From Cyathus striatus (taxonomy: Eukaryota > Basidiomycota > Agaricomycetes > Agaricales > Nidulariaceae): a stretch of 64,000 bases of DNA. The translations under genes were made by a program, and so were the position numbers. Position 1 is the stretch's first letter; every line of letters starts with the position of its first letter. Location: assembly GCA_025738555.1 (NCBI GenBank), contig JAOVFP010000008.1, positions 1,426,001 through 1,490,000 of the forward strand, in the 5' to 3' direction. Under the pieces are notes generated by a model that was not told the DNA's origin, did not search any database, and was given only the letters and a program-made list of their open reading frames with translations. This document shows positions 1 to 64,000 of this stretch, one piece after another.

Positions 1-1198
1 CAAGGTCCTTCACAGGTTTGGTGCAGAAATTCCTGAACCAGTGTATGTATGCCAGGTGAAGGAAGATTCTGTGCTCCTCTGGTATTTTGAATATTACATG
101 CACTTGTACAACTTGAAGCCCTAGGACATAACATTAGCAAGAACTGAAGGCAGTTAGGAATAAAGGTAATGTACCATCAAGGGGGCCCTTGTTATATCCA
201 TGTCTGGCTATATTGTGCTGACATTACTGAAGGCACCCATGTGACCTTCCAACATACCTGGTCTGTTCCCGGATCCAACCTGCTATGGGTTTACACTTCC
301 TGACATTTCCACGCAGGTTTATACCCAGAACCTGTCAGGTTTTCCTTCAGGTATCTCAGATACATAGTTTCTCCTATGACTGCCTTACCTTGTCATTGTA
401 GTATTACTCCTCACTTCCATTTCTATCTATATGTTTCATTATGGCCAATGTAGATTAGTTTATGCCACCATCTTTTATCTTCATTCTGAACACATCATCT
501 GTGCCCCTACTCTGCTCTGCCCAGACTTGTCCCTAGCTACCTGCTTCCACATTCACACCCATAGGTTTCTACATAGTATATATAGTCTTCCAGATGTATT
601 AGTAGTCTTTAGTATTCATATCAACTCTGTACAACTTCTTCCTACTCTTGAGTCTGAAACCCACTCTGGGTTTTTCTTCAGGTTTCTCTTAGGGTAGTGG
701 CAAAGCCTCTCCCTATACTCTGGAATGTTCCCTTCTATTGAATATCATTTATTGTGAAATATGAACTATCTCTGGAAGATATCCAGGTGGCACAGCACAT
801 AAGCTGAAGCCACAGTTCATTCCTGCACTCCCACTCTATGTTCCCATACCTGTACTCACTTCAGGTTTTTGTTATAGTTCTCCCACACCTTCCAGGCATC
901 TTTGTGTTTGTTTCCAGTAGGAAGTAATTGGTATGTAACAGCCCTTTGCTTTATTTGGAGCTGATACATGAACCAGAACTGTACTTGAACACCCATCTGT
1001 GGCTTCTTTAACCCCAGTCTTTGATGTCTTTGCTGGTTGAGGAAGAACTGTATGTACAACATCAACAATTTCATGACATAATACCTCTGGAATCACAGGT
1101 AATGAAATATGGAATTGGTTGTAGACTGGGAAGAGTGCTAGTACTAAAGGGTTCAAAAGTTCTCACATGCATTCATGGGAGAGCCACTGTACCTCAGT
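1..1198. other. No recognised gene
   Basis: Only short open frames without family resemblance are present. The region probably belongs to the decayed transposon whose transposase is readable just to the right, but I could not align any of it to a known protein. Confidence 0.4.
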
Positions 1199-1713
1199 GA
1201 AGTGGTGATTTTTTGTGAAACATTTGAGTTTTGTCACTGATATGTATCCAATAAGCACCATTCCATGCTTTGAAGGTTGACATCACACAGATATCTCAAT
1301 ATTCCCAATAGACAGGTAAACTGACCATGCTTCTTTATCTCCACTAAAGCGTGAAAGTTTGGTCTTGTCAGATGAGAGAATAACAGGTGTAATAGTAGCC
1401 CCTTTCAGTAAGGTTTTCTGCAATGGAACTTTGATATGTCATTCTGATTCATTTACATGGCTGTACACTCTCACCTGCATATCCCACAACCAGTCAGCAG
1501 TCCACATTTCACTGTACACTCAACTCTCTTGCTCTTCATCACTGAAAACATTACAGGGTGCATAGGCCAAGTTATCTTTAAATGCAAGGTTTCCAATTAG
1601 TTCCTTAATATATTCAACAGGATCTCTTCTCCATAATGTCACAGTTTCCTTCATTGGCTTCCCATTGTGATCAACCTCATTTCTAGTTATTTCAAAGGAA
1701 TCATAAGTGTCAG
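1199..1713 (-). pseudogene. Plavaka-type transposase remnant (minus strand)
   Basis: Reading the minus strand from 1713 gives stretches typical of Plavaka (CACTA-like) transposases of basidiomycetes: an ETVTLWRRDPVEYIKELIG block, then YSEMWTADWLWDMQ, then TPVILSSDKTKLSRFSGDK, then VYLSIGNIEISV and GMVLIGYISVTKLKCF. The order and spacing match the conserved middle of that family. The reading is broken by at least three TGA codons, one of them where the family normally has an arginine or lysine run after the IGNI motif. No catalytic segment is readable further left. The family assignment is from remembered conserved motifs; the decay is seen directly. The left inverted repeat of the 4.3-kb element begins inside it at 1707. 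Confidence 0.8.
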
Positions 1714-1789
1714 CCAAATTTCTCATTTAATGTCGACGTTTTATGATATTTCATATCATAAAACATTGGGGTTAAATGAGTGAGGCACA

Positions 1790-2235
1790 TATTATATATA
1801 GTATACAGATTACTCACAAAAACTCATTACTTTATGCTTCTTACTATTATTACAATTGTATTATGTGTACTCATAAGTACTCATTACTTTATGTTTCCTA
1901 TTGTTGTTGTAATACTATAATGCATACTTATAAGTACTCATTACTTTATATTTCCTATTGTTATTGTAATAGTATTATGTGCACTCATAAGTACTCATTA
2001 CATTATGTTTTATATTGTTATTGTAATGGTATTACGCATACTCATAAGTACTCATTACTTTATGTTCTCTATTATTACTGTAATTCTTCCTATTATTATT
2101 TAATAGTATAATGTGTACTCATAAGTACTCATTAATTTATGTTTCCTATTGCTATTGTATTAATATTATGTGTACTCATAATGCTCATTACTTTATGCTT
2201 TTTATTATTATTAATAGTATTATGTATGCTTTTCC
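1790..2235 (+). repeat. Left array of about 60-bp units
   Basis: Tandem units share the core ACTCATAAGTACTCATTACT followed by TTATG, an AT-rich spacer with TATTGTTATTGTAATAGTATTATG, and the next unit. About seven degenerate copies are visible. The inverted partner is at 5455-5905. Open frames through it only translate the repeat. Confidence 0.85.
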
Positions 2236-2324
2236 CAGATGTCACATCATGTCTGTCACAAATTTCCCTTGGAGGTGATCATTGGCACTCATTTATGTAT
2301 TGCTATTACTGATTACTAGTTGAT

Positions 2325-2900
2325 CTGCGCTTCACATATTTCCCATGCTTCACATTTGTCACGTACTTCATGCATGTCACGTTCGTCACACATATTCCCG
2401 CGCTTCGCATTTGTCACATACTTCCCGTGTGTCACATCTATCATCACATATATTCCCGCACATCACATTTGTCACATTCTTCCCACCCGTCACATCTGTC
2501 ATGTACATTCCTGCACATCAATTCATCATACATTTCCCACACATCACATTTGTGACAATTTTCATATGTGTCATGTCTGTCACGATTCTCCCACACTACA
2601 CATATATTGCACTTGTCACGCTTTATTGTGTTTGTCATGCTTTCATGCATGTCAAGCATCACATTTGTCATGTTCTTTATGAGTGTTACACTCTATGCAT
2701 GTCACACATCTCACATCTATTTGTCACGCATTTCACACTTGTCACACATGTCACATCTTTGAGGTGCATCACACTGTGATGATCTGCATGCATGTCACAC
2801 TTTTCACATATGTTACATATGTCATTTTTTTTAAATGCATCATGTGTTTTTCATGCATGTCACATTTTTCAAGTGCATTACAACTTTTTCACAAATATCA
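2325..2900 (+). repeat. Left GTCAC-rich tandem array
   Basis: Units of roughly 57 bp alternate CATTTGTCACATACTTCCC with CACGTTCGTCACACATATTCCCGCG-like text. The first copies keep CpG-rich forms (TTCCCGCGCTTCGCATT); later ones are eroded, mostly by C-to-T and G-to-A changes. The inverted partner is at 5030-5450 and a related array lies at 20495-20815. Confidence 0.85.
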
Positions 2901-5000
2901 TGCTTTCCAATCACATCAGATTTTTCTGTCTCTACCACTATTCAAGTTGTCATGAGAGTGGAGTAAGTATTTAATAGTATAGAGTGAATTATATATGCAG
3001 AGGAAACAATATGTACTTGGGAAAATAACAATTAGAAAGTTATAGAAGTGTGGTAGTAATAAGAAACTAGAATGAAAAATGTAGAGTGTATATGTAGTTG
3101 AAGTCTTACCCCCACTGACAGAGCATGAGAAATTTGGAAATGGGATGATATGATGTTTAATAATCAGGACTAGAGATGTAATGAAGTGATGAGGTAAAAA
3201 GTATAATGGTTAGTCTGGATATAAGAGATGATGAGATCATTATGATAGAAATGAATATTTTGGAAATATTTAACAACTGAACAGAAAAGGACATATACTG
3301 ACAGAACTACATATGGATAACAAATCTGAAAGAATGGTGAGCATATGTGATTCCACATCACATCAAACTCACATGTCTCAGTCATTAAATGATCATGATT
3401 CTTGCATTAACTATTGGTTATTCTTATATCTTCAACACACATTATTAAGTCACATATATGCTTACTCTATATGATTACATGACACTTCTACACTGTTATG
3501 TGTTTCACATCTCTGATTTATGTTATATAGTTCTTTTAGTATTAGTATCCATTCATACATATGAAACCCCCTCCTGTACTTCTCTTCACTTTCTTGCTCA
3601 GTGGTCACTACTTGCTTTTCTATTCTTTAGTTTAGTGTCAACTACACCATCACCTTCTTTTCTTCTTGTTCTCTTTTCAGAAGGACTACTTTGTCTTTTC
3701 TCCTTTCTTGCCTAAGAAAAACTTACTATCATTTTTCTATAGTCATGTGCAGTATTGTTATACAGGATCTGAATCGATGACTGACTTGTCAATGCAAGAG
3801 GCTGAATTAAACTGTTAAGTAATGAGATATAGGTTAAATGTGGCATCACTAAGTGCTCTGATTCCTTGGATATGAAAGGTACAGAACATTTGAGACACCT
3901 GACAGGCATACACTACCTGTAGTCATGGATTTTAGCTTTTCTACACATGTAATTAGTACTCACCAAATGGTAACAAACATGGGTTAGTTACAGAATTGGA
4001 GTGAGACCTGAGCTGCCAGTTAAAAGTACTAAGAAGTACACTTACCAAGGGTGTGAATATTACAAAGCCTAAGGTAGTACTATGAGCAGAAGGGACAGTA
4101 AAAGCAGTGGTGCCAAACTCAGTGACTAAATGGATAACAGACAGAACACATCTAGCAACATGCGAAGGTCACGTGATGGAACACAATCACTACCCAAGAG
4201 AAGCAAGAAATGGTGAAACACCTCACTAGATGCCTCAGCAACCCCCAGAACCCCAAGCCAACCAATCAACTTCCCTCAGAGTAACCAGTGAAGTAATGCA
4301 TGTTTAATTAAAGTGATAAACCATGAACCCTGATAAGATCTCTGCACTATTCTTAGCACATCCACGAATAGCCAATCCCATACCAACTGAAGGAACACAT
4401 GCAGCACCATAACCTCTGTCACACAACTCCCTATGACAGATGCATGACCCCCTGTCCAGCATGCTCCATGAGCAAATGACTTCCCCCTGTCAGTGACGTA
4501 GTTTACCCCCCATAGTACCCTGAATGTACCTATCTAGCAGCTATGCAGTACCATCAGCCACCACATTTCCAGCAGTATATAAAGTAGATGAGTTTTGTCA
4601 TGTAGAACCAAGCTATCCCCCATGCAGCTTCCATTATAAAGTACTTTGACATAGTGTAGTGAAATAAAGTGTATTTTCTGAGATCATTGTTTAGTAACTT
4701 GATTTGAGTCTAGTAAGAAGAAACCACAAACTCATAGAGAATCACACATAACCTTGTACATAGCCAGAGACATTATCTAATCACTACTTAGTTATTCCTT
4801 AACCTTCCTATACATCCCCCTTCTACCCCCTTTTGCCTGGAAGCATCATTAAAACCAATCTTCTGCAAAATTCCCTCCAAACTCGCCACCCCATTACATT
4901 GTTTTAGGAGTAAGTAGTTATTATTACATAATCTAGCTACTATCACCCCATTGTAAACATCTCTAACCTCTTACATTTTTAATTATAGACCTGTTGGAAC
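2900..5000. other. Centre of the 4.3-kb element, no recognised gene
   Basis: No transposase, reverse transcriptase or host gene motif was seen on either strand. A stretch near 4570-4690 has a TATATAAAG motif followed about 80 bp later by AATAAAG, which could be an old LTR or promoter remnant, but no paired copy is present. Confidence 0.4.
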
Positions 5001-5029
5001 CCCATCAACATGTCACAATCATGATACAC

Positions 5030-5450
5030 ATGCAAGCATGATGTGCTTGAAATGTATTATACATCTCAAAGATGTGACATAAGTAACACTTTTGATGTGT
5101 GTGAAAGCATGATGAAAGCCTCAAAGACATGATGAATATGATGCATGTGCAAATCATAAGAAACAGATGTGACTTATGTGACGAGCGTGACAAATGTGAT
5201 GCGTGACAAGCATACAAAGTATGAGGAAATATGTGACAGATGTGAAGCACAGGAATATATGTGACGAACGTGACACGCAGGAAGTATGTGACAAATGCGA
5301 AGCGCGGGAACATGTGTGACGAACGTGACGCGCGTGAGTAACGTGACAAATGCGATGCGTGGGAAAAATATGAGGCGCGAGAATATGTGTGACGAACGTG
5401 ACACGCGTGAAGTATGTGACAAATGCGAAGCGTGGGAAATAATAATAATA
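5030..5450 (-). repeat. Right GTCAC-rich tandem array
   Basis: Mirror image of the array at 2325-2900: read on the minus strand it repeats CATTTGTCACATACTTC and CACGTTCGTCACACATATTC. The copies nearest the end keep intact CpG sites (GCGCGGGAACATGTGTGACG on the plus strand). Confidence 0.85.
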
Positions 5451-5454
5451 GAAA

Positions 5455-5905
5455 GCATAAAGTAATGAGCACTTATGAGTACACATAATATTAATACAAT
5501 AGCAATAAATGGAGAACATAAAGTAATGAGTACTTATGAGTACACATACTAGTATTACAATAATAATATGAAACATAAAGTAATGAGTACTTATGAGTAT
5601 GCATAATACTATTACAATAACAATAGGAAACATAATGTAATGAGTATTTATGAGTACACATAATACTATTACAATAACAATAGGAAATATAAAGTAATGA
5701 GTACTTATGAGTATGCATAATAGTATTACAACAACAATAGGAAACATAATGTAATGAGTACTTATGAGTATGCATTATAGTATTACAATAATAGGAAACA
5801 TAATGTAATGAGTACTTATGAGTACACATAATACTATTATAATAACAATAGGAAATATAAAGTAATGAGTTTTTATGAGTAATCTGTATACTATATATGG
5901 TATAT
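5455..5905 (-). repeat. Right array of about 60-bp units
   Basis: Inverted counterpart of 1790-2235. About seven units carry AATGAGTACTTATGAGTAC on the plus strand, followed by a TIR segment (5906-5985) matching the left end. Confidence 0.85.
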
Positions 5906-5985
5906 GCCTCACTCATTTAACCTCAACATTTTATGATATGAAATATCATAAAAAATTGAGGTTAAATGAGAAATTTGGCTGACAC

Positions 5986-6607
5986 ACCTCGTCTGAGGTC
6001 CTGGAGAGTGTGTGCCATGGTTTGGTGAGACACATTAGGAAAGTCATGTTTTACCAGTTCTGTAGCATTAGATGCCTTTGTTTCAGCAAATTTTTCAGCC
6101 TGCCAATTGAACATCTCTCTCTCCAGGCTTTTGGGGGCAACCAGGCTTAGGTCCACAATAGTAAACATCACCCAAAGCATTGTACTGCTTCATTATATGA
6201 AGCACCATTGTCCTGTGTACTCCAAGCTGACTAGCAACATCTTGATCACATTGTCCCAAATCCTTTGGTTGGACAACTTGAGCAACTTTTATCAGAGATG
6301 TGTAGCCCATAGCTAGTAGAAGACAATGTAGAAAGTTTGGGGGTGAATGCTACAGTACTCATGGAATAAATGTCCTTTTATTTCAGAAGATCCCTCTGCT
6401 CAAAAGTAATGCACAGTAAATTTTGAAGTAAAACATGAATAGTGTATTAAGGAGACATTAATTACAATACTACACAACAGGAATGAATAACTAACATCCT
6501 ACACTACACAATGTACATAGTGTGAAGCAAAGATATTGTGTTGTGGTGAAACACGTCATGTGTTAATGAATCACATGATGTGTGTGCGATACTTTTGGAC
6601 ACCACTA
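5986..6607 (-). mobile_element. Truncated Tc1/mariner element with transposase N-terminus
   Basis: On the minus strand a helix-turn-helix half (CDQDVASQLGVHRTMVLHIM, about 6180-6250) is followed by a glycine/proline linker (GPKPGCPQKPGERDVQ). After a frameshift comes the second DNA-binding half (KASNATELVKHDFPNVSHQ), the usual bipartite layout of fungal Tc1 transposases. The reading stops where the neighbouring 4.3-kb element begins, so the catalytic DDE domain is missing. The 5' terminal repeat is visible at about 6580-6607: read on the minus strand it is a TA followed by GTGGTGTCCAAAAGTATCGC, a typical Tc1-family end. Confidence 0.75.
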
Positions 6608-6947
6608 TATCTTGTAATGAGGTATAGGACCTCAATAACATTCCATGGCATAGACCATATGAAAGTGACATCAATTTCAAGTGTTAAGAGTGTATCTAAG
6701 ACCTTTGAAATTACATTTCATTATTAGTAAAAGCTGATTGAAAGCAAAGACTATCCACAAACTCACAAGGATTGCCAAACTAGTCACTGTGTCAGTAAAG
6801 TGTGGTAAGTTCAATATTGTATATGAAATAAATGAGACTAAAATACTATGCAGATACTGACAGTTAGATGAACTGTAAGCATACCACCAGTTAGCAAGGT
6901 GTCTGTAGAGATTCACACAGTTACATTTCACATGTGTTCCAGCCCCT
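6608..6947. other. Intergenic, nothing recognised
   Basis: AT-rich sequence between the Tc1 end and the next MITE; no gene or structured repeat was seen. Confidence 0.4.
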
Positions 6948-7620
6948 TAGGCCCTGTTCAGATGTACTGGCTATTTTCACTAATGGGGGGGGGTTACCTG
7001 CCAAATTTTATGGAATTAGCCCAGCCTCGTAACTGGGGGGGTTAGGTTGTTCCTAAATTTCAACCTAACTGTTTGGGTCAGCATTCTTGGGATGCTTAAC
7101 AGGGGGATCTAGTGTGATTTGATGTGACAACCCCACCACATATTCACATGGGCCACACCTAGCCACTCTGATCCTTTACTGATCTTCCTAAGTTGCACAT
7201 GCCATTATCACAGACTGGTGCCTAAAATTTAATTGAACATTTCTTATATTTCAGTTGCTAAAATTGTAAAACAAACATAGCATAACAATTAATAGGTATT
7301 ACGCTATAGAATTGTAATGTAAAGTCGATTGTTTTTGCATCACTAGCGAATATATTTCATTTTTACTATTTGTACACGTGACATATCTTTGAAGTAAGTT
7401 GGAGATAACCACCCATTGTTGCTGATGGGCCATCAAACTGAAATTGTAAAATTGATTGCCAGTTGATTGCAGTCACTTCAATCAATAAGGTAAGCTTGTG
7501 ACAAGGTGTGATTACTGGTGCTAAGCCGTGAGAATTAATTCTACCCAATGACCGGTTACTATCACTAACCTAACCCCCCCCCATTAGTAAAATAGTCAGT
7601 GCACCTGAACAGGGCCCTAA
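6948..7620. mobile_element. MITE with GGCCCTGTTCAG inverted ends
   Basis: The left end TTAGGCCCTGTTCAGATG and right end CACCTGAACAGGGCCCTAA are inverted copies; both continue with a matching ACTGGCTATTTT-like stretch and a poly-G/poly-C run before the match fades. There is no coding capacity. The TTA next to GGCCCTG resembles PIF/Harbinger insertions, but the two flanking triplets (TTA and TAA) are not a clean direct duplication, so the superfamily is open. Confidence 0.75.
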
Positions 7621-8526
7621 CAATTCCCAAAAATTGCTAAGCTCCTAGCGTGGGCATCACAATAATGAGAACTGTAGAAACTATTCAAGGCACGCTCATT
7701 TACTACCTTTTCATTGATCTGGATTGTTCAATAATATTGGAAAAGGGCCCGATACACTCATGCCATGCAGTGCATCTGTAGGACCATTATCATGATCGCA
7801 AAGCACTGATTTCTGGCTTGGTTCTGGTCGTGTCTCATTAGGGATTAATTCTAGGGAACTTTAAGTTGCCGGTGGCTTGTGTGTAAGCATTCCCAATAGC
7901 CCACTGCTAGCACTTGGCCTTGCGTTTCTAGGAGCAGGAGTCAGTACCAGTACTTACATAATGCAAACGTCACTGACATCTCCGGTAGTAGCAGAAGGCA
8001 CCCATTTTCCACCCCACCAAGTTCTAGGCAGTACAGCTGAGTACGTAACGTGAGTGATTCAAACAAAAACATTGAATCACTTCCCCCTCCAAGTAAGTAA
8101 TAATTGCTGTCTAAATGAAATTGAAATCCTACATTCATATTTCCAGGGGAACATTTATTCTTCAGAGTCTAGACTAATATTTATCTTTGACTATCCTTCC
8201 ACTTGTAAAATAAAACATAACATGCATTTTAAGATCAGTCTTTAACTATCCATAAAATTTGAGTAGAACCTGAGTCAACAGGTAATTTGATCTAATAAAG
8301 GAGTAGTTTCAAGTAACCAATGAATACAGGTGGCCACATCTAAAAGCTTATGGTTGCCACCATGTCCCAACACCGCAATACACATCTTGTAGAGGTGTAG
8401 TCCTCTACAGGGTGAGCCTTCCTCAGTCCCAAGTGCGTAAGACCAGTTCTATAGGGAGAAACTAGCTACACAGGTGTAGGGATGATGGTAAGAAAGACTA
8501 AAGAGTGGTGATGTAAGCGAGTCTAC
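7621..8526. other. Downstream flank of the halogenase pseudogene
   Basis: No gene recognised. An 8-bp-stem hairpin (TGTAGAGG, loop, CCTCTACA) lies near 8387-8410. The rest is unstructured. Confidence 0.4.
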
Positions 8527-10385
8527 TTATGTGCTACTGTAAACCTTAACCCAACTCTTACACATCTTCTCACTCGCAGAATCAAGAATATGCTTAACTC
8601 CATCACATCTTGTTAACGGTGGGATATGACCAGAGAGGGTAGTAATCCGGGAACGAGCATCACCATCCAAGTCTTTGATACTACTATGAATCCCTTCTCC
8701 TTCCTCTTCATCCTGATGATCAAACAATCGGAAGACAAAGTCCATCGTAGCACGAATTTCGTCTTCGCTCAACTGTGTGTCTCCTGTTGCGGAGTTATTG
8801 ACGCCGATATCTCCAGCTCCTTGAATCACAGGGCGAATCAAGCTAAATGGCCTGTCGAAGTTCATCTCGTTAACATTGATTCCGCCGCGCTTTTGCTTGT
8901 ACCCCGCCATCACAATGATGAAGAACCTCAAGTGAATTTAGTATTTATTTGCTACTGGATAAATCGCATCTAGTGTATGCGGTCTTCAATTCCACTCTGT
9001 GGAACTCGGCTGCAGTGTTCTCGTCGGCATCACCGTCAATGATGGATATGACTGCTAATAAGGCACTAACAAATGGGAGATGGACTCCTGAGGAAAAGAA
9101 AGGATCAGTGAATGGTATAAAATGTGCCAGACTCATTTAACAGACTTTTAAATAGTACACACCAGCTGAATCACCCGCGATGCGGTAGTTCAATTCCCAA
9201 CATCTTCGGAGGCATAGCTATAATCGCTTGCCATGTACACCGGAGATCCCTTTCCTTCCTTGTTTGGGACCCATCTTGGCATCTCCCCGAAGCGGAAGAA
9301 TCTCACTGAAACTTGAGCTAATCAAGGTAAAACTCTTCCAGCGCTACGCCACTCTTCTTTTCATTTACAAACTCTTCGTGCATTACGAATCCAATGAATA
9401 TGGTGTCGTAGTTAATAGGGATGTACCAGCACCAGCCAGTGTTATCTATAATTAACTAGTGTCAATTCGTGATCCGAGGGGAGTGGAGGGCAAGTACCAT
9501 GGAGGGATTCTATAATGAGCACCCCTGATATGAATTTCTCAATTAGTTTTGTTCAAATAAAAGACTATGAAAACATAACTCTCACTAACCGTAACGCTCA
9601 GTTCCTTCATCATAGTGTTTAGCATTCTTATAATAGGCTCAGATAGCTGAATTCTTGGGGCCTGTTAAAATACGACAATTTTTGAACAGGAATATCTGCA
9701 CACCTTAAGGCTCTGCGTTATTTTCCGGCCTTTATGATATTTGGTAGATAATAAACCTTGACGGCCAGCAGCATCGATTATGTAGTCAAATTCAATAACT
9801 CCGCTGGTCCCGTTGATTTTCGATTCCGACTGAGCTGAGATGGGACGGTTGGGATCTTTCAAGTTCAGGCTATTGACCTTGTGCCCATCAAAAACCTTCA
9901 ACACGGCATGGGACGCGGCATGTTCGAACAAAATGTTGTCATATTCTGCTCGGTTCTGCATCAAACGCAAAGAAGAGATCCTCAAATATATTCGATATAC
10001 GATACTTACTACGTTCAAAATACGATTTCCAGTGGCGTGGTCAACCTTGCATAGTAATTAAACTTATCGCAGAAACAAAGATGAAAACATACAAAGTTTG
10101 TATATGCAGCTGGAAAGTTTTTCCTGAGCTTGAAGTCTCCACCAGGCTTTTTAACAAAGCCGTGAGCCAGAACTATCTCGCGAGCACCGATGTACTTTAA
10201 GAAATAATTGGTACTGGCCAAAAGAGATTCGCCGACGTGATAGCGAGCGAACTTCGCAGCTTCAAGGACTGTTACTTCGATTCCTCGAAGCGCCAAGACG
10301 CTTGCGGCATAGGAACCAGCTGGTCCGCCGACAAGAGAAGTCGACAAAGACACGTTTCTTAAGTAGAGATATGATTGTAAGGGTT
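8527..10385 (-). pseudogene. Flavin-dependent halogenase, broken gene
   Basis: Minus-strand exons read in family order. First is a nucleotide-binding loop (VGGPAGSYAA) and EAAKFARYHVGESLL, then AEYDNILFEHA, then the DYIIDAAGRQGLLSTKY block. Next come AYYKNAKHYDEGTERYG and the W-x-W-x-I-P signature as GWCWYIPIN (about 9420), then GDSAG...DPFFSSGVHLP (about 9080-9190) and the C-terminal FIIVMAGYKQKRGG...FSLIRPVIQGAGD region. This resembles the tryptophan-halogenase-like enzymes of mushrooms (Armillaria ArmH type), which chlorinate aromatic metabolites using FADH2. Lesions seen: TGA where a Trp is expected before AYYKN, two stops after EEFYLD, compensating frameshifts around 9230-9310, a lost start codon, and an intron donor that reads AT instead of GT before the last exon. 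Several introns still have good GT-AG ends, so inactivation is probably recent. Confidence 0.85.
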
Positions 10386-10445
10386 GGGAATAATGCTTAT
10401 TGTAATTTGAAAGCTGGTTTATATACGCGGTCATATGGCACATAT
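10386..10445 (-). promoter_or_regulatory. Remnant promoter of the halogenase
   Basis: On the minus strand TATATAAACC lies at about 10415-10426, some 40-60 bp upstream of the first readable halogenase codons. No ATG is left in a plausible place between them. A MITE inserted immediately upstream, at 10446. Confidence 0.5.
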
Positions 10446-11654
10446 ACTGGGTAACGTTTTTTAAAAAAAAAACGTTCCTAGTTTATTAGTCGGTTGTGGA
10501 ATACCAGATGTCACGACTATGTTATGTCTAATTAACTATTTGTATGGCGGTCAAGTATTGTCCATGATGACTCGGGACAAGGTGTCCGGAGGTGGGATAG
10601 GCGAGCCCCTGCGAGGGAGGCTTACCTGGGTAAAGCTCCGCAGCTATTCTACGATGGTAAAGTAAAAGGGGGGTGTTATGTTGGGGCAGGGCATTGCATC
10701 AAGGTGATTACTGCAAAAGGTTGCGATAGGACTAGTCATCCGGAGGGTCCCATTCTGGGAGCGTTCTGAGCGTGCGTCGGAAGCGTGCAGTGTCGTTGAT
10801 GTAAAGGAAGAGGGCGGCGATGCGTTTATGGTCGGCAAGGATTGTATGGAGAGTGAGGCGGCGAGCAGGAACTTTGCACCGCTGTAGGAGAGTGTTTCAG
10901 GCCACATTGAAGGACCGGCAGTGGAACAAGTAGTGGTCTACCGTTTCGGGCTTCTGTGTACAGGAAGAGCAGATGTGGGTGTCCGCCTTGCCAATGCGGT
11001 GGAGGTATTGGCGTAGGGGGCAGTGTCCCGAGAAAAGGTACATGAGGGCAGTGGATAGTTTGCGGGGTAGGGTGAAACTGGGTAACGTTTGAATGCTTTT
11101 GACATGATTCTGGTACATGTTCAGAAATTTGAAAGTTGTACATGTTTTATTTGCATATCTCAAAATGATACATGTTCTAAATTCAAGAATGATATATGTT
11201 TCTTTTTATTCTTACATTAGCTGTATATGTTAAATTATGAGAGTAACATGTTTTCATTTTCACTCCTCCAATCGTTACGGACAAGTTACGGTTTGTATAT
11301 ATTTCCTCTGAACTCTATAAATTGTGGGAAGCTCAGCTATCCAGCTGTGTTCCTAGCTAGTACCAAGCTTAGTGATATGCATAAAGACACTCTATGTGAA
11401 GTCTGGATCCTCTGCACAGTACTAATGAGCAATCAATGGAATCTCTGCTATATATTATCATCAAAAATATGTATTGTCATGGGAAACATGTAACCATTGA
11501 TAGTTTTGAACATGTAATGTATGTGATCCGAAAACATGTATCAAATTCTGGACATAAATTTCAAAAGGTGTAACAGATTAAGAAATTTTATCAAAACATG
11601 TACCAGTTTCACTGAAAATCACCAAACATGTATCAATTTGGAACGTTACCCAGT
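10446..11654. mobile_element. MITE with ACTGGGTAACGTT ends, split by a LINE fragment
   Basis: The left end ACTGGGTAACGTTT (10446) and right end AACGTTACCCAGT (ends 11654) are inverted copies, flanked by ATAT on both sides (10442-10445 and 11655-11658). The right part (11077-11654) carries repeated TACATGTT motifs in opposite orientation near its two ends. The 14-bp end ACTGGGTAACGTTT is present twice (10446-10459 and 11077-11090), bracketing a LINE fragment. This is best read as a LINE insertion into the MITE end with a 14-bp target duplication. Confidence 0.75.
10460..11076 (-). mobile_element. LINE 3' end with C-terminal region of the ORF2 protein
   Basis: Minus-strand reading from about 11070 gives TLPRKLSTALMYLFSGHCPL, then QYLHRIGKADTHICSSCTQK, then PETVDHYLFHCRSFNVA. 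A TGA follows where an aromatic residue is usual, then the same frame continues to a TAG near 10728. This is the zinc-knuckle-like C-terminus (CxxC...HxxxxC) that follows the RNase H region in fungal non-LTR retrotransposons. Only the 3' end is present, as expected of a 5'-truncated copy, and an A/T-rich tail lies at 10457-10475. The protein is broken by the in-frame stop. Confidence 0.75.
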
Positions 11655-11659
11655 ATATG

Positions 11660-12498
11660 TTCCATACGGTCACATTCAACTAGATGGTATTAACTTGGAA
11701 TAATCTTACTACTTCATGTTACTAGAGTCTCAGGACAAGCATCGACAAGGCCATACTAACGCAGGCGTGAAGTGGACAGAGATATTATCATTTTATCACT
11801 GTGAGAACACCTCCTGAAAGCAAGGAAATGTTAAGACTACAACTAACTTGATGGAACTACTTCTCGATGTGAAAATTGCTCCTTGATTACCAATTTAAAT
11901 TTTACTCCATAGTTGTTCTCCATAGATCTGGTTTAAAATATGTTTACTATCTCCCTCACAAAATCGTCGAACACGTGAGTAACCACTGGCTTAGTTGGAG
12001 TGGCGTGCGGTGATTGCGTAGTACTGATTCATTCTTCGATTCAGCGTGGAAAAAAACGTAATATTTGTACATCTTTAGTTACATAAAGGCCTTTCAGATT
12101 ACTTAGTCAGCATATGCCATACGAATCTACAATACGGTTACTCATGGCGCTAAGTACCGTGCCTCTTATTCCCAGCGCCTATATCACTGGAACTCACAAG
12201 TTCGCGCATTTCTAGTTAGCAGCCCTTGCACCGTGTTCAAATAAACTTTAGTCTCTACAAGCCAGCGCTCGCTTTTAATGACAGGCAGATCTTCAACTTC
12301 TTTGTAAGCTCGAGGTGAGCGGTCATCTATGTAGTATCATTTCAATTTATTCTGGTCTCCTGAAATGCTGTGAACGATTATTGCCCACCGATTTGTAATA
12401 TGCTACCACAGGCTGTACTCCGTAGTAACACCTTTTGGTAATCTTACGAATACGGTACATTCGTAACCATACTTTGTGAGCAATTTTATGAAGTACAG
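11660..12498. other. Intergenic, nothing recognised
   Basis: No coding similarity or strong repeat structure was seen between the two MITEs. Confidence 0.4.
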
Positions 12499-12506
12499 GA
12501 AAGATG

Positions 12507-12939
12507 AGGACCCCTGAAAATGCCTACCAAGGATTGATCCCTGGGACGGCTGATTTGTCCGGATGGATTTTGAGAAATTTGAGCCAAAATGTCTGAATTG
12601 GATCAAGCCTTCAAAAAATTTCGAAATTTTGTCTGAATTCCGCCTCAGGCCTCCCGAGTCCCAGAGCGCTAAAAATGTCTGAAAACAGGATCAGGCCTCA
12701 AATTTCGCCTAAAATCGCGCCAGCCACTTCCGCAAAATAGTTGAAAAAAATTTCGACAGAATATGTCTGTTTCTAGATCAACCATTACTCTTACAAGCCT
12801 GGTTTTGTCTTAATGTTAACTCAAGCATTTGGTCGATTTTCGGCCTCAAAATGTCTGATTTGTATCAGGCCTCGCGGCCTGTTGGCCGCCGATTTGTCTG
12901 AAATGGGATCAATCCTTAGTAGGCATTTTCAGGGGTCCT
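12507..12939. mobile_element. hAT-like MITE with 8-bp target duplication
   Basis: The ends are inverted copies: AGGACCCCTGAAAATGCCTA at the left and TAGGCATTTTCAGGGGTCCT at the right, continuing with GGATTGATCCC and GGGATCAATCC. Exact 8-bp direct repeats GAAAGATG flank it at 12499-12506 and 12940-12947. The 433-bp body carries several ATGTCTGAA...GATCA...GCCTC motifs, a subterminal-repeat pattern. There is no coding capacity. The 8-bp duplication fits the hAT superfamily; that assignment is inference. Confidence 0.9.
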
Positions 12940-12947
12940 GAAAGATG

Positions 12948-13569
12948 TCAGTGGTTTATGGCGATCATAATTGCCAGGGGTTTAGAGATGGCCTGCAGTC
13001 CGAAAGCGGGAGTGTGCGAACAACCCTTAATAAGCTGTGAGAATAGGTTCAGAACTTCAGATTCAGACTCAGCTGTTCAAATTTATTGCTAATTATATTT
13101 CTTATTTCAAGTATTGGATAAGTGGTGGAATTTTGACAGCACACCGAAAAATTGTAATTGTGCTACCCAAACATTCGTTCCACACAAGGGTTACACCGAT
13201 TCTTATGATGCCGTCATCCTAATTGCTCACCGACGTCTATTATCATTGATATACTTCTGTCACCGAAGCAAATCATCTCCGTTCTGATCCACCGTCGTAC
13301 GCGGAAGAACCTGGAAAAAATTATTATCCTGAGTACTACATGATAACCATCAGTCCATACCCAACTCGATACTATCTTTCTTGGCTTGTGCTGCGCGTAC
13401 TTGTAATCCAACATTGATCATCATGATATTGTCAGATTAGTACGGGGAATCATTTTAATACGTCTCTTGTAAGAAGAAGCAGTGGCATCATGATTATGGT
13501 ACAGCTTTTATCATGATAATATAAAGGTTCTCGGTGAGGGCATGGTCACTGTGACACAACTAGGCCGAA
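12948..13569. other. Upstream region of the DUF6533 gene
   Basis: No separate gene recognised. It presumably includes the promoter of the gene that starts at 13570; no convincing TATA box was picked out. Confidence 0.4.
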
Positions 13570-15212
13570 ATGTCTTTGCAATTACTTCCTGAACTCCAAA
13601 CAGCTTCAATATCCCTAGAACATATGCACGTGGTAACTGTGAGTGTTAGTCATCTACATTTTGATAGCAAGCTTTGTGTCTGACTCGTGATAAAGTATAT
13701 TCGCGGTTGGTTATTTACTTCAACAGCCCGTGAAACTGCTTCTAAATGCCAGTATAGTTGCCACGTTAGCTTTGCTGGTGAGGATAACAATGTATCAGGC
13801 GGCCACTCACAAACGAAACTAACATCAGGTTTACGAATACATTTTGACGTTCGACCTCGAAGTTGACTTCATTTGGAAATCAAACTGGGGTGTCGTAAAA
13901 TTACTATTCATACTTACACGGTACATTGCCTTCTTCAACACGACAGCTGGTGTCATAAGTATTACATTCTTTTGTGGTATAGACTTGTGTTCCCTAATTG
14001 ATATGATCATTCAGCGCAATTCTTGCCGCATGCCTCTGTTACGAGATGTAATGCCGTGTTTGCATACTCTGCATGTAAGTCAACCTTGGCCGGAATAACT
14101 TGAAATAGATACTCGTTTACCTTACCTTTTAATTGGCAGGGATTGAGGTCATTGGCTTGCTCGTGGCAGAAGGTAAGCACTGTTGTATATCTAATAGTCA
14201 TTCTGACTGAGATGCTATAACATTTGCAGCTGTTTTGACTTTGCGCACATGGGCTGTATGTCGTAGCCGGAAGGGACTGGGAATCATTCTTTCTGTGTTA
14301 TTCATCGGAATACTTAGTGTCCATTGTGGATTATTAGTTGTCTTTCTATATACAGTGAAATGTAAGTCTCTAGTTTCTTAAAGACCATCTGCTATGTATG
14401 ATGCCTTACAAGTTCATTATACACAGTTGAGCTACAGGAATCCCTACATCCCATTTTGAAGGGGTGTTTACTGACTCGTGGAAAAATGAACTTACTTACT
14501 ATATACTGTAGCCTCTTACTCGCTTATGATACAGGTCAGCAACATCCCCCTTATGATAAGCAAGTTTCAGTGACCTCACGTGTAATGTTCATGTTACCTT
14601 GGATATAGTGAATATGGTTCTAATTGTGACACCTGCATATAATTCACGTAAGTGACTGGAAGAGTGGCTGATTTTTTAAAGCACTGAGCACATATCTTCT
14701 AGTCAGATATAGCTATTCCCAGAGTCTGACTCGTGTTGTGTTGCGTGATGGTTAGTATGCATCTTGTTCTGATCGCTTTTGTTGCATTAATAAGCCAACG
14801 TTATCAGGACTTATTTATTATTGCTATATATTCTGTAGGGCTCAGTACCTATTTCTCTGACATACTTGCTTCAGCCCTGATAAGTCTATTTTGATAGTTA
14901 TGAGCATGGCAAACATTATCACTTTTGGAACACTGACCGTAAGTCTGTAATGATCTTGTTTCATTATGCATCCGAGTCCGCTTACATTAAAATGTGTGCG
15001 GCTAGAACGGCTACTTTGGAACAATCATCGGGTGTGTTACATATTTCAGGATGTCTAAGTTGCCAGCCCTCTGAGGTTCTTTGAATAGACTGGCACGATT
15101 GATACACTCCATCTTCGCATGTAGGGTTATCCTTCAAGTCCGTCAAGAAGGCTGGAAACTGGAACATGATGTTTATTCAGCACCACCAACTTCCAATATA
15201 CGGTTCACATAA
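13570..15212 (+). CDS. DUF6533-domain multi-pass membrane protein
   Basis: Exons that join in frame with GT-AG ends: 13570-13632, 13727-13777, 13829-13949, 14015-14074, 14140-14172, 14230-14361, 14427-14534, 14682-14750, 14808-14834, 14898-14938, and a last exon ending at 15212. Conserved blocks follow the DUF6533 order: LLVYEYILTFDLEVDFIWKS, then LFILTRYIAFFN, IEVIGLLVAEAVLTLRTWAV, a hydrophobic helix (LGIILSVLFIGILSV), LLLAYDTALSTYLLVRY, and a C-terminus with IHSIFACRVILQVRQ. The family is found in basidiomycete genomes as predicted seven-helix plasma-membrane proteins of unknown role, sometimes compared with receptors. No stop interrupts the chosen exons. The junction between the exon ending at 14938 and the last exon (about 15070) is uncertain and may include one small extra exon. 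Start chosen as the first ATG giving an in-frame first exon. Confidence 0.8.
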
Positions 15213-15410
15213 AACCATGTAACTGCTTATGTTTTTACTTAGCCAGCCTGTAGTATTACTAAAAAATAGTATATTGAATGCAGAGAAGTTTTCAGTGCCC
15301 CGTCAGATGAAAATTGTAAGTTAGATTTGTATCAGTAATGACTATAAACAGTACTTTCCACTCACCCACTGTTACATGTGTGCTTCTCAAAAATACACTT
15401 AATTATTAAA
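15213..15410. other. Short intergenic stretch
   Basis: 3' flank of the DUF6533 gene; nothing else recognised. Confidence 0.4.
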
Positions 15411-17610
15411 TTTCCACATGCACTTCACATGATTCCACACCAGATACTGGGAATCTGATGTATCATTTACAGTAATTACTGTTATGGCAGGATGTATATA
15501 CGACAGTAATTGTAGTACATCATGATGTATCATTTGCTATAATAAATGTTCCCATTATATCCCCCCTTTCACATTTGGTATGTACATCACAGCTGAATCC
15601 TGACACACCTGTAGGTATTCGAGAAGCTGCACATAGTACATATTTGTGTTTCTCGGGCTGTTGCGGATTAATTTAATAAATCTCTAGGCTGTTTGATTTT
15701 TAATTTTTCAGTGCTTCTTTTGAGAGATCTATTGTTATATTTAATTTTTGGGGCTTCATTCACACTGGTATAATTTCACCGATATACATGCTCCTAAAGA
15801 GCACAGTGTTTGGTGCAAGTTTGGTGTATGTTTTCCGAAGATTCCAAAAAATTTTGAAATTCTAATGTCACATCTTTCTTAGCATTGTATAGCCTATATA
15901 CATTCCAAGCCAACGTGTGCCATTTGCATAGAACAAAAGACATCAATGCAAGTAACATAGAAAATGGCACATGGCTATGGTAGATGATCCACTGCACTGT
16001 GTGCTGAGCAGTACTTACCATGTCCCACAATTATTTGGGTAGATCACATGATACAATTGATGGCGGACACATGCGGCATTCCCATGCCAGGTGAACCATA
16101 TTATAAGGAAGTTTATGCTACAGGAAAAACATTTGATTATAACACACTTCACAAGATATACCTGATGAAAAAATAAAGAATATGTGGATAACAAGTCTAT
16201 TTTATCCACTCCAGATACTAGTTAACCCACATGAAGCCACACCCCAGTTTTGGTCAGACAAAGAAGTACAGCTCTTATTGTCTCATGCTGAAGTGTATAT
16301 AGCCAGAGCCTTGAGAACAGTATATCTAAATGGTATAAAAGACATAGATGTGTAAAACCTGAAGATAAAAGTTGATAAAGTGATATAATTGCTATTATTC
16401 ATTGCTATAAAGAATAATAACTAGTACTAAGGCATGACAAACCATTTCTACAATTTTTTCCAGGAATAAATTTGGAAATAAAATCGATTTCATTTGTAAT
16501 ACATATACCATGGAAAGCATTTCTATACATGTTGGTAAGATATGGATTGATCTGTCATACAATTAGTGTAAATCAGGGAGTTATTATATGCACAGATATT
16601 CTATATTTTCTGATTTACAGTGGGTTACACTGGAGTGCAAAAAGAATGAGCACACATTATTTTGCAATATCTCTGGAACAGTTCTATATATTTCTAATCT
16701 GTAAAATGTGAAAAATAATATACCTTCTTGTCTTTGAAATAGTGGTAAAACATTTCCTAAAAAGGAAGTTCTCTTGATATACTAGCAGAAATAAAAATGG
16801 CACACTTTTCAGAGGGTTTAAGATAACACCTACAGAACCTGGAAATAATATATGTTATAGTACTCAATCGACTAAGAACAGCACATTTTAAATCATAAAA
16901 TTCGGACTAGTGAATTGCTAGATAAAAAAATAAGAAATGTCCAAAATTCAGCTGTTTTTGGCAAATTTTTGGCTCTCAGGCCAAAAATTGACATGTCTTG
17001 AATTTATTTCGTAGTGAACCACATTATCAATTTCTATGATCTAAAATGCATCTTGTTCAGTTCGTTGTGTAGTATAACATATATTATTTCTGGGTTCTGT
17101 AGGTGCTTCCTTAAACCCTCTGAAAAGTGTGCCATTTTTATTTCTGCTAGTATATCAAGAGAACTTCCTTTTTAGGAAATGTTTTACCACTATTTCAAAG
17201 ACAAGAAGGTATATTATTTTTCACATTTTACAGGTTAGGAATATATAGAACTGTTCCAGAGATATTGCAAAATAATGTGTGCTCATTCTTTTTGCACTCC
17301 AGGGTATAATGAGCCAAAGCTTTAAAGAAGCACAATTTAAGGAATATACATTAATGAAAGAGGACCATCCTATTTTTAGTTCTGTCAAAGTGGGAAATAG
17401 GTGTGCAAGGGCAGGAGAGGGGTGATGACTAATCTACATCAGCTTCTTTGAGAGTTCTTACCTATCCAGGAAGCTTGCAGTAATTGCTGCAAATATACAT
17501 CCCAGATCTACAGTAATTACTGTAATTGATACATCACAAGCTTGCAGTAATTACCACAAATGATATATCAAAACCATGGTATTGCCTGGATTCCACATGA
17601 AGTTCATCTG
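15410..17610. mobile_element. About 2.2-kb inverted-repeat element (host of the Tc1 MITE)
   Basis: Near both ends, in opposite orientation, lies TGATGTATCAtTTACAGTAATTACTG followed by a matching GGATGTATAT segment (left about 15455-15520; right about 17485-17560 on the other strand). The match extends outward weakly through a CTTCA...GGAATC-like stretch. Inside are two short minus-strand frames (15794-16030 and 16015-16209) I cannot assign, and a separate MITE at 16628. The outer boundaries are approximate and no target duplication was identified. Confidence 0.5.
16628..17304. mobile_element. Tc1/mariner-type MITE with about 210-bp inverted arms
   Basis: The left end TA-CACTGGAGTGCAAAAAG and the right end CTTTTTGCACTCCAGGG-TA are inverted copies. 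The match continues about 210 bp inward on each side (to about 16838 and from about 17100), covering the blocks TCTCTGGAACAG, ACCTTCTTGTCTTTGAAATA and CACACTTTTCAGAGGGTTTA. TA dinucleotides flank both ends (16626-16627, 17305-17306). There is no coding capacity. Confidence 0.85.
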
Positions 17611-18205
17611 TATTCAACTTTATAAATAACTTCATTCAAAAGGAGAAATTAGTTTTTTAAAAGTGGAATACACATGGAATTGTACACATGGAATCCATGT
17701 GTACTTCATGCAAAACATTTACAAAAGTATTGAAAATTAAAAATATTTAAATAAAATTATATTATCTAATTTTAGTCACATGATATCCCACCGCACCTTC
17801 TACCCTACACACTCATCAAACCCTGCCCTCCCTTGTAGAGCAGGTGATTTGCCTGCACTACAAAATTTGATATCCTTCAAGTTTTGGTATTAAAATCACA
17901 TGACCTTGGTATGCATATTGAATTGTTCTGATTTCCTGGTTTTGGAACTTGTTCTCTCTCTCTCCATCTACCTCCTCACACCTTATATTGCATCTCTTAC
18001 TCTTGGTACTTATCTCCAAAACCCTTTAATTTCTGTTTAGCAAACTGATCTACATTAAGTAATGTTCCTTTTTTTCTATAAATTTGCTGTATCTAGTTTC
18101 TCACAATTCAGTGAATATTATCCCCCTCACAGCCAGACTTAAGAATTCTCCATCTGACACCTTAGAGCACCTAGGTCAAACAGATGTTCACTGACTTGCA
18201 TTTAA
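17611..18205. other. AT-rich intergenic
   Basis: No gene or repeat recognised. Confidence 0.4.
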
Positions 18206-18209
18206 ATAT

Positions 18210-18645
18210 CTTTGTTGAGGTGTAGGCTCACCTTCACCCTTACACCCTATGTGCTTGCCACTGTTGTTACCCTCCTGCCTTCTAAGCCTATCATTGCCTG
18301 CCCATTCTGCCCTGCCTCTCATGCTCATTGTGTTACCCCCCCCCTTCACACACTGGGAGCTTGTTACCCCACCCCTCCTGCCATGCATGCTTGCAATTGC
18401 TGTCATTCTCCTACCTTCCACACTTACCTTGTCCTGCTCCTCCTTCCCTGCATGCTTGCCATCATCACTGCCTCTCTGCTCTACATGCTCACTGTCATCA
18501 CTGCTCCCTGCCTCCTACTCTCAACATCACTATGCCCTTCCTGCCCCTGTACTCATTATTATCCCACCCCTCCTATCCCTGTGCTCATTATTACCCCACC
18601 CTTCCCACATGTGTGCCTGTCATTATCCCTTCCATCCTGCCTTTT
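18210..18645 (+). repeat. Pyrimidine-rich minisatellite
   Basis: Degenerate tandem text built from CATGCTTGCCATCATCACTGC and CCCACCCCTCCT...GCTCATTATTA units of about 40-50 bp. The C/T strand bias runs through the whole array. Long open frames here are translated repeat, not genes. Confidence 0.65.
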
Positions 18646-18679
18646 TTGATGTCTTCTTGCCCATGGTATACTTTTCTTA

Positions 18680-18862
18680 AGAGGGAGAAAGGGAGAGAAG
18701 GGGATGAGGAATGGATAGGGAGAGGGAGAGGAGGGGGAGAGGAGGGGGGAAGGAGAGGAGGGGGGAAGGAGAGGAGGGGGGAAGGAGAGGAGGGGGGAGG
18801 GAGAGAAGAGGGGGAGGGGAGAGGGAGGGTGGGAGGGTGGGAGGGGAAGGAGGTGATGGTGG
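18680..18862 (+). repeat. GGAGAGGAGGGGGGAA tandem array
   Basis: A purine-only tract with at least four near-identical units of 16-17 bp (GGAGAGGAGGGGGGAA) around 18735-18800, in a wider G/A-only region. Runs of five to six G make it a G-quadruplex candidate. Confidence 0.85.
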
Positions 18863-18899
18863 AGAATGAAGCAAGTAGCAAGGAGTGAGCTAGCAATGT

Positions 18900-19920
18900 G
18901 TTAGTAATACATCACATGACATATGCCTGTGAAATGTGTCAATAGTAGCTATTTATCCTACCTACCCTAATTAATAAATAACCTGATGGTGTTGGTGATA
19001 CACATGTAAAATGAATACAACATACCTTAATTTAAAATTCTTAACCATCTCAACTTTGAGATCCCAGTACTGAGTGCATTGAGAGAGGAAACAGCAGGGA
19101 GGGGCTGAGTTCCTGTGCCACCTCCCATAATTAAACAAGGGATATAAAAAACCTATAAAACTCCACCTCAGTACTGGTTTTAAAAACCTTTAAACCAATA
19201 AAATACATAAAAACAAATGTTGTACTCTGTACATGAGTACCAGAAACCCAGAAACTGACAATGTGACTACTGACAAAGTTAGCACATGATACCAAATAAG
19301 AATGACAGAAAGCAGACTTACTGAGACCGAAAAAACTAGACCCTGATCCAATGAAACACGAGACCAGTGAGCTTGAACAGTGACAATAATAATGAGACAG
19401 CCAGACAGAGAGAGTGTGTGTGAGAAGGGGGGAAAGGAAGCAAGAGTAGAAAGCAAGTGAGTACCTTGATGGTCAGGAGTTCCCACAAAAGCAGTAAACT
19501 GACCTGAGAGGCTGATGTAAATGAAATTGATGTGAGTAGTTGACACTGCTGCATTGGCTGATTACCTGATTAGGAAGGTAACCAATGGGCTACTCAAATG
19601 AGCACACATTGCAGAAAGGGGGTGCATTGGGCTATTCACATGATTGGCTGACTGCTGTCTGAGCACTGATGTAGTGGTTGCTTAGTTGAAATAACAGTAA
19701 ATCCAATGAGATATATTAGGAATGTATTACTACACAATTTGTAAATAAGTAGACAAGAAATTGTATATAGTAGGGGAAAAGGGAAGAAATAAAGCAAGAA
19801 CTGCCAGGCATTCTTCCCTCCCACAGATAGGGTATGTATAGACAAGAACCAGACATATTTATGAGACATTTAAACATTGAGAAATACATACAAAGTTTAT
19901 TGTTTGAATTGATATCTGAA
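18900..19920. other. Intergenic, nothing recognised
   Basis: No family resemblance in the short minus-strand frames around 19190-19950. Confidence 0.4.
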
Positions 19921-19924
19921 TACT

Positions 19925-20460
19925 TTGACATCTGAATCATTGGCACTCATTTAGTTATTATACTTCATTACTGGGCTATAATATTATTGAATATGGGGGC
20001 ACTCAAAAGTGATCATTTGAAGAATATTAGGTGGTGATCATTGACACTCATTTAATTATTATACCTGATAACTAGGTTTTGAATTAGTTGAATATAGGGG
20101 CACTCAAAAGTAATCATTTAAGGAATATTATAAGGCAACCATTGGCACTCATTTATGTATTATTTTAGGCTATTGTATTAGTTGAATATGGGGGCACTCA
20201 AAAGTGATCATCTGAGGATATTATGAGGTAATCATTGGCACTCATTTATGTATTACTTGTGATTACTAGGCTATTATATTACTATAATATGGAGGCACTC
20301 AAAAGTGATCATTTGAGGAATATTATGAGGCAATCATTGGCACTCATTTATGCATTACTTGTGATTACTAGGCTATTGTATTATTTGAATATGGAGGCAC
20401 TCAAAAGTGATTATTTTAAGAATATTAGATAGTGATCATCTGCACTCATTTCAATACTAA
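19925..20460 (+). repeat. Tandem array of about 100-bp units
   Basis: Five units start at about 20000, 20100, 20197, 20297 and 20399. They share GGCACTCAAAAGTGATCATT, then GAGGAATATTATGAGGCAATC, then ATTGGCACTCATTTATGTAT, then GTGATTACTAGGCTATT. A single diverged unit of the same repeat sits at 2268-2320 inside the 4.3-kb element, at the same position relative to the GTCAC-rich array. Confidence 0.85.
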
Positions 20461-20494
20461 CTATATTACTTTTAAAATGATATGGCACTCAAAT

Positions 20495-20815
20495 GTATGC
20501 TATTTGTGACAATTGTGACATGTGTCACGCATTTCCCGCGCGTTACATTTGTCACGCCTTCACGTGCGTCACAACTGTCACATTATTCCCACGCTCCACA
20601 TATTTCCCCTGCATTATATTCGTCATGCATCCACACATATTGCAATTGTCACATCATTCCCACCCTCCACATACTTCCCACACATTATATTTGTCATGCA
20701 TCCATGCATGTCACATTTATCACATCATTCCTGTGCATTAAATTTTTCCCATGCATCACATTTGTCATGCATGTACATGCATCACAATCATCACATCATT
20801 TCCATGCTTCACATA
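20495..20815 (+). repeat. GTCAC-rich tandem array, second locus
   Basis: Begins TGTGACATGTGTCACGCATTTCCCGCG and continues with CATTTGTCACGCC- and TTCCCACGCTCCACATATT-like units of about 55-60 bp. It is the same repeat type as at 2325-2900 and 5030-5450, again directly after the 100-bp repeat, so this is probably one end of a related element. Confidence 0.8.
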
Positions 20816-20835
20816 AGGTAGAGGACATCTAAACT

Positions 20836-20885
20836 TGACACCCTTATGTAAGCAGCTTAGTAAGTGCCAAGAGGTGCAAAATCCC
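20836..20885 (+). repeat. Dispersed repeat, copy 1
   Basis: CCCTTATGTAAGCAGCTTAG and the following GTGCCAAGAGGTGCAAAAT closely match 62099-62145 (CCCTTACATAAGCAGATTAC, then GCACCAAGAGGTACAAAAT). The short length suggests a fragment of a longer dispersed element. Confidence 0.6.
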
Positions 20886-20889
20886 TACC

Positions 20890-23395
20890 ATGTGATGGGT
20901 CCATTGTCCCATCAACCCTTGTCAATCTTATCAACTGGAGTACTTTATAGTAAGTAGTATGTACATACCTTAATGGTGGAATTAATTGCAGATATTCAAG
21001 AATTGAGACACCACACTCTTCAAGGGGGTGGGGTGGGGGGATAGATATAAGTGCATATAATATATATAATTATATACTATTAGATTTATAAGTATGTACA
21101 TGTAAATACATGCTACCATAATTACAGGCCCCTACCAATGATTCATCCTATATACTTACTCATATTATCTTGCAACTTCCCTTTGTCCCTCATTTCCTTC
21201 CATTCTTGACACCTCTACCACCATCCAGCACATATGTGGTGCACCATGTCATCTCAACTCAATGTACTGATGCACCAAATTTGTGATTTGTATTTAAATA
21301 CTACTAATATATATTGTAATACTCAAATAATCATCCCAAACCACAGGCTTTAAGTTCAAGGGAGAGATAACACAGATTATGTATAAACTAGTATAAAGGA
21401 AGTAAACTATAGATTCAAAACCTTTCTAATATGAAATTACTCAGTTCAAGTACTGTTCAGATTCGTTTCTATTCCAATTTATTACACTCCTAGAGTGGAA
21501 GAAGCCTAGGATTTCTCCTGGGATTGCTTACTTCTCCTCATTCCTGTCCTCCTTATATATCTTTTTACAAATAAAACTGTACAGTACCTATATATGGAAA
21601 GGAACTACTCTAGACTACTTTATATGATGACATAATGTTGTTTCCAACATATTGACCATGTGGGAGCAACAATACATGTGGAATTCCATGTGGTAGATCA
21701 AACAGCAGGATAATTTCGGAGTACAAGTACGAAGTCACATGACGTGTTCCGGGCTACGCGTAACCGCAGTAACCGGTTCGGAGATAACGGTTCTAACGCC
21801 TCGTGTTTGATCACGTGACAAGAACGTGCGGAACATGTTCCTATAGGTTTAATCAAGTACTGGGTGTATGTACATAGTCTTTTGGACTCTAGTAATTAGA
21901 TAACACACATCTAGTATTATTCCTTTAGTATATATCAAATAGATATTTCTGCTGGCAGTGCAGGACTTAACCCCAGCTCTCAGATGTCCCATTCCCTTAA
22001 TAATGTATTCAAATAGAACACTTTGATTGGCAACTTGGGACTTGCCCCAACCCTTGTACTCATGATGTGCATTACTAATACTGAGTGCTAATATTATATG
22101 ACAAATAGGGAGATTTAACCATTAAATAGTTTTAAGGTGTATCAGTACCACACCCACCCATGCATCAATCCCACTACCATGTCTCTACCTTCAAGTTATC
22201 ACCTTGTCCCCACTTATCAATAAGCCAAAACCCCTACAACTCCAACCATCCCAACCCATCCTGTACCAACTACCACCCTCCAAACCCCACTATTGGCTGA
22301 GTGTTCACACAGTTGAGGAAGGGCACTGAGATGAGAGAGTGGTTCTGCTTAGCATTGAATGTGTGCATATTGATGATTGACCTGACAGTTGGTTGGGAAG
22401 TTTTGTTCTCTTTCTGTCATCAAATGAGAGGAAGGCCAACATTTGAGATAAACACTTAACTAAAATAAGTCTGTCAGTGTGAGATGTGTTTTCATGTGGG
22501 AGAGCAGTGACACATGTGGTGGAAGAAGACAAAGAGCACAACACAATCCCTGGGAAACTGAGGTATGTTGGTTGGTCTTGAGTATCACATGACATTATTT
22601 GCTACTATTTAAATTAGCCCTAGGTATGGCATAATGGGAGCCTAGAGAGGAGAAACACAATGTTCAGCTTGTGTTCAATGCTCAGCACTCAGCGCTTAGA
22701 TTATGATGTATAATATATGTATATATATAAGAATAGAAGGTTTTAGGTAGGTTCTCATGTGATTTGCTCCTGAAATTTGGAGGGATTTGTCTTAGTAGTG
22801 TCCCAGCACTATAAGCCTTGTTTAAGCTTTAATCTCACTGTTAAACTGCTGTACATGTGTTTTCTATCATTTTCTGTTAATACAGCATAGTATAACATAT
22901 TTATTTGTGCAACCTCCACTTTTACAGCAGATAATTGATGATTTCTTCTCACTATTTCCCACACTCCCACTTGGTTCCCACATCAGTAAATCAGTGAGAA
23001 ACTCACCAATAATTATGTGCCTTACAATCAGACATTCAAATACTCCAGCTCAGAAGTGATTATGAGATGTTAGGAGCTCATAATGACTGTCATATGTCAT
23101 CATGATTGGCTCCCAACAATATAAGGTGCTCACTACTTCCAAATAACATATTATTGGTATTTATGCATCCACCACAGTCACAAGCTCCATAAAACTACAT
23201 AATAAAATCATAACATATATGTAACTATAGGCTGAATTGTGATTAAATGTCCGGAATTATCAAGTTGAGAGTAACTCAAGATTGATTAAGATTGGGTATG
23301 AGATGGTCATGAGATTATGGTAGATTATGTTAATTGCGGTGCATTGTGATGGGTTATAACCACATGCGAGTTGGTCCAAAATTTAGTGATGCACG
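20890..23395. other. AT-rich intergenic, no gene recognised
   Basis: Mostly AT-rich with short frames only. A GC-richer island at about 21715-21840 (ACGCGTAACCGCAGTAACCG and neighbours) stands out against its surroundings but carries no recognised feature. Confidence 0.4.
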
Positions 23396-23400
23396 CAATA

Positions 23401-23643
23401 CTGTACCATTATGACCAACTGTTCAGTCACACGTCACATGGTGTTGTGAATTTGAATGGATCCCAGATTTATCACACATCACAGCCAGGCCTGAACAGAG
23501 GTACAACAACCATGGTCAAATTTTGCAAGTGCTCGCTTCACTCACAAGCCTAAATTGAACAGATTTGGGTTTTGTCACACAAGGTCCAATTAAACATGGC
23601 CGTCACGCAAGAATCTCGTGAACAGTTGGTCGTAATGGTACAG
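23401..23643. mobile_element. Small Tc1/mariner-type MITE
   Basis: The left end CTGTACCATTATGACCAACT (then GTTCA) and the right end TGAACAGTTGGTCGTAATGG (then TACAG) are inverted copies differing at one position. TA lies directly outside each end (23399-23400, 23644-23645). It is 243 bp long and non-coding. Confidence 0.8.
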
Positions 23644-23645
23644 TA

Positions 23646-24147
23646 TTGGTTGATTACGTAAGCTATTGCGAAGGGGCGTGGCGGCGTGGTGGTCCATCAG
23701 GACATTGGTCACCTAAACACAAAGTCGAAAGTACGAAGCATGCAGTTCCGGTACACGCTAGTCCCGGCTCTAGAATTTTTGCAATTTAGTCCCTAGGAAT
23801 AAGTAATGAGTCAGCGACAGTAAAAATGTAACGCATTACTGTAATGAAAAATACGAATTTACTAGTGCCAGGACAGGGGGAATACATTTGCTACACTATA
23901 TAAGAGCGAATGAAGAACGAAATATGTACCCAACTTTGAAGCTTCCACATTTCTGTGAGTTCTTAACCTTTCTCAAAATTTCGAGCCATAGACTTCTAAC
24001 TCTGATGGCTCATCTTTTCAAGGTTCAGATAGCCAGTTTAAAGTCAATTTCAGATCACGGTAGCACTACTAGCAACTGAATTAAGGCAACTCATCCACCA
24101 TCGACTGCAACGTGCATCTCATTGACACTTCTGAAGTAGTATCCCCC
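23646..24147 (+). promoter_or_regulatory. Upstream region of the small secreted protein gene
   Basis: A TATA-like motif (CTATATAAGAG) lies at about 23894-23904, some 245 bp before the chosen start codon. Short upstream ATGs lie between, so the 5' leader may contain small upstream frames or an intron. Confidence 0.4.
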
Positions 24148-24381
24148 ATGTGTCTCACGTACATTTCAATTATGCTCTCCCTGTTGACACTTGGCGTCAT
24201 GGCAGATACCCAAGTCGCCGATGCCAGCGCCATCTCGAACAGTGCAGCAGCTATTGGATGCTTGGAGCAGGGCACACCCCATAAGCCTGCTGAGTGTGCT
24301 AAGCCAAACTGTCGAAGTGGGTATCGAAGTGTATTTTGGGATTACGGGTGCCCTGATGGCTCATGGAAATGCTGCATCTGA
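24148..24381 (+). CDS. Small secreted cysteine-rich protein
   Basis: A 77-residue frame from the ATG at 24148 starts with a hydrophobic signal-like segment (MCLTYISIMLSLLTLGVMA) and ends in a compact region with six cysteines spaced C-x11-C-x4-C-x12-C-x6-C-C, finishing KCCI. An in-frame ATG 36 bp upstream (24112) would put polar residues before the signal segment, so the later start is preferred. Length, secretion signal and paired C-terminal cysteines fit fungal small secreted (effector-like or antimicrobial-like) proteins. No specific family is recognised and no function is claimed. There are no introns and the frame is intact. Confidence 0.55.
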   Translation: MCLTYISIMLSLLTLGVMADTQVADASAISNSAAAIGCLEQGTPHKPAECAKPNCRSGYRSVFWDYGCPDGSWKCCI

Positions 24382-24469
24382 TGAGGTTAGAGGGGGGGAG
24401 TGTTAAACTTAGGAGCTCGTCTTTCGCAGGGTAATAATCATGAGTTGTCATAGAGGTTCTCCATCGTAT

Positions 24470-25390
24470 AAGTAAGGATTTGTGATATGTTAAGTTGATT
24501 ACTTGGTATAACTTGAGTAGGTGGCGTGTAGACTGTAGTAGACTACATTGCTATTGCCTGATAACATTGTTGATCTTTTATTTTAGTTCCGCAGTGGTCT
24601 TTCTTTTCTCTTCTCTCTTTTTTGGGGGGGAATAGGGAAGCATAGTTTGTCTGTAGATGTTGTATGTGTGCTCAGTTGTCAGCGAAGTTTTAAAATTGTA
24701 TAAGGCACATTTATAAAGATGTAGAATGCTAATGATATCATATTGATCATTTGAGCACTGTGTGTCTGGTAAGGGTATTTTATATGTCTAAGTTTGGTTT
24801 GTAGGTGGTGTAGTGTACCAGTCATGACTGTGTTTTAAAATAATTGGTATTATGAGTATTGTCTGGGAAGTATACTAATGTGATATGTTGAAGTTTGGCT
24901 TGTAGGGTGGTCTGGTGTAGTGGACTGTGCATTGTTATTGGATATTCAATAGAATTCACATCTCACATTGGTGAAGATATCTGAAATTTATCACTTTTTT
25001 CTGTTCTTTTTGAAGGATATAAAGGAGATGGTTGGGCGACCAGTGATATGTGGTGGCCAGTGGGTGTGCTTGGTGGTTAGTGTATATTTTATGAGGGGTA
25101 TGGTCCTGGAAGAATCATTTCGACGACATTTCAAGATGCATTGTACTCGCTTACTTAGACTGAGTATCAGTGCTCGGTGGCTTAGTGGTTACTTTCTCAA
25201 AAGAAAGGTACATATAGACTCATGAGTATCATGCAGGTGGATAATTGTGTTTTAATTTTGGTGATACGTTTTCATTAATATTATTTGAGCACTGCTGGGA
25301 AGGATACTACTTTGTAATGTGATGTTAAATTTGGGTTTGTAGGGCGCTGTAGTGTAGTAGTAGACTGCAGTGCATCTCCGCTGAGGATCA
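24470..25390 (+). repeat. Degenerate repeat block left of duplication copy A
   Basis: Four imperfect copies of a segment that includes ATTTGAGCACTG, GGGAAG-ATACTA, TGTGATATGTTAAGTTTGG and TTGTAGGGTGGTGTAGTGTA occur near 24475-24570, 24745-24830, 24855-24945 and 25265-25385. The last copy ends where the large duplicated segment begins. Confidence 0.55.
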
Positions 25391-26119
25391 TACTTTTTTT
25401 CGTGGTACAGCCTGGTTGCAGTGGTGTTTCTTTCTTTCTCTATTTTCCAAGTCGTTTTTGTTTTTGAATAAGGAAGCTTTGAAGGTACTCGTTGGGTGGA
25501 TGGTGTATTATGTGCATGGTGCAAGGTGGTATGTCTTTACTATCACTGATCGTGAGTTGCACTCGTAATATCGTGTCGGGGTAGTTAGTACTGTACGACA
25601 CGCATAGAAATTAGAATGAACAATACGAAAGCAATGATGCAAGCAGCGAGCCACTTCCCGCTCCGATCCGGGCAGTGCGAGAGCGAGGGCGAATGGGACG
25701 TACGAGCGAGCTCACGGTGATGCCCTGATAGGATACGATACACTTATTATTATACGTTCCTCGTTCTTTGACTTTGCTGAGTCGGCGAATCGTATTGCTT
25801 AAAATGCTATTGGCCAATCCAATAAATAGTAATAGGTCCGAGGTTCTTAGAAGGTGAGCGATGTATCGCTCCCTATGTCTTCTTTTCTTGCTTCTAACCT
25901 GCTTCTAGGAAAGAGAAGCGTGAGGTTAATTGGGGACGCACGCGTCTGATGGGGAGCGGAGGGAATATGATGAGCGAATTAGAATGGTGGAATATGGGAT
26001 GTGGGGTATGCATTGATGTGATGTGTCCGGGGTGGGGGAGGGGCTGGGCTGGAGCTGGGTCCTGGGGCAGGACAGGTGGGTCGGGTACCTACCTATTCTG
26101 TTTCTCTCCATATAATAAT

Positions 26120-26850
26120 AAAGTCATAAGGCCGGCAAGCAGCAGGGCCCACTACCTCAATAATTTAATGGATAATGGAAAATATCCACTGATGAGCCAT
26201 TGAATATAATATATATGTATAAGAATGCTCCGATGACTAGGACTTTAAGTATATTATCTAAGTATAATGTTTGGAGTTGGAGGCATTTTTGCAATGAGGA
26301 CGAACTTTGAACTTGCTTGCCAGATCACAATTAGACAAAACTGCGTGGAAGGTTGAATGTAGCTTGTTGAGTGCGGCGAGGACGGCGAGGACTCAGAATG
26401 AAGTGGCAGCAGAGCGTGTCACCTGCAGCATCGAAGCTGTCAACTGGACTGTCAAGGACATTGGGTTTGCAAGGGTGACACGTGACGTCGCACGAAGAAG
26501 AGGAGAACATGGTATCACCTACGTACTAAGTCACCGTTCATGCACTGCACAGTCCTTCTTTCCCACTAAGAACTCAGCACCATTAGACCCCTTATTAGCA
26601 GCAGTAACTGTAGGAAATGTTGTTATCAAGGGCTTTTGATGTCATGCTGAAGCTTGACTGCACCCAAACTTAGACAAGCTACATATAAGAAATGAGCATC
26701 TTTATATGTTTAGAAATTAGTTGACGGTGTGATCGCATCTCACAATGAAGGTCATTGTAATGGTAATAAGAATATCATATATTAGACCGCCGGTAACCAA
26801 GACCTGCAACATGTAAATAAAAAAGTTCATCTCCTGTCATATTACTTACC
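26120..26850. other. Part of the insertion in copy A, no recognised gene
   Basis: This sequence has no counterpart in copy B. A 110-codon plus-strand frame (26307-26639) resembles nothing I know and is probably fortuitous. Confidence 0.35.
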
Positions 26851-27487
26851 GTGGTAATGTCACTGAGCGACTGTTTAACAGAACAGCTGTGGGAGGGGAT
26901 GTACTTGGCGAAATCAACCCATGGACAGCCAATGCATGCTTTATTGCTTAGGCATGATGCGCCTGAGGCTAGTATGACTGTGTTTTAGTTGAATATGTCT
27001 ATGATCGTATATTTGTGAGTGGATTGAGGGTAGGGAAGGAGAGGGAACATAGCTACCGGTGTTGTTTGATTCATGTCCACTGGCTGTGATAAAGCCCTGT
27101 CCTTTCACTGCGATAGTATTTCCACCGAAGTAAGCAAGTCCTTCTCGCCCGAAGATGAAATTATTGCTCCTTACACGCAAAATATTATTAATGTGATTTT
27201 CACGCAACAAAGAATCGACTCACCTCAATATATCCCTTCAAGAACACCTACATGCCATGGTTTGCCAAAACTGTATCTTGGTACCCATAGAACCCACTAG
27301 CATACAGCCCCACACAAGATACGTATTGGCTGATAGCTATAGCTCGAACACCTGGACCTACAGTGTTCTTAATATTCACGTTGTATAGCTTGAAATCGTT
27401 TTTATGGATGCATAGTGTTCTGCTTAAGTCATTTGGCCCTACGGCGGTGGTGTTTCCATTGAATTGCATGTTAGGAGCTTGTGTCAC
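26850..27487 (-). pseudogene. Pectinesterase (CE8) fragment
   Basis: Minus-strand reading gives NTTAVGPNDLSRTLCIHKN, then FKLYNVNIKNTVG and GLYASGFYGYQDTVLANHG. After an in-frame TAG comes VFLKGYIE, an intron, NFIFGREGLAYFGGNTIAVK and GQGFITASG, then a C-terminal PWVDFAK piece. GFYGYQDT, the YIEG-type strand and NFIFG correspond to conserved pectin methylesterase motifs around the catalytic aspartates; the second is N where FIFG is normally preceded by D. The N-terminus is missing (a fold-back element lies just beyond), the stop replaces a residue that is usually Gln or similar, and the C-terminal part is interrupted. It sits only in copy A, so it arrived after the duplication or was lost from B. 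Confidence 0.75.
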
Positions 27488-27563
27488 AGAATGTCACAAG
27501 TGATCTGAAGTTTGAACCAATCACAGAGCGTAACAAGGCTTCAGCCAATCACATAGCCAGAAA

Positions 27564-28210
27564 CACTCCTGTCTGGCGACCTTTTTGCCATTCGCAAAAT
27601 TCATCCAAATTCGACCTCAATTATTTTAAATATTGACTAAACATTTTGGTTGATGCAATATTATCACTATTGGCTGATGCAAAATCATAGACAAATATTA
27701 CATTTTGTACATATTTTGTATGAATACAAATGATTCTTATTGTTCTAATTTTAGCTTCATCAACATAAGTGTCAAATGTAACGTTGTGAACATGTTTTGA
27801 CCTCACGCAAAATTTATTGTTTTGCATGACTGCAAAACCCATGCAGAATGAAACATTTTGCTTTTGCTCTTAAAATAACAGAACTGTTGAACCTGTTATT
27901 TTAAGAGAAAAAGCAAAATGTTTCATTTTGCACGGGTTTTGCAGTCATGCAAAACAATAAATTTTGCATGAGGCCAAAACATGTTCACAACGTTACATTT
28001 GACACTTATTTTGATGAAGCTAAAATTAGAACAATAAGAATCATTCGCATTCATACAAAATATGTACAAAATGTAATATTTGTCTACGATTTTGCACTAA
28101 CCAATAGTGAACATTTTGCGACAGCCAAAATGTTCAGTCAATATTTAAAATAATTGAGGTCGAATTTGGATGAATTTTGCGAATGGCAAAAAATTCGCCA
28201 GACAGGAGTG
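27564..28210. mobile_element. Fold-back element: 647-bp near-perfect palindrome
   Basis: The left arm (27564-27881) starts CACTCCTGTCTGGCGA and the right arm (27893-28210) ends TCGCCAGACAGGAGTG. The arms are about 318 bp each, match at the great majority of positions, and are separated by only 11 bp (AACTGTTGAAC). There is no coding capacity: the open frames are the two arms translated. It is inserted in copy A between the pectinesterase fragment and the resumption of duplicated sequence near 28300. No clear target duplication was found. Confidence 0.9.
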
Positions 28211-28888
28211 AAAGTGAGATCCCGACCACGATCCACAAATTGCCTTATAGGGGAATCCAAAGGTCCCTATAACCCAACTACCTTAAAAGGTAGTGGGAAT
28301 AAATATATGCACGGAATATAAGTGGATTACTTACATTCTGCAACTTGTCTGCAATGATGAGCTACATACGTAGTACGTACGACGGAATCGCACCTCGGAG
28401 AGTCGGAACCATCGGGTCGCACCGTTCAATGAACATTCCCACGATAGCCAAACCTCGGAGAAACACGCGAGCGGGTATCATGTCATGGGCTTGCTGTCAA
28501 CGACGCCGACGATACGATATGATGGCCATGGGTGTGCCGGGCAGGCGGGATTTGGATCATGGATGACCCTCTTCCCTCCTTCTATATTTATCTTTATCTG
28601 ATATGAGCAAGAGAAGACACATGTATACCATGCCAGCAGAGCGAGGAAGTTGAGAGGGTACATAAATAAAGAAAGAGTATGCGTTAGATCGCTTTTCCCC
28701 ACCTTTTCCCCTTTCCTTTTGCATGCGCTTAGCTTAGTGGTATACCACACAATCTATTTAACCCGCACCCGCGATCCCCCGGCATCCAGACCTCAGCCAA
28801 CTCCACTCATCACATCACATCATCCCGTTCACCCTTCCTACCACCACCACCCCATAGCCAAGTAGGAGGGCAGCAAGCACGACCCACA

Positions 28889-31450
28889 ATGCGCGTGACT
28901 CCATTCCTACGAAACATCCCATATACACCATCAGGAGCGAACGGAGAAGCTAATATCACAGCTGTATTCCGTGAGCTTGTACGGAGACCTAGTTATTTTA
29001 GTAAATTTGCACAGGCGGAGGAGTTGGCTCCTCTTTTTAAGGTCTGTTTTATCTCCCTTGCTCTCGTTTGATGGTGGTATTGATGTGTGGTAGGATGGTG
29101 ACTATGTGCGTACCCCTTGGAATTAGGGATAGATGAAGGCTGATAAGAAGGTAGAGGGTGTTTCCTCACATATCTTATCCGCTTGTCTCTATCATTATGC
29201 AGACCTGGGGGCTCGCACTCGTCAGCGTGTTCTGTCTGAAGGAGAGTTACGTGCTGCTCAGCGTAACGTGGGGCATGGATCTGTGATCTTGCCGTTGGGA
29301 GCAAGCTGCATTCGCGTTTTTCCTTAGTGGAGCCGTGCGGTGGAGAGCGATTGTTGTGATGTCCTGAGAGACGTTGCGAAGTGGCTATGGGTGCTTGCGG
29401 GCGGTGCTGTAATGTCTTGCGTGTGCTCAATTCGTTAAGCTGGGCAGCTTGTGCGAGGTTGGGGCGTGGACTGCTGTGAAGGAGGATGAGCGGAGCCTGC
29501 TTTTGCTAGTGACCGGTGTCGCGGAGAAATCGTCCGTTGAACGGTCTGTATGAGGCACCTGTACGCTTGGGTCGAAGTAGTCAGTGCTCGGGAACAATGC
29601 CAGCGATCCGTTAGACCACGTGTAAGCACCGTTAAACCCGATTATGTAGGGAACGTGTTTCTCGACTAACTCGCAATACGCGCGTTGCTCGCGGGAGCGT
29701 CGAGAAGTGGAAAGAGAAGAGTGTAAAGTAAAGTACTTAGCTATCAATACAAGCGCCTATCGTAAAGACAACTTGAGGAAACGAGTAAAAGAGCAAACAG
29801 CGTGATCGGACTTCACAAGCAGGGAAAATAATACCGAGTTGGAAGAGATGATATTCCTCCCTTGAAAGGGAGTGATTTAAATACAAACGGTCCTGGTCCG
29901 TGCTGCACGTTCTCGAGTGCCACAGACTCCAGGTTGACATATCCTAAGCTACTCTACGTCGTATGTAAGAGGCCGTTGGCATATGTCGCCAAAATAAAGT
30001 AAAAAGGAAGTCAAATATTACCTGTCTAAGATTTCCCCACCTGGACCCTCGGGGCGCAGTCCTGGAACGATGGATTCTATTTACGTCACGCCTCTGCTCC
30101 TCCTGCACAGAGCGTAATCCTCTCGTTTCGGTCGCAGCTCCCATTGATCCCGGTAGCGTAGTCCTAGACTTGCAATATTCATCCTTTCAAGAAAACAAAG
30201 TATGTGTGAGTGCGGAGTTGTGTTGAAACAAACGTGAAGAAAAGAAAAGAAAAAGAAATATACTACATCGTACTTACGTCGAAACTTTCCAGAACCTCGA
30301 TTACTACCTTCCTCTTCAGTGGCCAGACCTTCCTCCTTGAAACGATTGCGTTTGAGCTACTTCTTCCGAGCTCTCCAAAAACAGTTGTTTGTTAAGACCT
30401 AAGAGAGCAAACAAAGTCAATGGCCTTCCGGCCCATACTTTAACCGCGCGCCAAATGCGTGTTATTCCAAGAAAGCCATGTCGAAAAGTTACCTCCGGCC
30501 TGTTTCTGTGAGCAGGCCACAGAACTCGGCCACACCGGCAGTATTTCGTGGACAGTGTTGTTCGTGGGGTGGTAGGTGGCGGTTGTTTTTACGTACATTT
30601 TGCTTCATACCTTCACTCGTTTCATTCACTTTCACTATTTACTAACCATTCCTTCAGTATCTCCCATCGCTACCCTCACCAAGTCGGCAAGTAAATCTCC
30701 AAGGGCATCAATGCAGGCCACAATGAGCATCAACTTCCAAGATAAACATCTTTCCAGTGCGCCCCCCCTCCCTCCTCCCACATCTCCCCTACTAACCCCT
30801 TCCAGTGTTCCCGCAGCCAACTCGACTACCGGTGGACTTGCGGATGGTCCGTCCTATCAGGTTCAGGTGTGGACTGAGGTTCATCAGGGTGTGTTTCTTT
30901 CCTTTTTGGTGTGAGAAGGAGGCTGATGGTTGTGTAGATACTTTCCTCCGATTCTTTGATTCTGGCAAGCTTTCTTTCGCTACTGCTACCAGTATCCGAT
31001 TCTCGCCTGAGGGGTTCGAACATTTATACGCTAGTGAGTGTTCCCTCTGAGGATATCGTGTCCAGTGCTGACGCACTGGTAGAGTGGCACGACTACAAGG
31101 GCCGTCTCCTTCTCCGTTCCCAGCAGGTCGCCAACTCGCCCGAGATCATCCGTCGATTTGGTATCATCGCCATGAATACTCCTCTTGAAGTTGATATTGT
31201 ATGTTGCTCCGTCTTTCCCGTCTGTTCCTGGCTTACGATAGTAGTACGCCCACACAAACTCGACAACGCTCTCGGATCAAGGATGCTGAACGGTATCGGT
31301 GGCTCTGCCGACTTTTTGAGGAACGCCAAGTTGTCGATTATGCACACTCCTAGGTTCGTTTTCCCTTCCATCCAAATCTACCATCTCTAACATCATATTC
31401 GTAGCCGCCCCACCAAGACCGGCCCCACAGGTATAAGCTGCATCGTCCAA
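28889..31450 (+). pseudogene. ACH1: Acetyl-CoA hydrolase, decayed copy A
   Basis: Same gene as the intact copy at 38691-43001. The first exon (starts MRVTPFLRNIPYTPSGANGE) survives. The following exons are replaced by unrelated sequence (29110-30540). The exon beginning ISHRYPHQVGK ends at once in TAA where copy B reads GAA. The large central exon (MFPQDLVYG to the IGNVA region) is deleted between two GCAG/GTAG sites (30814). A one-base deletion in the YAHANST exon near 31265 shifts the frame. The 3' end is cut off near 31450, where sequence jumps into the F-box gene. No functional enzyme can be made. Confidence 0.9.
29510..30144 (-). pseudogene. Unassigned gene fragment inserted in ACH1 copy A
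   Basis: A minus-strand segment without counterpart in copy B looks coding in pieces: a first frame from 30144 (MGAATETRGLRSV...) to a plausible GTAATA donor at 30021, then GYVNLESVALENVQHGPGPF about 29890-29945, then YIIGFNGAYTWSNGSLALFP about 29580-29660. I do not recognise the family. It could be a captured host-gene fragment; the reading ends where sequence shared with copy B resumes. Confidence 0.3.
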
Positions 31451-31455
31451 TAGGC

Positions 31456-32046
31456 CCATTGGGATGTTGTCCGAAACTTACGTACCCTCTTTGATCCAAC
31501 ATCTTCCCAGAAGAATGGCTGAGAGACACAGATTGGACGGCACCGAGACAGCTCGAGTCATCGAACCTCACAGAAGTATGGTTGAGTGGAGCTCGTTGAA
31601 GGTCGACGTATATATGGGTCCAGAAGGTGGACTGGCACGTGATCACGGTGTTGAACCTTCGTGACACACTAGCCAAGGAAAGTGGAAGAAGCAGGGGGTC
31701 GAGGGTCGAGGGTCGTATTGTAGCTTGTAACGTCGTTTCCTCATCTATATCCGTCGCGTCTCCAATTCCCTCTATTATGAAGTTTGGCCCTGCTTTCTCG
31801 CTTCGAAAAGACAAAGATGCTGGAAGTACTTCCTCAGCTCCTAAGACTCGCAGAATGTCGAAAATCTCTCCCAGAATCTCGTTCGGCAGGAGTTCGATTG
31901 GAGGTATATCGACGGATGGTCGAGGACTAATATGAAAACCACTGACAGACAAAAGACTGTTCACTGGACTCGCGCCGCGTTCTGGTACAGCATTGCGAAT
32001 AGCGTTGAGATCAAAAGAGCTTGGAGCGCTGGAAGGCGATTACATG
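31456..32046 (-). pseudogene. F-box protein gene, truncated copy A
   Basis: Copy of 45497-47098. The start codon at 32044-32046 is followed immediately by TAA (copy B has CAA), so translation from the normal start ends after one codon. The F-box block (ELLPNEILGEIFDILRVLG) is still readable. About 350 bp corresponding to 46295-46648 are missing, and everything downstream of the LDQRGYVSFGQ region is lost at the junction with ACH1 near 31455. Confidence 0.9.
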
Positions 32047-32479
32047 ATACCTGATGTATAGGTTGTACGATGGAAACGAATGAAAACTCCGTCCATACTA
32101 GTTGTTATATGGTTTTTAACGAAATATGAACTTTCATAAACTGAGAATCAGGACAATTTGAACATTTGAAGACTAAAGAAAAGGTGATGATGGACATTCG
32201 GTTCAAGTTCGAGGACGTTGATCACCGTTGATGACGATGATGAACTTCAAGCACGTGCTAGTTTGTCAGTAGCTCCAAAAGCAAACAAACCCACAAAGAC
32301 TTCAAAATCGAGATAGGGTTCGAATTAGAAGCTTTGCGTAAACTATGAACCGGAAAGTATGACACTACATGCCGCTGTCTCGTCTGGAGAGAGCGCATGA
32401 AATAATTAGAGGAAGCACAAAAAAATATTCTTTTATTTCAACAACAAATACATCTTAGTCTTTAAAAAGTACCTCAACA
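32047..32479. other. Spacer between F-box and WSC genes, copy A
   Basis: Closely matches 47100-47518 in copy B; it is the F-box promoter side plus the 3' flank of the WSC gene. No extra gene recognised. Confidence 0.5.
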
Positions 32480-34150
32480 CTAGGATTGATCAGTACTAGC
32501 GTAGTAGGGCGTCAATAGTAAATATACATCCTGACAACTCGAAAGGGTGTAATCTGCATGGTTAGCAATAGGAGAATAAATTACCGTCAGAATTCCATTA
32601 GCAGTGGTATTCGGACAGATGCTGAAGCGGTCTGTATACCCTCCAACGGAGAGAAGTGGGAAGCCAATGAATAAGCCTTCTGGCGAAACGGGATTTGGCT
32701 ATAAGTGAGGGTAGTTTTGGCCTTTTATAAAATTTTAAAACTAGGAGGATGAGCTTGCCTTCGCACAGAATTGAGCATATGCTGTAGAAGTCGAGAATCC
32801 AAGGAATGTTAAAGGTTCCCCTGCCTGTGGGGCGATAGGTATTGGGGTACCCCAGAGTCCGCTAGGAGACAATATGTTGTGGTACAGCTCAAAGCCCCCA
32901 CTACTGGAATACGGGCATGTCTTGCAATTCTAGGTGCATTCTTCAGTCACGTATCTCGGAGACTGCCTCTCAAAACTTACTGTGATAACGATATGTTGTA
33001 AAGATTCATAAATCAGATCCAGTGTAGTAGCGAACATCTGAGGGCCAGTTCCATTGACCGTGTTAGTGCTGCCTTGTCTAGGTATGAATTGAATTTCGGA
33101 GTTCTGAAAGGAGAAACTGTCTCGTCCGGTAATGCAGGTGCTTGAACTGGGAGGTGTAGCAGAATTGTCTTGGTACAGTGCTAATCGAAGTCCTGCACCG
33201 CAGAATTCTGTGCTATCACCGGAGCATACCATATTGCATTCGCTGTCATCGACAAGTTGTCCATAAGGCATGTAGCTGTCACACCCTGCATTAGAAATGA
33301 TGGATACGTCAGATGGAAATTGTAGAGATCACAAGGTACGTACAGCATTCGCTACCATATTCAAGGCCAGCAAGAGCGTACCCCTGCTGTTTGCATTGAG
33401 CTGTGCAATATTCAGCGCTATTGGCGTTCGAGGGAATAGTGAGTCTGTAGGTAAGACTACGAGGGGGGAAGTCACTGCAAAGGGTATCGCGTTATTACGA
33501 TTGAAATATTTTGAAAGGTCGTATGAACTGCGATTAATACGTACACTCGACATCCTTTGTACACCCATGTCCCAACGCTTTGCTTGATAGACGGCCCGGG
33601 GGTGACAACTGTTCCACTTGACGAGTATATGAATATTCTGCTGGAGCCTCCACAAGCTTGCGTTGGGTCTCCAGTGCATGCAGTGTTACAGTTTCCAGCA
33701 TCTGCAGGAGCTCCTGGGCTATGAATGACGTTATCGCAATCTATAACACTATACCATCAGAAGAGGTTTCTAAGAGTAAGCAGTGAAAACGTACAGCACT
33801 CCTACGTGTGAGTCACACAATAAGTGCGAAGCTCAAGCGGGTAGATAACTTCTAACGTACCCGTGCGTATTCAACTCCCGCATATTTGTAGTTTCCGGCG
33901 TTGCAAAACTGAATGCATGAAAGTGGAGTCATTGCGGTGGGACTCGTGTATGAACTTGTGCTGAGAGTTCGTGAACTTGCGGAGTCTGTGTAGCAGCCTA
34001 ATGAGCTCCAGCCTGTTGGTAGCTGAGCCTTCACCAGCACCTGTTAATGAGAAATATGATGCTCAGAACTGTTGTACGCAAATACGTCCATAACTCACTG
34101 GTAGAAGGATCGCAAACAATGAAACCTTGAAGACAGAAAGTTTCGGCATC
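32480..34150 (-). CDS. Secreted protein with two WSC domains, copy A
   Basis: Read on the minus strand: ATG at 34150, signal peptide (MPKLSVFKVSLFAILLPV), intron, then WSC domain 1 (GWSSLGCYTDSASSRTLST to the ACGGS...R region, cysteine-rich). After a linker with GTWVYKGCR comes WSC domain 2 (SLTYRLTIPSNANSAEYC to NMVCSGDSTEFCGAG), then a non-cysteine C-terminal domain ending TPYYASTDQS before TAG. Introns have GT-AG ends at the same positions as in copy B. A five-codon in-frame deletion (about 32905) and scattered substitutions separate it from copy B, but no stop or frameshift was seen. WSC domains bind carbohydrate, so a cell-wall or extracellular role is likely. Confidence 0.8.
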
Positions 34151-34944
34151 TCGAAGAGATGGAAGTGGACTCGATTCAAGCACAACCCCCAACTTCCTAT
34201 ATACCTTCGTCTTTTGTACCCATTCATTCAGGAACAGCCAAAACAGCCATTACGTATGTCCCGAGTCCTCCAGAGCCTACCACAGTGGTATAACCTAAAC
34301 TTATGTCGACGGATAGAAATAAATAGACATACTTTTTATAGCTATAAAATGATTATCACAGTCTGTCACAGTCCACACATACCGCATTGCACTCAACATC
34401 GAACAGAACATTACCCCCTTGTACCTGCGGAAACGATGCGGTAATATGTCATGTTAGACATCAGGTTTCTGACGAGATTACTCCGTTCGTATTTCGGGCC
34501 ATATTTCATTGTTCGTCCTGAGAGTAAGCTTGCATTGTGCGGCTTCAGAAGGTGAAATTTCCGTTGTCAGCGCTTGGAGAGTAACACGTTCGATCTAGGT
34601 AAGCCCGCCCCATCACTCTATCACTGTCATTCTGCAGAACACGAATGCTTTCAGAATCCGATGGTAGACGAAGTTAGATTTATTTCTTGCTCGAGAAAGT
34701 ACATTAGAGTCTGTAGTAATCCACCTCATCTTTCCTTGCGTCAAGAGTTGATATTCGTCGTGAATATAAATATGAAGCTGATCCACAGGTGAATTGTGTA
34801 CGCAAGCGGGACGTGGCCCCAGCATCGGGAACACGGGAGCTGTGATCGTCACATCCGAGCGACCGAGGATGCACTGAGATAAAAGAAACCATGCTAGGGA
34901 TATTGGTGACCGGTGCCAGTGACTATTCAATGTATGTTGTAAGG
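34151..34944. other. Upstream flank of WSC copy A
   Basis: Matches 49211-50080 in copy B, with small indels (for example about 70 bp present only in B near 49415-49485). No gene recognised. Confidence 0.5.
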
Positions 34945-36800
34945 ATCACCTTGCTTGCAAAAGCAAGGTTTCTCCTCGGCGAAAATGGGTTGCACTTTTC
35001 GTTACACACGTGATGTTTTCCCGCGGTCACCTGTTCCTTCCGCCTGGACGCTTGAGATTCGAGAAGCGCCCAGCTGGCCGGTTGGCTGGCTTTCCTCTCG
35101 CGACCACCATCCTTCCCTCTCCCACTGTATCTAGCATTCTCTCAATCCAGCCACATCAAGTACGCCGTTCTCAATCCAGTTCTAAATCCAGGCGGAAAAT
35201 AGCTAACGTGTTTTCTCTTTCTTGTACTGGAGGCTTACAGTCACTTGTTCCTTCCACCTGGGCTCTTAAAACTTTTCTGTTCGGTGTTGGTCTGCATCTA
35301 TCGTTCCCCTGTCGTCCTTGCGATCAGTTCCACCCCACTGGCCTCGGTTGTTCATCATCCTCTCTGGCTAGTCATGGAACCTGGCGTCGTCAACATTGAT
35401 CATTTGTTCTGTTATTGGATCGCAGTATGGCAATGTCCGTTATCGACACTTTGGCGTCGACTGACGATGTCACCTGTTCCTTCCACATGAGCACTTCAAA
35501 GCGCCCAGGTGGCCGGTGGCGACTTTCCTTTCGTAATGGAAAATCAGCTGTCGATTCGTTAAGACGAACATCGTGTGTTTGTTGGTCGTTTGTATTTACT
35601 CGGTACGTTCTTACTACTGTGTTTTTATCTTTCTCGTACTTGAGGTTCTTAGGTCGAGGAGGAAGTGGGGATTGGATTTCGTCGCTGCTTTAAACTTTTG
35701 GCGGCCTTGCCTCTCTCTCTTTCTCTCTCTTTCTCTCGCTGTCTCATTGTCGATCTGTGCCTCTCCGCCTCTTCCTCTCTTCGGCAGGTTCCAAGCGGTG
35801 CAGCATTTGGTTGTGGCCGTCTACTAGCGGTTTTTTGGTAACATGTCAGTCTTATCAATTTCGTCTTGGACTCTTGGTCTGTCCTCATCGTCCCTGTCAG
35901 CGCTGTGGCACTGAAGCAGTTTTGTCGTTCTCGTTTCCTCTACTCCGTTTACCTCCACAGTCTATGACTACTTGCCTATCTTCCTTTCGTCCCATGACTG
36001 ACACCTGAAAGAACAACTACGGATTCACCGTTGTGACCTGCTGGCTCGATGGTACTTACATCTTCTTCGCCGGCACCTCGCTCTTTTCTTGTTATCCCCG
36101 ATCATAACTGATCGTCGTTGCTGGACCGATCTACGATTATTGAAAGGCATTTCGGAAGAGGGGGGAGGGATATGGGAAGGTGAAAGTTGTCTTTACTTGC
36201 TGGATGGGTGTTTCGTGGTGTGTTCGATTTTATTGGTTAACATTTACGCCTTGGTTGTCACCCGTCTATCACATCCCTTTACCACCTGGATTCATTGAGA
36301 ACGGTGTGGTGTCTAGGTCACCCACTCTAAGTGTCGGGTGTAACTGTTAGGGATTGATTTGGTATCGTGTTACTAAAAACTTTGTGTGATGTGTCTTGAT
36401 TAAACGTGATGTCTACTTTGTTGCCATACTGTTGCTAGGTTGGGAGATGAACTTTGCCTATATCCTTCGCTTTTATCGTTGCTGATGGATTTTATTGTGT
36501 TATCAGAATTGTCGCATGTATTCTTGTCTCCCAGTCGATTAGGTATAAAATTAACATACTCATCTTAAACGTTCTCCTGCTTATCTTGGGAACTCCGACT
36601 TGTAATGCCTCGATAAGTTAATGTATTAGATGAATTGCACCCTCTTGTAGAATGGTACTCTTAAGCAGGCATCGCCGCACTGATTAACTCCATTATAAAT
36701 CAAACTAAAATGGTATTAATTTTTGATATTCATAAATATTATTTCTTCACACAATTACCATGCAAGCAAGGTTTCTGTTGACTCAGTCGACGCTTCCGAG
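34945..36800. other. Insertion in copy A, unassigned
   Basis: Copy B runs directly from ATGTATGTTATAAAGATC to GTGAGTCCAGGTGATAAAAA, whereas copy A has about 1.85 kb between those points. Both sides carry GCAAGCAAGGTTTCT-like text (34952, 36763). Internally, a GTCACCTGTTCCTTCC...GCGCCCAG-TGGCCGGT segment occurs twice (35026-35095 and 35468-35530), with a weaker third trace at 35240. No transposase or reverse transcriptase motif was recognised. Confidence 0.5.
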
Positions 36801-36888
36801 TGTGAATCCAGGTGATAAAAATTCAACAAAACTAAATGGACACGTCACACGCACGAGCAAAGCATCACGCTAGTCGGCATGGCAGCCC

Positions 36889-37399
36889 AGGGGGGGAGAG
36901 GGAGGGGGAGAACTTAGAAGAGAGTGAGTGATGGTGATGTGGCAAGAAGCAAGAAATGAATCAACAATGGTGTGACGTGTTTTGGTCATGTGATATTTTA
37001 ATCATGTGACAAAGTATTAGAAAGCGGAGGGTTGATGGGGGTATATAGTGTGTAAAATATTTTTTATATGCAAATCTTTGTGGTGTAATGGTGAAGTACT
37101 GCACTGTCGGAATATTATTTGTCATAACTCTGAGGGTGTTGGTTCAAATATCACTGGGGTTATTATTAAGTATGTTCATTTTTTATTATTATTAGTAGGC
37201 AACACTATGAAATACAATTAAAGATCAGCTTCATTTGAATTTCTGGTGATATTCAGGTGAAATTAATAGCAGTGTTCTCACTGAAATTTAGCAAAAATAA
37301 TGTTGAAAAGTTCACATGAATTTCATGTGAAATTCAGGTGTAAGCAGGGGGAGTGTAAAGAGCTCCACTAAGGCCAAGGTGTTGTACATATTTCCCTTT
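36889..37399. other. Spacer between copies A and B
   Basis: Contains a purine-rich tract (36888-36912), a tRNA-like SINE candidate (listed separately) and AT-rich sequence. No gene. Confidence 0.5.
37078..37200 (+). mobile_element. Candidate tRNA-derived SINE
   Basis: GTGGTGTAATGGTGAAGTAC resembles a pol III A box and, about 60 bp later, GTTGGTTCAAATATCAC resembles a B box. An AT-rich tail with TTATTATTATTAG follows. The intervening text does not fold into a convincing tRNA, so a degraded tRNA-derived SINE is likelier than a functional tRNA gene. Confidence 0.35.
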
Positions 37400-38109
37400 T
37401 TTCATGGTACAGCCTGGTTGGAGTGGTGTTTCTTCCTTTCTCTATTTTCCAAGTCATTTTGTTTGGAATAGGGGAGCTTTGAAGGTACTCGTTGGGTGAA
37501 TGGTGTATTATGTGCATAGTGCAAGGTGGTATGTCTTTACTATCCTATGTAGTATTTAGTACATAGCGAGGTATAAAACTGAGCTGCACTCGTAATATCG
37601 TGTCGGGGTAGTTAATAGTACTGAACGACACGCATAGAAAAAGCGGCGAGCCACTTCCCGCTCCGATCCGGGCAGTGCGAGAGCGAGGGCGAATGGGACG
37701 TACGAGCGAGCTCACGGTGATGCGCCGATACGATACAATACGCTTATTATTATACGTTACTCGTTCTTTGAATTTGCTGAGTCGGCGAATCGTATTGCTT
37801 AATACGTTATTAGCCAGTTTGAATAGGTCCGAGGTTCTTAGAAGGTGAGCGATATATCGCTCCCCATGTCTTCTTTTCCTGCTTTTAACCTGCTTCTAGG
37901 AAAGAGAAGCGTGAGGTTAATTGGGGTGTACTACGTACGCACGCGTCCGATGGGGAGGGGAGGGAATATTTATGATTGGCGAATGGGATGTGTGGGGTAT
38001 GCACTGATGTGTCCGGGGTGGGGGAGGGGCTGGGGCTAGGGCTGGGTCCTGGGGCAGGACAGGTGGGTCGGGTACCTACCTATTCTATTCCCTCCATACG
38101 ATAGAAAGG

Positions 38110-38690
38110 TATTATGCACGGGATATATGTAAGTGGATTACGACTGGGGATTATACTCTCCAACATTGAGCTACGTAGTACGTACGACGGAATCGCACTC
38201 GCTCGGGGGTCGGAGCCATCGGATCACACATCGCACATATTCCCGCGATCGCCAAACCTCGGAGAAACACGCGAGCGGGTATCATGTCATGGGCTTGCTG
38301 TCAACGACGCCGACGATACGATACGATGGCCATGGGTGTGCCGGGCGGGCGGGATTTAGATCATAGATATCCCTCTTCCCTCCTTCTATATTTATCTTTA
38401 TCTGATATGAGCAAGAGAAGACACATGTATACCATGCCAGCAGAGCGAGGAAGTTGAGAGGGTACATAAATAAAGAAAGAGTATGCGTTAGATCGCTTTT
38501 CCCCACCTTTTCCCCTTTCCTTTTGCATGCGCTTAGCTTAGTGGTATACCCCACACAATCTATTTAACCCGGACCCGCGATCCCCCGGCATCCAGACCTC
38601 AGCCAACTCCACCCATCACATCACATCATCCCGTTCATCCTTCCTACCACCACCACCTCGTAGCCAAGTAGGAGGGCAACACAACCCACA
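38110..38690 (+). promoter_or_regulatory. Upstream region of ACH1 copy B
   Basis: This block is strongly conserved with 28310-28888 in copy A (nearly identical over 38285-38690), including a C/T-rich leader (CATCACATCACATCATCCCG) just before the start codon. High conservation in a decaying segment marks a recent duplication; no TATA box was identified with confidence. Confidence 0.45.
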
Positions 38691-43001
<4,311 letters not shown>

Positions 43002-43580
43002 TTATTTAATCGGAGAAGTAATTTTCTTTTTATATAGCATTTTTTGTACAATTTTACTACATATTTGAGATGTTATCGTATAATTGTTTGGTTGAGGCGT
43101 CTATCTACCTATTATTCCCAGGCGCCTGTCAAGCGTGTATTCGAATCTTGACGTTCCTGAAGGGAAAGACTCGCGAACCTCTGGAGCTACAATACATTAA
43201 TTAAACTTGTACCCTTTCTGTCGAGTGCACTTCTAGCTGCCTTGACATATCACTGCGCCTGGCAGAATTGTCCATCAGAGAAATATTTGTCGTTAAACAA
43301 ACGCTTTACATTTCATTACTACTGTTGCCTTTGAGTATATATCCTCCTGCTCGAATGCTTCACTGCCTCTCCTGGAATTATTATATGTCGATATGATTGT
43401 TGTTAAACACACGCTATCCTTCGCATGAATCTCCACATTCATTTTTCGCATGGATAATATCATTGCATATCTTCAATTTCAAGGTAATGAGCATATTAAG
43501 ATGATTAAACGATATCGAACATACCACAATATCAAGGATTGTTATTGGCCATCTAACATGCAGCGTGAGTAGCTAGTAGA
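43002..43580. other. 3' flank of ACH1 copy B
   Basis: Absent from copy A, which was deleted from inside ACH1 to inside the F-box gene. Nothing recognised. Confidence 0.4.
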
Positions 43581-43589
43581 GTAGAAAAC

Positions 43590-44240
43590 ATACAGTGAAC
43601 GAACACTATTGTCAAATCAATACTGAGAGAGACCGCTCTCATCGTGTAAGGCAGTCGAGCTGCAATGATTCCTTCCGCTTTAGTTAGTATCACTAAAATT
43701 TAATTTGAGAAACAGAATACTCACCACAAACAAGAACCCACGTCCAAAAAGCCTCTTTAACGAGTCGCTTGAGCAAAGGACTTGTGGAAACGCGTGGTAA
43801 GAGTTGGTGCTTTCGAATGGTAAGGAAAGAAAGAGTTGTATGCACTACCACTACAGCGATGCTGCAGGATATACCGCGTTAGTTAACCTCCTAATATATT
43901 GAATAGAATAATGGTTACATATGTGAAGTAAATGATATACCGTACTCCACCCTGGGCTTTACATGCCGCATCAAATTGCAAGGCTGAAATAAAGTGTCGG
44001 CCAGATAGGATGCTTACAACACCATCCATAAGAAGCAGAATAAACAGGCATATCATTATTCTCCAGCCTTTTCCGTAGAGCGCATAGACCTTATTTACCA
44101 GCATTAGTGACATGTTAATGGAATAAAAATTTGAAAATATCGCACCACGAAGAGATAAAAGGATGGTAAATGACATCACGAGAGTGTACGCATACCACAT
44201 GACAATGGAGAACCATGTCCTACATGTCGACTGATGTATG
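43590..44240 (-). pseudogene. Multi-pass membrane protein fragment (DUF6533-like)
   Basis: Minus-strand text has helix-rich blocks of the basidiomycete seven-helix DUF6533/6534 type: WYAYTLVMSFTILLSLR, then VYALYGKGWRIMICLFILLL, FDAACKAQGG, SIAVVVVHTTLSFLTIRKHQ, LLKRLVKEAFWTWVLVC, and a final RLPYTMRAVSLSIDL. The expected N-terminal YD-LLT-EV motif was not found upstream, and one exon junction after LLSLR lacks a canonical in-frame donor (GGTGCG, as if one base were inserted). I therefore call it a probable pseudogene or fragment. Confidence 0.5.
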
Positions 44241-44407
44241 GGTATGATAAAGATAAGCGAAAGTACGCGTTGATGCTGTTTGGAAATAAGATGGGAATAT
44301 AATGGTCGGGAACGGGTTTCACGGCATATGACTACATGAGTAAGGCTATTTGAAATGGACGAAGAGAGGCTCTCACAAGCTACCGATAACTGTGGTGTAT
44401 CGTACAT

Positions 44408-45496
44408 AGAGGTACAGAACCTTTACAGGGTTTGCAAAGATTGGTGAGGTCCTGGTTTCATATTTCAGCAATTTATATTTATGTAGAAGCAAAAGAAGAT
44501 TCATCTCCAGATGCATTTCCATTCATCTTCCAATGTAATTAAATAGTCCCATACTATTAGCGCAACAACAGCACCTGCAATTTATAAGCATCAGCTTGTA
44601 ATCCATTTTAGAGATTGATACGCACACAAAGACTGATTTCTAAAAATTACAGTGAATTGTACTTCAGCTGAAGGGAGCTCAGCTGTAATAATACTAGACA
44701 TCTCTGTCCAACAGGTCAACACGCCTATTTCCTTTTACGAGGTGCACAGAGGAAGAACGCAAGATATTTAAACTGGCTGCTATATGTAAAGGGCCTATTT
44801 AAGCATCCCTTTCTGGTGGTTCGTAGACGATTAACTTGAGGCTTTAAGTAACGATATTGTGGCGTCTTATCATCAACCTATCATTGGTCATATATCATAG
44901 AGAAGAGTTAGTCGTAATATGTCCGAATGAAACTTCGTCGGAGTCCGAATAAGTAGTGCCCGGACTGTCCATAAGTTACATGCGGGCATTGCGCGCGCAT
45001 GCTCTACATTGATTTTATAAGACGGTTAACCATCTCCAAACGAAACTGCTACCGGACAGTGTAATAAATTATCTCTGCCCTTTGAAGTTGCTCAATGACC
45101 CTCAGTCCCTTGGGAAACCCATTGATCTGTTCATAATTCAGCTGTCTATCAGTACTATATCTTGACTACATCTACCCTGGGGCCTGAGGTCGCCCTGAGC
45201 CACACAGGCTACCTCTGCCACGCTAAGGAATTTTGAACCAAATCAGTGTAAGTAGCACTTTGTTACTACTACTATATACTACGCGGTCTCGATAAAAATG
45301 ATAATACTTAACGCTATGCACGATGAACATTGAACGAAAGTACTACAAAGAGGATCTTGAAGCCAAAAGCCCAATAATAAAACGTAAAAATCAGTATATA
45401 CATTATAGTAAACTAAATTCCAGAATATACATTAGATGTTGCGATCGACAAGCAATCCTTTAAGCTACAACCTATCCAAGAAAATCTTCATCCCAC
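44408..45496. other. Intergenic, nothing recognised
   Basis: Low coding potential. It lies between the membrane-protein fragment and the 3' end of the F-box gene and is present only in copy B. Confidence 0.4.
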
Positions 45497-47098
45497 TTAC
45501 GAAGCAGTAATCATCAACACCGGTGGCGGCCTAGGCAAACACTGTCCCCCAACAATAACAAGCTCCAACAGTGGACACAAACTCGGATCTCGCAGCAAGT
45601 GATACGCTTCCCCAGCTCCATTAGCACCACTCTTATCATGTAGCTCGAGTGTCCGCAAATTTGGAAATGCACGTAAGAAGAATGGGACAAGACTCCCTAA
45701 AGGAAGTCCAGAGAGAATGAGGGTGTGTAGGTCCCGGTAAATAGGGTTGACTTTCTTTGTTGATACTGGAGTCGGACTACCGGAGGGAAAGGCAACATTA
45801 TCTACTTGAGCGGGAGAGGAATCTCCGTTCGGCGAGGAACTTTCTTGTGCAATAACGAATGTATCTCGCAAGAAATGCATAACACATTCCCATGCAGCCT
45901 GCGTAAGGTCATCGAGCTTCAAAGTTTCCAACAAAGGCGTATATGTGGCCCTTAGGAATAAATGGAACACATCAAACTGCTGCCTCAAAGTGATCCCACA
46001 AATTTCGAGATGACGCAGGTGCTGCGGGGTAAAACAGGGTATGAATGGGTTCCGAATCGAACTAGCCTCCGTCCTTACGTTCGTGTTAAGGCGGAATGGT
46101 ATACCAATCGTCGTACCGACGACGCTAAGTCTCTCCAGACACCGCATTGCGGAGACGATAGGCCCATTGGGACGCTGCCCAAAACTTACGTACCCTCTTT
46201 GATCCAACAGCGCCCCAGAAGAGTGGTTTAGAGACACAGATTTGACAGCACCGAGACAGCTCGAGTCACCGAACCTCACAGAAGTATGGTTGAGTGTGAA
46301 TGATTTGAAGTATGCAGGGGTGGGGTAAAATGGTCCGAAGAAGGCCGGGTTTGATGGTGTAGGTGAGCCTCGTGGTTGAGAGAGGGACAGTGATGTAAGG
46401 AAGGGAAGGGGGCGATTGCTGAATTGTCTCGTGACAGCGTGGAGGACATTGTTTGGAGCTTCGAGGTTGATGCTACTTAGTTGGGCAGCGTATTCGGCTA
46501 GGATCGACCAACATTTCATATGCAGAGTTTCGTCCTCGAAGCTGTACCCTGCAGAAGCCCTATTGTCGGGAAACCGAACTTTAACGTCAACAGCACGCTT
46601 CGATGACCGCGATATGATGGTGGCGAGGATAGAAGGTGAGCGAGCTCGTTGAAGGTCGACGTATATATGGGTCCAGAAGGTGGACTGGCCAGTGATGACG
46701 GCGTTGAACCTTCGTGACACGCTAGCCAAGGAAAGTGGAAGAAGCAGGGGATCAAGGGTCGATGGTCGTATTGTAGCTTGTAACGTCCTTTCTTCATCCA
46801 TATCCATCGCGTCTCCAATTCCCTCTATTATGAAGTTTGGCTCCGCTTTCTCGCTTCGAAAAGACGAAGATTCTGGAAGCACTTCCTCAGCTCCTAAAAC
46901 TCGCAGAATGTCGAAAATCTCTCCCAGAATCTCGTTCGGCAGGAGCTCGATTGGAGGTATATCGACGGATGGACGAGGACTAGTACGAATATCGTTGACA
47001 GAAAAAACACTGTTCACTGGACTCGCACCGCGCTCTGGTACAGCATTGCGAATAGCGTTGAGATCAAAAGAGCTTGGAGCGCTGGAAGGCGATTGCAT
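45497..47098 (-). CDS. F-box domain protein, copy B
   Basis: A single uninterrupted 533-codon frame on the minus strand, starting MQSPSSAPSSFDLNAIRN. The F-box lies at about residues 50-110 (IELLPNEILGEIFDILRVLG, then PLLLPLSLASVSRRFNAVIT, then TFWTHIYVDL), the form usual in mushroom F-box proteins. The remainder has leucine-rich-like segments with scattered asparagines (HLRHLEICGI, LETLKLDDLT, DLHTLILSGL, PNLRTLELHDK). F-box proteins link substrates to SCF ubiquitin ligases through Skp1; the C-terminal repeats would bind the target, which is unknown. The family is large and fast-evolving in Agaricomycetes. The damaged duplicate is at 31456-32046. Confidence 0.88.
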   Translation of the reverse strand: MQSPSSAPSSFDLNAIRNAVPERGASPVNSVFSVNDIRTSPRPSVDIPPIELLPNEILGEIFDILRVLGAEEVLPESSSFRSEKAEPNFIIEGIGDAMDMDEERTLQATIRPSTLDPLLLPLSLASVSRRFNAVITGQSTFWTHIYVDLQRARSPSILATIISRSSKRAVDVKVRFPDNRASAGYSFEDETLHMKCWSILAEYAAQLSSINLEAPNNVLHAVTRQFSNRPLPFLTSLSLSQPRGSPTPSNPAFFGPFYPTPAYFKSFTLNHTSVRFGDSSCLGAVKSVSLNHSSGALLDQRGYVSFGQRPNGPIVSAMRCLERLSVVGTTIGIPFRLNTNVRTEASSIRNPFIPCFTPQHLRHLEICGITLRQQFDVFHLFLRATYTPLLETLKLDDLTQAAWECVMHFLRDTFVIAQESSSPNGDSSPAQVDNVAFPSGSPTPVSTKKVNPIYRDLHTLILSGLPLGSLVPFFLRAFPNLRTLELHDKSGANGAGEAYHLLRDPSLCPLLELVIVGGQCLPRPPPVLMITAS

Positions 47099-47518
47099 GA
47101 TACCTGATGTACAGGCTGTACGATGAAAACGAACGAAAACACCGTTCGTAGCAAGTTGTTATATGGTTTTTAACGATTTATGAACTTTAAGAAACTGAGA
47201 GTCAGGACAATTTGAATATTTGAAGGCTGAAGATGGACGTTCGGTTCAAGTTCGACGTTGATCACCGTTGATGACGATGATGAACTTCAAGCACGTGCTA
47301 GTTTGTCAGTAGCTCCAAAAGCAAACAAACCTACAAAGACTTCAAAACTGAGATAGGGTTCGAATTAGAAGCTTTGCGTATACCATGAACCGGAAAGTAT
47401 AACGCTACATGCTGCTGTCTCGTCTGGAGAGAGCGCATGAAATAATTAGAGGAAGTACGAAAAAATATTCTTTTATTTCAACAACAAATACATCTTAATC
47501 TTTAAAAGTACCTCAACA
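47099..47518. other. Spacer between F-box and WSC genes, copy B
   Basis: Counterpart of 32047-32479. No gene recognised; it carries the F-box promoter and the WSC 3' end. Confidence 0.5.
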
Positions 47519-49210
47519 CTATGATTGATCAGTAATAGCATAGAAGGGCGTCAATAGCAAATACACATCCTGACAACTCGAAAGGGTGTAATCTGCATGG
47601 TTAGCAATAGGAGAATAAATGACCGTCAGAATTCCATTAGCAGTGGTATTCGGACAGATGCTGAAGCGATCTGTATACCCTCCAACGGAGAGGAGTGGGA
47701 AACCAATGAATAAGCCTTCTGGCGAAACAGGATTCGGCTATAAGTAAGGGTAATTTTAGCCATTAATGAAAATTTAAAACTAGAAGGAGGATGAGCTTGC
47801 CTTCGCACAGAATTGAGCATATGCTGTAGAAGTCGAGAATCCAAGGAATGTTAAAGGCTCCCCTGCCTGTGGAGCGATAGGTATCGGGGTACCAAAGATT
47901 CCGTAAGGAGACAAAATGTTTTGGTACAGCTCAAAGTTATAAAGAGGTGCCTCATTACTGGAGTAAGGGCATGTCTTGCAATTCTAGGTATACGCTTCAG
48001 TCACGTTTCTCGGAGACTGCCTCTCAAAACTTACCGTGATAACCGTATGTTGTAAAGATCCATCAGTCGAAGGATCAAGCGTAGTAGCGAACATCTGAGG
48101 GCCAGTTCCATTAACCGTGTTAGTGCTGCCTTGTCTAGGTATGAATTGAATTCCGGAATTTCCAAACGAGAAACTGTCCCGTCCTGTAATGCAGGTGCTT
48201 GGACTTGGAGGTGTAGCCGAATTATCTTGGTACAGTGCTAGTCGACTTCCCGCACCACAGAACTCTGTGCTATCACCGGAGCATACCATATTGCATTGGC
48301 TGTCATCGACAAGTTGTCCATAAGGCATGTAATTATCACACCCTGCATTAGAAATGATGGATACGTCAGATGGAAATTGTTGAGATTGCAGGGTACGTAC
48401 AGCATTCGCTACCATATTCAAGGCCAGCAAGAGAGTACCCCTGCTGTTTGCATTGAGCTGTGCAATATTCAGCGCTATTGGCATTCGAGGGAATAGTGAG
48501 TCTGTTGCTAAGACTACGAGGGGAGAAGTCGCTGCAAAGGGTATCGCGTTATTACGATTGAAATATTTTGAAAGGTCGTATGAGCTACGATTAATACGTA
48601 CACTCGACATCCTTTGTACACCCATGTCCCAACGCTTTGCTTGATAGACGGCCCGGGGGTGACAACTGTTCCACTTGACGAGTATATGAAGATTCTGTTG
48701 GAGCCTCCACAAGCTTGCGTTGGGTCCCCAGTGCATGCAGTGTTACAGTTTCCAGCATCCGCAGGAGCTCCTGGGCTATGAATGACATTATCGCAATCTA
48801 TAACGCTATACCATCAGAAGGGGTTTCTAAGAGTAAACAGTGAAAACGTACAGCACTCCTACGTGTGAGTCACACAATAAGTGCAAAGTTCAAGTGGGTA
48901 GATAACATCTAACGTACCCGTGCGTATTCAACTCCGGCATATTTGTAGTTTCCGGTGTTGCAAAACTGAACGCATGAAAGTGGAGTCATTGCGGTGAGAC
49001 TCGTGTACGAACTTGTGCTGAGAGTGCGTGAACTTGTGGAGTCTGTGTAACAGCCTAATGAGCTCCAGCCTGTTGGCAGCTGAGCCTTCGCCAGCACCTG
49101 TTAACGAGTTGAAGTATGATAATCAGGTATGTTATACGCAAATGAAGTTCGTATCTCACTGGTAGAAGGATCGCAAATGATGAAATTGTGAAGGCAGAAA
49201 GCTTCGACAT
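47519..49210 (-). CDS. Secreted protein with two WSC domains, copy B
   Basis: Minus-strand ATG at 49210 begins a signal peptide (MSKLSAFTISSFAILLPV). After the first intron comes WSC domain 1 (GWSSLGCYTDSTSSRTL... with C-QFC, ECYCDN, CNTACTGDP-ACGGS), then GTWVYKGCRV. A second intron follows, then WSC domain 2 (SPRSLSNRLTIPSNANSAEY, YCTAQCKQQGY, CDNYMPYGQL, CNMVCSGDSTEFCGAG). The C-terminal domain contains NCKTCPYSSNE and ends FYAITDQS at TAG 47519. All chosen introns (donors such as GTACGTATTA and GTAAGTTTTG) are short and in frame. The domain layout fits extracellular carbohydrate-binding proteins; no catalytic domain is recognised. It is nearly identical in layout to copy A. Confidence 0.85.
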
Positions 49211-50128
49211 CTTGAAGATATGGAAGTGGATTTGATTCAAGCACAACCCCCAACTTCCTAGGTACCTTCGTCTTATGTACCTATTCATTCAGGAACAGCC
49301 AAAACAGCCATTACGTATTCCCGAGTCCTCCAGAGCCTACCACAGTGGTAAAACCTAAAGTTATGTCGGCGGATAGAGGTAGATAAACATACTCTCTATA
49401 GCTATAAAATGATAGGAACAGAACTAGCAGCACAATAATAAATTCGACTGTCTTGTGAAGCCGATGGTTCCTCAAGAGAGTCTATCACAGTCTGTCACAG
49501 TCTACACATACCGCAAAGCGCTCGACGTCGAACAGACAATTACCCCCTTGTACCTGCGGAAACGATGCGGTAATATGTCATGTTAGACATCAGGTTTCTG
49601 ACGAGATTACTCCGTTCGTATTTCGGGCCGTATTTCATTGTTCGTCCTGAGAGTAAGCTTGCATTGTGCGGCTTCAGAAGATGATCTTTCCGTTGTCAGC
49701 GCTTAGAAAGTAGCATGTTCGATCTAGGTAAGCCCGCCCCGTCGCTCCATCACTGGCGAGAACCTTCTGCAGAACACGAATGCTTCCGGAATCCGATGGT
49801 AGACAAAGTTAGATATATTTCTTGCTCGAGAAAGTACATTAGAGTCTGTAGTCATTCACCTCATCTTTCCTTGCAGCAAGAGTTGATATTCATCGTAAAT
49901 ATCAATATGAAGCTGATCCGCAGGTGAATTGTGTACGCAAACCGGACGTGGCCCCAGCATCGGGAACACGGGAACTGTGATCGTCGCATCCGGGCGACTG
50001 AGGATGCACCGGGATCAAAGAAACCATGCTAGGGATATCGGTGACATGTGCCGGTTGTTCAATCATAATGTATGTTATAAAGATCGTGAGTCCAGGTGAT
50101 AAAAATTCAACAAAAACTAAAGGGACAC
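49211..50128. other. Upstream flank of WSC copy B
   Basis: Matches 34151-34944 in copy A. No gene recognised. Confidence 0.5.
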
Positions 50129-50429
50129 GTCACGCGGAGTTTATAGTCCCCTGTTACTATCCGATTGGATCTCTCAGGGTCATTTTTACTCTCACGATTT
50201 ATTTTGATGTCAAGACAAACCAGTTTGCATAGTTATTTGAGCGTTTATCAACCATAACACGAGCCAATTTTCGGTAGAAGTAAGCTCCCATTATTTGATA
50301 AGAATCTTCATCATGGTACCGTCACACCTAGTCTCCCGTTTGCCAGCCTGAAGGGCATTATGCAATACAGAGAGATTGTCATTAAGTATTTTGAATTCAG
50401 ACCAATAGGACATAAGTATACCACTGGGT

Positions 50430-50680
50430 GAAGGAGCAGTAGACAAACTCGAGAGTACTTCGTGATTTTAAGTCACAAGAGCGGTCTGTGAACAATCCAC
50501 AACGGCAAAGGACAATTTTAGAGGAGCAGTAGACGAACTCGAGAGAGTAGTAAGTTCAAGTCACAAGAATAATCAGCGACAAATCTACACGAGATGAAGG
50601 AACAGTAGACGAACTCAAGAGAGCAATGAAGAAATCTACAACGGAAGAAGGAGCAGTAGACGAACTCGGGAGATTAGTGT
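50430..50680 (-). repeat. Short tandem motif inside the MULE
   Basis: GGAGCAGTAGACGAACTCGA occurs four times with small changes (about 50432, 50522, 50600, 50648) separated by 45-90 bp. It lies downstream of the transposase gene and may be a transposase-binding or 3'-UTR repeat. Confidence 0.6.
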
Positions 50681-51070
50681 GTTTAAGTTGCGAGAGCATA
50701 CCAGTTTCAACTTTACATGTGCATATACTAACTTCAAAAAAGTGCACTACTATATGCACATTGCTGCATAGAAAACAGTGAAGGCCCTGTGAGCGTAAAC
50801 ACTTGCAGTATACTGGTACTACATGATCACATCTAAGCTGAAATAGCGACTAAATTATGTTGGAGACAAATTTAAATATCAGATATCATTGTGTAGCGTA
50901 CATCTGCCTTTGCTCAGTTCCATGAAGTCGACTATTCTTTAGCTGATCCAGATTTGTCATGTAGTGAATACGGTGCCACACGGTGGTTCTTTCTGCTAAC
51001 GGAACGACAATGTACTACTTCTGATAAATAGTAACAATAACGATTTTTATCGCTATGAGTATATGTACAC

Positions 51071-54041
51071 TTATAATTCGTGTAGAAACTCACCTGAGGT
51101 TGAAGTGCTAAATACAGGCTGTGGTATTGGCACTGAACTTTTATCGAAATGCAATGCATCTACACCATGCTTATTAACCCTTGGCTTTTTTGGAGATTGA
51201 CTTGCTGCACGACTTTGCGAATGCAATTGGCATGTAACGGATCTTTGAGAGCGGTAGAACTCTGTAGAAAACCGATCACGCATATTTATGCCCTGGGTTA
51301 ATAGTAGTGCAATACTTGAATGGATGCGAAAGTCATACTGCATGCCATGCATGATGCCTCCAAGCATGGTGAGGTTTATACCATCACGATTAATGTCCCG
51401 ATGAGACTGCTCATTCCCGTTTGTTGATGAAGGCGAACTCTGCCAAACACAAAGAGGAATCAGACTTTGCTTTTGGTTTATAGCCGGAATTACAAATTTT
51501 GCTTTTAATTTATCGTTAAGCCATGCTTTAATATATATGAGTATATATACGAAGGGTGGCAGATGTAGAGCTTACCTTTAGCTTTCTCGGTTCCACCACT
51601 ATTTATAATATCGTATATGGGGGTGATGTCGTCCATAGTTGTAGATGCAAGACTATACATTGCATTGATTACTTCTGTCGTTTCATAGCTTCGTAGATCA
51701 TTAATATGCCGCTTAAAGTGCACAGTACACAGCCTATAAAATCGACGGAGATGGTCATATGCTGTTAAATCCTTCATCATTCGTGTTGGTTCCATGTGGC
51801 AATTTATTTTAAGATCTTGACATAGCATTTTGCAATATAACCCTACCCCTTCAAGAATCAAAACATAAATTAATTCACATAAGTATTGATAAATTATTAA
51901 ATCACTTACCTAGTGCTTGCCCCTTGTGCGCATCAGCAATCCAAACATAATAACCTGTCCCATGAATATGTTGAAATCTAACTGGTAACCCAGTAATCTT
52001 AGTTGCAATTTCGAATATCCGTTTAAAAAGAATGAAGTGGGCTCTTGCTGATTGTGATGTTGTGAAAGCACGTGCACCAATGATAGCTACATCACAGATG
52101 AAGAATTCAGAATTTGATAGTGTAGGATGTACTAGTAGCACAAAAACCAAGCGTACATTTCATTCCATTTGTATCCCAGGTTTCCATTTCAAATTCTTGC
52201 CATTTTCCGTGCACACGCTTGAATGAGGTGTCAATGGAAATGCATGAGGCATGAATTAGTGCGAAGGCCATTGCCTTTGATATGCATATAACAAGATAAA
52301 ATAATTTGTTGCCTTCAATATAATGTGATTCAGCACATCGTACATATTGTTCATCTTCTGGAAGACTTGAGTGTATTTCAGTGAGATATACCGCACCTGG
52401 TCATGTTGTTAGCCCTACTGCCTGCATTATAAAATTCTCAATGATATATGTCATACCGTTAAATCCAGTTCCATTTGGGAAATATTGGTGTCGCAGCTTT
52501 CCTATCAGTCGTTGAACATGATCCAGATTTCCAAGTGAAGGATGTAGTTGAGACAAAGGGGGGTCTAGAGCAGATTTCCATCCAAGATGTCGTCGAAGTG
52601 CAGATACAAACCCAGAATCTATCATAATTTTTCGTGGGGTTGCATCGGAAAGTTTCCAGCCAAGCTCAAGAAGCATAGAGTTAAAAATGTCTATAATCGG
52701 AGGTGGAGTTTTGACACGAAGTGGTGGGGAATGTGAATGAATGCCTTTTGATATAATTACAACTTGTGGGCACAAGTGCAAATCATGGGGTGTGTATATG
52801 GAATATTTGACTTTGCATTTGCTCTGTAAGCGCAGAGAGCCTCGTTGAAGTCTTCCTTTTGAATCACGGTGCCAGAAAGCTAAATATGCAAATTTTAGCA
52901 TTCAAAAATTACAAGACAATGTCAATGAAAATATTACATACGACACTTGTCTTGTTGCTGTGATGGTGATGCTTGATATGTACAACCAGTTAATGGACCA
53001 TATCCATTGCGAAGTGCCTTCTCCTCATGATGTTTAACTAGTAACATATCATCAGATATAAGAGCACTGAGATAGTTTATATCAAAATCTTGAAGGTTTC
53101 TGAGGACGAGATGTGCTCTGTCCCCATATTTCCAGAACTGACATCTAATTTACTTACATTTAGGTATCTGAAAAACGGAAAAGAAAAATAGCTTACTGGA
53201 GTTGTGGTTCATTGAATTTGTTGTACAAAAGTATCATACGTCCTGAACAAATTGTATTGGAACCTGTTTCCAATTTAGAAGTGCATATGTTTCCACTGGT
53301 CTCATCGTCACTCTCTGGTTCACCGGAATAATCAGAAAGGTCAACAGAATTAAAGGAACAGCCAATCTCGTGAACAGCGCAATAGAAAGAGAGTGTCTTG
53401 GAGAATACAATTTCTTCTGGTGATGGGCTTTGGTTATTGTTAGTTAATGCAATCGCATCTTCAGAATAATACTGGCAGACTTTCAACCCTCTACCTGGTG
53501 TGACAACTCATTAGTAAAGATTAATGAAAGCAATGACATTATACATACACGATGTCTTTAGCTGTTTACAGAGTACATTTTTGTGTTGCTCGTCCTTTAA
53601 TATTGATCCACAGTAGGCATTTGTTACACCCCCATGTTTGTCGCCAAGTGAGTTTTGTATGTTTGCCTTTGGGTGATGTTTACTGTGTGGATCAATAGCA
53701 AATCTATGTCCTATAGCGCCATCAGGTGTCGAAGCAGTGACAGGATACTCAATGATAGCACCCAGTGGATAATCAATAAGTCGTTCAATGGTAAGTTTGT
53801 GATGAATGCGAATTGGCCCAGTTGTAACAGAAGGTTCTGCATTAAAAACAGCACTTGCTGAAGGTATGTTGACGAGGGGATGAGCGGGAACATCAAGGAG
53901 TGAAGCATTATAAGAAGAACTCGAAGTTGTAGGAGGGGGAGAATTGGTGTTAAGCAAAGACACATCATTCAGGACGACTCCAGCATTGTGAAGTAAAGTG
54001 CTAGCCTTAGCTATTGCTTCCTTCTGAGGGGTCGAAAACAT
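51071..54041 (-). CDS. MULE-like DDE transposase
   Basis: Multi-exon minus-strand gene starting MFSTPQKEAIAKASTLLHNA at 54041. The order seen is a Ser/Pro-rich N-terminus, a short acidic exon (about 53190-53480), a cysteine/histidine DNA-binding-like region with HLCPQVVIISKGIHSHSPP, then MIDSGFVSALRRHLGW. First catalytic Asp lies in SIDTSFKRVHGKW (about 52230). An intron (GTACGC...GATGTAG) follows, then IIGARAFTTSQSARAHFILF, the second Asp in VWIADAHKGQALG (about 51910), and a CxxH motif in RLCTVHFKRHIND as in Mutator-type transposases. After SYETTEVINAMYSLAS the C-terminal exons (to about 51071) are less conserved. Family placement as MULE-like rests on the D-D-CxxH layout and the 8-bp target duplication. 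Exon ends are approximate, and no clear inactivating change was found. Confidence 0.75.
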
Positions 54042-54803
54042 AAGTTACATATTTGTATGACAACATCAACTTCAGTCTTAAATACACTGAGGCCTTATCT
54101 GCGATGTATTCCCAAGTACAAGTCCACCCCAAAAAATTCGCATTCATAGCCATATACAACACAATAAATCAAATCACCCCTTCAATACAGTAACTTCATA
54201 GAAAAAAATCTCAACTAATTGTGTTTCAGCTCACCTTACAGAGGAAATTTTTCTCTCATGGACGGCACATAACTGATTCCATGCTCAAGCAAACACAGAG
54301 TACCTGGAGCAACGTTAGCCACAAATCCAGTTGGAGGCTGCTCTACCAATATAATTATATTGGAGATGATCATGTTCTACTAAAAAGACGAAGTACGTAG
54401 GTGTTTCAGCAAGCTATAATACATAAATTTCGTTCTCACCGCAATGTTGGACTTTTTCATATCTGCTGTGATTGGAGGACTTAGAATAACTGCAGCCACA
54501 AATCTAGTTCGAGACCACTCTGCCAATATAATAATATCAGAGACCATCATATATTACTAGAGAATGAAGCGGGTAAGTGTTTCAGCAAGCCACAGTATAT
54601 AATTTTCACTCTCACCAAGACAAAATATGAATGAGCAATTTAGCTAGTGTATCAAAACACAAAATTTTCCAGGGCATAACTATCAGGTGCCGATAATCCT
54701 GTGTGTATAGCGACCAGGGATGTCCTGACAATTCAAAACACGAAAGCAAGTAAGATTTCAAAGTATAAGAACAACTTACAACTCCAGTTTTCGCAAAAAT
54801 ATC
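54042..54803. promoter_or_regulatory. Divergent intergenic region of the MULE with a duplicated segment
   Basis: Two copies of about 110 bp (54320-54430 and 54500-54620) share CCAATATAAT-ATAT, a GAGA-CATCATG-like block, GTAAGTGTTTCAGCAAGC and TTCACTCTCACC. They lie between the two divergently transcribed transposon genes, a plausible place for shared control or transposase-binding sites. Confidence 0.5.
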
Positions 54804-55870
54804 ATGGCCTATCCATTAAACCGAGCTTCAAATACCTCTAGTCTTCTCTATGATGACCTTTATGAAAGACAATGCATAAGTTCCGAACTTGTTGGCTGGA
54901 GCATGCTTGCAGGGCAGCTTGTAACAATGGATTAGTACGTTGCATCAGCTTATCGCAAAATAGTATACTAACTTTGATTTTCTTTGAAGTCCAGAAAAAC
55001 AAAACGGAGAACGTGTACGGCCAGCAGGATTACTAGCATGGTTGGATGTGCGAGGCCTATATTGGCCTTGCTTCTGTTCCATTGGTGCCCCAGATGGCGA
55101 GACACGGAGAGCACGCATTGTGCATGCTAGGAACAGGGTTGTTCATGTGTTCTGTTACAATTACCCACCAAACTGCAGCTACTATAGTAAGAAATGAATG
55201 TTTAATAGTTACACATACTAACTTACATGATTACAGTGAATATTTCTGAGAAATGCGAGACAGCAACACTTGGGTCCACATACCTTAACCTACCGACAAA
55301 AAGTATGTATCAATGTCAACACTGCCATTATAACAAATATTTACTTACATTGCGAATTGACAGGAATTGGCTGTCCGGATATGGGCCGTATCTATGCCAA
55401 CTTTCTACTTGCCAGCAATGATAGCAGTATTTCACCGGTGCGCATGGAAGGCTATTGTGGAGAGCACTTAGCCAGCATTGCTGTTCAGCATCAGGCCATA
55501 GTGAACCCAGTTACTACTTGGAATATCCTTGGGAAGCGTAAGCGTAGTGAGTAATTAAAGCAAAGATGATGATGGCACAGTGAACTTAATTTGTTCTATA
55601 GCCTGTCGCGCTTTATTGCCCATTCCAGTGCCAACACCTCCCAAAACTCACTCCCCAGGTGCTACATGTGTTGTCAAACGAGTTAAAAATGGATACAATA
55701 AAGATCTTAAGCCTTCCACAAGCGACACCGACAAGGAACAACCCGTGACACGCCTTAATGAAGGTGAAGAGATTGATACTGATGGATTCCTTGAGTTATG
55801 CACTTCATGCAACAGGTACTTCCTAGCCGATTGCCTTAAGAAGCATATATTAGGTTGCTCAAACAGTTGA
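54804..55870 (+). CDS. Second MULE-encoded protein, function unknown
   Basis: Exon 1 starts MAYPLNRASNTSSLLYDDLY and reaches LAGQLVTMD; a GTACGT...TTTGAAG intron then joins Y to PEKQNGERVRPAGLLAWLDV. Next come GAPDGETRRARIVHARNRVV and NYPPNCSYY, and after another intron LGPHTLTYRQK and TGIGCPDMGRIYANFLLASN. The last exon ends with a C-terminal CTSCNRYFLADCLKKHILGC before TGA. The CxxC...C...C tail looks zinc-binding. The gene is divergent from the transposase and inside the terminal repeats, so it most likely travels with the element as an accessory protein. I do not recognise the family. Confidence 0.6.
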
Positions 55871-56205
55871 CTTACACTTAATAAATAGTAGATAGCATGA
55901 GCAGAAGTTATCTATGTAGTACACCACAGAGATATCAAGCACGTATCATTGTTAATGCGAATTTCACTTGATTGACACGACGCGTCACGATGTTTGTTTA
56001 GTCTACTTACAGGTTGTGATTCAAATATAAGTAAATAAGGTTCAGTTATGGGTCTAGTGGACTGATGAGCCAGTGTGTGTCGGCCATTTCCGGCATCAGC
56101 TGTTTCCACATTTAGACCAGATCTGCGAATCGAATAGTAACAGGGGACATATCACCGCGTCACGCGCACGAGCAAAGCATTACGCTGGTCGGCACGGCTG
56201 CCCAT

Positions 56206-56259
56206 GTTCCCACAGTGGCACATACAAGTTACAACAAAGCGCTCAAGCGCGTACATATA
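56206..56259. other. Junction between duplicated text and MITE
   Basis: Short stretch; an inverted GCGCTCAAGCGC motif lies at 56239-56250 just before the MITE. Confidence 0.4.
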
Positions 56260-56900
56260 CAGGGTTTGATCGCTCAGTTGGACACCAAAACTTATTAGCC
56301 AAATTTATTCTGTTTCATGCATTCTCTTGACTATTTCTTTATATAAGTAGGTGGTATATCGTTAATTCTACACTTTTCTGAATTTTGGGGATAATCTGTG
56401 GTGAGGAAAAGAATACAGACCACATTCTCTTAAATCAAGCTAAAAATAGCTGCACCACTCATTTGTTTAAGCGGCATTACGCGTGGGAAACGGCAATAAA
56501 ACTCGGCGCCGATTAACTCTGGACCAATTGTGAAAGGCTACCATCCCCGAAAATGAGGTCCACGAGTTTCTACACCGCTCAAATTTTAATTTCTTTGGGC
56601 AAGTTTAAGCCTAAAATGGTGGGTAGACATGATATAATAGTATTTACAGTAATATTTGTGCAATTATTCCTATAAAAGTGGAGTTTTATGTCGCACAAGA
56701 TTTTGTGATGCTGTGAAAATTAGGTGTATTTTGAGAATTATTATGCATGGAGTGCTTATGATCACATAAAGAAATTTATAGTATACATTTACATCATAGT
56801 GCATAACATAGAGCAAGTTTTTTGTCTATAGGATGCCTGTACATCGAGAATTGGTCAAGTGTACAGATGAGAGGGACTGTACAACTGAGCGATCAAACCC
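56260..56900. mobile_element. Tc1/mariner-type MITE
   Basis: The left end TA-CAGGGTTTGATCGCTCAG and the right end CTGAGCGATCAAACCC-TA are inverted copies, each with TA outside. The 640-bp interior has no recognised transposase. A GCGCT-AAG-like inverted motif also occurs just outside both ends (56239 and 56925). Confidence 0.75.
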
Positions 56901-57479
56901 TATATCTTTTGTTTGACTCTTAAGCGCTATAATTTTCAAAACAGTATCTGGGCCATATAAACGCAACGTGACATTTGTGCAAGTTATTTATGCTAGGTAA
57001 AACAAAAAGAAGGGTGCTGTATTTACTGCAGGCAGCCATACATCGTTTCCCAACTCTCTAGCCCAGCTCTAGTCGCTTACGACATCGCTTGAGTTGTGTT
57101 TGTCTGCCGACATCAAAATAAGAGCTAACTTAGAGGCTTCTGGAGACATCAAGTCCAATCAATGTTCAATACCGTTTATCACCTACGTACTTCCACACTC
57201 TGCATCGTCACCATCTGAGTGGGAAGCATTTGAAGAACTTTTGGGGTTTGGTAACTCAAACCTTTCAGTTGTATAAGAACGGCTTTGGGCACGGTTGCTA
57301 ATAATACTAAGGAATATGTGTGTAGCTTGTAGTGTATTCTGTCTATTCTGCTCAAAGGGTGGTCTTCGAAAAAACCTGCTAACTCTACGGATCCTTTAGC
57401 TATGCATATTGATATTCAATCTGCACAAGCACATTCTACGAACCTCTGTATTCCGCATTCAACGTTCAACGCCCACAAG
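56901..57479. other. Intergenic
   Basis: A 60-codon plus frame (57094-57276) ends at a stop and has no recognised family. No strong signals. Confidence 0.4.
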
Positions 57480-58127
57480 TTACTCTAGCGACTCTTCTAC
57501 GTGATGTCCATCAGCTTGAAAGAGTTTCACAACATACGTTTTCAGTTCCTCCGTAGTATCTTTCCACTCCTCCGACTCCAGAACTTCCGCCACGTCATCT
57601 CCCAAAACCAAATCGAACCGATCGCCTGCCCATGCACCGCGAGTGATATGCGGAAGGTCATCCGGAATATGCATGCTTGCTGATGGATCCGAGGAGCAGC
57701 AAATCCGAGCTAACAGTGTGTGTCCTAATGAAATCTTCGATACTCCCCGCCACTTTCCTAAATCGTCTCCACGAACAAACTCCTTCTTCGAAAGATTCCG
57801 CAAGATAATATTGCTGTAATCTGCATAACATCGGCCGATATTAGGGCCCTCCTTGTAACGCGAGCTGACCGTGTCGTAAAGTCCTTCGTCGTCATATCGC
57901 TCGAGCTTAGCGAGCTCATGGTCGGTGATAAGACCACCAGGCAAGTCGTCTAACGATGAATATTCTCCCAAGCATAGGACACGGTCTCCTGCCCAGCTGT
58001 CCTTCGAATGTCGAAGAGTGTACAGAATTTTGTCTGGGGTTCGGTTAAAGTACCATTCTCCAAGTTTGGACCATACGTCGATATACTGTTTCTTATCCAA
58101 GTTAACTATCACCCACGATTGACCCAT
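57480..58127 (-). CDS. Conserved basidiomycete protein of unknown function
   Basis: A single-exon 215-codon frame on the minus strand starting MGQSWVIVNLDKKQYID and followed by KLGEWYFNRTP. Two SWAGDR/AWAGDRFD motifs lie in the middle and near the C-terminus, and a GEYSSLDDLPGGLIT segment lies between. Intracellular proteins with the same MGQSW-x-NLDK start and WAGDR motif are common as uncharacterised single-copy or multi-copy genes in Agaricomycetes. No signal peptide or membrane helix is seen. The function is unknown. The frame is intact. Confidence 0.8.
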   Translation of the reverse strand: MGQSWVIVNLDKKQYIDVWSKLGEWYFNRTPDKILYTLRHSKDSWAGDRVLCLGEYSSLDDLPGGLITDHELAKLERYDDEGLYDTVSSRYKEGPNIGRCYADYSNIILRNLSKKEFVRGDDLGKWRGVSKISLGHTLLARICCSSDPSASMHIPDDLPHITRGAWAGDRFDLVLGDDVAEVLESEEWKDTTEELKTYVVKLFQADGHHVEESLE

Positions 58128-59749
58128 GGTGTTGTCTAGGAGTTATAATGACGAAAATGTAGAGTATTAGAATTTCAGAACACAAGGGAAAAGGCGAAAG
58201 GACGATTGAAAACTTGTTGCAATTGATTGATTAAGTAAGCGTTGTGACATGGACCCACAGGACCACAACTCAACTAGTGTCGCGACTCGCGAGTGAACTA
58301 GTGACACTCAGTAAAAACAAAAAGTCATGCGCAACATGCTTCTATCATTCCGATAGTGCTTTTCGTCATGTGTTCGGCATGTGTGGCGGGGTGTGTGAAT
58401 TTCAAGATTAGAGATAATTTTCGCTCATGTATACAACATGCATAAGTCATGCAAACATCATACATTCGGCATGTGTACTTTTAACTTTCAATTCTTAAAT
58501 TAAAACGTTCCGATGCATATGAGTTTTATTTTTCCTTTGTTCAATGATAAGAACCTCAGGTGTTCGACACATTCTGAGAATATACAGTAAATTTGTCACT
58601 GACCTCGCTCAAATCTCAACATTGTGAGATGGCCTGTATAGTTTTCAATTGAGCACGTAGTAGTATGACATAGACTCGATGACACAGACTCGGCCAACAT
58701 GGTGCATTCAACTGAGCAAAAATTCGTGGTACTTCATAATCTTATAGCCCTCTAATCAAAATCTTGACCCTTGCACTTTCTTATATCATCACATCTGCTG
58801 GCTGTCACTCTCAGTAAATACGAAAAATCATGCAATATCATCTCTATGGCATGCGACAGACATGCATGCCTGTTGCATGACGGGAGGCACTTTTTTCGGT
58901 CATGTATCAGGCATCCGAGCAACAGCTAAGAGTCAGAAGTTGGTATTCATGGCAGAAGCTTAATAAGACATACACATCGGCAAGGTTAATTTATTCATGG
59001 ATATAATGAGCTGAGATTACAACAACTGCCGTCACCTGGAGCTGAGGTAGTGTGAAGGTAAGATTAATCTTAGAGAGATTGATAACGAATTGCCGACCGA
59101 ATGTATGTATACATTGTCAATGTGTATACATAGTGTGTGCTGCCCATAGCTCATTGATAAGCCTAATGTAGTATATACCCAAAGTAATATATTGACGTTT
59201 TGACTTTCGACAGTTGACATGCCGTACCTGGTGACCTGATCACTTGTTAAGTCATTGAAGAGTTCAAGAGTAACTCATGTCAACAAACGAAATGTCGGAG
59301 ACTAACCGGAACCCAAACGGACCATGCCACTGACACATCACTATGGGATACCATTGCACCGGCTCCCATCTACTCAATTTTTAGCCATATAAAGCCACCC
59401 AGAGGAATTGACTTATTCTCATCAGTTGGTTACATTGACAGTTGTGGTGCATACTCTAGGTTCGCGCAATTACTACGTATAAGCATAAAATATGAGGTGT
59501 ATTTATAATATGACAGCATGACAGTGGTGAACACCGGTAATGAGAACGGGCGACGAGGTTTCTATGAATTATGTTTAATCATTCAGGAAACCTGTTTAGT
59601 ACTATGTTATGTAGGGTATGAACATAATTTGCATGTTGCCATGTGGTTTCAACAGTGGTCTTGCTCATAAGAGAGAATGATCAGTTTGTTCAAAAGATTA
59701 TTTCACATCAATAGCCTAGACAGTAATAAGACACTCTTCACATGTACAT
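58128..59749. other. Intergenic between the unknown gene and the RiPP precursor
   Basis: No gene recognised. CATGC-rich stretches recur at 58320-58470 and 58830-58930, both preceded by a GTGACACTCAGTAAAaAC-like segment (58300, 58803), so there is an old internal duplication. Low coding potential otherwise. Confidence 0.4.
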
Positions 59750-60583
59750 TTAAACCTTCTCTTGACGAGCCCAAAACGTATCTGGGCCATTATCAATCCT
59801 CTCTTCGATATCGAAATCGTCGGTTCCAGAAGCCTAAATATAGATACTGAGTACACCAGTCATAATTACACGGAAAGTCATCATACCTCTCTGCGTGCCC
59901 AATAGGTATCCGGGCCATTATCAATTCTTACCTCGATGTCGAAATCATCTGCACTAGCAGCCTAATGCAGGTCTGAGTAACAAATATATATCACGTATTC
60001 TTACCATACCTCTCTACGGGCCCACCAAGTATCAGGGCCGTTATCGACCTTAGGCTCTAGATCGAAATCATCCGTAGCCGCCTAGAAGGAATGTTAGTTA
60101 GCTTCATACGACCGTTGATAGGTAAGACTGAATGAAGTATTACCTCGCGTTTTACCCAGTACGTATTAGGTCCGTTGGCGTAAGTGACGTCGATATCAGC
60201 CTGGACAACGTGTCATTTAGTCGAAAATTATAACTGAATAATTGATCATAGCTACCTCTTTTCTAACCCAATAGCTTTTGGGTCCGTTGGCGTAAGCGGG
60301 CTCTACGCTAACCTCACTATCATCCTGGGCTCGGTGATGTGAATACAATGTACATGATTGTGATTTGAGAGAGTGCCAATTACCTCCCGTTTGGCCCAGT
60401 ACGTATTGGGTCCATTGTCGTACGCGGGCTCTACACTAACCTCGCCGTCAGTAGAATAACCCTAAGAGTATTTGAGCTAGTAAATGTATGAAAACAGGTG
60501 GCATTAATCACCTCCACCGGTGCTGGAGCAGCCTGAACAAAGATGGCAAGTAGAGAGAAGGTAAATAAGACAGAGGACCTCAT
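59750..60583 (-). CDS. Repeat-bearing secreted peptide precursor (dikaritin-type RiPP candidate)
   Basis: Seven exons on the minus strand: 60512-60583, 60384-60461, 60256-60324, 60144-60200, 60010-60081, 59887-59961 and 59750-59833. All introns are GT-AG, 48-62 bp, and all in phase 0, giving 168 residues. Exon 1 is a signal peptide (MRSSVLFTFSLLAIFVQA, then APAPVE). Each of the other six exons (19-27 codons) is one repeat: an acidic spacer, then NGPNTYW, NGPKSYW, NGPNTYW, NGPDTWW, NGPDTYW or NGPDTFW, then A/V and KRE, RKE, KRE, RRE, RRE or RQE. Signal peptide, repeated near-identical cores and dibasic Kex2-type sites define fungal UstA-like precursors and KEP proteins. The UstYa-like oxidase gene starts 502 bp away on the other strand. 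Repeats 1-3 share VxxxY-A/D-NGP; repeats 4-6 share DDFD...DNGPDT. The peptide product is unknown. Confidence 0.88.
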
Positions 60584-61085
60584 TTCAGATGAAGGATGTC
60601 GTTCCACTCTCTCAGTGAGTTGGGGCGCATTATATATCCCAAATTTCGATATAATATACCAGGTAAGAGCTATTCATCTCCGCTAGAAATTACAAATGTC
60701 TTGGAAGTTGGATCAGCGTGGAGTAGTTTGCATATCTGTCGATCATGAGATCAGGTCATGCTCCAAAAATAACTCACGACATGTCACTCCGATGGCGAAT
60801 TAGTGATAAAACTCCGTTAATTTTACAACTGGGGTTGGGGAGTAAGATAATCAGGACCTTGCGAGTGTCGGAGGATTTACGAAACGAGTTTGAAACCGCA
60901 TTGTATCCGATTAGACAGTTATGTTGCACATGGAGGACCAGAGTGTTGGACCTCCATGATGTATGCAAACCTATGCAAACGCATTTCCAGGCACCGTTTA
61001 GTTTTCGAGAAAGAATAGGATGACACCTGTTCCTGTATATTAGATATCAAAGACCTTCGTATTATCTTTCAATAGAATCCTTACC
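60584..61085. promoter_or_regulatory. Divergent promoter between precursor and UstYa-like gene
   Basis: On the minus strand a TATATAATG motif (about 60629-60637) lies about 46 bp upstream of the precursor ATG, a good TATA box. Some 500 bp separate the two start codons, so shared regulation is likely. A 92-codon plus-strand frame (60745-61023) is open but has no recognised family and overlaps the promoter; it may be fortuitous. Confidence 0.55.
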
Positions 61086-62077
61086 ATGGGCAACGATTCT
61101 GCTGAATACCTTCCCCTAGTGGCATCCCCACTCAGCTCCACTGTTCGCGTCGGTCGGTTCGAACGGAAGGGGTTCTTCTCTAATATTTGCCTTCGAGAGC
61201 TTTTCTTTCTCGTCGTTATTGGGTTGCAATCTATAGCCCTAGTCATAACGCTTTCATCTCGAACATCAACTGCCAACCTTGCGTCGACCACCTGCCCTAA
61301 ATCAGGCGAATCATTGCTATACTGTAAGTTTTAGCCCACCCTAATGGTGATGGCTTTGCCACCAACGCTGTTGCTCTATAGCCCCTGCACAGAGAGCGGT
61401 TGAGTACGAAGTGAAGTCTTTCACTTCTGGAAGAGAACACAAGACTATATACCAGGGTCTTTCTGACGATGTGGACCGAGCTTGGGGAGAGCTGTATAAT
61501 CGTAAGTTCACATAATGATTAACCGTTCACTGTGCTTAGAAAATTACAGATACGATCTTGAAAATCCCCAAGAGTGAAGCAGCTCTCCTTCCAAATAAAA
61601 CGTATCCCATCAAAGAAGAGCCAGGATATTACATCGCGGGATTGGATGTTTTTCATCAATTACACTGTTTGGTTAACTTATATCGCTTCGGGCAACTTAT
61701 AACCCTTACTAAATATGTGTTTTCAGAATCTCGTTAGACGAGCCCTTAATAAAGACCACTATCCTAATGATGTTCACCTAACCGAGGAACACATATCGCA
61801 TTGCGTCGACTCCGTACGGCAATCGTTGATGTATGTTTTAACAATATTCGAAGTTACATTCATCTAAAATTGGTTTAGGTGTAATGCTGATATATCGGTT
61901 AATGTGTGGCAATGGAGCGATGAAGTCAAAGGAGTTGTCGGATACAGCACCCAAGCTCATTCGTGTAAAAATTTCAATAAGCTTTTAGATTGGGCCAGGG
62001 ATCATAGGCTACATCATTGGATCGACACAAGGTTTTACATCGATGATGAACTTCCCGATCCTCCTGTAATTAGTTAA
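61086..62077 (+). CDS. UstYa-like DUF3328 oxidase
   Basis: Five exons: 61086-61323, 61382-61501, 61550-61671, 61727-61830 and 61879-62077, all GT-AG and in frame, giving 260 residues. Layout is a short cytosolic N-terminus, one membrane helix (ELFFLVVIGLQSIALVITLS, about residues 38-57) and a lumenal domain. That domain carries both family-defining HxxHC motifs: HQLHC (residues 155-159) and HISHC (182-186, in EEHISHCVDSVRQSLMC), followed by NVW. Proteins of this family (UstYa/UstYb of ustiloxin biosynthesis and relatives in other dikaritin and cyclic peptide pathways) catalyse oxidative cyclisation or other oxidation of peptide side chains. The divergent neighbour is the repeat precursor with conserved Tyr/Trp cores, the obvious substrate. 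No other biosynthetic gene is visible in the window. Confidence 0.92.
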
Positions 62078-63175
62078 GATAACAGTCACAATGTTCCAGT
62101 ACCCTTACATAAGCAGATTACGTAAGCACCAAGAGGTACAAAATGTCAAGTAAGATTAGAAATACTAGATAATTTCGACGAAGTGTTCGGACCCTATTTA
62201 TGGAAAGCCGGACAACCACGCTCAGCTACGTCAAAGTATTTGAGCTCCGACCTTCGGCTCTACGGCTTGCCGCTTATATTCGGTTCAATTTCTCGGTTCT
62301 TCGTTCGCGTACTGAATATTAAATTCTAACCCTTAATTCAAATATCCAGATCGTAGACACATTATCTGATCTACAAACTTATGTTGTAAACTGTATATAA
62401 CATTGAAACTGGTTGGCTATGATACAAGTTACGATTTATAGTGTATGTGGGCTGATAATATGTAAATCCAATAGAATGGATGCGAACGCATACAGTCCCG
62501 CAACCTGTTCACGTATCAAGCTTGAATTGAAACAACGCGTCTACATTATCGCCTCTGCCACCTCCAAACCACTCCCCAATGCTCTCAGCCTCCACCCCCT
62601 TCGCCACAATGCTTGCCACTCGATCAACACCAAGAAAGCCACCTAAATGGTTATATCACCCACTCATGTAACTGGGAGACCGCTTAGCAGTGGCACCTCA
62701 AGATCTAGTCATTTCCTTGTCAACATTTTAACATCTCTTCTACCTCTTCTTATCTTCTCATTCAATCCATGCATTCTACTTAAGAAAACTCATATTTGTC
62801 TGCTTAAAACATTTTACATATTACTGTTGTTTTCTTGGCCTTTCCTCAGCGCAGTTCGCTATTTTAGGTATATGATCTCTCTTCTACTATTTAAACTGTA
62901 CATCTAGGTATATTGCAATTCACACTCTCGAGATCTCGTCTAAGCATCCTTTATTCGTATTCTTTCGCTGTACGCAACGTTCTGCGATGCTCTATTCGAT
63001 CCAAATCGTCAATACCCCAACTTCACTCTAAAAATTCATCTCAGAACTTTGTCTCGAAGTTCTGTCTATTGCTATGTCGTTATCTCTCTCACATACATTC
63101 CTTACCACTCTATTTTGTCGCCTTAAAACCCTAACGCTGGACGGACATGCCAGCGACTTGCATTTATTTGTGTAG
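62078..63175. other. Intergenic, nothing recognised
   Basis: Short frames only (for example 62647-62907, hydrophobic but without family resemblance). 62099-62145 carries copy 2 of the dispersed repeat seen at 20836-20885. A short GC-richer inverted stretch (GAGCTCCGACCTTCGGCTCT) lies near 62240. Confidence 0.4.
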
Positions 63176-63179
63176 GAAC

Positions 63180-63960
63180 CTTCAAAACCAAGTTTACCTC
63201 TTCAGTTCTCAAGATATGTATTTCGTTCTCAAGGCCTCTGCTTCGTTTCCAAGACCTCTACTTAATATTCAAAGTCTTTGCTTTTGATATAAATGTCTCT
63301 ATTTCGGTTTGAAGCTCTGTACTTTATTCCTCATGTCTCTACATCATTCTAAATGATTCTATTTCATTCTCAGGGCTTCCAAGGTCTCTGCTTCTGTCTA
63401 AAGTATTCTGATTTTTCTGAAGGCCTTATTTTTTTTTACGAACATCTCTGTCTCATTCTCAAGATCTCTGTTTATTTTTAAGCTATATGCTTCATTATTA
63501 ATGTCCGTTACAAAGGATTCTGAGGACCTTTTATTCATTACAAACTGTCTGTTGTCCTCAAGGTCTTTGCATCGCTATGAAGCCCTGTACATTGTTCTGA
63601 ATGCATCTGCTTAGTTTGGGAGTTCTATGCCTTCAATCACAAGATCGACGTTGGTCTTAAAAGTCTCTGGTTCATTCTAAATCTCTCTATTATATTCTAA
63701 AGGCATTGCTTCGTTATGAAGCCCTGTGTATCATCCTGAACGCCTCTGATTTATTTGGAATCTCTGTGCTTCATTCTAAAAGTCTGGTTCAATCTGAATG
63801 TATCTATGATGCTCTAAATGTATTTGGAACATTATGAAGATCTGTGAATTGCTCTGATCGCCTCTGTTTCGTTTGAAGGTTCTCGGATTCATTCTCAAAG
63901 TCTCTGAATTGTTCTAAAGGACCTTCCCCTGATGTCAACATCTCTACATTGTTATCAGGG
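63180..63960 (+). repeat. Degenerate minisatellite, about 21-24-bp unit
   Basis: Text repeats a TCTCTGCTTCATTCTCAAGG-like unit about 30-35 times with heavy divergence, for example TCTCTGTCTCATTCTCAAGA, TCTCTGGTTCATTCTAAA and CTCTGTTTCGTTTGAAGG. No gene. Confidence 0.75.
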
Positions 63961-64000
63961 CATTCACAAATTGGTTTGATGAGTGTGACGTACAGTGCCG

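Follow-up and report, generated by a model that had tools for sequence, protein, structure and literature searches.

The stretch of DNA analysed here, hereafter the window, spans 64,000 nucleotides (C8:1426001-1490000) of a 107.45-Mb genome in 24 contigs, and positions are counted from its first letter. A precursor gene occupies positions 59750-60583 on the minus strand, and its seven exons encode 168 aa in a model that closes in frame. All six introns are 48 to 62 nt long, run from GT to AG, and lie in phase 0. Exon 1 (60512-60583) provides the start codon and, as read from the sequence, a hydrophobic, signal-peptide-like segment (MRSSVLFTFSLLAIFVQA) followed by APAPVE with its X-Pro dipeptides; similar N-termini were seen in P0121 and P0122. 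Each of the remaining exons is a phase-0 unit holding a single repeat, as defined by the core pattern and the gene model: repeat 1 in exon 2 (60384-60461; core NGPNTYW, end AKRE), repeat 2 in exon 3 (60256-60324; NGPKSYW, VRKE), repeat 3 in exon 4 (60144-60200; NGPNTYW, VKRE), repeat 4 in exon 5 (60010-60081; NGPDTWW, ARRE), repeat 5 in exon 6 (59887-59961; NGPDTYW, ARRE), and repeat 6 in exon 7 (59750-59833; NGPDTFW), which ends in ARQEKV and the stop without a dibasic site. Exons 2 to 6 all close with two basic residues and E directly before the GT of the intron, and this E may be kept by the AG/GT splice consensus as well as by processing. The repeat ends read, in order, KR, RK, KR, RR, RR, and RQ, and four of the six pass a published KEX2 definition (KR, RR, or KK; PMC9769878). 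EA, a Ste13-type dipeptide, starts four of the five stretches that follow repeats 1 to 5, and ED starts the other. Repeats bounded by Kex2 sites, the hallmark of KEPs, are therefore present in a product whose secretion is predicted by sequence reading, as are the repeated cores between KR, RR, or KK that characterize dikaritins (four ends KR or RR, one RK, and one RQ).

On the plus strand, positions 61086-62077 hold a UstYa-like (DUF3328, PF11807) oxidase gene, recognized from its gene model, Pfam, and alignment, with five exons (61086-61323, 61382-61501, 61550-61671, 61727-61830, and 61879-62077) that close in frame to give 260 aa. A DUF3328/UstYa-family protein defines the dikaritins, with two HxxHC motifs as a criterion (PMC12048977); the oxidase matches PF11807 with 160 bits (E 1e-46; cut-off 25) and carries HQLHC at residues 155-159 and HISHC at 182-186. 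Both motifs are invariant in an alignment of 26 sequences (A2); in a larger one of 72 sequences (A3), the first motif keeps H155, H158, and C159 without exception, and conservation of H182, H185, and C186 in the second is at least 90%. Modeled with AlphaFold2 (mean pLDDT 76.9, pTM 0.67), the C. striatus oxidase has one N-terminal helix, at 36-66, as would be expected of a membrane anchor with a lumenal enzyme domain. Comparison of this fold with the PDB gave 45 matches, none at E 0.001 or better, and a sequence search of the PDB found no relatives, its single match having an E of 0.23. DUF3328 enzymes are reportedly copper-dependent, according to the title of one paper.

The two genes lie head-to-head with 502 bp between their start codons (60584-61085), the proximity expected of a dikaritin locus, and from its position this stretch could serve as a shared promoter. 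An earlier note on this DNA had claimed a seven-exon repeat precursor with dibasic sites (KR, RK, or RR) in five of six repeats, paired head-to-head with a five-exon DUF3328 protein bearing both HxxHC motifs, and the models bear out each of these points. That note gave the exon count without remarking that each repeat is one exon. Downstream of the precursor is an open frame of 220 aa (57480-58142, minus strand) with no Pfam match at E 0.01. The nearest recognized neighbors, a tandem pair of MBOAT_2 genes, lie between 3.4 and 7.3 kb past the oxidase stop, and a methyltransferase-like frame whose matches fall below Pfam's own cut-offs lies 9.3 to 9.9 kb to the right of the oxidase; these might conceivably have a tailoring role, and we make no claim that they belong to the pathway. 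Of the 57 window frames that reach 110 aa, 10 were searched with Pfam, along with the two gene products and 10 further frames on the right, a coverage at which a tailoring gene could be missed. In the whole genome, none of eight tyrosinase matches fell on contig C8 and no S41 peptidase was matched, in searches that can miss intron-split genes. Accordingly, the clustered tyrosinase (UstQ/PhomQ) and S41 peptidase that mark the ustiloxin/phomopsin subtype are absent from the locus as searched. No P450 was listed near the locus, the nearest on C8 being about 1 Mb away (92 of 669 candidates scored). Searches of the genome also matched the Kex2-type P domain three times and the DPPIV N-domain 10 times.

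The core pattern matches a single gene of this genome, and the core sequence is held more tightly than its surroundings. A DNA pattern for NGPx[ST][aromatic]Wx followed by two MRN codons (K or R, also N, S, Q, and H) matched the 107-Mb genome six times, always within the precursor gene, and its backwards-pattern control matched nowhere. Allowing two mismatches gave 92 forward and 106 reverse matches versus 75 and 73 for the control, with nothing beyond the exact matches, and when the precursor protein was used as query against the genome, only the seven locus exons matched at E up to 10 (four first-look candidates scored). When 14 units were compared (six from the window, six from Coprinopsis, and two from a metagenome), the most uniform positions were 13 (V/A in all 14) and 6, 7, 12, and 16 (N, G, Trp, and E, each in 13), followed by 8 (P, in 12) and by 10 and 11 (S/T and Tyr, each in 11). 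At position 4, 10 units have Tyr and the other four have Ile, Val, or Leu; Pro occupies position 3 in only six. Repeats 4 and 6 of the window precursor lack Tyr in the NGP-x-[ST]-aromatic-Trp core. Between the window and C. striatus precursors 9 of 167 residues differ, none of them within the 66 core residues (hypergeometric 0.009, or 0.022 after residue 24). Among the 15 pairs of 11-codon repeat cores, dN was 0.04 to 0.38, and dS was 1.1 to 2.8 in seven pairs and not computable in eight, values that are rough with so few codons. The low dN relative to dS therefore indicates that the core is held by selection.

Relatives of both genes were found in other fungi. Among 473 candidates, 270 oxidase relatives reached E 0.001 or better and 120 were listed; the best of those listed is an annotated 260-aa protein of C. 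striatus (98% over its whole length), followed by one from Coprinopsis sp. MPI-PUGE-AT-0042 (66%). A partial protein from Crucibulum laeve shows 78% identity over 69% of the length, Phlegmacium, Gymnopilus, Guyanagaster, and Armillaria contribute listed relatives at 56 to 65%, and further ones in this range are uninterrupted frames on contigs of about 1 to 2 kb, probably spliced transcripts. In a tree of 99 rows, comprising the listed proteins of at least 225 residues and the window's own and leaving out the partial Crucibulum protein, the window oxidase groups with that of C. striatus and three proteins of one Coprinopsis with support of 100/100. The precursor is seen for few of these UstYa relatives: a search that considered 75 candidates at E up to 10 gave a single protein, from Coprinopsis sp. 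MPI-PUGE-AT-0042, and a profile search gave only three proteins among 1361, from this Coprinopsis, from C. striatus (95%), and from a metagenome (a 104-aa frame). The annotated C. striatus precursor matches over residues 1-167 with 158 of 167 identities and six unchanged cores. Given the 98% and 95% matches to C. striatus, the host is almost surely a bird's-nest fungus and probably a Cyathus. The Coprinopsis precursor is 35% identical to that of the window and includes several decayed repeats (ENRINAYW, GEGPKLYL). The metagenome frame adds two more cores, each with KRE and then Val (a GTN codon), as if the same donor site were read through. These precursor relatives carry no assigned names. 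In C. striatus, the precursor and nearest oxidase are each listed on a contig of 164,895 bp, and in the Coprinopsis each on a contig of 4,233,156 bp; we take each pair to share one contig.

Finding such repeats with a homologous DUF3328 gene in both species means that the earlier idea survived the check it had proposed in related species. Its description of a dikaritin-type pairing in a basidiomycete is likewise supported by the pair in C. striatus and Coprinopsis; the pairing had, however, already been recorded in Basidiomycota. In one survey, a DUF3328 gene is among the 15 closest genes of 1758 of 7878 KEPs overall and of 103 of 1680 in Basidiomycota (PMC7329392), and with those 103 cases KEP-DUF3328 pairing is not new to basidiomycetes. 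The further claim that the core is unlike known precursors holds insofar as neither this core nor this gene pair is described in the literature searched; the precursors may be among the KEPs listed by Umemura.

The arrangement of one core per exon is shared with a second precursor family in the same genome. Thirty UstYa matches outside the window form 15 neighborhoods (L016-L032), of which roughly 3 to 6 kb on each side were scanned for dibasic units and tandem repeats. A KEP was accepted in two (L025 and L026) and in none of the other 13. These two are similar segments of contig C4 with 72 to 78% DNA identity, each holding a UstYa gene and a KEP. The L025 KEP begins 3.1 kb from the UstYa frame, with a signal-peptide-like exon (8384-8512) and then 107-bp units (11.7 copies, 84% matches by Tandem Repeats Finder). 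In every unit a phase-0 exon, 51 nt long in all but one case (48 nt) and exemplified by TLSKRVPHQYEVLKDEE, is followed by a 55- to 56-nt intron; read in one frame, the repeats have a stop after each site, and read as exons and introns, they form a KEP. Nine of the 11 introns are 56 nt long and, on average, 85% identical, a near-uniformity indicating that exon and intron were duplicated together. Those of the window precursor are only 31% identical in an ungapped comparison, suggesting that its duplications are older or that its introns have drifted. Exon 12 of the L025 model contains an in-frame stop, and the last exons would be read only if it is skipped, or never. The related L026 KEP (9064-9720) lies 3.8 kb from its UstYa gene and has seven EYGIDEDEALSKR-type repeats in one exon; further related matches occur at C4:3007846-3008201 and C4:5032016. 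The NGP core is absent from both precursors, which belong to a family unrelated to that of the window, and L025 thus shows that the cassette layout exists in this genome outside the window precursor as well.

Several other arrays were rejected as KEPs. The 84-bp repeats of L031 and L032 have many stops in all six frames, and a three-unit dibasic cluster in L031 was too weak to accept. A 66/132-bp array in L022 is open in several frames, and its longest plus-strand frame has no dibasic site; an array of the same type in L021 was not accepted either. The scan found 13 dibasic clusters in 18 sequences versus 11 when these were reversed as a control, so that little can be concluded from a cluster by itself.

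We consider it likely that these two divergently transcribed genes form a minimal RiPP locus of the dikaritin type in Agaricales, with a new core. Both gene models, the motifs, the conservation of the core, the adjacency of the genes in the window, and their equal-sized contigs in two relatives are established. Counted for this reading, besides these points, were the oxidase group with its support of 100/100, the two metagenome cores, the Kex2-type and DPPIV-type domains of the genome, the single UstY-type protein of asperipin-2a, and the presence of UstYa-KEP neighbors in a duplicated segment of the same genome (L025 and L026). Counted against it were the two repeats without Tyr, the single RK site, the siteless last repeat, and the decayed Coprinopsis repeats, together with the absence of a tyrosinase match on C8 and of an S41 match in the genome, the linear or minimally modified state of the Agaricomycete KEP peptides known to date, the mere three precursors from the profile search, and the 13 of 15 other UstYa neighborhoods without an accepted KEP.

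The most serious alternative is that the precursor is an ordinary linear KEP from which Kex2, Kex1, and a Ste13-type peptidase release unmodified peptides of a pheromone-like or defensive kind, with the UstYa-like gene acting elsewhere. The KREA that follows window repeats, which we take to resemble alpha-factor spacers, was counted in its favor, as were the two window cores without Tyr. Furthermore, the peptides that have been detected from Agaricomycete KEPs are linear or minimally modified and in several cases end in Trp, and Trp-ending linear peptides and Ste13-type trimming have been described for KEPs of Coprinopsis cinerea, Lentinula, and Pleurotus, or in Pichia expressing them (PMC9769878). 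The W content of KEPs is also similar with or without DUF3328 neighbors (20.5% and 24.5%; PMC7329392). However, the oxidase is divergent from the precursor at a distance of 502 bp, the pair is found on equal-sized contigs in two other species, and the best-supported oxidase group is made up of species that have the precursor. We therefore regard a purely linear product as unlikely, if clearly the strongest competitor.

Far less probable is that the repeats are merely the N-terminal region of a larger protein, spliced to the downstream 220-aa frame. This arrangement is annotated in C. striatus, where record BDQ17DRAFT_1546090 (337 aa) joins both parts: its residues 168-337 match the window frame at 57480-58142 with 91% over 170 residues, which also shows the same gene order in C. 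striatus. In the window, however, a stop following EKV closes the repeat gene, and the downstream frame, which has its own Met, already runs open through the 50 residues that precede the fusion point; the join in C. striatus is thus probably a gene-model error. In addition, the Coprinopsis relative has no such tail. That the genes are chance neighbors, or a decaying locus without a product, is scarcely credible: degenerate Coprinopsis repeats and the site lost in the last window repeat would fit it, but change between the cores is mostly synonymous, the cores are unchanged relative to C. striatus, and the oxidase motifs are intact.

Under the preferred dikaritin-type reading, we infer cleavage, the order of steps, oxidation and its site, and the role of the peptide as follows. 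The precursor would enter the secretory pathway, where Kex2 would cut after the dibasic sites and Kex1 would trim the basic residues; a Ste13-type dipeptidyl aminopeptidase would be able to trim X-Ala starts, and the membrane-anchored UstYa-like oxidase encoded next door would oxidize the core. The likeliest link would run from position 4 (Tyr, or Ile/Val/Leu) across the NGP turn to the aromatics at 11-12, with the turn bringing position 4 near positions 11-12. This joining is proposed by analogy with the Tyr-Ile links and Tyr ethers reported for dikaritins (PMC9233826, PMC6514808). The product may act as a secreted defensive or signaling peptide.

More tentatively, we suggest a basidiomycete cassette-exon RiPP design, shared within one genome by two or more unrelated families of precursors that neighbor UstYa genes, in which the single UstYa oxidase of the window makes a new cross-link across the NGP turn from Tyr (or Ile/Val) 4 to the aromatics at 11-12; taken as a whole, this proposal is possible rather than probable. 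With each core as an in-frame phase-0 exon and the unit duplicating whole, as this design supposes, duplication, loss, or skipping of exons would alter the set of peptides and leave the frame intact. A literature search of one open library found no fungal RiPP precursors with one repeat per exon, which is no proof of novelty. As far as our searches reach, the core and the one-core-per-exon layout appear to be new, and the kind of locus is already known. The layout, which is present in two precursors here and suggested by the metagenome frame, may explain genes missed or mis-joined by gene finders, as seemingly happened in C. striatus.

Umemura proposed that in Basidiomycota the cyclization motif may differ or that KEP cyclization may hardly occur (PMC7329392), and the Cyathus olla genome paper describes its RiPP-like enzymes as not yet deciphered (PMC11186289). 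The locus offers a compact, conserved two-gene test of these questions, with a named core and a named oxidase. Should its product carry a cross-link, this would count as a mushroom dikaritin built on a new core, and the pairing of the two genes points to an undescribed family of mushroom-made peptides.

The locus can be compared with several known systems. Cyathus olla, of the genus to which the host probably belongs, has seven RiPP-like genes, of which six resemble phomopsin Yc most closely, at about 30% identity, and the available part of that paper names no precursor (PMC11186289); Pleurotus has 16 UstYa-like genes, six developmentally expressed (PMC8893723). Agaricomycete KEPs such as C. 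cinerea KEP 490115 share Kex2 sites, Ste13-type motifs, and Trp-ending cores (PMC9769878) and have a signal peptide, which is putative in the window precursor, but their peptides are linear or minimally modified, and DUF3328 has no occurrence in the main text of that paper. Plant burpitides, made by BURP-domain copper cyclases, offer a functional analogy in side-chain cross-linking at aromatics by another enzyme family (PMC12186524). Ustiloxin (ustA, ustYa, ustYb, and ustQ) and phomopsin have in common with the locus repeats, Kex2 sites, a double-HxxHC UstYa-family enzyme, and a signal peptide, the last putative in the window precursor. They depend on a tyrosinase, however, and their DUF3328 genes number two and five, respectively (PMC7329392), against one in the window locus. 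Asperipin-2a of Aspergillus flavus (aprA/aprY) requires a single UstY-type protein, AprY (PMC6514808), and is alike in its multi-core precursor, single UstY/DUF3328 oxidase, and Tyr-containing core. Its core is FYYTGY rather than the YxNGPxSYW of the window locus, and its cluster also includes a transporter and a reductase, whereas the nearest recognized genes here are the two MBOAT_2 genes. On the neighbors examined, the locus resembles this single-oxidase asperipin type.

The precursor-oxidase pair is followed by a stretch (window 62900-64000; G+C 38%) in which short, loose repeats resembling 'tctctgcttcattctcaaggtc' can be seen by eye. Beyond the window, two MBOAT_2 acyltransferase-like genes lie in tandem 3.4-7.3 kb past the oxidase gene (L033:1439-5403). 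A flavin halogenase-like frame on the minus strand (window 9668-10482), about 49 kb from the pair and not counted as part of it, is one of four such matches genome-wide; its PF04820 match scores 27.7 bits and covers the N-terminal part only, within window 10018-10482, and the frame is either split by an intron or interrupted. Duplicated segments occupy window 28000-34500 and 38000-49500 (six blocks of 83-2788 bp, 87-95% identity), the latter with weak F-box-like and WSC-like matches below Pfam cut-offs. The C. striatus protein BDQ17DRAFT_1546090 has its repeat precursor joined to the downstream gene, which is probably a gene-model error in the public record.

Repeats also occur beside UstYa-family genes outside the window. 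Contigs C1 and C5 each carry 84-bp tandem repeats next to UstYa-like exons (L031:5902-6373 and L032:3452-3916), and these repeats contain numerous stops in all six frames. About 3-4 kb from another UstYa gene, a 66/132-bp array (L022:8774-9364) has several open frames, one of which encodes 11-residue units of the VQRGNFGRE type and is devoid of dibasic sites.

On contig C4, a KEX2-processed repeat protein is encoded 3.1 kb from a UstYa copy (L025:8384-9819; C4 about 3,035,083-3,036,520), in 107-bp exon-plus-intron units with the unit peptide TL[SA]KR[VI][PA]HQYEVLKDEE and with an in-frame stop in exon 12 of the model. Additional matches to this precursor were found at C4:3007846-3008201, which has its own signal-peptide-like exon, and at C4:5032016-5032138. 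A related repeat protein, encoded by a single exon with seven EYGIDEDEALSKR-type repeats (L026:9064-9720; C4:3,059,163-3,059,819), lies 3.8 kb from a different UstYa copy, and the first exons of the two genes share 77% DNA identity. In the repeats of this single-exon precursor, the Tyr-x-Ile-Asp spacing is reminiscent of the ustiloxin and phomopsin cores.
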